Shown here: one piece after another, positions 1 through 28,287 of the stretch | Layout of the letters: each line of letters starts with the position of its first letter | Position numbering within the stretch: position 1 is the first letter of the stretch | Source: a virus | Virus record (IMG/VR): IMGVR_UViG_3300047276_000426 | Location: 1-28,287 of that record | Direction: 5' to 3' (one strand) | Length of the DNA stretch: 28,287 bases | Made by a program: the position numbers and the translations under genes | The notes under the pieces: model-generated | Seen by the model: only the letters and a program-made list of their open reading frames with translations | The model's database searches: none | What the model was told of the DNA's origin: nothing

Positions 1-11
1 GTGTTAAAAAA

Positions 12-43
12 CTTGATAAATGGTTGAAACAGTTGTATCTTTG
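12..43 (+). promoter_or_regulatory. Bacteroidota-type promoter for the leftward plus-strand genes
   Basis: CTTG at 12-15 is followed after exactly 20 nt by TATCTTTG at 36-43. This matches the Bacteroidota primary-sigma consensus (TTTG, spacer near 20, TAnnTTTG) except for one base in the -33 box. Transcription would start near 49-51. An ATG at position 20 lies inside this promoter, so the first gene more likely begins at the ATG at 77. The inferred 25-30 nt leader is A-rich, as is usual in this phylum. Confidence 0.65.
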
Positions 44-76
44 GATCATCAATTAACAATCAAAAATACTTCAACA

Positions 77-343
77 ATGACAAACGCAACTTTCAACAAC
101 AACGGAGAAACGGTATCTCTTACTGGAAAAGTAAACGGAACTCGCATTGAAGCCGTTTATTCCAACGGCCAAAAAGGCTGGGAACACTACGCCGACATCC
201 TGACCGCTACCGGCCCCCTTTTCACAGCCGTTGCGGCTGATGACGAAAAAGACGGCGGTTTTGATTGCATGCTCACCGATGAGGTGTATGACAGCCTTAC
301 GCAGGCGGTTGACCACTTCCGGGTAATTTGCGCTGAAGCTTAA
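77..343 (+). CDS. Unknown small protein, 88 aa
   Basis: The gene is not recognised. It encodes a small acidic protein with no signal peptide or membrane segment. Its N-terminal half looks beta-rich (alternating polar and hydrophobic residues, NGETVSLTGKVNGTRIEAVY), followed by a Gly-Trp-Glu-His stretch and an acidic turn (DDEKDGG). An in-frame ATG at 20 would add 19 residues, but that codon lies within the promoter at 12-43. The ATG at 77, preceded by an A-rich leader, is therefore preferred. It is the first gene of a two-gene plus-strand unit (6-nt gap to the next ORF) closed by the terminator at 562-596. This unit converges on the late minus-strand operon, so an early or regulatory role is conceivable but nothing in the sequence proves it. 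Confidence 0.7.
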   Translation: MTNATFNNNGETVSLTGKVNGTRIEAVYSNGQKGWEHYADILTATGPLFTAVAADDEKDGGFDCMLTDEVYDSLTQAVDHFRVICAEA

Positions 344-349
344 TTACGC

Positions 350-544
350 ATGACAACCCTTTACACATACATAGTTCGCCGAGGTGCAAATCTAAGTGAA
401 AATATACTTGTAAGGGTAGCAGGAAAAAGGCGGGCATTAAAAGCCGCTGGACTTCCTGTTACCCTAAAAAAAGCATCCTCTGCCGAATCAAGATGGGGCA
501 AAAAAGTAAGTATTGAGGAAGCAAAAGCGATGCTTGAAGCATAA
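350..544 (+). CDS. Unknown small basic protein, 64 aa
   Basis: A short basic protein that is not recognised. Many Lys and Arg residues lie between residues 10 and 52 (RRGANL, GKRRALKAAG, KKASS, WGKKVS), followed by a C-terminal helix (SIEEAKAMLEA). No cysteines or membrane segments are present. It starts 6 nt after the previous stop and ends about 18 nt before a strong rho-independent terminator, so it is the last gene of the short plus-strand operon. The basic surface would suit nucleic-acid binding, but this is only an inference from composition. Confidence 0.65.
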   Translation: MTTLYTYIVRRGANLSENILVRVAGKRRALKAAGLPVTLKKASSAESRWGKKVSIEEAKAMLEA

Positions 545-561
545 CCATAGATCACCACACA

Positions 562-596
562 CAGCCTCGGCCCTTTGGTCGGGGCTGTTTTATTTG
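562..596 (+). terminator. Rho-independent terminator, plus-strand operon
   Basis: An 11-bp stem (562-572 with 577-587, two G-U pairs) has a 4-nt loop (CTTT) and is followed by TTTTATTT. It lies 18 nt after the stop at 544. It overlaps the 3' end of the convergent minus-strand gene that stops at 590. On the minus strand the hairpin lacks a following T-run, so it probably works best for plus-strand transcripts. Confidence 0.85.
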
Positions 597-1024
597 TGCC
601 CGTATAGCCCGCTATACGCCGCATGAAAGCCCGCTGAGCGCACAAGTCCGCCCGCCACGAACTCAGCCGGGTACGTCCACCACTTGCGCCGCTTCTCAAA
701 TACGCTGATGGTAATAGCCCCGAAAAGAAAGAACCTGCTGCTATTGTATTTGTTTGTCCAGCTTTGGTACGGGTTCCAATAGCCTGGTCGGGCGTTCGGG
801 TGAACGGCCTGAAATTGCGGGTAGTGCCAAACAAGCGTCTCAGATACTCCGTCCAGCGCCCCGGAAAGGAACACGGCCCCGCCCTTAATCAACGCCCTCT
901 CCAATTCGTAGCCGTATTCCTTTTTTTCGGTTTCGTTGCAAATAGGTTGCAGTGACTGTGAAAAGGCCAGCGACGGGAATACCGCCGCCAGCATTAGGAC
1001 AAAGCAACTATCTATTTTCCTCAT
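590..1024 (-). CDS. Exported protein of unknown function, 144 aa
   Basis: This is the last gene of the late minus-strand block. Residues 1-22 look like a Sec signal peptide (Lys/Arg start, hydrophobic LMLAAVFPSLAF, Ser-Gln at the likely cleavage site). The body has a Gly/Ala-rich hydrophobic helix (ALIKGGAVFLSGALDG, about residues 44-59) and then an aromatic stretch with HPNARPGYWNPYQSW and TNKY, about residues 75-92. Another hydrophobic segment (RFFLFGAITISVF) follows. Proteins with the motif pattern GAxDG...HPxAxxxxWNPxxSWxNKY occur as unnamed proteins in Bacteroidota phages; this is recalled, not searched. ATGA overlaps couple it to the upstream gene. It might be a membrane-associated late protein, but no function is assigned. 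Confidence 0.75.
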   Translation of the reverse strand: MRKIDSCFVLMLAAVFPSLAFSQSLQPICNETEKKEYGYELERALIKGGAVFLSGALDGVSETLVWHYPQFQAVHPNARPGYWNPYQSWTNKYNSSRFFLFGAITISVFEKRRKWWTYPAEFVAGGLVRSAGFHAAYSGLYGHK

Positions 1025-1392
1025 TTCTTTTCCGGTATTTCAACGGGCTTTTCCGGCCCGATCTGTACGACATTGAACACTGCCAGCGCCCTGTATTTTG
1101 CCGGGAGGTAAGCAGGCTGCGGCACATACTTTCTAACATCAGCAATATTCGGCTTTGTCGGGAATTGCAACTGATGCAGCACAGGCCCGTACACATCAGG
1201 CGAAGACGTGCTTTGCCATGCCACTTGAAAAGACCATACAGGCCAAACAGCCTGCGTTTCAAGTTTTGCGCCGTAGGCCTGCTCCGTTTCTGCATCTACC
1301 TTGCCGGATTGAAACCCGCCGATAAAGAAGGTGACGGCAGCGCCGATCAGAATGAGGATCGCGCCGATGGTGATTTCCTTTTTCATATTCAT
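1021..1392 (-). CDS. Single-pass membrane protein of unknown function, 123 aa
   Basis: A short positively charged N-terminus (MNMKKE) is followed by one strong hydrophobic segment at about residues 7-26 (ITIGAILILIGAAVTFFIGG) and then a soluble domain of about 95 residues with several Trp and Tyr. This is a type II-like or anchored topology. Two start codons are possible two residues apart (1392 and 1386). The gene starts immediately after the stop of the upstream gene and overlaps the next gene by 4 nt (ATGA), so translation is probably coupled. Its position at the end of the structural block, beside other exported proteins, would fit a lysis or surface role, but no holin or spanin signature is clear. 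Confidence 0.7.
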   Translation of the reverse strand: MNMKKEITIGAILILIGAAVTFFIGGFQSGKVDAETEQAYGAKLETQAVWPVWSFQVAWQSTSSPDVYGPVLHQLQFPTKPNIADVRKYVPQPAYLPAKYRALAVFNVVQIGPEKPVEIPEKK

Positions 1393-2046
1393 TTATTTGT
1401 TTCGTGATTGAATTTGAGCATCTACTTTGCGTAGGATGTACCGACCGGAGGCGTCAATCCAGCGCTTTGCCGCCGCGTCAAAGAACAAATCTACGACAAT
1501 GCTTTGATCTGCCGTCTGCGTTGCAGTGCCGTCGTATCTGCGTATCCGCACCCAATTTCGCGTCACTACATCAAATACAAAATTGGTACCGCCTTGTTTG
1601 TAGCGAAGCGCACCGCTGGCCAGCCTGATAACCTCCACCGCAATCGGAGCGCTGCCGTTGACGCGCATAGTGTACTCGCTTAGGAACTCATCACCAAGCA
1701 AGTCACCGAGCGCCGTGTAATAATTCTTCCCGATCAATAGCGTAAGGCTTTGCCCGGCCTCCGTTATCCGCTTGCGCTGCTGATTCAACTTTGTGGCCTG
1801 TACGCTTGCCTCTGCGTACTGTGTGAGAGCCGGAAAGAGCGCCCCGATCACGGCGTTAACCACCGTCGCCGTATCACTGCCGATTGGCGTTTGGTCGCTT
1901 ACGATGCGGCCACTTTCGTAGGTCGTTTGCGTGACCTGCCAGAACACGCCGGAGCGGTTTTCAATATACGACGTGTCGCTTGACACCGCGTCTTGTGCGC
2001 TGATGAGCGCCGGTAGTAAGAGGAAAAGAAAAATGAGGTATTTCAT
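1393..2046 (-). CDS. Secreted protein of unknown function, 217 aa
   Basis: A clear Sec signal peptide is present (MKYLIFLFLLLPALISAQ, cleavage probably after Ala17, leaving Gln). The mature part has a helical, Gln/Ala-rich stretch at about residues 64-105 (TQYAEASVQATKLNQQRKR), which may be coiled coil. A beta-rich C-terminal half follows, with several Arg/Trp/Tyr strands (NWVRIRRYDG, AAKRWIDASGRY). The leader resembles that of the neighbouring fibre-like protein (MKHILFLLLFLPVLAYAQ). The gap to that gene is 18 nt and there is no gap to the next gene. The product is probably periplasmic or surface exposed. The family is not recognised. Confidence 0.75.
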   Translation of the reverse strand: MKYLIFLFLLLPALISAQDAVSSDTSYIENRSGVFWQVTQTTYESGRIVSDQTPIGSDTATVVNAVIGALFPALTQYAEASVQATKLNQQRKRITEAGQSLTLLIGKNYYTALGDLLGDEFLSEYTMRVNGSAPIAVEVIRLASGALRYKQGGTNFVFDVVTRNWVRIRRYDGTATQTADQSIVVDLFFDAAAKRWIDASGRYILRKVDAQIQSRNK

Positions 2047-2064
2047 AACAATTTATTTTCAAGG

Positions 2065-4050
2065 TTAATAAATTCTTTCGATGATAAAGCCGTAACGGTG
2101 CATTGTCGTTGTGCTGTTTCCGCTCACCGTTGCAATCCGTAAATCAAACGTGTCGTTGGTGCTGCCGGATGTTGTTGTCGCCGGGAGGGATATGCTGTAA
2201 TAATTGCCCGCCACACAACTAACCCGCATGGATGTTGCGCCAATCTCTGTTCCCTCCTTATACATACTCACATAATAGTCTCCATCGTCGGCGACACTGA
2301 ACGATATACTCCCTTCCACGCGCAAGAGCGCTCCGCCCGCGCCGGTGTAGTTTATGGTGCTGCCTGATACGCTAAAGTCGCTACCCACCACAGATGCCGC
2401 AGCACTGCCGGGCGTGTCGTTGTCCGGCCTTTCGGCTGTTGTCCAAAAGAAGGTACTGCCGCCAGAGATGGTGATGTGGGTGAGCGAATAGGTACGGGAA
2501 TAAGTAGCCGTGCCGCCGGATTGAGATAATGCAAGGCCGCTGCCCGCTGCGAATATTACATCCGTTCCTGTGTCGCTCGTAAGTGTGACGGGTGAAGATG
2601 CGCCGGAGAATGCAAGGTTTGTTGTGCCGGCTCCACCCGTTGCCGAAAGCGTACCTGCAGACAATGATAGCCCGGAACCTACTGTAATGCTTCCGAGGTC
2701 GCCGTCAGCGTCCGCGCCTACAATGCGCGTCGGCGTGTCGGTTGTGAGGTCGGTAATGCGGGCTTCGCCCGTGACGTGGAGGGTGCGGGCGGGGCTTAAG
2801 TTTTGTATTCCAACACTACCGGACGGATTGATATACAAGTCAGGTGGGTCGGCGAATGTCCCGATGGTGTAGAATCTAAGGTCGCCAGTTGTTGAAGTTA
2901 CTTGTTGCGATGATATAAGCGCTAATGCCTGCGAAGCATTTCCAAACGAAATCGTCTTATAAGCGCCGTTCCCTGAAGTATTTGTAAGGCCAAGCAAACT
3001 GGCGTTATTTTTCCAAGGCAAACCAGCCGATTCAGCCATTGTGAAGTTAGAAATAGCCCAAGTTGGCGTTGTGCCTCCCACATTAAGTCGGGAAGGAATG
3101 AATAAATGCCCAGTACCCGACGTGAATGTAAAACCTGCAATATCTGTAAGCCTGCCGTTGGCGTCGGCAAATGGCACTCTTGTCGCTGTTCCTAACCCCG
3201 TCGCACTTGCACTCTTCGCCGGCACCTCCCAAGCAGAAGCCCCGTAGTACTCCATCGTGCCCGACGTGGTATTGTACCGCGTCATTCCGGCCAACGGCGT
3301 TCCCGGCCTTTGCGCCGTCGTGCCGTTCGGGAGCCGGAAAGATGCCGTACCACCCACTGCTACATTTGTGCCGTCGTCCGTGATTAGCGAGTTTCCAAGC
3401 GCCGTGCTGGAAGTCCACTTCGGCAGGGTGTTTGTTGTTCCGGTTCCCGTGACCGTTCCACCTCCGCCCGCAATGCTGCTCACGTCCCGGTAATACACCT
3501 GCCCAGTGAGGCTGTCGAGCATCATTACCCGGTTAAGGGCGTTGTTTTTCGACACTTGCTGTATGCGCGTATCTGCTGCGTTCATGCGGATGCGGTCGGC
3601 AGTGATCGTAATAGTGTCGCTGTTTTCAATTTGTAACAGCCCCGGCGTTTGCGCAATCAGGTCTGTTGCGCTTGACGCGAGGGTAAAACCGTCTGTGGCG
3701 GCGCTTTGCTGAAAGGTAGGGTATGTGCCGCCGTCCGCAATTGTCAGGGTACGCGTTGAAAGATTATGTACCCGGTTGCCGGTGAACGTCAGGTTGTTTG
3801 TTGCGAAGTTGCCCCCGGTGTACTCGTTCCACATTCCTGCGTCGTAGTAGTACAGCTTCACAGCCACTGTGTCAAAGGCAAGCCAGGCATTGTTGATGCT
3901 CGAAGGCGTCCAAGATGGGGGGGCTGCTGTGCGCACCACAAGCCCGTCCGCTGTGGTCTGGTTGCCAAGTCGTATTTTGTTCGGGTTGGCCGGGAATTGA
4001 GCATAGGCCAAAACCGGCAGGAAAAGAAGGAGAAAAAGTATGTGTTTCAT
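2065..4050 (-). CDS. Fibre-like protein with signal peptide, 661 aa
   Basis: This is a long Gly/Ser/Thr-rich beta protein of the kind used for phage tail or head fibres. Residues 1-17 form a signal peptide (AYA|Q). Around residues 200-235 is the fibre-type segment GTTNTLPKWTSST...GNSLITDDG. Around residues 390-450 is an ARTLHVTGEARI...GADADGDLG segment, typical of tail proteins from Bacteroidota phages. The last 110 or so residues look like a beta jelly roll (C1q/TNF-like) ending IIERIY, which would be a receptor-binding tip. The frame is open further upstream, but the ATG at 4050 is chosen because it overlaps the preceding stop and begins the leader. No S74 chaperone domain was recognised. 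A cell-surface adhesin role is an alternative, because an exported fibre is odd for a virion protein. Confidence 0.75.
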   Translation of the reverse strand: MKHILFLLLFLPVLAYAQFPANPNKIRLGNQTTADGLVVRTAAPPSWTPSSINNAWLAFDTVAVKLYYYDAGMWNEYTGGNFATNNLTFTGNRVHNLSTRTLTIADGGTYPTFQQSAATDGFTLASSATDLIAQTPGLLQIENSDTITITADRIRMNAADTRIQQVSKNNALNRVMMLDSLTGQVYYRDVSSIAGGGGTVTGTGTTNTLPKWTSSTALGNSLITDDGTNVAVGGTASFRLPNGTTAQRPGTPLAGMTRYNTTSGTMEYYGASAWEVPAKSASATGLGTATRVPFADANGRLTDIAGFTFTSGTGHLFIPSRLNVGGTTPTWAISNFTMAESAGLPWKNNASLLGLTNTSGNGAYKTISFGNASQALALISSQQVTSTTGDLRFYTIGTFADPPDLYINPSGSVGIQNLSPARTLHVTGEARITDLTTDTPTRIVGADADGDLGSITVGSGLSLSAGTLSATGGAGTTNLAFSGASSPVTLTSDTGTDVIFAAGSGLALSQSGGTATYSRTYSLTHITISGGSTFFWTTAERPDNDTPGSAAASVVGSDFSVSGSTINYTGAGGALLRVEGSISFSVADDGDYYVSMYKEGTEIGATSMRVSCVAGNYYSISLPATTTSGSTNDTFDLRIATVSGNSTTTMHRYGFIIERIY

Positions 4051-4577
4051 AGTACTACTCCAAATGTGTTGTAAAAATCTGTCGTTTCTTCTGGGCAGTC
4101 CCCGTCCGGGCAGCCTGCCGCTGATGATGAAAAGCCTGTAAGGGAGGCCGCACAAGTGCAAAGCCAGTCTTTCATTCGCTTTGCGCCTACTTCAAGGCGC
4201 GTTTTTAGGGTGTCTTGGTAGAACTTAAGCCCCTCAATACCTGCGTTGCTGCCGTATTCGTTGTTGTGCAGGTACAGGCCATTGCTGCCGGCCTGAATGA
4301 CCATGAAAGGCGCGGCCTCGTAAAGCGAGGCGTTAGCGCATAGGCTTTTAAGGTGCGTTGTCCAAAGCGATTGATACGCTGTCGTTGTGAATGCAGTGGA
4401 CGTACCTTTTTCTGCCGTCAGCACGTCGTAGAAGTCTTGCGTGAGGGTAGGAATTACCCAGCGATACTCCGCCGTATCGGTGTGCGGCGCTATCAACGCC
4501 TGATCGAGGCGAATATCCGCCGGCGTAGGCCGTGCCAAACCGCCCTGTACTACCTCACTCGCTTGTATCAGTGCCAT
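4047..4577 (-). CDS. DUF6712-like head-tail connector candidate, 176 aa
   Basis: The sequence matches the remembered pattern of DUF6712 proteins from Bacteroidota phages: an N-terminus of the form MALIQxSEV...RPTPADxRLDxALIAPHxxxAEYRWxxP, a central AYQSLWTTHLKSLCANASLYEAAPF segment, SNGLYLHNNEYGSN, and a Cys-containing C-terminal tail (CTCAAS, CPDGDCPE) ending in NTFGVVL. In those phages the gene lies by the portal and is thought to be a head-completion or connector protein. Here it overlaps the portal stop by 23 nt and the fibre gene start by 4 nt, which fits a neck role. The assignment rests on pattern memory and position, not on a search. Confidence 0.65.
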   Translation of the reverse strand: MALIQASEVVQGGLARPTPADIRLDQALIAPHTDTAEYRWVIPTLTQDFYDVLTAEKGTSTAFTTTAYQSLWTTHLKSLCANASLYEAAPFMVIQAGSNGLYLHNNEYGSNAGIEGLKFYQDTLKTRLEVGAKRMKDWLCTCAASLTGFSSSAAGCPDGDCPEETTDFYNTFGVVL

Positions 4578-5994
4578 TGTCGTCGGTATTTTGTGCGGTT
4601 TGCTGCTCTATTTCTGCCGGCCCATAGCCCAAAACCTCCCGTTTTTCGTCTGTTGTCAGGGCGTTTTCAATGCTGATTTCCCCCATAAACGACACGGGCA
4701 AGCTGTTGGAAATGCCAAACTGCAAGCCCGCCGGGATGGGCGCTCCCGCTTCGCTGCTCACTTTCAGGTAGGGATTGATTACCCGGCTCAACAGCACGTT
4801 TTGCCGCTGCTTAATGACCGTGTTTTGCAGGTACTCCATTTCCTGCCTTATCTGCTGGTTAGTTCCGAGTTGCCCCTCGGTAGCAAAACCGGCAAGGGAT
4901 TTGCTCCAACGGTTTGCCACAACGATAGCCGATGCTGCAAGGGTTTGCAAGTCCATGAACTCCCCGTCTTGCATCACCGTCATAGGAACCCAATTAGCCT
5001 TTAGCTTTTCATCTCGCACAACCTGCATAAATATTTCGTGGTTGTTACCCGTGCCTGTGAATTTCTTTTCAATCGCAGCGAGCATCTTCGTTGCCTCTTG
5101 CGTGGACATAGAACCAAAGAACTGCAAAAAGCCGGACGGCATAAATCCGTTCTCAAATTTCGATGTGTTGAGACGTTGGATGCGGTACTCTATTTCCGCC
5201 CACATCTTAGCTCCGATCCACTCAGGCAGGCCAAAGTAAAAGTAGCCCGCAGCGTACTGCTTGACGTGGACAATGGAGCGTTTTAGGCCGTCTATCGGCT
5301 CGCTAAATTCCGGGTACATAGGCACTTCCCGGAATCCTTTGTCTGCGTACTGTATCCCCTCAGACGCGAGCGGCACCTCTTCCCAATTGTCATAAATGCC
5401 AACAGACCGGATAACCCGATCATCCCCGGCTCGCTTCAATCCGATCATGTAAATGGGCACATGGTACAAATAGCAAAATCCTGCACCCTGCACCAACTCA
5501 GCGAAGCAATTGCCGAAGGCATCGTAATCAAAAGCAAGCATCCCAAGCACCTCTTGCAAGGTGTGCCCGTGCATGTTCACTTTTTCTATGTAATCCTCCA
5601 CGGCGTTTAGCTCAGTCGGTTGCAATGTCGCCTCTGCTGCCTTGTTCGTTGTCAGCATCGAATTGCTCCGCCCTGTCATCGGAATGAATCCATCCCCAAC
5701 AACCATATTTGTTTTATCGTTGATGATCCGGCGAAGGGTCGGCGAATTGTTGACAACTGCAATCAGTGACTTCAGGAAAGTATCGTTTTGATCGAAGAAA
5801 CGAACCCATTTATTCCCCCCCATCTCCAGACGTTCCCGTGTGGGTTCGTTGAAGATGTCGGGTGCAATGAGGTGCGTCATCGGGTCTGCTCCGATGGTCA
5901 CAGATGAGGACGCAAGAATAGATTTTTTAGGCCCCCGCCTTGTTGGTTGGTTTGGCTTTGGATTTGCCTTCGGTGGAATCTTCGCTTGGCTCAT
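4555..5994 (-). CDS. Phage portal protein, 479 aa
   Basis: The portal forms the dodecameric ring at the capsid vertex through which DNA is packaged. Its length and layout fit. A basic, Pro-rich N-terminus (residues 1-25) is followed by an early helical region (SLIAVVNNSPTLRRIINDKTNMVVGDGF) and a wing/stem core. The core includes YDAFGNCFAELVQ, the YHVPIYMIGLKR strand, and the long LAASAIVVANRWSKSLAG...QLGTNQQIRQEMEYLQNTVIKQ helices near residues 355-405. An acidic C-terminus ends the protein. It lies after the capsid and tail-tube candidates rather than after the terminase. The start at 5994 overlaps the previous gene by 68 nt; a later ATG at 5880 would remove the overlap but would discard a plausible Lys-rich N-terminus. 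Confidence 0.85.
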   Translation of the reverse strand: MSQAKIPPKANPKPNQPTRRGPKKSILASSSVTIGADPMTHLIAPDIFNEPTRERLEMGGNKWVRFFDQNDTFLKSLIAVVNNSPTLRRIINDKTNMVVGDGFIPMTGRSNSMLTTNKAAEATLQPTELNAVEDYIEKVNMHGHTLQEVLGMLAFDYDAFGNCFAELVQGAGFCYLYHVPIYMIGLKRAGDDRVIRSVGIYDNWEEVPLASEGIQYADKGFREVPMYPEFSEPIDGLKRSIVHVKQYAAGYFYFGLPEWIGAKMWAEIEYRIQRLNTSKFENGFMPSGFLQFFGSMSTQEATKMLAAIEKKFTGTGNNHEIFMQVVRDEKLKANWVPMTVMQDGEFMDLQTLAASAIVVANRWSKSLAGFATEGQLGTNQQIRQEMEYLQNTVIKQRQNVLLSRVINPYLKVSSEAGAPIPAGLQFGISNSLPVSFMGEISIENALTTDEKREVLGYGPAEIEQQTAQNTDDNGTDTSE

Positions 5995-6223
5995 TGTAGG
6001 CAGGGAGTTTGGGAAGTGGTGCGCCGGGCGCGTTATCTATTTTCGGAGCGCGGTACACGGGCAAGGCCGTAGGGTCAACATACCGGAGCGCGGAGGCGCG
6101 GTCAATCAATAACCACGCTGCCAATTGTTCCGGCGTCATGTCAACAACAGGGAGGCGAACGAATCCGCCTCCCGTTGGGTCTTGTCCTACATATACCGCA
6201 CCTTTGGCAAGGCTGGTAAACAT
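5927..6223 (-). CDS. Unknown protein in head module, 98 aa
   Basis: The gene is not recognised. The first 55 residues look folded (FTSLAKGAVYVGQDPTGGGFVRLPVVDMTPEQLAAWLLIDRASALRYV), with a helix beginning TPEQLAAWLL. The last 40 residues are Pro/Lys/Ser-rich and probably disordered. It lies 5 nt after the tail-tube candidate and overlaps the portal by 68 nt in another frame. That overlap is long, but both frames there encode low-complexity, basic, Pro-rich sequence, so both could be real. A small connector or accessory virion protein is possible from position only. Confidence 0.65.
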   Translation of the reverse strand: MFTSLAKGAVYVGQDPTGGGFVRLPVVDMTPEQLAAWLLIDRASALRYVDPTALPVYRAPKIDNAPGAPLPKLPAYNEPSEDSTEGKSKAKPTNKAGA

Positions 6224-6228
6224 AGCAG

Positions 6229-6774
6229 TTAGATTAACGCCGCCATGACCGTTGCTCCATCGATGAGAAGCTGCGCCGGTTCATTGGTACGGCAGGTGAT
6301 GGTAATAGTCGTTTGGTTCGGGTCGGTCAATGCCGTACCGGAATCACTTTCGGCAGTTGCAAGGCGTGCGGGCAATTTCTTACCTCCTACCATGACATGG
6401 CCCCAAACCCAATAGCGCCCCGTGTTTTCAACGTGAACTGCTACAAGGCCACAGGCTTGCCCTGCAAGGTCGGCAATGATCTCGCGGTCTGACTGCGAAC
6501 GGCATGTCCAGATACCCGTGAAGTTCTGTTCTACCGAGGTAGCCAGCGTGTCAAGGTCTTGCGTTGTGGTCTCTGTGAAATTGGCCGAAAAGTCGCGGAA
6601 GTCAAACTCGTAGAAGTTGGCAGCGGTCGAAGTCATCGTGATAGCCGAAGCCCCCGCGCTTGAAGTCGTCACACTGCTTACCTCGTTGGCATTGGCAAGG
6701 TACAGTTTACCTGCACCGCCGGAACAAGTCCCATCGGTGCAAGCTACCGTCCTGCCAGAAGAAATATTACTCAT
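6229..6774 (-). CDS. Structural protein, tail-tube candidate, 181 aa
   Basis: This is a Thr/Ser-rich, predominantly beta protein with four Cys in the first 105 residues. The order of features is: a Gly/Ser-rich N-terminus with two Cys (ACTDGTCSGG); a strand pattern KLYLANANEVSSVT; FYEFDFRDFSANFTETTTQDLDT, about residues 54-75; a helix DREIIADLAGQACGLVAVHVE; YWVWGHVMVGGKK; and a terminal beta strand TTITITCRTNEPAQLL. The arrangement of a YEFxFxxxxANFxE strand, a long VEQ strand and a short helix before GLVAVH resembles unnamed proteins of Bacteroidota siphophages that are often taken to be tail-tube or major tail proteins. It sits directly downstream of the major capsid gene (24-nt gap). Function is inferred. 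Confidence 0.6.
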   Translation of the reverse strand: MSNISSGRTVACTDGTCSGGAGKLYLANANEVSSVTTSSAGASAITMTSTAANFYEFDFRDFSANFTETTTQDLDTLATSVEQNFTGIWTCRSQSDREIIADLAGQACGLVAVHVENTGRYWVWGHVMVGGKKLPARLATAESDSGTALTDPNQTTITITCRTNEPAQLLIDGATVMAALI

Positions 6775-6798
6775 ATTCGTGGCATTTTTGGAGGTGAA

Positions 6799-7782
6799 TT
6801 AATACCCCACGCTGATAAGCGAGTGGTGAATGTAGTTCACACCGAGTTTGAAGCGGCTCTTGGTGTACACCTTTTCGTCCTTCTCGTCGTACCACGTCGT
6901 CAGCTCTGTTGCCGGGTTAGTCACGTCGGTAGCGATGACCTTGTTGAGCGGTGTAGTGTACTCCACATAATGCGGCTTGGTAACGCCCAGGTTGGAGAGT
7001 GTTTCATCCCAACGCCATTGCGGAATTACCGGAATACCCCTGAACGTCAACTGCTCAACGCCATCAATGAGCCGGAGTAGGCCATAATCACCACCGCCGC
7101 CCTCTTCCACGTCCTCACGGTAGGCCGTGTACACGCTGCCGGTCACGTTGATGACCTTCTGATTCATCGGAAGGCCCTTGAGCTGCAAAGGAGCCTGATC
7201 GTACACGGCTCGGAGGATCTCGATGCCGGCACCGGCGGCAATATCCGAACCGCTACCCGTGTCGGTACGCGGAACCAGTGCACCGGCAACAAGTGCCGGG
7301 TAATGCACCGTCCACAGACCGTCAACAAGGTCATAGTTCGGGTTTTCGCTTGCGGTGTCACCGAAATAGCCGAGGCGCTCTACATCCAAGCGGATAGCCT
7401 GCTGCACGCGCTGCGTAACGATCTCCTGCATCAGTGTGCCGGTCAGGTCAGGAAGGCGAACGCCGCGATTGAGAAGTTCCTCGAAAACGGTGTCCTCGAA
7501 TTCATCCCAGCACATTTCCAAATCTACTTTGGCCTTTTCCACGTCGATGTACCGGTCATAGATTTTGACCTCTCCGATGGGATTGAACCCACAGCCCGCG
7601 TACTTGCGGACAATGTTTTCAAGGGCTTGCACAAAAGCCATTTTCTTTTTCGTCGTCACATTGGGCATTACCCGCCACTGCGAGCGCAGGGAATCATCGA
7701 AAAAGACAGGCTCCAAGAATATTTGATTGGCCTCATCTCCGGTAAACTGTACCTGAAATTGGCTCTGTTCAGTCATTGGCAT
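6799..7782 (-). CDS. Major capsid protein, 327 aa
   Basis: Position, size and composition identify the shell protein. It follows a ClpP-type prohead protease and a decoration candidate. It has the mixed alpha/beta composition of capsid proteins in Bacteroidota phages, including an N-terminal stretch with TKKKMAFVQALENIVRKYAGC, a middle helix GTLMQEIVTQRVQQAIRLDVERL followed by YFGD, and a C-terminal segment with GIPVIPQWRWDETL, HYVEYTTPLNKVIAT and ATELTTWYDEKDEKVYTKSRFKLGVNY. The last is the usual capsid end pattern in which a Trp/Tyr strand precedes VxxxSRFKxGV. An HK97-type fold is assumed from the associated protease, not shown. Two starts two residues apart are possible (7782 and 7776). 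Confidence 0.8.
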   Translation of the reverse strand: MPMTEQSQFQVQFTGDEANQIFLEPVFFDDSLRSQWRVMPNVTTKKKMAFVQALENIVRKYAGCGFNPIGEVKIYDRYIDVEKAKVDLEMCWDEFEDTVFEELLNRGVRLPDLTGTLMQEIVTQRVQQAIRLDVERLGYFGDTASENPNYDLVDGLWTVHYPALVAGALVPRTDTGSGSDIAAGAGIEILRAVYDQAPLQLKGLPMNQKVINVTGSVYTAYREDVEEGGGGDYGLLRLIDGVEQLTFRGIPVIPQWRWDETLSNLGVTKPHYVEYTTPLNKVIATDVTNPATELTTWYDEKDEKVYTKSRFKLGVNYIHHSLISVGY

Positions 7783-7801
7783 AACTTACTGTTTTTTGCG
7801 G

Positions 7802-8266
7802 TTAAGTGAGTGAATAAGACTGGGTACCGGATGAGTTGCCGTAGATCGCAGCGGACGGAATGACAAACTGGAACGGGACGCGGGTAGCGCCGTCGCTGTT
7901 CGCCGTTTGGAAAAGCACTGTCCAATCATCCGCCGGGTTAAGTCCGGATGTGTTGACATTGAGCGCGGTAGTTGCTGCCGAACTTTGAAAGCCGGTGCTG
8001 TACGCCTCGTTGCCGCTTTGGTCTTGGATGCGGAATTTCAGGTAATCCGTTGCGGTCGTTGCGCCGGTCGAAGGCGTGAAACGCACCTGATCCCCGGCAG
8101 TAGTGATTGCCCATGTGAAGGCCACGCTGTGCCGGTCATGCAGCGTGTCAATACCGTACAGTTGCAGGGCATTGCCCTCATCTGCGTACGGGTTGGTTCG
8201 AGCGGTGGAATTTACACCAATATAGGTGTTATCCTGATCGAAGCTGTTAACGTTTGCGGTTGGCAT
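7802..8266 (-). CDS. Capsid decoration or accessory head protein candidate, 154 aa
   Basis: A Ser/Thr/Asn-rich, all-beta-looking protein without Cys, signal peptide or membrane segments (strands such as HSVAFTWAITTAGDQVRFTP, YLKFRIQDQSG and RVPFQFVIPSAAIYG). Its start codon overlaps the protease stop by one base (TAATG), and it lies 19 nt upstream of the major capsid gene, which is where decoration or head-stabilising proteins are often encoded. The family is not recognised. A head fibre is the main alternative. Confidence 0.6.
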   Translation of the reverse strand: MPTANVNSFDQDNTYIGVNSTARTNPYADEGNALQLYGIDTLHDRHSVAFTWAITTAGDQVRFTPSTGATTATDYLKFRIQDQSGNEAYSTGFQSSAATTALNVNTSGLNPADDWTVLFQTANSDGATRVPFQFVIPSAAIYGNSSGTQSYSLT

Positions 8267-9312
8267 TAGCGAGTCTGGATTTTTTGTTTGGTGAATTGTG
8301 CGAAGCCTTCAAAGGCTTTGTCACGTTGCGACGCTTTCGGTACAGTCGGTTGAGCGGTAACGGCCCCGCCGCTTGGCGTTGCTTTGGCCTGTGCTGCCTG
8401 CACGCGCAGGGCTTTGATTTCGGCGGTCAACTGCGCGAAGGCAGCGGCGACGGCCTCATCGTCTTGTTTTGCCGTTTCCGGCTTGGCAACTGTGAAGCCT
8501 TGCTGCTCCAACAACAGCCTTGCGGCCTCTATCGGGTCAACCTCCGGGGCTTGCACCTCGGTAGTCTGTTCAGCTTCGGCGACAGGTGCAACGGTTTCGG
8601 CTGCCGGTTCGGGAGCCAAAAGCGCTTTAATCTGTTCGATCAAAGTCATTTCGTTATTTGTTTGAGTGGAAAAAATAGCCTGTGGCGTGTTTTGATATTT
8701 CGCCAAAGCCTTGAAAGAAGATGCAGCTACCGGCAATTGATCTGCGCCAACAACCTCATCAATAAAGCCCATTTCAAGGGCTTCGCGGGCCGTCATCCAT
8801 GTCTCTTTTTTCATCATCTCAAATACCTCTTCCCGCGTCGTGCCTTCTTTGCCCCGGCTTGTGATGGCATCCATATACATATCAAGTATGTTTTCATCCA
8901 TAGACGACAGCACATCCGCTGTTTGCCTCATTTCGTCAGCGTTCCCCATCACACCACCATAAGGCCGGTGAATCATCAGGTAGGCATTGTCGGACATCTT
9001 CACGCGCTTACCCGCGAGAAGGATGACAGAGGCAATTGAGGCGACAAAACCCACGCCGACGGTAGTAAGCTCGCCGGGGTAGGCCCGCAATAGGTTGCGA
9101 ATTGCAATGCCCTCTGTGACTGAACCGCCGGGGCTGTGGATGCGGACGGTTAGAGGGTTTGCAGAATTGAGTTTTGAAAGCTCATAGGCGAGCGTATGGA
9201 CGCCGAAGCCCCACCAGTCATCTATCTCGTTGAAGATGTCCAGCGTTTGCCCGGTGTCGGCATAGTTGCTGAACCGGTAGCGTTCGGAAGTTGGCTGTAT
9301 TGCAGCATTCAT
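8266..9312 (-). CDS. ClpP-like prohead protease with C-terminal scaffold region, 348 aa
   Basis: Residues 30-190 are an S14 (ClpP) type serine protease. They include HSPGGSVTEG (59-68), the nucleophile region GFVASIASVILLAG with Ser92, LMIHRPYGG with His115, and ETWMTAREALEMGFID, in which Glu170 aligns with the third triad residue (Asp in ClpP). Residues 222-348 are Ala/Glu/Gln-rich, Pro-containing and helical (coiled-coil-like AFAQLTAEIKALRVQAAQAKA), typical of a fused scaffold (delta) domain removed during capsid maturation. An internal ATG at 8649 (Met222), preceded by an A-rich leader, could start a separate scaffold product. The gene opens the head module just after a terminator. Protease identity is secure; the scaffold role is inferred. 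Confidence 0.9.
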   Translation of the reverse strand: MNAAIQPTSERYRFSNYADTGQTLDIFNEIDDWWGFGVHTLAYELSKLNSANPLTVRIHSPGGSVTEGIAIRNLLRAYPGELTTVGVGFVASIASVILLAGKRVKMSDNAYLMIHRPYGGVMGNADEMRQTADVLSSMDENILDMYMDAITSRGKEGTTREEVFEMMKKETWMTAREALEMGFIDEVVGADQLPVAASSFKALAKYQNTPQAIFSTQTNNEMTLIEQIKALLAPEPAAETVAPVAEAEQTTEVQAPEVDPIEAARLLLEQQGFTVAKPETAKQDDEAVAAAFAQLTAEIKALRVQAAQAKATPSGGAVTAQPTVPKASQRDKAFEGFAQFTKQKIQTR

Positions 9313-9365
9313 GCCGCAAGTTTACGCGCTATGTAGGGGTGTTGTTGGCAAGTTGTGCAAATGAC

Positions 9366-9393
9366 AAAAGCCCGGCGCATTCACACGCCGGGC
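9366..9393 (-). terminator. Rho-independent terminator between tail and head blocks
   Basis: On the minus strand a perfect 8-bp GC stem (GCCCGGCG at 9370-9377 with CGCCGGGC at 9386-9393) and an 8-nt loop are followed by TTTTGTCATTT. It lies about 50 nt after the stop at 9444 and about 55 nt before the protease start at 9312. It should end or attenuate the transcript carrying the tape measure. The head genes then need their own promoter or read-through. Confidence 0.85.
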
Positions 9394-9443
9394 CTCAATT
9401 CGGAAAGATGGCAAAAACTCAATATATATTCTGGAGAATGAAA

Positions 9444-9764
9444 TTACATAGCGCCGGGGGTGTACCGGCAGGGCCTGTTCAAGAGCCCGCGTATAGTGCG
9501 CTCAGCAAGGCCGGTCTTTTCGCTCAGTTTACTGATTGCCTCAATGCGCCCGGTGCTGTTGTACAACGCCTCCGGGTATAGCTCCATCATCATGTAATGG
9601 GAAACCGTGCGGGCGCGGATGACTTGCGCCCGTAGTGCGTACATCAATAGGCCCTCCGGTGTTGGGTTTTCCCCATGCCGGGAGCAATGGTAGCGGTATT
9701 TTCGGGCCACTACCTCGCAGAATTGCGCCGTTATTTCGTCCTTTAGCTGCTCTGTGTCCTCCAT
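9444..9764 (-). CDS. Small protein with HTH-like C-terminus, 106 aa
   Basis: The frame is open upstream of 9764, but the preferred start is the ATG at 9764, which gives a 22-nt overlap with the preceding gene. The N-terminal half is helical (EDTEQLKDEITAQFCEVVARKYRYH). A Cys/His patch (YHCSRHG) follows. Near the C-terminus is AISKLSEKTGLAERTIRGLLN, about residues 78-98, which has the spacing of a helix-turn-helix recognition pair. It is the last gene before the terminator at 9366-9393 and the last gene of the tail block. A late regulator is possible, but many tail modules end in small proteins of unknown role. No family was recognised. Confidence 0.7.
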   Translation of the reverse strand: MEDTEQLKDEITAQFCEVVARKYRYHCSRHGENPTPEGLLMYALRAQVIRARTVSHYMMMELYPEALYNSTGRIEAISKLSEKTGLAERTIRGLLNRPCRYTPGAM

Positions 9765-10003
9765 TGTAGTGCGTATTGTCTCATTTTTCCTACTACCTTG
9801 CTCACACATGCCGGGCAATTGATGCGTTCCGGCTCCGCCGATGGTGCTACATACCTGTTATAGACCTCAAAAAGATACTCTACATCCTTGTAGTCCCATG
9901 TCATCCGGGCTACGTTTCGGCCTATGGCCTGCACCACGTCAGGCCGGACGGCCTCCGGGATATTATCGGCTCCAAAAAAATGAGGGTGCGGAATTGATTT
10001 CAT
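9743..10003 (-). CDS. Unknown small protein after tape measure, 86 aa
   Basis: An ATGA overlap with the tape-measure stop (10000-10003) couples it to that gene. The sequence has a helical middle part (PEAVRPDVVQAIGRNVARMTWDYKDVEYLFEVYNRYV) and one Cys pair (INCPACVSK, about residues 61-69). It might be a small tail-assembly protein, but it is not recognised. A single Cys pair is not enough to claim a zinc site. Confidence 0.75.
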   Translation of the reverse strand: MKSIPHPHFFGADNIPEAVRPDVVQAIGRNVARMTWDYKDVEYLFEVYNRYVAPSAEPERINCPACVSKVVGKMRQYALQWRTQSS

Positions 10004-12867
10004 AATGTTGCTTTGATTTTCACGGCCTCGCCGTCTGCCATATCCCGCGCAATGTCGTCTGTGACCACATAGGCCCGGAGCCTGTCCAATCGGGCGTTGA
10101 TGGCATCGGTTTTCCTATCCAGTGCCGAAATTGCTGCCATGCTATCGGCAGGAGATACTGATGCAGGCAGTCGCGGTGCTCCAATGGTAGGCGAAACGGC
10201 CCCGCCGGTAGCGAAGCCCGGAACACCAATAGAGCGGAACGTTCTTGCACCTCCCAATGCTGCCTGTTGGCGCTGATTCAATACCACCTCCCCACGCTTG
10301 ACGGTTGCCAGTACATTGTCGCCATTGCCCCTCGTGCGGATATTTTGCCGGTCATTCACTTTGCGCCCTGAGATGCCCACCACGCCGCCGGTAGCAAGAG
10401 GCTGCGCTGCGATGGTTGCGGTTTGGATTGCGGCGAAGATGCCGGTTGCAATTGCGGATGGTATCGTAAACGGCGGGCCGGGAGGTATTGCCAACGCCCT
10501 TTGCACAGCTAATGCACCCTGAATGATGGAGGAAATAAGCGCGTTTCGCTTTTCCGCCTTGCGCTGTCGTTTGCTTTCTGCCTCCGCTGCTTTGGTCTGC
10601 TCTTCTAATCGTTTCTTTTCCGCTGTGATGCTCTGCTCAATGAACCGCTTTCGGATGCCGGTCGCTTGTTGTGCGCGGTCTTCCAGTTCGGTTATCTTTG
10701 CCTCGGTGTCATTTATTTGCTGCTGAAATATCTCGTTTCTGCGTTGGTTTGATGCGGCTGTCAGGGCATTGATGAGATCGAACGTTTGCTGTACGCCCTG
10801 CTGAATATAGGCTAATGTTTGATCGCGGCGCTGCAGTTGTTCAAGGCGTTCTTGCTTACTCAATGCCTTTAGGCGCTCTTGGTTTTGGCGTATCTCGGTT
10901 CGGAACCGTTCATCATTTAACTTTTTACCCAACTCCAAAAGGCGTTTGGATGCCTGCGTTCTTTCGTCAAATTCGATGTTCAACAGGGTAGAAGTAAGCG
11001 TTTGTATTTGCTGCACTGCCTGCGTTTCACGTTCCCGGCTTGCCTGAAATTCAAAGCGGTTGCGTTTTTCGATGGCTTCCTCTAATAGCTTTTGTTGTTT
11101 GGCGTATGCGTCAATCAGTCGCTTTTGTGCGGCGCCACCTGCTACCGCCTCATTGATGGCTTTTTGCAGTTCGTTCGCTTTTTTCTGTATGGCAGCAATG
11201 CTACCGGCGGCGAACTTTTCACCAACAGCGGCCCCGGCATTAGATGCGGCGGCGTCCTCTTGCTTTTTGCGCTTTGCGTCGAATAGCAGCGCTTCTTCGT
11301 CTGCCTGTTTGACCTTTACAATTGCATCGGCAAAGGCTTTGGAGTAGGCAATCAACGGGTTTTCAAGGTTGAAAAATGCTTTTAGTGCGGCATTTGCCCC
11401 GGCAACAACAGCGGGAAGGCCATTGAAAAACTCCAATACAGCCCCGGCAGCATCCGCTAAAAACGTTTTTGCCTTTACTTTGAGCAGTTCAAATTCTGTT
11501 CCCGTCTTTACTGTAAACTCAGCCAGCCGCGCTTGTGACTGGGCTAATTCCTCATTGGCTACAAATAAGGCGTACTGCTGCGATTCATATTCGTTGGTGG
11601 ATTGTGTTACCCCATCGGTGGCGCTTTCCACATCAGCGAGCAATTGCAGGAAGCGTAAGCCCGCATCTTCACCCGGTCCTCCGAACACATCGGCGATAAC
11701 CGTCTGCGTTTGCTTTGCTGTTAGTTGGGTGTCACGCAATCCACCAGCTACCCGCTTTAGGGCGTCCACTGTGGTGATACTGCCGTCATTGAGGCCCTTG
11801 AACAATTCGCCGGTGAACTTCTTACCAAATGCGCCCTCTAATGCTATGGTAGTTGCTTCAGTTTGTTCCCTGATGCGCAAGCCAAACTCTTTAACCGCGT
11901 CAATGCCTTTGTCTGAATAGATGCCCTCGTTTTGGGCGTTGATGAGAATGTCAACAAATGACGCGGCACTACCTCCGGCGGCAGCGAATTGCGCGGGGTA
12001 TTCCCGCAACTGATCTAAGAAGTCGCCCTGTGCGTTGGCTCCCTTGCGGAACCCGGCCTCGATCAATGTGAGCGATTCGTCAAAAGAGATACCAAATTCC
12101 TTAGCAACGGCATTGGCCGCGTTGATGATTTCCCGGCTTTCCTGTTGATAGGTGCGAGACAGGGCAATGACCGTGCCGGTATTGTCTTGCAGGGTTTCGC
12201 CGGTGTCCCCGCTCACCTGTTGCAGTCTTTTCGACGCCTCGGTAAATTCTTTGGCTCCCTCTGCCGCTGAAATCAGTGCGGCACTTACCTCATTGAACAC
12301 GGTCACAGCGAGCAGGATAACCCCCAAAGACTTGTTGAGCGCTCCGCTTGCACCTGTGGCTACTTTGAATCCATCCGTAAGCCCGCCAATAGACTGGGTT
12401 ACGCGCGGGAAAAACTGTGCAAGGGCTTCGGTATATCCTCCGACATTGCGCTGAAATTGCCCGACCGATGCGTCTATCTGCTTAAGACGTTGATCGAGCG
12501 TCGTTATTTCGGTGCGTAGGTCTATGGCCTCATTGGTGAACTGCTTTCCGGCGGCGGCAAGGTCTTTGTACCGCTTACGCTGCTCGTTCAGGGTGCGGCT
12601 CAATTTCTCATAGCTGCCGGATGCGTCGTCCACCGCGTTCAACTCAATGCGCCGGAGCTTTATTTCCTCCCTGATTTGCGCGTTAACGTCCTGCTGCGAA
12701 CCTTTCAGAGCAATGAGTTCCTTTTCCAGTCGCTTTATTTCCTCAACGTCGCCCGTTTTTTTCAGTTCCTTGTTCACGTCGGCAATTGCCCGGCGCAATT
12801 CCTCAGCGGTCTCAACGGCGCGTTCCGTGCCTTCTATGTTAATTGAAAAACCTAATACCTTCGCCAT
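10000..12867 (-). CDS. Tail tape measure protein, 955 aa
   Basis: This is the longest gene of the window and sets tail length. Residues 15-150 are charged coiled coil (AVETAEELRRAIADVNKELKK and following repeats). An aromatic/Gly segment (FQRNVGGYTEALAQFFP) follows, then a hydrophobic region near residues 180-205 (LGVILLAVTVFNEVSAALIS). Next is the TP901-type tape-measure core (FGISFDESLTLIEAGFRKGANAQGDF; FVDILINAQNEGIYSDKGIDAVKEFG; AFGKKFTGELFKGLNDG; VIADVFGGPGEDAG). More coiled coil runs to about residue 790, with a hydrophobic membrane-like stretch near 795-840. The C-terminus (ATGGVVGISGRK, GEVVLNQRQQAALGG) is typical of Bacteroidota phage tape measures. At about 0.15 nm per residue a tail near 140 nm would be expected. 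One-base overlap (TAATG) with the upstream gene. Confidence 0.9.
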   Translation of the reverse strand: MAKVLGFSINIEGTERAVETAEELRRAIADVNKELKKTGDVEEIKRLEKELIALKGSQQDVNAQIREEIKLRRIELNAVDDASGSYEKLSRTLNEQRKRYKDLAAAGKQFTNEAIDLRTEITTLDQRLKQIDASVGQFQRNVGGYTEALAQFFPRVTQSIGGLTDGFKVATGASGALNKSLGVILLAVTVFNEVSAALISAAEGAKEFTEASKRLQQVSGDTGETLQDNTGTVIALSRTYQQESREIINAANAVAKEFGISFDESLTLIEAGFRKGANAQGDFLDQLREYPAQFAAAGGSAASFVDILINAQNEGIYSDKGIDAVKEFGLRIREQTEATTIALEGAFGKKFTGELFKGLNDGSITTVDALKRVAGGLRDTQLTAKQTQTVIADVFGGPGEDAGLRFLQLLADVESATDGVTQSTNEYESQQYALFVANEELAQSQARLAEFTVKTGTEFELLKVKAKTFLADAAGAVLEFFNGLPAVVAGANAALKAFFNLENPLIAYSKAFADAIVKVKQADEEALLFDAKRKKQEDAAASNAGAAVGEKFAAGSIAAIQKKANELQKAINEAVAGGAAQKRLIDAYAKQQKLLEEAIEKRNRFEFQASRERETQAVQQIQTLTSTLLNIEFDERTQASKRLLELGKKLNDERFRTEIRQNQERLKALSKQERLEQLQRRDQTLAYIQQGVQQTFDLINALTAASNQRRNEIFQQQINDTEAKITELEDRAQQATGIRKRFIEQSITAEKKRLEEQTKAAEAESKRQRKAEKRNALISSIIQGALAVQRALAIPPGPPFTIPSAIATGIFAAIQTATIAAQPLATGGVVGISGRKVNDRQNIRTRGNGDNVLATVKRGEVVLNQRQQAALGGARTFRSIGVPGFATGGAVSPTIGAPRLPASVSPADSMAAISALDRKTDAINARLDRLRAYVVTDDIARDMADGEAVKIKATL

Positions 12868-15299
12868 TAGACTACGTCGTGTAAGGTGATGAAATAATTG
12901 CAGCCGTCAAAATGCGTGAACTCTTCAATCGTAATCAATGCCCCGCTAATAGTATATTCAAGCTCCGGTACAAGTATTTTGCCGTTTTGGTTGATGGTCA
13001 CAACGACGTAAGGGTTTGGAACGGACAAAATGCCAGACGTGCCCGGCAGGGTAATAAAGCGGCTGGTACTGCCTTCAATCAATTCCCGGTAGCGATATAC
13101 CACCACGCCCGCACCTGTTCCCGGCGCTCCAATGACGCCATTAATTGCCCCTAAAGATGTGAGGCTGTTTTGTGTTGCGCCTTCCAACAGCACAGGCCCG
13201 GACACTTTCGCAGCGTCGGCAGTGGTGGGAATCACATCAAGTAGCAATTCCGTGCGCGTGCTTTTGTCCGACGCCGGGGTATATCCATCCACGCGCTCCA
13301 GCAACAGCCGGGAACCCTCCCAGCGTATCGCATTGCGAAAAGACAAGGCGCTGATGTCGAGCGGGTCAAATCTTATGTTAAGTAGAAAGCGACGTCCTTC
13401 TTCAATGCGTCGCAGTGTTTGCAGGTGTAGGCTTTTGAACAGGCCCCGGACGGTTTGCCCGTAGTTGGTCACCTCATCGGCAAAGCTTAAAGACCAATCC
13501 ACGCCGCTGCTATCGCTGTAATTCACCTGCCATGCTGCCGGAAAGTCATAAGCGCTTGTGGCGCTGCTTGTCTCATTGTAAATACGAATGTACCCGTCAT
13601 CCCCGGAACGACGGCCCGCAAAATAGAGCAGGCGCGGGTTAAGGGTGTAGTCGGCTTCGGCATCCGGCTCCTCGAAGTAGTTCTTGCCGTACAGCAAAGG
13701 CACTTGTACTGCCATATTACCGCCGGAGCTTATTTCTGCATCATTGATGTGTACGGTTTTGGCAAGGTAAGTGGTATATACCCATTCACTGCCTGCCGGG
13801 TATCTGCCGGTGGTGTGGCGGTATCTTGCGGAGTATAGCGACGTAGCTGCCCGCTTTTCGATTTCCTCTGCCGTTGGGTCTCCTGTTCCCCATGCCAAAA
13901 CGTAGTCCTGCTTTTGGTCGTCTTGCAACTGCATTTCTCCGCCCTCTGATATATCAACTTTGCGCGTTATGTCGGTCTCAAGCAGAGGCGGCAAATAGAA
14001 CCCCTCGCGCGTTGTTGTTGTGGCGCTGCCATTGCCCCCTGAGCGGTAGGATAGGGTATGCGTATCTCTTGGGTATGCCGTAACGGTGCGACTTAAAACG
14101 TCGGTTTCCCAGCGCAAATTGAAAATCTGCGTTATGTCGGTAATGAAGTCCTTGACATACCACGTTCCCGGTATGATGTAATCAAAGTCGAGCGTTTCCC
14201 CAAGTCGCCAGCGTTCCTTTTCGGCCTCAATGACCAACTCAAAGTCGGTCAGGGTAACAGCGGAATCAATTCGGGTGATCTCAATGGTGAACACATCCCC
14301 CGCCTCCATTTCACCGATCCATTCAACGGTCGAAACTGGTGTAATTGCATCTGTAGTGCTACCTGTGACAGGTGAGCCATTGACATAAAAGAAGATATTG
14401 AACCCGGTAGCCCCCCATGTGATAGGCGTTACAAACTGCAAATTGATAGCATACAACGCGCCGATGGGTGCAGTATATTCCCCGGTCGTTGTGTTGTAGT
14501 TGTTGCCGGGGTCGGCATTGGGTGCGGTGCTGTCGTCATTCATTATCAAATCCCCGGCGGTTAGCTCAGGGATAGATGTTAGGTCAAACGTTGCACGGCT
14601 TGCGCGGACGTTGACAAAATTGGCGGCATATTGCCCATCCAGTGCAAGCGGAACCGGAACGATCAATCGATTAAACGGGTCATTGTCAAAAGCGGAATTC
14701 AGCCGGTAGCCGATGGATTGAAACGCCCGGCGCAATATGGCAGTAAGAAACAGGCAGGGCGTTAGCTCGGTGTACAAAACCTCCGTTTCCCGTTCCCATT
14801 GTTTCCACTTGATAAGCGCAAAACAGGTATCCTCAGTGAGCGGGTCGGCATTTCCAGCAGCATCGTAGTTGGCCGCTGTGAGTTCCACAGTTCCCCAATC
14901 CAACGCCCTGATGAGCAGCCCGCCCATGTCGCCGAACCAATCGGCATTTGCCCCGACAAAAGTTACTTGGTAGTTGGAGGCTTTCAGACCATGCCGTGTG
15001 CCGATCAACGCAGCGCGGTTTAATTGCGCCTTGCCTGTCAATATAGGAATTCCGCCCACTTCCGCCCGTGCTGGCAGCAATTGGTTTGCTGTGGTCACTA
15101 CCGTACCGGACTGGTCTATGTTATGGAATAGCTCATGGTTCGCCTTCGTTCCCGGCAGTGTAATGGAACGTTTGGCATACGCCCCGCCTACCTTGCCCGG
15201 CTCCGTGCCCTCTATGGAATAGACAAAACTGATCTGGTTTGCGCCTTGCAGTACGTCCACAAGTTGCCCGTTGATCCATATTTTTAGCTCTCGACTCAT
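12867..15299 (-). CDS. Large tail or baseplate protein, 810 aa
   Basis: This large beta-rich protein lies directly before the tape measure (one-base overlap). It begins with a strand-rich domain (ELKIWINGQLVDVLQGANQISFVYSIEG) carrying GGAYAKRSITLPGTKANHELF, then helical parts (TPCLFLTAILRRAFQSIGYRL, about residues 180-200) and many strands. The last 46 residues (765-810) form a small module with the pattern NGKILVPELEYT...ITIEEFTHFDGCNYF. It closely resembles the end of the 254-aa protein encoded at 17028-17792. Similar proteins are annotated only as tail proteins in Bacteroidota phages. Tail-tip or hub function is inferred from size, fold type and position. No peptidoglycan hydrolase motif was seen. 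Confidence 0.7.
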   Translation of the reverse strand: MSRELKIWINGQLVDVLQGANQISFVYSIEGTEPGKVGGAYAKRSITLPGTKANHELFHNIDQSGTVVTTANQLLPARAEVGGIPILTGKAQLNRAALIGTRHGLKASNYQVTFVGANADWFGDMGGLLIRALDWGTVELTAANYDAAGNADPLTEDTCFALIKWKQWERETEVLYTELTPCLFLTAILRRAFQSIGYRLNSAFDNDPFNRLIVPVPLALDGQYAANFVNVRASRATFDLTSIPELTAGDLIMNDDSTAPNADPGNNYNTTTGEYTAPIGALYAINLQFVTPITWGATGFNIFFYVNGSPVTGSTTDAITPVSTVEWIGEMEAGDVFTIEITRIDSAVTLTDFELVIEAEKERWRLGETLDFDYIIPGTWYVKDFITDITQIFNLRWETDVLSRTVTAYPRDTHTLSYRSGGNGSATTTTREGFYLPPLLETDITRKVDISEGGEMQLQDDQKQDYVLAWGTGDPTAEEIEKRAATSLYSARYRHTTGRYPAGSEWVYTTYLAKTVHINDAEISSGGNMAVQVPLLYGKNYFEEPDAEADYTLNPRLLYFAGRRSGDDGYIRIYNETSSATSAYDFPAAWQVNYSDSSGVDWSLSFADEVTNYGQTVRGLFKSLHLQTLRRIEEGRRFLLNIRFDPLDISALSFRNAIRWEGSRLLLERVDGYTPASDKSTRTELLLDVIPTTADAAKVSGPVLLEGATQNSLTSLGAINGVIGAPGTGAGVVVYRYRELIEGSTSRFITLPGTSGILSVPNPYVVVTINQNGKILVPELEYTISGALITIEEFTHFDGCNYFITLHDVV

Positions 15300-16525
15300 A
15301 GTTCCTGTGAGCTTTCGTTTTCGACAATGACCGTTAGTTGCATCTCTGCGTTCGGGCTTCGGCTGCGTTCATATTCTGTATTGCCCGGCGCAATGGTGCA
15401 GGCGTGGTATTGCCCGTCTATTTCGATATACACCTCCGGCGATTTGCGCAAAGTGCGCAGCCATGCCCCAAACTCAGGTGTAACAGGTTCACGGATTTCG
15501 TACTCAATGCGGGTATCAATGTCGGTCTTAATAATGCCCCGTGCGGGGGTCAGGGGTTCCTGAACAGGTGGGTCTTGCACCTCTGTCCACACGGGTGAGA
15601 TTTCACCCACGTTGCCCGTGTCGGTCTGCTTTTTGACTATTTGCCCCTTGAACGTGTACTGCTCCGGGCCGCCCATTGCGCCCATCCAATACAAGCGTTG
15701 CCCCCAACTACAAGAGCCTTCAAGCGTGAATGTCAATTCCTCGCTTTCGCGGGTAAATTCTGCATCGGCATACGTCCCGACACTGAATGTGTAGTGCGTA
15801 TAAGCAGCCAGTGAGGTAGGTATTGCCCCCTGCAATATAGTGAGGCCCGGCGTTGTGCCTAATAGGTTGGCAGGCCCCACGCCAAGCGTGTGCATTTCCT
15901 CGGCCGTTGGCGTTACCGTTGTGCGAATGATAAGAGCCGTTCCGACGCTTGGGGATTCAAAGAAAGTGAACTTTGCGGCGTCTATGCCCCGCGCGAGCCA
16001 ACTGATGAAGTAGTTGTCCTCAATGCTCACAAATTGGGAGGTCGGCGCGTTGGAAAGAAAGCGCATATCCCCGGTAGCGGATGGTTGGTAGTATTGACTC
16101 AGGGGCATATCATACAGCGAACGGATAGCCGGGAGGCTGTACAGCGTGCTGCTGGTTTCCTCACTGCCCGCAACCTCCTCCAAATACCCGTCTGTATTGC
16201 GTATTTCAAGCGTAGTTGTCAGGTAGTAAGGGACATATACATCTGTGTTCACCCTTACCGTGAAAACATCCAATATTTGAAAAATGCTACTTTGGTCAGT
16301 AGCGTATGGGGCGCTGTTGCGGGCTGTAATGGTCTGCACGTCTATATCGAACTTGTATCCGCCTGCGGTGCTGGTGTACGGCTTGCGGTACGTCGCCTGC
16401 AATGCCCCGGAAACATATACCTCGCAGAGCAGCGTTTCCACATCTGCCGTGCTGGTGCGCTGGTTTTGGAAAACTTGCGGACGGTAGCACGTTGAGGGCT
16501 GTCTCGGTTCGTATAGGTAGCTCAT
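15296..16525 (-). CDS. Tail structural protein, unassigned, 409 aa
   Basis: A beta-rich, Thr/Tyr-rich protein that is not recognised. It has an N-terminal strand region (ETLLCEVYVSGALQATYRKPY; GGYKFDIDVQTITARN), a middle part with SQFVSIEDNYFISWLARGID and AALIIRTTVTP-like strands, and SWGQRLYWMGAMGGPEQYTFKG near residues 270-293. The C-terminal part is a compact sandwich (RIEYEIREPVTPEFGAWLRTLRKSPEVYIEIDGQYHACTI). ATGA-type 4-nt overlaps link it to both neighbours, so it is one of four co-translated genes leading to the tape measure. A minor tail or baseplate component is likely from context. Confidence 0.7.
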   Translation of the reverse strand: MSYLYEPRQPSTCYRPQVFQNQRTSTADVETLLCEVYVSGALQATYRKPYTSTAGGYKFDIDVQTITARNSAPYATDQSSIFQILDVFTVRVNTDVYVPYYLTTTLEIRNTDGYLEEVAGSEETSSTLYSLPAIRSLYDMPLSQYYQPSATGDMRFLSNAPTSQFVSIEDNYFISWLARGIDAAKFTFFESPSVGTALIIRTTVTPTAEEMHTLGVGPANLLGTTPGLTILQGAIPTSLAAYTHYTFSVGTYADAEFTRESEELTFTLEGSCSWGQRLYWMGAMGGPEQYTFKGQIVKKQTDTGNVGEISPVWTEVQDPPVQEPLTPARGIIKTDIDTRIEYEIREPVTPEFGAWLRTLRKSPEVYIEIDGQYHACTIAPGNTEYERSRSPNAEMQLTVIVENESSQEL

Positions 16526-17040
16526 CTTTTCAGGATTGACTGAATGAAATTATCAAAATACACATTGAACGCCGCCCCAACGCCCTGCAATATCAACGCC
16601 TCGAACTCCGCTTCTTTGCCCTGCAACGCCTCGCCCACAAAGCCGGTGCGCTTGCCTGTGCTGCTGAATCGGGCGCTTCCGCGTGTCGGCATCCCTTCTC
16701 GCTTGTGTTTCGACGCAATGGCAAAGGCAATACTTAATGCCTCTTTATCACTTACGCCCATCCTCATTTTTGCGTATCGTTGCAGGCCTGCAATGTATTT
16801 ACTTGTTCTTGCCCCGCTGCCGGGGCTGTATGGTATCCTGTCTGCCGTCACTCCCGTATTGAGGTAGGCCATGTAGTCGTTCAAATACCCCTCTATCGTC
16901 CAACCCTTTGCTGTTTTCAAGATGCGCGTTTCCATGTCGCGGACGGCAGAGCCGGTAAGCTCGTGACCTTGCGCCCTCCAAGCGATTGCAATGCCCTGCA
17001 TGGCAAGGTCTGCGATCTGTTGTACTATCACACCGTCCAT
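16522..17040 (-). CDS. Tail completion-like protein candidate, 172 aa
   Basis: A basic alpha/beta protein. It has a helical N-terminus (VIVQQIADLAMQGIAIAWRAQGHELTGSAVRDMETRI) and then GWTIEGYLNDYMAYLNTGV. The latter resembles the pattern of phage gp10/HK97-type minor tail proteins, in which an early helix with HxLTGxL precedes a beta region. The middle is Arg/Lys/Gly-rich (KHKREGMPTRGSARFSSTGKRTGFVG), and a C-terminal helix (VGAAFNVYFDNFIQSILKR) closes the protein. It overlaps the upstream gene by 13 nt and the downstream gene by 4 nt. The role is suggested by this pattern and by position between the terminator-like and tail genes; confidence in the specific function is low. Confidence 0.7.
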   Translation of the reverse strand: MDGVIVQQIADLAMQGIAIAWRAQGHELTGSAVRDMETRILKTAKGWTIEGYLNDYMAYLNTGVTADRIPYSPGSGARTSKYIAGLQRYAKMRMGVSDKEALSIAFAIASKHKREGMPTRGSARFSSTGKRTGFVGEALQGKEAEFEALILQGVGAAFNVYFDNFIQSILKR

Positions 17041-17792
17041 AGCCCACGAACGTAGTATGTAGCCCCTTCGTAATGCGTCAGGGCGTCAATAGTGATGGTT
17101 GATGCCCCAAGCGTGTACTGCTCAGGCAGTAGCTTTTGCCCGGACAAATACACATCCAAAGACCATGCCCCGGTAAGATCGAAATTGTTTGCCGTCCACG
17201 CAAGCACTGCGCTGGTTGTTTCATCGAATTGCTGTTCGCCTTTCACCCATTGCCCAATAACCACATCTGCCGGAGGCCAGGGTATGCCGGAGGGAACCGC
17301 CGCCGGAAAGTCAATCACGGCCCCGCAGCTTGTATTGGTAGCGATACGAAGGTCAACCACAACAGAAATAAGGCGCTGCATACCACTAAAACTGTCAAGC
17401 GTAAAACGCGGGTTCCCCTCGATCATTACCCCGTCAGGGCGCAAGGACGGCAGCGAGCTTTCAAGTGTCTTTAGCCATGCCGTTGCCGCGTTCATCAGGT
17501 TCCGCCACTTTTGTAGCTGCGTTTGGTCGTCCGCCTCCCCGTCGTTGTCGTACCCCAAGAGGTCATCAAAGAACAACTGCACATTGTAATAATCCTTTTT
17601 CGTTCTTGGATCTTGCTCCACCGTAGGCACAGCAAAAAGCAGGCGCGGGTATAATGCCCCTGCCTGCTCTGTTTCGTCATTCGTTGCTCTTGGTCGCACC
17701 CTGTCAGACGGCCAGCCAAACCAATAGGACGAAAGCCCAAGCGTGGAGGCGGCCACTGCGTCAAAGAGGTTACTTAGTTGGATTATTGTCAT
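17028..17792 (-). CDS. Tail protein with C-terminal module shared with the 810-aa protein, 254 aa
   Basis: The N-terminal 160 residues (LFDAVAASTLGLSSYWFGWPSDR; LYPRLLFAVPTVEQDP; YYNVQLFFDDLLGYDNDG; ATAWLKTLESSL) resemble small tail-terminator or joining proteins in layout: an N-terminal helix, then 'YPRLLF' and 'YNVQLFF' strands, then a long helix. The protein is longer because of a C-terminal extension. The last 45 residues (SGQKLLPEQYTLGASTITID...THYEGATYYV) match the end of the 810-aa tail protein in pattern. Its start lies inside the -1 frame extension of the upstream gene (overlap 17770-17792), which supports that extension. The tail-terminator assignment is tentative. Confidence 0.7.
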   Translation of the reverse strand: MTIIQLSNLFDAVAASTLGLSSYWFGWPSDRVRPRATNDETEQAGALYPRLLFAVPTVEQDPRTKKDYYNVQLFFDDLLGYDNDGEADDQTQLQKWRNLMNAATAWLKTLESSLPSLRPDGVMIEGNPRFTLDSFSGMQRLISVVVDLRIATNTSCGAVIDFPAAVPSGIPWPPADVVIGQWVKGEQQFDETTSAVLAWTANNFDLTGAWSLDVYLSGQKLLPEQYTLGASTITIDALTHYEGATYYVRGLWTV

Positions 17793-18848
17793 AGCTCAGT
17801 TTGTCTTGTGCCGATTTCGCCGCAAGGTACAAGAAAGCCTCGTACAAGTTGGCAACTTCGGCGGATTTCATCGGCGTGCAGTCGGGCCTATTGAATAGAC
17901 CACTTTCGGCAATGGCCTTGAGTGTGAGATACCATCCGTAGCGCTGCGCAACGTCTGCGCTACCTCTCGCAGGCCGCGTTCGCCCATTGGGAGGGTCGTA
18001 GAGGTCACGAAATTTAGTGTGGATTGCTGACTTTGCCTCATCAAAAAAAAAGCGATGTCCATCGCTATCGAAAGCGGCAAGCGTTGGAAGTTGGCGCGGT
18101 TGCGCTCATACACCTCATCGCTGTATTGCTCCCCCGGCTTTCGGAGTAGAACGGCGATCACATCCACAAGGCACAACAGATTTCCGTTTTGCACCTTTTC
18201 GACATTGGCCTGAAATTGCGCGGCCTCAGCAAATTCAATTACCGTTGCATTGGTCATGTGGCGCTCAGGTAGTTCGTACGTCTCCCCCTCAAAAATGTAG
18301 GTACGTTGATAGGTGTACTCCGTCGGAGGTTGGCAGGATTTCACAATCTTACCGTATAGGTATTCAATCGTTTTGACAGCCATGCCGTGCGTGCTGCCCT
18401 TCATTATCGTGTCGTAATGAATGCCTGTAAAATGCGATACCACGCGAGCCATGTAAGGTATCATCTCCTTCGCATACCATACACTGCCCATCGCGTCCAC
18501 CGCTTGCATCTGCTTTGTATGCGCGTCCTCCAATGCCGAAATAAGCTCCGGCAGAACTTGGCGTGCTTTCTTTGGGCTGCGTGAATCCGTCGCATAGGCT
18601 TTCAGCATTTTTATTTTGTCTTCGGTAAGCGTTGCCGCTGGGTTGGGCACTACTTTTTCAATCCACGTTTGCAGGGCTTCGAGGGCTTCGTGTGCCTTAA
18701 CGCCTTGCTCTTGTGCCTGCCTGACCTGTGGCGGCTCCATTGGCATGATGTCGGTAAGAAAGGCAATGTATTGCCCCAGCGTCACATCTGCCGGGCTTTC
18801 AGGGTACCTATACTTGGTATCGTCTCCGGGAATGGTAAACACTATCAT
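17770..18848 (-). CDS. Tail assembly or structural protein made by probable -1 frameshift (359 aa; 326 aa without shift)
   Basis: The normal frame runs from 18848 to a stop at 17868 (326 aa). At codons 266-269 it reads GCT TTT TTT TTG, a T9 run at 18043-18051. A -1 shift on that run enters a frame open for 91 more codons to a TAA at 17770, giving 359 aa. The shifted tail has good protein character (FDEAKSAIHTKFRDLYDP; RYGWYLTLKAIAESG; EVANLYEAFLYLAAKSAQDKL) and overlaps the next gene by 23 nt. The unshifted tail after residue 268 is Ser/Thr/Arg/Pro-rich and looks like out-of-frame sequence. The first 268 residues are helical (YIAFLTDIMPMEPPQ; MGSVWYAKEMIPYMARVV; LCLVDVIAVLLRKPGEQ). Such shifts are characteristic of tail chaperones, but this gene is several genes before the tape measure and its family is not recognised. 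Confidence 0.75.
18043..18051 (-). promoter_or_regulatory. Candidate -1 ribosomal slippery site (T9)
   Basis: Nine T residues on the minus strand, read GCT TTT TTT TTG in the zero frame, contain the perfect heptamer T TTT TTT (X XXY YYZ type). Re-pairing one base back leads to TTT GAT GAG and onward into the open frame that ends at 17770. No obvious strong stem immediately downstream was identified by eye. Alternatively this is a homopolymer length error or a real frameshift mutation: T10 or T7 would fuse the frames directly. Confidence 0.6.
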
Positions 18849-19147
18849 GCCGCCTTTGCTTTGCGCCCGCGCTTCGGTCTTTCCGGGCCTGTTTCGGGGG
18901 TGGAGTTGTCAGCCAATACCGGCCCCTCGGAGATATCCTGTACCTGTTTTGCCTCGTCGGTAGGCGGGTAGCTTACTTGTTGGGCGTTGCTCGGTGGGCG
19001 CGTTTTGTCAAGTGAGGCAATACCGAGGCGCTTGCAGGCCTTTTCTACCAGCTTAAATGCACCAATGACCGCCCGGCGGTTGACGCGGTTGTTGCTCTTT
19101 ACATAGGCCCACAGTTCATTGCGGGCGCTTTCTAATTCTTTTTTCAT
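18845..19147 (-). CDS. Unknown protein after large terminase, 100 aa
   Basis: The first 45 residues are basic and helical (ESARNELWAYVKSNNRVNRRAVIGAFKLVEKACKRLGI). The last half is Pro/Ser/Glu-rich and probably disordered, ending in a basic patch (ERPKRGRKAKAA). It is not recognised. The start overlaps the terminase stop by one base and the stop overlaps the next start by 4 nt (ATGA), so it is part of the packaging/tail transcript. A nucleic-acid-binding or packaging accessory role would fit the charge but is speculative. Confidence 0.7.
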   Translation of the reverse strand: MKKELESARNELWAYVKSNNRVNRRAVIGAFKLVEKACKRLGIASLDKTRPPSNAQQVSYPPTDEAKQVQDISEGPVLADNSTPETGPERPKRGRKAKAA

Positions 19148-20394
19148 TAGTTGTATGCGGTTATGTCCGAGCCTTCGGCCAGACGAGTGAAGATATAACG
19201 CAGCGCGTCGATGCTGTGGTTATTCGCATCAACCGGCGTGCTGCTTTTCTTGTCGTTCCAAACATAGGTATTCAATTCCTTTTTGATGTTGTGGCTCCCC
19301 TGCGTGACCACTATCGTGTAATCCTGCATTTTCTTAATGCCCTCAATCACGCTGTCAGGCCCCTTCTCTGCCTTTTGGATGTTCACGCCTGCGGCGGCTA
19401 TGTCATTTGTCAGGCGCGGCTCGGAGGTGTCCGCAATGACCATCTTTTCAGTTCCTACCATTGCCCGTACTTGCGCTACCGTGTTGGAGGTGCTTAGTTC
19501 GGTCTGGTAGATCATCTCCTGTACATATATCCGCTTTGCGCCGCTATCAACGGCGCATTTGACCAATGCCAGCGGGTCAGGGAAATACCCATAATCAAGC
19601 CCGTAGCCGCAGGGTAGCGAGGTATCGAATTCGCCCTCTATCCAGTTAGGAAACACCACGCCCTCGGCCTGCTCTTGCCACTTGCCCAAAAAGATATGCT
19701 CATACTTTGCCCGGTTGGATTCCCGGAGGTGCATGATCTTTTCAAAGTAGGACTTCGGTATGTTATTGAGGTTGTTGAGGTATGTCGTGTGGATGTGCAA
19801 CACTTCGGGGTGTCTCGACATGGGTATCTTTGCCCCGTCTATCATTATGTACTCGGTATGACCTTCAAACCACTTGCGCCAAATGAAATGATCCACATCT
19901 TGCGGGTTCATTATCAACGTCACGCGGTTGGGCGCATCCATTGCCCTGACTGAAAAGTCTATCGTATCAAATGCAACCTCATCCCGGAATTCCTCCGCCT
20001 CATCAACAACAAACCGGCTCAATCCGGGGATGGATTTCAATTTAGCCGTTTGGTTGCCGCTGCTTGTTTTGATACCGGCAAAAATGATTTGGTTGCCTGT
20101 TGTGTTGTGTGTGATGGTATTATTGGACGCGGTGAACTGTGGCGCAAGGCCGGATAAGTCGAGCTTGTCCTGAAACTCCGGTATGATCGAAATGTGAGCC
20201 GAAGAAAGGGTATAGCGGGTGAATAGGGTTTTGTGGGGTACTTCGTGAGTGAGGGCGACGGCTTCAGCCAATGACGCGGTAAAGGACTTGGCGCTATTGC
20301 GCCCGCCGGTAAGTAGTATGTACCGCTGCTCCGTTGCATTGAACAGGGGCCGGTACATCTTTTTAACCGATATTGTCCGCGTCTGTGCTGTCAT
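19147..20394 (-). CDS. terL: Terminase large subunit, 415 aa
   Basis: This is the ATPase and nuclease that packages phage DNA at the portal. The N-terminal ATPase has the adenine-side YRPLFN, Walker A GGRNSAKSF (30-38) and Walker B RFVVDEAEEF (127-136; Asp131, Glu132), followed by VTLIMNPQD as coupling motif. The C-terminal RNase H-like nuclease has GLDYGYFPDP (Asp267), VIADTSEP (Asp322) and NNHSIDALRY (Asp397), the three acidic metal ligands. Length is normal for the PBSX-type (Terminase_3) group. It overlaps the small-subunit gene by 32 nt, with its start inside that gene. Confidence 0.95.
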   Translation of the reverse strand: MTAQTRTISVKKMYRPLFNATEQRYILLTGGRNSAKSFTASLAEAVALTHEVPHKTLFTRYTLSSAHISIIPEFQDKLDLSGLAPQFTASNNTITHNTTGNQIIFAGIKTSSGNQTAKLKSIPGLSRFVVDEAEEFRDEVAFDTIDFSVRAMDAPNRVTLIMNPQDVDHFIWRKWFEGHTEYIMIDGAKIPMSRHPEVLHIHTTYLNNLNNIPKSYFEKIMHLRESNRAKYEHIFLGKWQEQAEGVVFPNWIEGEFDTSLPCGYGLDYGYFPDPLALVKCAVDSGAKRIYVQEMIYQTELSTSNTVAQVRAMVGTEKMVIADTSEPRLTNDIAAAGVNIQKAEKGPDSVIEGIKKMQDYTIVVTQGSHNIKKELNTYVWNDKKSSTPVDANNHSIDALRYIFTRLAEGSDITAYN

Positions 20395-20698
20395 CTATGA
20401 ATTTGATTACAGTCGTTTGTATCGGGCCGCCATTGGCCCCGGTGTGCTCTAAGTGCTGCTTTGGTTTGCCGTAGCCCCTGTCGAGTAGTATTTCAGCGGC
20501 GCGAAGGTTGCCAGTGCTTGCCATGTGCCGCAGCTTCTTTAGTATCGCCTCTGCCGCTGTCACCCCGTCTTTTTCTTCGCCCAGCACCTCGGCTATGAGC
20601 TTGTCCAGTTCGGGCAGCTTCTTAGGCCGCCCCTTCGGGTTGCCCGTCTGCCCCTTTTTAAATTCCGTTGCCGGTGATATTTTACCTCCTTTTGGCAT
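20363..20698 (-). CDS. terS: Terminase small subunit-like protein (DUF5681 type), 111 aa
   Basis: The N-terminus has the FKKGQTGNPKGRPKKLPELD motif (DUF5681 type: F-KGxxGNPxGRP-K), found in small proteins just before large terminases. Then comes a helical region with TAAEAILKKLRHMASTGNLRAAEILLDRGYGKP, where AAEILLDRGYG is a common feature of this family. It is thought to recognise phage DNA. The ATG at 20698 is used. A TTG at 20752 would add 18 residues, but an ATG preceded by an A-rich leader is preferred. The stop is 32 nt past the terL start. Confidence 0.8.
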   Translation of the reverse strand: MPKGGKISPATEFKKGQTGNPKGRPKKLPELDKLIAEVLGEEKDGVTAAEAILKKLRHMASTGNLRAAEILLDRGYGKPKQHLEHTGANGGPIQTTVIKFIDDSTDADNIG

Positions 20699-20754
20699 AT
20701 TGCCTGTTTTTAGCCTGTTATAGGACTTTTTTCGTACTTTATGAATTGTCAAAA

Positions 20755-21549
20755 TTAGAGCGGCATGGTCGAATCGAACGCCCCCGCCGGCTGGTCTGCC
20801 GGTTGCTCTCCCTTGTGAGCTAATGCCGCATTTTTGCGCCTTTCGGCTAAAGTAATCTTTTCCCCTTTGTACATTCCGGCCCCAAGTTCGTCAATTTTTG
20901 AAAACGGAATGATGGGGACGGTAATTTTGCAGGTTTTGTCTATTAGGTAAATGTATCGGAGTTGGAAGCCATCAACATTTTTACACCCTTTTTCTAAAAA
21001 CATATTAATACTACTTGCCCCAGTGTCTTTAATTCCACATTCATTTAATATTCTTGCTCTTTTAGGATTACCAACTTGTGTTAAAGTCATTCTTGTAACT
21101 CTCTCTCCTCTTGGAGTTTCAATTATTTGAGTGCTTTTTTTTATCGCCGTCAAATGAAAACCACTAGCTCTATAAATAACACCATCACCGCATTGAACAC
21201 CATCTGAAAAAGATAAAATCCATTTTATATGTGGTGCATTTTTTTTTATTAATTTAACTGCAATTGAAAAACATCTACTTTCAGAATATTTAGGTAAATA
21301 GTCATCAAAAGCCATTCTATTAAGTTCTAACATTTCATTCCATAAACACGGCTGAACAAGTGGTAAAACCTTTGATTTATCCATAGGACTTCCAAAACTC
21401 ATAACACCATGCAATTTATCATCAAGAAAACAACCAAAATGCAAAGCACTTGTATTGCTTACAGTTCCGCTGTAATGATGCTTTTTCACAAACTCATTAG
21501 CAACCTTCGCCGGTATGACCTTCACGATTATATCCTTTGCCCTGCCCAT
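20755..21549 (-). CDS. Mom-like DNA modification protein (GNAT fold), 264 aa
   Basis: Strong resemblance to the Mom family, named for the phage Mu protein that converts adenine to N6-(methylcarbamoyl)adenine and blocks restriction. Matching segments are IPAKVANEFVKKHHYSG (12-28), LHFGCFLDDKLHGVMSFG (36-53), EMLELNRMAFDD-LPKYSESRCFSIAVKLIKKN (72-104) and WILSFSDGVQCGDGVIYRASGF (110-131). These are the acetyltransferase-like core of the family. The gene overlaps the ParB-like gene by 22 nt and precedes the terminase genes. Its core is far more AT-rich (21001-21480, 32% GC) than either end or its neighbours, suggesting recent acquisition. No Com-like translational activator was seen. Target base and cofactor are not known for this member. 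Confidence 0.85.
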   Translation of the reverse strand: MGRAKDIIVKVIPAKVANEFVKKHHYSGTVSNTSALHFGCFLDDKLHGVMSFGSPMDKSKVLPLVQPCLWNEMLELNRMAFDDYLPKYSESRCFSIAVKLIKKNAPHIKWILSFSDGVQCGDGVIYRASGFHLTAIKKSTQIIETPRGERVTRMTLTQVGNPKRARILNECGIKDTGASSINMFLEKGCKNVDGFQLRYIYLIDKTCKITVPIIPFSKIDELGAGMYKGEKITLAERRKNAALAHKGEQPADQPAGAFDSTMPL

Positions 21550-22121
21550 GATGCTACTATTAAATAAAGTGCGTTTCCGTTGCTGTTTTCGTTCCCGTGC
21601 GTTTCGGCGAACTTGTATTCATCCGTTTGCTTTATGTCGTTGATGGCGTTTTGTATTACCGTCGCCTGTGCATCGGCAAGGGTAAACGTCATTTGTTGAA
21701 ACGGTGCTTTGTCGCCTTCCGGCAAACTAAAGCCTTCTCCCATGTCGTCCGGTGAAATATCAAACCCCGGCACATCCAATCCCCACGCCTCCAAATCTCC
21801 CGCGTCCCATTCATTCGCAAGCGTCTCCCACTCCCATTCCCCGAAGCCGACGTTATCAGCGATAATAAACCGCTGCTTTTCTTCTTCGGTCAGGTCATCG
21901 GCACGTTTTACCCACTCGTCAGGTATTTCTTTGTAGCCCAAATCCTGCAAGGCACGCAGGCGCATGTTCCAGCCGAGTATTACGCCGGCGGCATCCACGA
22001 CAATAGGCCGAAGGTGCATCATCTTTGGGAACTGCTCAATACTGTTTTTGAGCTTTGCAAAGCGTTCGTCCCGGATGATGCGCGGGTTATTTGGATTTGG
22101 TTTAATGTCGGATAGCTTCAT
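21528..22121 (-). CDS. ParB-like domain protein, 197 aa
   Basis: The N-terminal ParB/Srx-type domain has IKPNPNNPRI (6-15), a helix RFAKLKNSIEQFP, RPIVVDAAGVILGWNMRLRALQDLGYKEIP (38-67) with the GW-MRLRAL loop in place of the nucleotide-binding GxHR of ParB, and IIADNVGFGEWEWETLANEWDAGDLEAWGLDVPGF. That last block is typical of the phage ParB proteins found beside DNA methylases. The C-terminal 70 residues are less conserved (TFTLADAQATVIQNAINDIKQT). It is coupled to the glycosyltransferase by an ATGA overlap and to the Mom-like gene by 22 nt. Role is probably in the DNA-modification island (DNA binding or CTP-binding switch), as inferred from neighbours. Confidence 0.85.
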   Translation of the reverse strand: MKLSDIKPNPNNPRIIRDERFAKLKNSIEQFPKMMHLRPIVVDAAGVILGWNMRLRALQDLGYKEIPDEWVKRADDLTEEEKQRFIIADNVGFGEWEWETLANEWDAGDLEAWGLDVPGFDISPDDMGEGFSLPEGDKAPFQQMTFTLADAQATVIQNAINDIKQTDEYKFAETHGNENSNGNALYLIVASWAGQRI

Positions 22122-23128
22122 GCCTGTAAAGACTTTATTACCTCTAAACGCTTCTCGTTCAACTTTTGCACGGTCAAATGCTCGGAAATATACGCGCGTC
22201 CCTGCTCTACTAACTTCACCTTATCTACTTTCCCGGCTTTGATCTTATTTAAAACAGCCTGAAAGTCGTGACGGTTATTGTACCGCAGCAAACCCGGTAT
22301 CATGTCCCATTCAGGAAAGCCCGCCGGCACAATGGGCAAGGCCCCAACGCGGAGGCATTCAAGGGCAAATATGTTGCTCTTGCATCTGTTGAAGTCGTCA
22401 TCGGTAAGCGGGAAGATACCGTAGTCCGGTTGGCTCTCGCGCATCAGTTGAAAGTAGGTAAACAGCGTCTGCCATTTGATGAATTGAATGTTTCCATCCT
22501 GCAAATCCGGCAGCATCCATTTTTCAAGCCCCACCATAACAAAAGCAAACGCCGGGTCTTTGGCCATGATCTTCAACTCCGATTTGATGGTATGCAAGTC
22601 GCTCAGGTGCGTTGTGCTGCCCCGGAATATCTGCCGTATCGGTTTGCGCTGTGGAAGGATAGGTTCAAGTGGATGGTGTTCGGGGTTCCAACCATTGCGC
22701 ACGACGGTAATCTTTTCGGCGGGCATGTATTGAGAGTAGAACTCTTTGAGTGGCGGTGTTGAAACAAAAAGATGATCTGCAAGCCGTAACGCCTCATTAA
22801 TACTTTTTTTCACATCATCCTTCTCAAAATGCCCTTGCGCGGGGTTGCTGTCCGGAATGTGATGCAATAGGTCATCAATGTCCAATATGACTTTTTTGCC
22901 CATCCGGTGCGCCTCCTGCACATACCCCACTATTGTGCCTCCGTTCGGGCGTTGGAATAATACCGCGTCTACCTGCCAAATATCAAACCACACGGCACGG
23001 TCAGGGCTGTGTATAGTCACTTGGATTTCATCCGGATAATCACGCTCCAATTGCGTAAAAGGCCCGACGGTGCGGTAATAGTCGGTGCCTGGGCTTTGTG
23101 GGTTGGATATGATAAGTAATTTTAGCAT
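22118..23128 (-). CDS. GT-B glycosyltransferase (GT4-like), 336 aa
   Basis: A two-domain GT-B enzyme that transfers a sugar from an activated donor. It has an N-terminal acceptor domain starting LKLLIISNPQSPGTDYYR, a Rossmann-type strand and the segment VILDIDDLLHHIPDSNP (80-96), a signature of phage-associated GT-B proteins. A linker VRNGWNP and IFRGSTTHLSDL (167-178) open the donor domain. The donor site EPDYGIFP..DDDFNRCKSNIFALECLRVGALPIV (231-267) resembles the GT4 E-x7-E region (Glu257). No signal peptide. Between a GT2 gene (8-nt gap) and the ParB-like gene (4-nt overlap). Acceptor could be a host glycan, lipid A-related sugar or a modified base; sequence does not say. Confidence 0.85.
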   Translation of the reverse strand: MLKLLIISNPQSPGTDYYRTVGPFTQLERDYPDEIQVTIHSPDRAVWFDIWQVDAVLFQRPNGGTIVGYVQEAHRMGKKVILDIDDLLHHIPDSNPAQGHFEKDDVKKSINEALRLADHLFVSTPPLKEFYSQYMPAEKITVVRNGWNPEHHPLEPILPQRKPIRQIFRGSTTHLSDLHTIKSELKIMAKDPAFAFVMVGLEKWMLPDLQDGNIQFIKWQTLFTYFQLMRESQPDYGIFPLTDDDFNRCKSNIFALECLRVGALPIVPAGFPEWDMIPGLLRYNNRHDFQAVLNKIKAGKVDKVKLVEQGRAYISEHLTVQKLNEKRLEVIKSLQA

Positions 23129-23136
23129 CGTGCTTT

Positions 23137-23916
23137 TTATGGGCGTATGCCTGCGCCGCGTATTGGATTGACGGCCATAATGCGCTGCGTTTCCTCCGGC
23201 GTCAGATAATTATTGATGGGCAAATGTAGCCCATTTTTTTCATAATGCGCTATTTGCTGCCCTAAAATATCTGCATTGCCTAATTTGTGAAGGCTTTCCC
23301 ATTTCATAGACCTGTATGGCGTTTGTTCTTTTACGTCATGGCCTACATGTATGCTTTGCTCATCTGCAAGCATCGCATGAAAAAAGCCTGCCTGCCGGGT
23401 GCGGTGATGCCAGTCGCTATCTTCAAGGCCGTAAGGATGGAAGCGGTTGCAAAGAAATCCTAACTGCCTGGTAAGCAAGCGGGAGAAAACAACAGTTCCA
23501 AAGGCATTGTCCATGTAGAAAAAACGAATGCCTGCACGCTCGGTAACTTCTTTTCCATTTGTGAACCCGAGGCAATCAATACCAACGCTGCCCATCCCGG
23601 CCAATCGCTTGTGAGCATGTACCATCTTTTTACCCCAATCGTGGGGCATTTCAATGTCATTCCCAAGCAGGCCGATGAAATAAGCCCCTGATTGAAACAT
23701 GCCCCAATTCTGCATTCTGGCTACTCCCTCATTTTGGGCATTGAATCGGTAGATGTGTGCGCGTTCTTTGATCCACTCCCTCAAAGCTGGGTCAGTGCTG
23801 CCATTGTCAATGACAATCAATTCATAGGGCACACCAATACGACGCAAATTTTCATCAGTGACGCGCATGGTCATTTCTGTGCGGTCAATGGTGAGCATGA
23901 TAAGGCTAATCTTCAT
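23137..23916 (-). CDS. GT2 family glycosyltransferase, 259 aa
   Basis: A GT-A fold enzyme: N-terminal strand LIMLTIDRTEMT, the nucleotide-binding IVIDNGSTD (35-42), FIGLLGNDIEMP (80-91; here Asn-Asp-Ile-Glu replaces the usual DxD), and YGLEDSDWHHRTRQAGF (162-178) with the acidic catalytic region (Glu165-Asp166). No membrane segment and shorter than synthase-type GT2 proteins. It overlaps the acyltransferase start by 11 nt and precedes the GT-B gene by 8 nt. The paired GT2/GT-B genes probably act on the same acceptor. Possibly a short C-terminal arm is used for partner contact. Confidence 0.85.
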   Translation of the reverse strand: MKISLIMLTIDRTEMTMRVTDENLRRIGVPYELIVIDNGSTDPALREWIKERAHIYRFNAQNEGVARMQNWGMFQSGAYFIGLLGNDIEMPHDWGKKMVHAHKRLAGMGSVGIDCLGFTNGKEVTERAGIRFFYMDNAFGTVVFSRLLTRQLGFLCNRFHPYGLEDSDWHHRTRQAGFFHAMLADEQSIHVGHDVKEQTPYRSMKWESLHKLGNADILGQQIAHYEKNGLHLPINNYLTPEETQRIMAVNPIRGAGIRP

Positions 23917-24487
23917 GGCGCATGGGATATTTATCCAGATACATCTGGTGTAATTGAATCAATATTTCAGCATCTATTCCGGCGCGTTGAATGCCAACCT
24001 TGTTTTCCCCTATGTATTTGGCCGGGATTCCGGCCCATGTTTGGCCGGGCTGAATGAGTGCCTTGAAGGATCGACGCGGAACAAATGAATTCCCGCCTAT
24101 GGCACAAAACGCCCCAATGACTTGATACTGATGTATGCCCGCGTTCATGCCTATGTAGGCCCCTTCGCAGATACGACAATGACCCCCGACAACAGCGTGC
24201 GGGGCAATGGTAGCATTAGGCTCTAAAAACGCGTCATGCCCGATGTGAACGCCTGACATAAGCATGTTATTTTCTCCGATCATAGTGCGGGCATATGCGC
24301 CCGAATCAACGACAACGCATTTTTCAAGGCGTGCACCGGCGCTTATGACAACGCCTTTGCCGCTTCCGGTAAAACCTTTTATTTCAGGCGGTGCGCCAAT
24401 AACGCAGAAAGGGCCAACATAGGCCCCATTTTCAATGACGACGTTTGGATATATTACCGCCGTCGGATGGATTTGTGCTTTATTCAT
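23906..24487 (-). CDS. LpxA-like left-handed beta-helix acyltransferase, 193 aa
   Basis: This protein consists of hexapeptide repeats ([IV]GxxxxI pattern; VIYPNVVIENGAYVGPFCVIG; SGVHIGHDAFLEPNATIAPHAVVGGHCRICEGAYIGMNA). The LpxA-type catalytic His is retained: MNAGIHQYQVIGAF, His119, matching E. coli LpxA His125 in VHQFxxIGA. The C-terminal helical part (AGIPAKYIGENKVGIQRAGIDAEILIQLHQMY) also follows LpxA. UDP-GlcNAc acyltransferase LpxA adds an acyl chain at the first step of lipid A synthesis, but it is longer (about 260 aa), so this may be a diverged enzyme that acylates another sugar or amine. The start overlaps the HNH stop by 8 nt and the stop overlaps GT2 by 11 nt. An unusual gene for a phage. 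Confidence 0.85.
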   Translation of the reverse strand: MNKAQIHPTAVIYPNVVIENGAYVGPFCVIGAPPEIKGFTGSGKGVVISAGARLEKCVVVDSGAYARTMIGENNMLMSGVHIGHDAFLEPNATIAPHAVVGGHCRICEGAYIGMNAGIHQYQVIGAFCAIGGNSFVPRRSFKALIQPGQTWAGIPAKYIGENKVGIQRAGIDAEILIQLHQMYLDKYPMRHED

Positions 24488-24734
24488 ATTGAGTTGCTTT
24501 GTTGTATGGAAAAGTGCCGGTTTCCCGGCTTACGATGTGGTCAATCTGCCCGGCTCCTTTTGCCCTGCAATCTGTCAGGCGTTCCGGCAGGCAGGCTTCG
24601 CAAAGTGGCTGCCGTTCAAGGTGCATATACCTAAATCGCTTCCACGCCTTGCCTTGCAAAAATGCGTCCGGCTTACTGGCTCTGTTTTGCCAGTTGGGCG
24701 CGGGCTGTTTTATTGGGCGTGGAAGATATGGCAT
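24480..24734 (-). pseudogene. Truncated HNH endonuclease-like protein, 84 aa
   Basis: The first half of a phage HNH nuclease is recognisable: AFLQGKAWKRFRYMHLERQPLCEACLPERL, with Cys45 and Cys48, and the start of the catalytic motif QIDHIVSRETG (Asp65-His66-Ile67). The second half of the HNH motif (the 'Asn...LCxxCHxxK' region with the other metal/zinc ligands) is missing. The frame ends TGTFPYNKATQYE inside the start of the acyltransferase gene. It is likely inactive as a nuclease, or may be a remnant left when the sugar-modification genes were inserted. ATG at 24734 is used; a TTG two codons upstream is also possible. Confidence 0.7.
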
Positions 24735-24745
24735 ACACAAAGTTA

Positions 24746-25015
24746 CTACTTTTTTTCAATCCGATACCGCGCCACCCGTTTTTTCGGGCTGACGGGTATC
24801 ATTTCGGTGATGACAACAAATTGATTACCCTCTTCCTGCAACGCCTGCCGGATTTCATGCACGCGGGCTTTCATATTCCAGCACCCGAACATATTGAGTG
24901 CGTCCATTGCGGTGAGTGTTCCACCCCCTTCGAGGTGTTTGCGGATTTGCGCCCGCTGGCTTGGGCTGGATAACACGGGTTTGGCAAAATGGCTGTTTAA
25001 TTCTTCTATCAACAT
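24746..25015 (-). CDS. Small HTH-domain protein (PF14090-like), 89 aa
   Basis: A small DNA-binding-type protein. AQIRKHLEGGGTLTAMDALNMFGCWNMKARVHEIRQALQEEG, about residues 22-63, matches the helix-turn-helix domain common in phage accessory regions (pattern LT..DALN.FG...ARxHEIR). A short beta C-terminus follows (FVVITEMIPV...VARYRIEKK). It starts after an A-rich leader and lies 11 nt before the truncated HNH, and 83 nt after the gene ending at 25099 with an attC-like element between. It may regulate the downstream modification island, but no operator was found. Confidence 0.75.
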   Translation of the reverse strand: MLIEELNSHFAKPVLSSPSQRAQIRKHLEGGGTLTAMDALNMFGCWNMKARVHEIRQALQEEGNQFVVITEMIPVSPKKRVARYRIEKK

Positions 25016-25052
25016 TCGTTTTTAATTTTTAAGTTTTGTAATTCTATTTAGC

Positions 25053-25092
25053 TTCGGGTTCAGCCACTTCGCCAAGCCCGAAAACGTTGGGC
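25053..25092 (-). repeat. attC-like half element, site A
   Basis: Immediately after the TAG at 25099-25101, the minus strand reads GCGCCCAAC, containing the core RYYYAAC (GCCCAAC, 25092-25086). This is followed by a stem TTCGGG/CCCGAA (25077-25082 with 25053-25058) with an 18-nt loop containing CTTGGCGAAG. No GTTRRRY partner follows within about 40 nt. It resembles half of an integron recombination site, or one of the degenerate intergenic repeats seen in Bacteroidota genomes. Confidence 0.4.
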
Positions 25093-25098
25093 GCAATA

Positions 25099-25296
25099 CT
25101 AAGGATGCACCTCATTAAGTTCGTGTTTAGCCATTTCAAGACCTTTTACAACGGCTGACATAACCATATCTAAATCCGTTCCGTTAAACACCTGCCAACC
25201 GCCTTGTTTGTCAAATATAGCTTGATTGCCTTTGAAATCCTCAGTTAAACATTTTAGGATTTTCTTCTTGATTAAATTTCGTTCTTTGTTTGTCAT
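25099..25296 (-). CDS. Unknown small protein, 65 aa (cassette-like unit 1)
   Basis: A Lys-rich N-terminal helix (MTNKERNLIKKKILKCLTEDF) and a short amphipathic C-terminal helix (GTDLDMVMSAVVKGLEMAKHELN) enclose a middle segment (IFDKQGGWQVFNG). It is not recognised. An attC-like half element follows its stop directly, and site B precedes its start by 20 nt. So the gene is bracketed by such elements, as a gene cassette would be. Local composition is AT-richer than that of the structural genes. Confidence 0.65.
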   Translation of the reverse strand: MTNKERNLIKKKILKCLTEDFKGNQAIFDKQGGWQVFNGTDLDMVMSAVVKGLEMAKHELNEVHP

Positions 25297-25316
25297 TTGA
25301 TTAAATAAAGTACTGC

Positions 25317-25412
25317 GCCCAACAGCGGTTTAGCGCAATGCCGCTGAAAGTGCAGTGGTTAATAATTAATTTTAGTGTATGCGGCACTGCGCAAAGCGCA
25401 GGAACGTTAAGC
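25317..25412 (-). repeat. attC-like inverted-repeat element, site B
   Basis: Eight nt after the stop at 25422 the minus strand has GCTTAAC (25412-25406, fits RYYYAAC). Twenty nt before the next start is GTTGGGC (25323-25317, fits GTTRRRY). The two can pair fully with G-U wobble. Inside are a 12-bp inverted repeat, 25333-25344 with 25381-25392 (one G-T mismatch), a perfect 6-bp hairpin CTGCGC-AAA-GCGCAG (25387-25401), and an AT-rich loop of 36 nt. This order (stop, R'', stems, R', next gene) matches integron attC sites, although the two L boxes adjacent to the R boxes are weak. Confidence 0.5.
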
Positions 25413-25421
25413 AAAACCGCA

Positions 25422-25682
25422 CTACAACATTTTTGCATAGTCGGTAACTGCTTTAGCATGTTCAAGTATTCTGCGTTTATATTTCTGATTGACAGGGCGG
25501 CTTCGCTTAACAGAAGGATTTGAAGAAATTTTTAAAACCTTCCGTAAGTATTTATCAATTCGTTCTGCCGCTTTCTGGCATTCAGTATCGTAATTTCCGT
25601 CACTCGTTGACCAACCGTTAGTCCATCCTAATTGGCTGTTGATGATTTTTGCAATGTGGTATTTCTGTTTTTCTGTAAGCAT
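25422..25682 (-). CDS. Unknown small protein, 86 aa (cassette-like unit 2)
   Basis: Not recognised. An N-terminal helix (TEKQKYHIAKIINSQLGWTNGW), then DGNYDTECQKAAERIDKYLRKVLK, and a basic C-terminus (KRSRPVNQKYKRRILEHAKAV). No Cys pair, membrane segment or signal peptide. It begins 11 nt after the preceding gene without an attC-like repeat between them, so the two may belong to one unit. The element at 25317-25412 follows its stop. High Lys/Arg content would allow nucleic-acid binding, but that is only an inference. Confidence 0.65.
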   Translation of the reverse strand: MLTEKQKYHIAKIINSQLGWTNGWSTSDGNYDTECQKAAERIDKYLRKVLKISSNPSVKRSRPVNQKYKRRILEHAKAVTDYAKML

Positions 25683-25693
25683 ATAAATCGGTT

Positions 25694-26011
25694 TTAAAAA
25701 CTTCTCAAATCTATGGCGTTTTTACAATTGAGTAAAGAATAAAGCGCAATGAACCTGTTTTTGCGGTACTCACTTTCACCGGCTCTAATTCGCCAAAACT
25801 TCCTCATCTCCCATCCAAGTTGAAGGACACATTTCTGCTGAAGTATGTCCCACCTTCTGACCGATATTTTGGTAGTTGTCGGGTCAGGCAGTGTAAACGG
25901 AAGAGACCTTACACGGTAAACGTGTTTTAGTAGTTGCCACTCCCGCCGCTGCTGCTGTTTGTTGATCGCGTACATTTCGGCCTTTACGCCTCTTGTTTTT
26001 CCTTGAAACAT
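25694..26011 (-). CDS. Unknown small basic protein, 105 aa (cassette-like unit 2)
   Basis: The preferred start is the ATG at 26011, behind an A-rich leader (Bacteroidota-type start). A longer frame begins with a GTG at 26053. The protein is very basic and Trp/Arg-rich (QQQRREWQLLKHVYRVRSLPF; ISVRRWDILQQKCVLQLGWEMRKFWRIRAG), with a C-terminal helix (ALYSLLNCKNAIDL). Not recognised. The attC-like site C lies between it and the upstream short gene. A role in nucleic-acid or membrane interaction could be imagined from charge, with no direct support. Confidence 0.6.
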   Translation of the reverse strand: MFQGKTRGVKAEMYAINKQQQRREWQLLKHVYRVRSLPFTLPDPTTTKISVRRWDILQQKCVLQLGWEMRKFWRIRAGESEYRKNRFIALYSLLNCKNAIDLRSF

Positions 26012-26056
26012 GACTTTGTTTTTTTTTGTAAATAACCCTGCTTGCCAGTACACCTT

Positions 26057-26095
26057 CGCCTAAACGGCGAGCGGCGTACAAGCCGCAGTTAGGCG
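26057..26095 (-). repeat. attC-like inverted-repeat element, site C
   Basis: Three nt after the TGA at 26099-26101 the minus strand reads CGCCTAAC (26095-26088; core RYYYAAC), then a GCGGC/GCCGC hairpin (26082-26086 with 26071-26075, 6-nt loop), then GTTTAGGCG (26065-26057). The ends can pair with one bulged T; the partner is GTTRRRY with one extra base. Short overall (39 nt). It may be an attC-like recombination site, a simple hairpin (terminator without T-run) or a degenerate repeat. Confidence 0.45.
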
Positions 26096-26098
26096 CTT

Positions 26099-26248
26099 TC
26101 AAAAACTCCCCTTCAACCACTCCACCGCCTCCGGCACTGCGTCAATCATTTCCTGAGTTGCCTTTGCGATCGTAACGATACACGGCCCGGAAACGAGGCA
26201 CGGCCCAACGCCGGGGTAATTTTCGACAAAATGCCAAGTTGCGTTCAT
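26099..26248 (-). CDS. Unknown small protein, 49 aa (cassette-like unit 3)
   Basis: The ATG at 26248 is chosen: the promoter at 26269-26300 would start transcription near 26262, and the only codon further upstream that could start the frame is a TTG at 26299 inside that promoter. The sequence (HFVENYPGVGPCLVSGPCIVTIAKATQEMIDAVPEAVEWLKGSF) has two Cys and a C-terminal helix. Not recognised. First gene of the cassette-like block and followed by element C. Confidence 0.6.
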   Translation of the reverse strand: MNATWHFVENYPGVGPCLVSGPCIVTIAKATQEMIDAVPEAVEWLKGSF

Positions 26249-26268
26249 TGCTGCTTTGTTTATGCTCG

Positions 26269-26300
26269 TAAAGTTACGAGGCTTTTTTGAGTTGTGCAAA
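26269..26300 (-). promoter_or_regulatory. Bacteroidota-type promoter for the small-gene block
   Basis: On the minus strand TTTG (26300-26297) is followed after 20 nt by TAACTTTA (26276-26269), close to TTTG-N20-TAnnTTTG. It has the same spacer length as the promoter at 12-43. It lies in the short gap between the dnaB stop (26328) and the ATG at 26248. It would drive the cassette-like genes and perhaps the modification island and terminase genes downstream. Confidence 0.6.
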
Positions 26301-26327
26301 ACTTTAACACTTTTTTTTTAAAGAAAT

Positions 26328-27821
26328 TTAGAACGGGATTTCATCATCTGCCCCCGGCGCATGTTGGGCCATTGCCGATGCGGGGGAAAGGCCGGAAAGG
26401 TCAGTGGCAAAGGATGAAGCGGGAAAAGAATTATCCGGGTCAAAAAATGAAGCCGTCGGGCCGTCGAAGTTCATTACCACGTCATCGAGAGCGCCGTTCC
26501 GGTGCTTCGCAACAATCAGGTATCCCTTTCCTTTCAGGCTTTGCCCGTTTTCATCTTCATTGATACCGTAGTATTCGGGCCGGTAAAGGAACCCAACTAT
26601 ATCCGCATCTTGCTCGATGTTACCACTTTCGCGCAAGTCGGAAAGATGTGGGCGCTTCGTACCTCCCCTTGTTTCAACGGCCCGGCTTAATTGAGAAAGG
26701 CAAATAACGGGAACATCCAATTCCTTTGCAACCGCTTTTAAGCCCCGTGTGATGCTGCCGATCTCCTGATCTCTATTGCCAGTCTGCGTTCCGGCCATCA
26801 GTTGCAAATAGTCTATAAGTATCATCTTTGCCCCTTTGCGTACCATCTGCCGGGCTTTGCGCCGGAGTGCCGTTACCGTTATTCCGGGCGTATCGTCTAT
26901 TTCGATGTTGTACCCTGAAACGACCTCCATGCCGCGTTGCAATTTGGAAAATTCAAGAGCAGAAAGGTTGTTGACATTCCGAAACTCGCTATTGCTGATG
27001 CCGCACTCTTGCGCCGCAAGGCGGTTAACAAGCTGTATGTCATTCATCTCAAGTGAAAAAATCCCAATACCAAACCCAGCCCCGGCAGCGGATCGGGCGC
27101 AATTCAACATAAAAGCCGTTTTGCCCATCGAAGGCCGGGCCGCAATAATAATCAAGTCGGTGCGCTGCCAGCCGCCGGTGAGCTTAGTTAAGTAGGCCGT
27201 CGGAGTAGGCACACCAACTATCTGTTTGGGGTTGGCCCTTATCTCGCTCAACTGCCTCAAGGATTCCGCTGCAATGTCTGTTATGCTTTGCGCGTCTTGC
27301 CCGCCAATGCCCTGCGTTACCGACAACATGCCCGCCTCTGCCGTTTCCAATAGCTCAACGGTGTCTAATGTGTCATCGTACACGCCACGCAAAACCTCGG
27401 TGCTATGTGCCGCAAGGTTGCGCCGGATTGCCTTTTCCCATACAATCCGTGCATGGTACTCTAAGTTTGCCGCCGATGCGACGCGGTGTGTCAAGTCCGC
27501 AAGGTAGGCCGGGCCTCCGATGGCTTGTAGGTCGCCAGTTGCCTTTAGTTGCTCCATGACGGTCAACAGATCAATAGGCCGCTGTGTGTTGTGCAGGGCC
27601 GTCATTGCCCGCCAAATCAGGCCGTTGGCCTCTAAATAGAACGGGTTGCCAGAAGTCTCGAAAACCGCCGCCGCAATTTCGTATGCGTTGCGGTCTGTCA
27701 TTATTGCGCCCAATACAGCCTCCTCAAGCGGGAGGGCTTGCGGTTGTACTTTGCCGAACACATAGCTCGATAGATCGGCGGTGGGGGAAGTTGGTTGTTG
27801 GTAGTTGCGTTTAGTAGCCAT
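26328..27821 (-). CDS. dnaB: Replicative DNA helicase DnaB, 497 aa
   Basis: A hexameric ring helicase for phage DNA replication. The N-terminal domain (about 27-130) has LPLEEAVLGAIM and DLLTVMEQLKATGDL. The RecA-like domain has Walker A AARPSMGKTAF (Lys234), SLEMNDIQLVNRL, Walker B MILIDYLQLM (333-342), CLSQLSRAVE (374-383) and SDLRESGNIEQDAD (394-407). Length is normal. The last six residues, DDEIPF, look like the C-terminal tip of bacterial SSB proteins (acidic, then Ile-Pro-Phe), attached to a Ser/Ala/Pro-rich tail. The start overlaps the upstream stop by one base (TAATG). It could replace or compete with the host helicase; no primase or loader was found in the window. Confidence 0.95.
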   Translation of the reverse strand: MATKRNYQQPTSPTADLSSYVFGKVQPQALPLEEAVLGAIMTDRNAYEIAAAVFETSGNPFYLEANGLIWRAMTALHNTQRPIDLLTVMEQLKATGDLQAIGGPAYLADLTHRVASAANLEYHARIVWEKAIRRNLAAHSTEVLRGVYDDTLDTVELLETAEAGMLSVTQGIGGQDAQSITDIAAESLRQLSEIRANPKQIVGVPTPTAYLTKLTGGWQRTDLIIIAARPSMGKTAFMLNCARSAAGAGFGIGIFSLEMNDIQLVNRLAAQECGISNSEFRNVNNLSALEFSKLQRGMEVVSGYNIEIDDTPGITVTALRRKARQMVRKGAKMILIDYLQLMAGTQTGNRDQEIGSITRGLKAVAKELDVPVICLSQLSRAVETRGGTKRPHLSDLRESGNIEQDADIVGFLYRPEYYGINEDENGQSLKGKGYLIVAKHRNGALDDVVMNFDGPTASFFDPDNSFPASSFATDLSGLSPASAMAQHAPGADDEIPF

Positions 27822-28287
27822 TATCTCGGGGCGTTTTCAGGGTTTGATAATCTCATTCCGGTAGCGACGGCGGTAGTTGGCGCGGCGGGTTGGCTGTTGT
27901 TGCGCTCAAACTGTGGCTGCCGCTTTGCCCACTGCTGAACCCCGGCGCTATGTTCCCCTAACCAGCGGAAAGCGGCCTGCGTGTTGTCGGGAATGAGCAG
28001 CGCATACCATTCGCCCTTTTGTTGTTTGTGCCGGAAATAATCTGCGGCGTACTTCTCAGCACCATTCAGGCTGTGGCCATTGCTTTGGAGCAATCGCAGG
28101 AAATGCTCGGCGGCTTCGCCGTGCGCGTTGAGGTTGCGTTGAAGGTCGGAGACTTTGGAAGTTGGCCGGGCCGCCGGGCGCGGAACCTCACATTCTACGG
28201 TAGGAATAGTCTCTAAGGCAATCGAAGTGACGATGAATTGCGCGGGGGTGTCCTCCTTATCATTTGTTTCATTATCTATTGTATTAT
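27821..28287 (-). CDS. Unknown protein upstream of dnaB, 5' end cut by window edge (at least 155 aa)
   Basis: The frame ending at 27821 is open without a stop to the right edge, so the gene is partial at its 5' end. A TTG at 28093 would cut off coding sequence that continues upstream. The visible part has an acidic start (NETNDKEDTPAQ), a strand FIVTSIALETIP, a Pro/Ala linker (EVPRPAARPTSK), a helical section (VSDLQRNLNAHGEAAEHFLRLLQSNGHSLNGAEKYAADYFRHKQQKGEW) and LLIPDNTQAAFRWLGEH. It is not recognised. Position next to dnaB suggests a replication accessory (origin binding or helicase loading), but only by context. Confidence 0.7.
   Translation of the reverse strand, partial: NTIDNETNDKEDTPAQFIVTSIALETIPTVECEVPRPAARPTSKVSDLQRNLNAHGEAAEHFLRLLQSNGHSLNGAEKYAADYFRHKQQKGEWYALLIPDNTQAAFRWLGEHSAGVQQWAKRQPQFERNNSQPAAPTTAVATGMRLSNPENAPR

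Follow-up and report, generated by a model that had tools for sequence, protein, structure and literature searches.

Among tailed phages, programmed frameshifting has its firmest examples in the tail-assembly chaperones (PMC5009743). The lambda G/GT pair consists of a short form and a long form with an extra C-terminal domain, produced by a -1 transition near the 3' end of a gene in the structural module. In phage P2 (E/E') and the P2-like Smp131, the -1 shift occurs in the tail operon on T-run sites, T6G and T7G, respectively (PMC3931495). Homopolymeric A/T runs of about nine nucleotides lie within mxiE, Thermus dnaX, and IS elements, and the long product of mxiE depends on transcriptional slippage (PMC1088944).

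Here we describe a recoded gene in a virus record of 28,287 nt (IMG/VR IMGVR_UViG_3300047276_000426, 51% GC), the whole of which was analysed and is called the window below. Like lambda G/GT, it belongs to a structural module, has its -1 transition near the 3' end, and would encode a short form plus a long form with an additional C-terminal domain. Unlike lambda, it has a run of nine T's (T9) in place of the lambda heptamer and an N-terminal part of 266 aa, does not lie beside the tape measure gene, and has no detectable sequence family match. It shares with P2 and Smp131 a T-run site, a -1 shift, and a tail-operon setting, but the run is fixed at T9 in 71 of 71 related loci, the protein is much longer and unrelated, 19–57 codons are dual-coded, and five genes separate the TerL (terminase large subunit) side from the tape measure, so that the two are not adjacent. 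The run resembles those of mxiE, dnaX, and the IS elements, with the difference that here it sits in a phage structural-module gene and slippage is a prediction. Nonlabens phages P12024S (P12024S_38/_39) and P12024L (P12024L_40/_41) also have a TerL-adjacent gene split at T9 with the C-terminal part in the -1 frame; they differ in the codon phase of the run, in the A that follows it, in an N-terminal part of 175 aa, and in being annotated as two hypothetical genes. By contrast, phages FPSV-F7, 2A, laban6-1, and BT-TP2 have a single frame and no T9 run, and only the long form is expected from them. Comparison of sequences makes it likely that the gene is recoded at T9, that both forms are made in a ratio set by slippage there, and that they act as a chaperone-like pair; the slippage is perhaps mainly that of RNA polymerase.

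The split gene and its neighbours

Nearly all structural genes of the window are on the minus strand. Their order is small terminase-like gene, TerL, a 100-aa gene, the recoded gene, and genes of 254, 172, 409, and 810 aa, followed by the probable tape measure (955 aa), head protease, probable capsid protein, and portal.

19147–20394, minus strand: TerL gene, upstream neighbour of the recoded gene (Pfam Terminase_3 3e-22, Terminase_3C 1e-13)
18845–19147, minus strand: 100-aa gene between TerL and the recoded gene, without a family match; counterparts in loci L011 and L027
17868–18848, minus strand: zero-frame gene encoding the short product (326 aa), with homologues in 71 or more distinct loci
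18043–18051, minus strand: T9 slip run, read in the zero frame as xxT TTT TTT TTG
18042, minus strand: G after the run, completing the heptamer T TTT TTG
17868–18041, minus strand: dual-coded stretch, zero-frame tail over the start of the -1 frame; 57 codons in the window, 19–57 in relatives
17770–18042, minus strand: -1 frame extension encoding the C domain, 90 codons plus stop (17772–17770)
17028–17792, minus strand: 254-aa gene whose start lies within the last part of the -1 frame; synteny kept in relatives
16522–17040, minus strand: 172-aa gene, syntenic in relatives, without a family match
10000–12867, minus strand: probable tape measure gene, 955 aa (phrog_28 tape measure 7e-4, phrog_37298 3e-44)

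The short product comprises an N domain of 266 codons, the residues FFL, and a zero-frame tail of 57 codons, and codons 266–269 read GCT TTT TTT TTG, which coordinates and translation confirm as originally predicted. The predicted extension agrees as well: the -1 frame runs to 17770 over 90 codons and a stop, giving a long product of 266+3+90 = 359 aa, and its end overlaps the next ORF (start at 17792) by 23 nt. The tape measure candidate, which matches annotated tape measures of Bacteroides, Elizabethkingia, and Cellulophaga phages by tblastn, lies about 5 kb downstream with four genes in between, consistent with the remark in the original prediction that the gene is far from it.

Runs of eight or more T's are within chance expectation in the window (9 matches, 4.1 ± 2.7 expected, a number reached in 8 of 100 shuffles), so the significance of the T-run comes from comparison with homologues. 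Modelled apart rather than as a fused protein, the N part gave a confident AF2 fold (pLDDT 88) and the C part a weak one (pLDDT 64). The N part (18848–18051) has an apparent repeat of a beta-hairpin plus helix motif at residues ~2–37 and 183–220, possibly an internal duplication.

Elsewhere in the window, the 254-aa (17028–17792) and 810-aa (12867–15299) genes share a similar short C-terminal stretch (39% identity over 33 residues), also present in loci L004, L011, and L027. A role of the 172-aa gene in tail completion, from its position and appearance, is only a guess. The region 20755–26053 holds glycosyltransferase genes and a gene for Mom-like DNA modification; the latter appears AT-rich against the 51% GC of the contig, and its sense strand carries runs of A8 and A9.

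Conservation of the two frames and of the run

We collected relatives by a TerL search of IMG/VR, which yielded 26 loci, those with the gene carrying N in frame f and C in frame f-1, and added further loci, including one MAG contig, with protein profiles. Removal of identical stretches left 71 distinct loci with both parts of the gene. They group into 29 clusters at a nucleotide identity of 90% and into 14 at 75%, and pairs are as little as 42% identical. Most are metagenomic contigs, and the 'Richelia' MAG contig (L155) may be misbinned. TerL lies upstream and structural genes downstream in the relatives, and isolates with similar TerL and tape measure genes suggest that the hosts of most loci would be Bacteroidota. 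The gene copy was not recognisable in TerL relatives L016–L026. Searches for close relatives of the single protein in viral contigs, tblastn of each part separately against phage records, and a comparison with plasmids returned no match to the gene.

In all 71 loci, the C part is in the -1 frame relative to the N part, and the two meet at a run of exactly nine T's with a G after it, with no T7, T8, or T10, so that neither shortening nor lengthening of the run restores a single frame. The alignment called for in the original prediction thus finds the T-run and both frames preserved, and the C domain, 43–66% identical to that of the window in the relatives aligned, is conserved as -1-frame sequence. 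The idea that the long form depends on a frame change stood in the close relatives, none of which encodes it in a single frame; only the remote Flavobacterium Unahavirus and laban6-1 and Bacteroides BT-TP2 seem to. In the 738 kb of these loci, a total that counts overlapping loci repeatedly, the same strand holds just three more T9 runs. A T9 run at L016:2652 lies where a 223-codon open frame meets an acetyltransferase-like -1 frame of 157 codons; this could be either a simple overlap of genes or a second case of recoding.

We counted substitutions by parsimony on one tree (length 12.9), which makes the counts approximate, though the contrasts are large. No base of the T9 run changed on the tree. 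At the opening codon (GCT, GGT, or TCT) the residue varies among Ala, Gly, and Ser, with two changes at position 1 and three at position 2, but its third base did not change, compared with 4–24 third-base changes at 20 comparable fourfold columns. Of the 292 columns in which positions 1 and 2 changed three or more times, every other one also has third-position changes, and T ends only 20% of the Ala codons in these genes. Third-base changes number 0 and 0 at the two slip-site Phe codons against 5, 8, and 11 at three other invariant Phe columns, and the slip Leu codon has no first-position change against 4–14 at other Leu columns. The G after the run is kept in 71 of 71 loci although the -1 residue that it begins varies among D, A, V, and G. 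Conservation of the slip site therefore exceeds coding needs, with the wobble base fixed at the opening codon and at both Phe codons.

The dual-coded stretch gave a different picture from the original prediction, which had regarded the zero-frame tail as merely the wrong frame. Third-position changes in the -1 frame number 5.5 per codon in the overlap versus 11.7 after the zero-frame stop (P = 1e-6), and 13.2 upstream, while position-1 plus position-2 changes are higher in the overlap (9.7 versus 6.5). Since the third position of the -1 frame is the second position of the zero frame, the drop matches purifying selection on the tail, which thus appears to be under selection itself; the short form is probably a real product. 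Comparison among the loci shows that selection maintains the two frames, the T9 run, and the overlap, and that it constrains both C-terminal ends. On these grounds, one structural-module protein is very probably made by the phage in two versions, short and long.

Alternative origins of the two frames and the machinery that slips

Because homopolymers are error-prone, we considered whether a sequencing or assembly error interrupts a gene that is truly one uninterrupted frame, as the long form seemingly is in distant Flavobacterium and Bacteroides phages. This reading has practically no probability: T9 with the C part in -1 recurs in 71 distinct sequences from many metagenomes and in the isolate genomes P12024S and P12024L, which rules out sequencing error, and it is also at odds with the single run length among the loci and with the constrained zero-frame tail. 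Two separate genes, the downstream one with an internal start, would fit the GenBank listing of P12024S_38 and _39 as separate entries and the TTG found in the -1 frame of some loci. The conservation of T9 would then be left unexplained, and the annotated P12024S_39 begins mid-domain. Just 6 nt separate the opening of the -1 frame from the run in 52 of 71 loci, and between that opening and the conserved GWY motif 46 of the 69 testable loci have no ATG, GTG, or TTG, so a separate start is not a general explanation; we reject it for most loci and regard the two-gene arrangement as highly improbable. With frames consistent throughout, the run fixed, and few independent starts available, there is strong support for the originally proposed -1 transition at T9 into a longer protein. 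The constraint in the overlap could alternatively come from selection on RNA structure; among pseudoknot-free structures, however, RNAalifold found 0 consensus pairs, and single-sequence folds were near the shuffled mean in most loci.

What slips at the run is a closer question. Straight reading gives the 326-aa protein, and a -1 transition at T9 would swap its last 57 residues for the conserved 90-residue helical domain, giving 359 aa; both proteins would be made, in a ratio set by slippage at T9. In the account that we prefer, slippage would come mainly from RNA polymerase, a U10 transcript restoring the -1 frame, although this step is uncertain, and ribosomal -1 slippage on T TTT TTT / T TTT TTG would be a close alternative or a helper. 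A/T runs of nine are slippage-prone, and their avoidance becomes evident at nine in many bacterial genomes (PMC1088944); the RNA:DNA hybrid is nine nt long, and insertions climb steeply with run length (PMC5574713). The A/T run here has a length of nine in 71 of 71 loci, and in P12024S and P12024L it stands in another codon phase. Polymerase slippage is the simplest account because all nine T's are conserved and T9 recurs in a second codon phase. A serious contender, to which we assign somewhat less than an even chance, is programmed -1 frameshifting by the ribosome alone, with a tandem slip on T TTT TTG and/or T TTT TTT that produces a tail-assembly-chaperone pair. Both heptamers are present in all 71 loci, the invariant G fits T TTT TTG and is not required by polymerase slippage, and P2 E/E' (T6G) and Smp131 (T7G) set precedents in tail genes (PMC3931495). 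Neither heptamer alone, however, accounts for nine fixed T's including the wobble base of the preceding codon, although two overlapping heptamers could still require all nine. In the Nonlabens phages, where the phase differs and A follows the run, T TTT TTT is the only one of the two heptamers present. Among pseudoknot-free structures, RNAalifold detected none that is conserved downstream, the z-scores of single-sequence folds lay mostly near 0, and no conserved Shine-Dalgarno-like element was seen upstream by eye; such stimulatory elements are frequent at ribosomal -1 sites but not required. We judge polymerase and ribosome to be near even, with a slight lean to polymerase.

Putative function, remote relatives and implications

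The short form would be made in many copies and the long form in few, like a tail-assembly-chaperone pair, and the extension of the long form would recruit another tail component. A short form and a -1 extended form predicted from one structural-module gene follow the chaperone design, and the stretch from the 810-aa gene to the tape measure showed no other recognisable chaperone candidate. On the other hand, the recoded gene lies near TerL, upstream of genes without an assigned role, and is not directly upstream of the tape measure, and sequence searches of Pfam, PHROGs, and PDB found no family, including no tail-assembly-chaperone family. A PDB fold search gave no significant match, and the fold match of the N part to one annotated tail assembly chaperone model is weak (E 1.2, prob 0.35). 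A chaperone-like role is likely from position, two-product design, and the weak fold matches. That the product works like a tail-assembly-chaperone pair we hold to be rather more probable than its opposite, with membership putative. The earlier label 'tail-region' protein is plausible from position and falls short of proof.

Viral models that the N part also matches by fold include those of proteins from Nonlabens phage P12024S and Flavobacterium phage 6H. Directly after TerL, P12024S and P12024L carry the counterpart gene, which is continued in the -1 frame by a C-like domain that matches the C profile of the window (hhalign 94.5%). The N part is alike more by fold than by sequence (14%), and the T9 junction has the different phase and following A described above. 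Each pair (L161:23136–23830 in P12024S, L167:4206–4900 in P12024L) is annotated as two hypothetical proteins, the second annotated start falling within the C domain; by the layout of their reading frames, P12024S_38/_39 and P12024L_40/_41 appear to be one gene each, joined by a -1 transition at T9.

FPSV-F7, 2A, and laban6-1 (Flavobacterium) and BT-TP2 (Bacteroides) have one ORF with a similar N-to-C layout and no T9. Their C-terminal motif resembles that of the window (AESG.F/..TPLW.) with weak profile matches, and homology to the window family is a lead. If it is correct, only the long form exists in these phages. Phage 6H was rejected as a frameshift case by its close relatives FPSV-F7 and 2A, in which the ORF is intact: 6H gp10 (L160:10044–10927) is interrupted relative to their single ORF, probably by sequencing errors or as a broken gene.

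Frameshifted tail-assembly genes were already known; the family described here has no annotation in Pfam or PHROGs, and sequence searches of 50,697 deposited phage records turned up only remote relatives. Such genes are split or truncated by gene callers, among them those applied to the Nonlabens phages. It is possible, at odds just short of even, that in a widespread and so far unannotated family of tailed phages the ratio between two forms of a structural-assembly protein is set by transcriptional rather than ribosomal slippage on an exactly conserved T9, with an overlap that codes both tails. A T9 slip site with both frames under selection offers a clean natural test of polymerase versus ribosome slippage in setting phage protein ratios.

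Follow-up and report, generated by a model that had tools for sequence, protein, structure and literature searches.

Hairpin-bounded small genes in a phage genome: a probable array from an integron-like system of cassettes in Bacteroidota phages

Integrons are usually regarded as bacterial gene-capture devices. The phage locus described here raises the question whether a block of small genes, separated by hairpins that resemble integron attC sites, belongs to such a device, and which part of each repeating unit moves. The window, the whole stretch of DNA that was analysed, comprises 28,287 bases of an IMG/VR virus record and contains terminase, portal and DnaB genes. The block occupies 26.1-24.7 kb on the minus strand, with DnaB on one side and an HNH/acyltransferase/glycosyltransferase gene run on the other; the acyltransferase and glycosyltransferase names were read from the sequence without a family search. 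It is an array of small genes with attC-like hairpins between the cassettes and is AT-rich (GC 0.402 versus about 0.53), as an earlier sequence-only reading had reported. The three stop codons that this reading listed, each followed within about 10 nt by an RYYYAAC box, are present on the minus strand, and its statement that the window lacks an integron integrase agrees with our search of all 28,287 bases, which detected no tyrosine recombinase, an absence to be read with the possibility that the record is a fragment. An attI-like terminal site was looked for in the window and not found, and an Rfam search of the window gave no family at threshold. With sites A, B and D and the weak site C the block has the form of a CALIN, i.e., a cluster of at least two attC sites with no integrase nearby. 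A second AT-rich stretch of the window (GC about 0.40) carries a Mom-like DNA modification gene (20755-21549); a tRNA call that overlaps it (20758-20829) is probably false.

Both strands were scanned for a stem-loop that follows AAC and precedes GTT, with a short spacer on either side. The top three minus-strand scores were 44.0 (A), 41.5 (B) and 33.0 (C), and these are the same three sites for which inverted repeats had been claimed. The best score in 200 dinucleotide shuffles was 38.5, none reaching 41.5 and 26 reaching 33, so that sites A and B stand above chance and C alone does not; C was dropped as a significant site by itself. Its hairpin spans 51 nt in the scan, and its R' is likely the GTTATTT at 26036 instead of the GTTTAGGC proposed earlier. 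The boxes of A, B and C in the earlier site list were retained, but two elements had been overlooked. One is the R' of site A, GTTATCC at 24974, which lies 111 nt from the short box GCCCAAC (25092-25086) and within the HTH_39 ORF. The other is site D, which was found by hand and checked by script. Positions are collected in the table.

Table. Attachment-like sites and genes of the cassette block (window coordinates).
Feature	Position	Strand	Details
Site A	24960..25100	minus	R'' AGTATTGCGCCCAAC 25100-25086; R' GTTATCCAGCCCAAG 24974-24960
Site B	25309..25420	minus	R'' GCGGTTTTGCTTAAC 25420-25406; R' GTTGGGCGCAGTACT 25323-25309
Site C (weak)	26030..26094	minus	R'' GCCTAAC 26094-26088; hairpin; R' GTTATTT 26036-26030
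Site D	25497..25732	minus	R'' ending in TTGTAAAAAC at 25718; R' GTTAAGCGAAGCCGC 25511-25497
66-aa ORF	26099..26299	minus	ATG at 26248; upstream of site C
105-aa ORF, gene of unit C	25694..26011	minus	ORF call
86-aa ORF of unit D	25422..25682	minus	unit 25717-25406
65-aa gene of unit B	25099..25296	minus	unit 25405-25086; own ends 15/15, G·T at 11
HTH_39 (PF14090) ORF	24746..25015	minus	after site A; Pfam 4.8e-08

The attC architecture, R''-L''-loop-L'-R' with RYYYAAC and GTTRRRY boxes, is found in sites A, B and D, and 293 sites built in this way were gathered outside the window, duplicates counted. Inside the boxes, site A has a GTTTT spacer, the stem CGGGCTTGGCGAAGTGGC/GCCATTTTGCCAAACCCG and a T before R'; site B has a GTTCC spacer, an L''/L' stem and a T, its short box being GCTTAAC (25412-25406). 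Site D has the 5-nt spacer GCCAT, L'' from 25712, an L' ending in CTTCAAATCCTTC and the 1-nt spacer T. Its R' pairs with the R'' ahead of site B at 15 of 15 positions, one of which (position 11) is a G·T. In the form that it would take in a circle the site has a computed fold of -31.1 kcal/mol (DNA parameters). The loop of site D carries the ATG of the 86-aa ORF, which is translated through L' and R'.

The genes between these sites are small and mostly without relatives. The 65-aa protein belongs to a conserved family of unknown function and has viral relatives, seven at 86-90% identity and one at 47%, whose flanks differ and whose ends covary. In a scan of genome contigs the only relative came from a Bacilli MAG (L013, 64%) and had no cassette ends. 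No clear family was found for the 86-aa ORF, and relatives sought in viral contigs were absent. The 105-aa ORF has neither a Pfam or PHROG match nor a relative in viral contigs, and its unit C fails the strict own-end test, GTTATTTACAA and TTGTAAAAAC pairing by eye only with one bulged base. No relatives were found for the 66-aa ORF, which is probably native phage flank. The HTH_39 protein lacks relatives in viral contigs, and a matching unit end for unit A was not found in the window.

Ordinary integron cassettes would be the obvious explanation. In such a CALIN each gene is followed by its own attC, the crossover is at R' and IntI acts in trans. Qi et al. 2023 (PMC9892861) described attC clusters in phages, of which five of six tested sites, including one from P12002L, recombined with attI1 under IntI1. 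Furthermore, the 47% relative of the 65-aa protein sits amid VCR-like attC sites (L009, L058), so this gene family also occurs in canonical-looking cassettes. The linkage of hairpins and genes argues against the order gene, R'', stems, R' that the sequence-only reading had assumed. Site A is 94% identical over 118 bp to a stretch of the Flavobacterium Muminvirus, and the limits of the match are its two boxes. The 5' part of hairpin A recurs, by pattern scan, in 34 viral DNA stretches between different genes; site A is absent from plasmids. Among 29 distinct cases, all from the hairpin-A group of sites, the downstream gene was common to eight contig pairs and the upstream gene to none. The hairpin thus belongs to the gene that follows it. 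The longest ORF is oriented from R' to R'' in 135 of the 136 units that could be scored.

Hairpin A may owe this linkage to a coding role. In its long variants the ATG in the loop mostly lies in a frame open into the downstream gene, in either of two frames one base apart, so that unrelated genes share an N-terminal peptide encoded by the site. This includes the HTH_39 ORF, whose first 14-15 codons (MLIEELNSHFAKPVL) are encoded by site A and whose N-terminus is common to unrelated genes downstream of the same hairpin. A hairpin that supplies the start of a gene would explain why the two travel together. An annotated methyltransferase CDS in three viral contigs (L010-L012) also begins within hairpin A, and its N-terminus would then be encoded by a recombination site.

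The position of exchange is visible where close relatives differ by a single unit. Phages mumin6-1 and mumin6-3, which are 99.9% identical, differ by one extra 506-bp unit in mumin6-1 that is bounded by TAACGTT. A 439-bp unit is internal in lillamy9-1 and terminal, next to the constant site, in lillamy9-7, with no mismatches and with seamless YYYAAC↓ junctions (the arrow marks the exchange point). A tally made by eye from a list, and without a null, covered 39 + 56 distinct breakpoints in 20 isolates of Muminvirus, Lillamyvirus and Hattifnattvirus and placed most of them at TAAC↓ or in the adjoining hairpin base. In the Polaribacter phages P12002L and P12002S, from another host genus, the breakpoint has the identical position. 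One class of breakpoints lies at R' (ACTTGTTAT↓), so a second crossover position may exist. Gain, loss and relocation at YYYAA↓C indicate that the moving unit is a hairpin with the gene that follows it. On the opposite strand this point reads G↓TTRRRY, the hairpin closes the unit at its far side and the terminal site stands where attI would be, which is integron geometry with the genes reversed. Exchange therefore occurs at the box that had earlier been named R'', not at R'. The IntI arrangement, a gene followed by its own attC with crossover at the R' of that site, was not what we found: the hairpin moves with the downstream gene, the hairpin further downstream is kept when a unit is gained or lost, and for the Flavobacterium and Polaribacter phages the polarity of ordinary cassettes is contradicted.

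These junctions also bear on two explanations that do without site-specific recombination. Phage homologous recombination could exchange modules with the hairpins serving as short conserved linkers, and it would fit the conservation of hairpin arms across units and the fact that some breakpoints extend a few bases into similar arms. Yet breakpoints fall at AAC↓ even where the hairpins share TAACGTT only, a unit was relocated with no homology beyond TATAAC, and the covariation of a unit's own ends would have no role; we regard this explanation as very improbable. Alternatively, the hairpins might be transcription terminators or translation leaders without a recombination role. Some hairpin A loops do have an A-rich leader and a start codon open into the gene, which makes an additional regulatory role likely. 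As a full account, this deserves hardly any credence, since it cannot give exact insertion, deletion and relocation of units or the covariation of a gene's two ends, and the sites are exchange points in relatives.

All named array-bearing phages found here infect Bacteroidota. An array-less close relative of the window's phage was not found, so that the empty site was not seen. The relatives found by terminase (41-58%) have no such hairpins at a score of at least 34; they were used as a negative control and do not stand for the empty site. The genomes of relatives contain further features of these arrays. In P12002L (L066) a 68-bp terminal site occurs twice, at about positions 37265 and 29239 of that record, and closes two separate arrays. 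The Muminvirus and Lillamyvirus arrays (L059-L079) include many DNA methyltransferases among their cassette genes, and the methyltransferase content of these Flavobacterium phages has been tied to plating on strain LMO6 (PMC7077304).

If the hairpin and the following gene form a unit, the two ends of the unit should be related to each other. Around relatives of the 65-aa gene the boxes before and after the gene change together in four of seven contigs (L003-L006): the pair is GTTGGGCGCAGTAC/GTATTGCGCCCAAC in the window, GTTAGGCACAGTAC/GTATTGTGCCTAAC in L004 and L005 and GTTAGCTTTTAGTAC/GTATTAAAGCTAAC in L006. In 65 distinct units from many phages 82% of positions 4-14 are paired between own ends, compared with 55.6% (sd 1.6%) after random re-pairing and 54.6% between array neighbours, the two boxes that flank one hairpin. 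Among 41 units preselected for pairing at positions 4-14, pairing does not extend past position 15, and 39 of them show G·T at position 11; both features lie outside that selection. The spacers in these units are 5 and 1 nt. The window contains exactly two 15/15 matches, which are adjacent, both on the minus strand, and correspond to the units of the 86-aa and 65-aa ORFs. No such match occurred in 100 shuffles of the window, nor in unrelated phages picked through their terminase or helicase (343 kb + 805 kb, together 1.15 Mb). Units that fit the rule occur in Polaribacter phage P12002L. Vibrio phage p16, which has a canonical integron, gave no 15/15 matches, and the absence of the 15-bp G·T end rule from this phage argues further against ordinary IntI cassettes. 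The rule can serve as a simple detector for such arrays.

An enzyme gene is found at the end of the array in many relatives. Tyrosine recombinase genes were first seen in three array-bearing contigs. In two of them the gene starts 36 nt (G002) and 51 nt (G021) past the end of a unit, and in the third (G030) an AAC box and the same following motif lie at that distance, with a five-unit array further upstream. Searching with all three proteins produced 47 loci. Near the recombinase gene 91 units lie upstream on the same strand, one lies downstream and three are on the opposite strand; all 28 testable loci, those whose upstream DNA extends for 900 bp or more, show the array upstream. The last AAC↓ lies 51-53 nt from the recombinase ATG in 22 of 29 cases, and the terminal site carries the motif AAC↓TAYTATATRTA. 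A constant attI-like site thus lies beside the recombinase in relatives, and the 267-aa Xer-like tyrosine recombinase gene follows it directly in many viral contigs. At one locus (G002:2600-9000, L056) a second array ends next to the N-terminal remnant (79 aa) of a recombinase from this family.

The closest family of the recombinase is archaeal XerA (NF040815, 187 bits versus a cut-off of 220), and it falls under every curated NCBIfam cut-off. Scores against the IntI family TIGR02249 are 145.6 and 137.9 bits versus a cut-off of 265. The protein is about 45 residues shorter than IntI4 where IntI has the I2 insertion: the gap from the K to HxxR, with catalytic residues judged by invariant alignment columns, is 53-54 residues in 29 phage recombinases and about 97 in IntI4 2a3v. 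The 145.6-bit score of an adjoining recombinase, together with the polarity and the end rule, makes ordinary IntI cassettes unlikely. The alternative offered by the sequence-only reading, a mobile repeat specific to Bacteroidota, was partly right in that the named array phages infect Bacteroidota and the recombinase is not IntI by family score. Hairpin-dependent, scarless single-strand transposition is the mode of movement of HUH elements of the IS200/IS605 type, and clean joins would also be expected from an element family of this kind using the hairpins. This is extremely improbable here, given that the arrays adjoin tyrosine recombinase genes and that a G↓TTRRRY core with an attI-like terminal site suits a tyrosine recombinase.

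The recombinase gene is absent from all tested records of Flavobacterium, Polaribacter and Cellulophaga phages, although units of the Flavobacterium phages have moved. For the Flavobacterium phages and for the window the enzyme would then have to act in trans. In the Flavobacterium phages another small gene lies 53 nt after the terminal site, as if it had replaced the integrase gene; in L059 and relatives (gp003) it looks ribbon-helix-helix-like by eye.

In view of the above, the block very probably belongs to an integron-like cassette system found in Bacteroidota phages, either as a remnant or as a minimal array. The central claim of the sequence-only reading, that a phage here carries cassettes of small genes equipped with attC-like sites, is thereby supported, and related cassettes do lie between different genes in other phages. 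In the mechanism that we propose, a cassette would consist of a hairpin site, a gene and a 15-nt end, hairpin and gene being one unit, and in the hairpin-A group the loop would often provide the start codon. Excision and insertion would take place at YYYAA↓C on the gene strand, the equivalent of the integron core G↓TTRRRY on the opposite strand. Once the unit is excised as a circle, its two 15-nt ends would be brought together on either side of the hairpin and pair in full, folding into an attC-like site, whereas in the array neighbouring ends pair at background level only. New units would be added beside the constant attI-like site (AAC↓TAYTATATRTA...), right after which many relatives encode their Xer-like tyrosine recombinase. 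We infer that this adjacent enzyme is the catalyst at these sites and that folded single strands are its substrate. The cassettes of the window may still be mobile; with no recombinase in the contig they would need the enzyme in trans, possibly from the host, a prophage or a co-infecting phage.

Lytic phages thus seem to carry a working relative of integrons that reshuffles methyltransferases and small genes of unknown function. We slightly favor the view that it is a separate phage-borne lineage, with an Xer-like recombinase lacking I2, hairpins of reversed polarity and a 15-bp outer stem with its G·T, representing an early form of the integron or else an independent invention of the same device. 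Both origins fit equally well. In integron integrases the I2 insertion has been described as the key innovation. A viral origin of integrons from an Xer-like enzyme without I2 has been suggested (Escudero et al. 2016, PMC4792948). Such an origin would predict an early form like this system, whose recombinase lacks I2, and the system could thus make that idea testable. While attC cassettes in phages are known, neither the reversed cassettes nor the 15-bp G·T rule nor this recombinase turned up in a search of open-access full texts, subscription journals and preprints lying outside it.

Compared with IntI integrons and CALINs, the phage arrays share the RYYYAAC/GTTRRRY core, the R and L stems and one gene per unit, as well as the complementarity of own ends in the circle, a constant attI-like end for addition and an adjoining tyrosine recombinase gene. 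They differ from IntI integrons in that the hairpin lies ahead of the gene, not after it, and the genes are read toward the attI-like site. Their own ends pair over 15 bp, position 11 being a fixed G·T, whereas by eye 8-11 bp pair in the integron of Vibrio p16; the spacers of the phage units are 5 and 1 nt, and the recombinase lacks the IntI insertion. The phage CALINs of PMC9892861 have in common with our arrays attC-like sites in virulent phages and DNA methyltransferase cargo, but the excerpted text of that study reports no unit movement, reversed polarity, repeated terminal site or recombinase of this kind. By sequence the nearest family is that of the Xer recombinases (archaeal XerA, NF040815; PDB 5hxy, 4a8e), from which the phage enzyme differs in being linked to cassette arrays, not to a chromosomal dif site. 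The integration of CTXphi by host XerCD (PMC4792948) similarly combines a phage hairpin site with a recombinase without I2. There one phage genome inserts, whereas here the units are single-gene cassettes in arrays, with the recombinase gene adjoining them in relatives.
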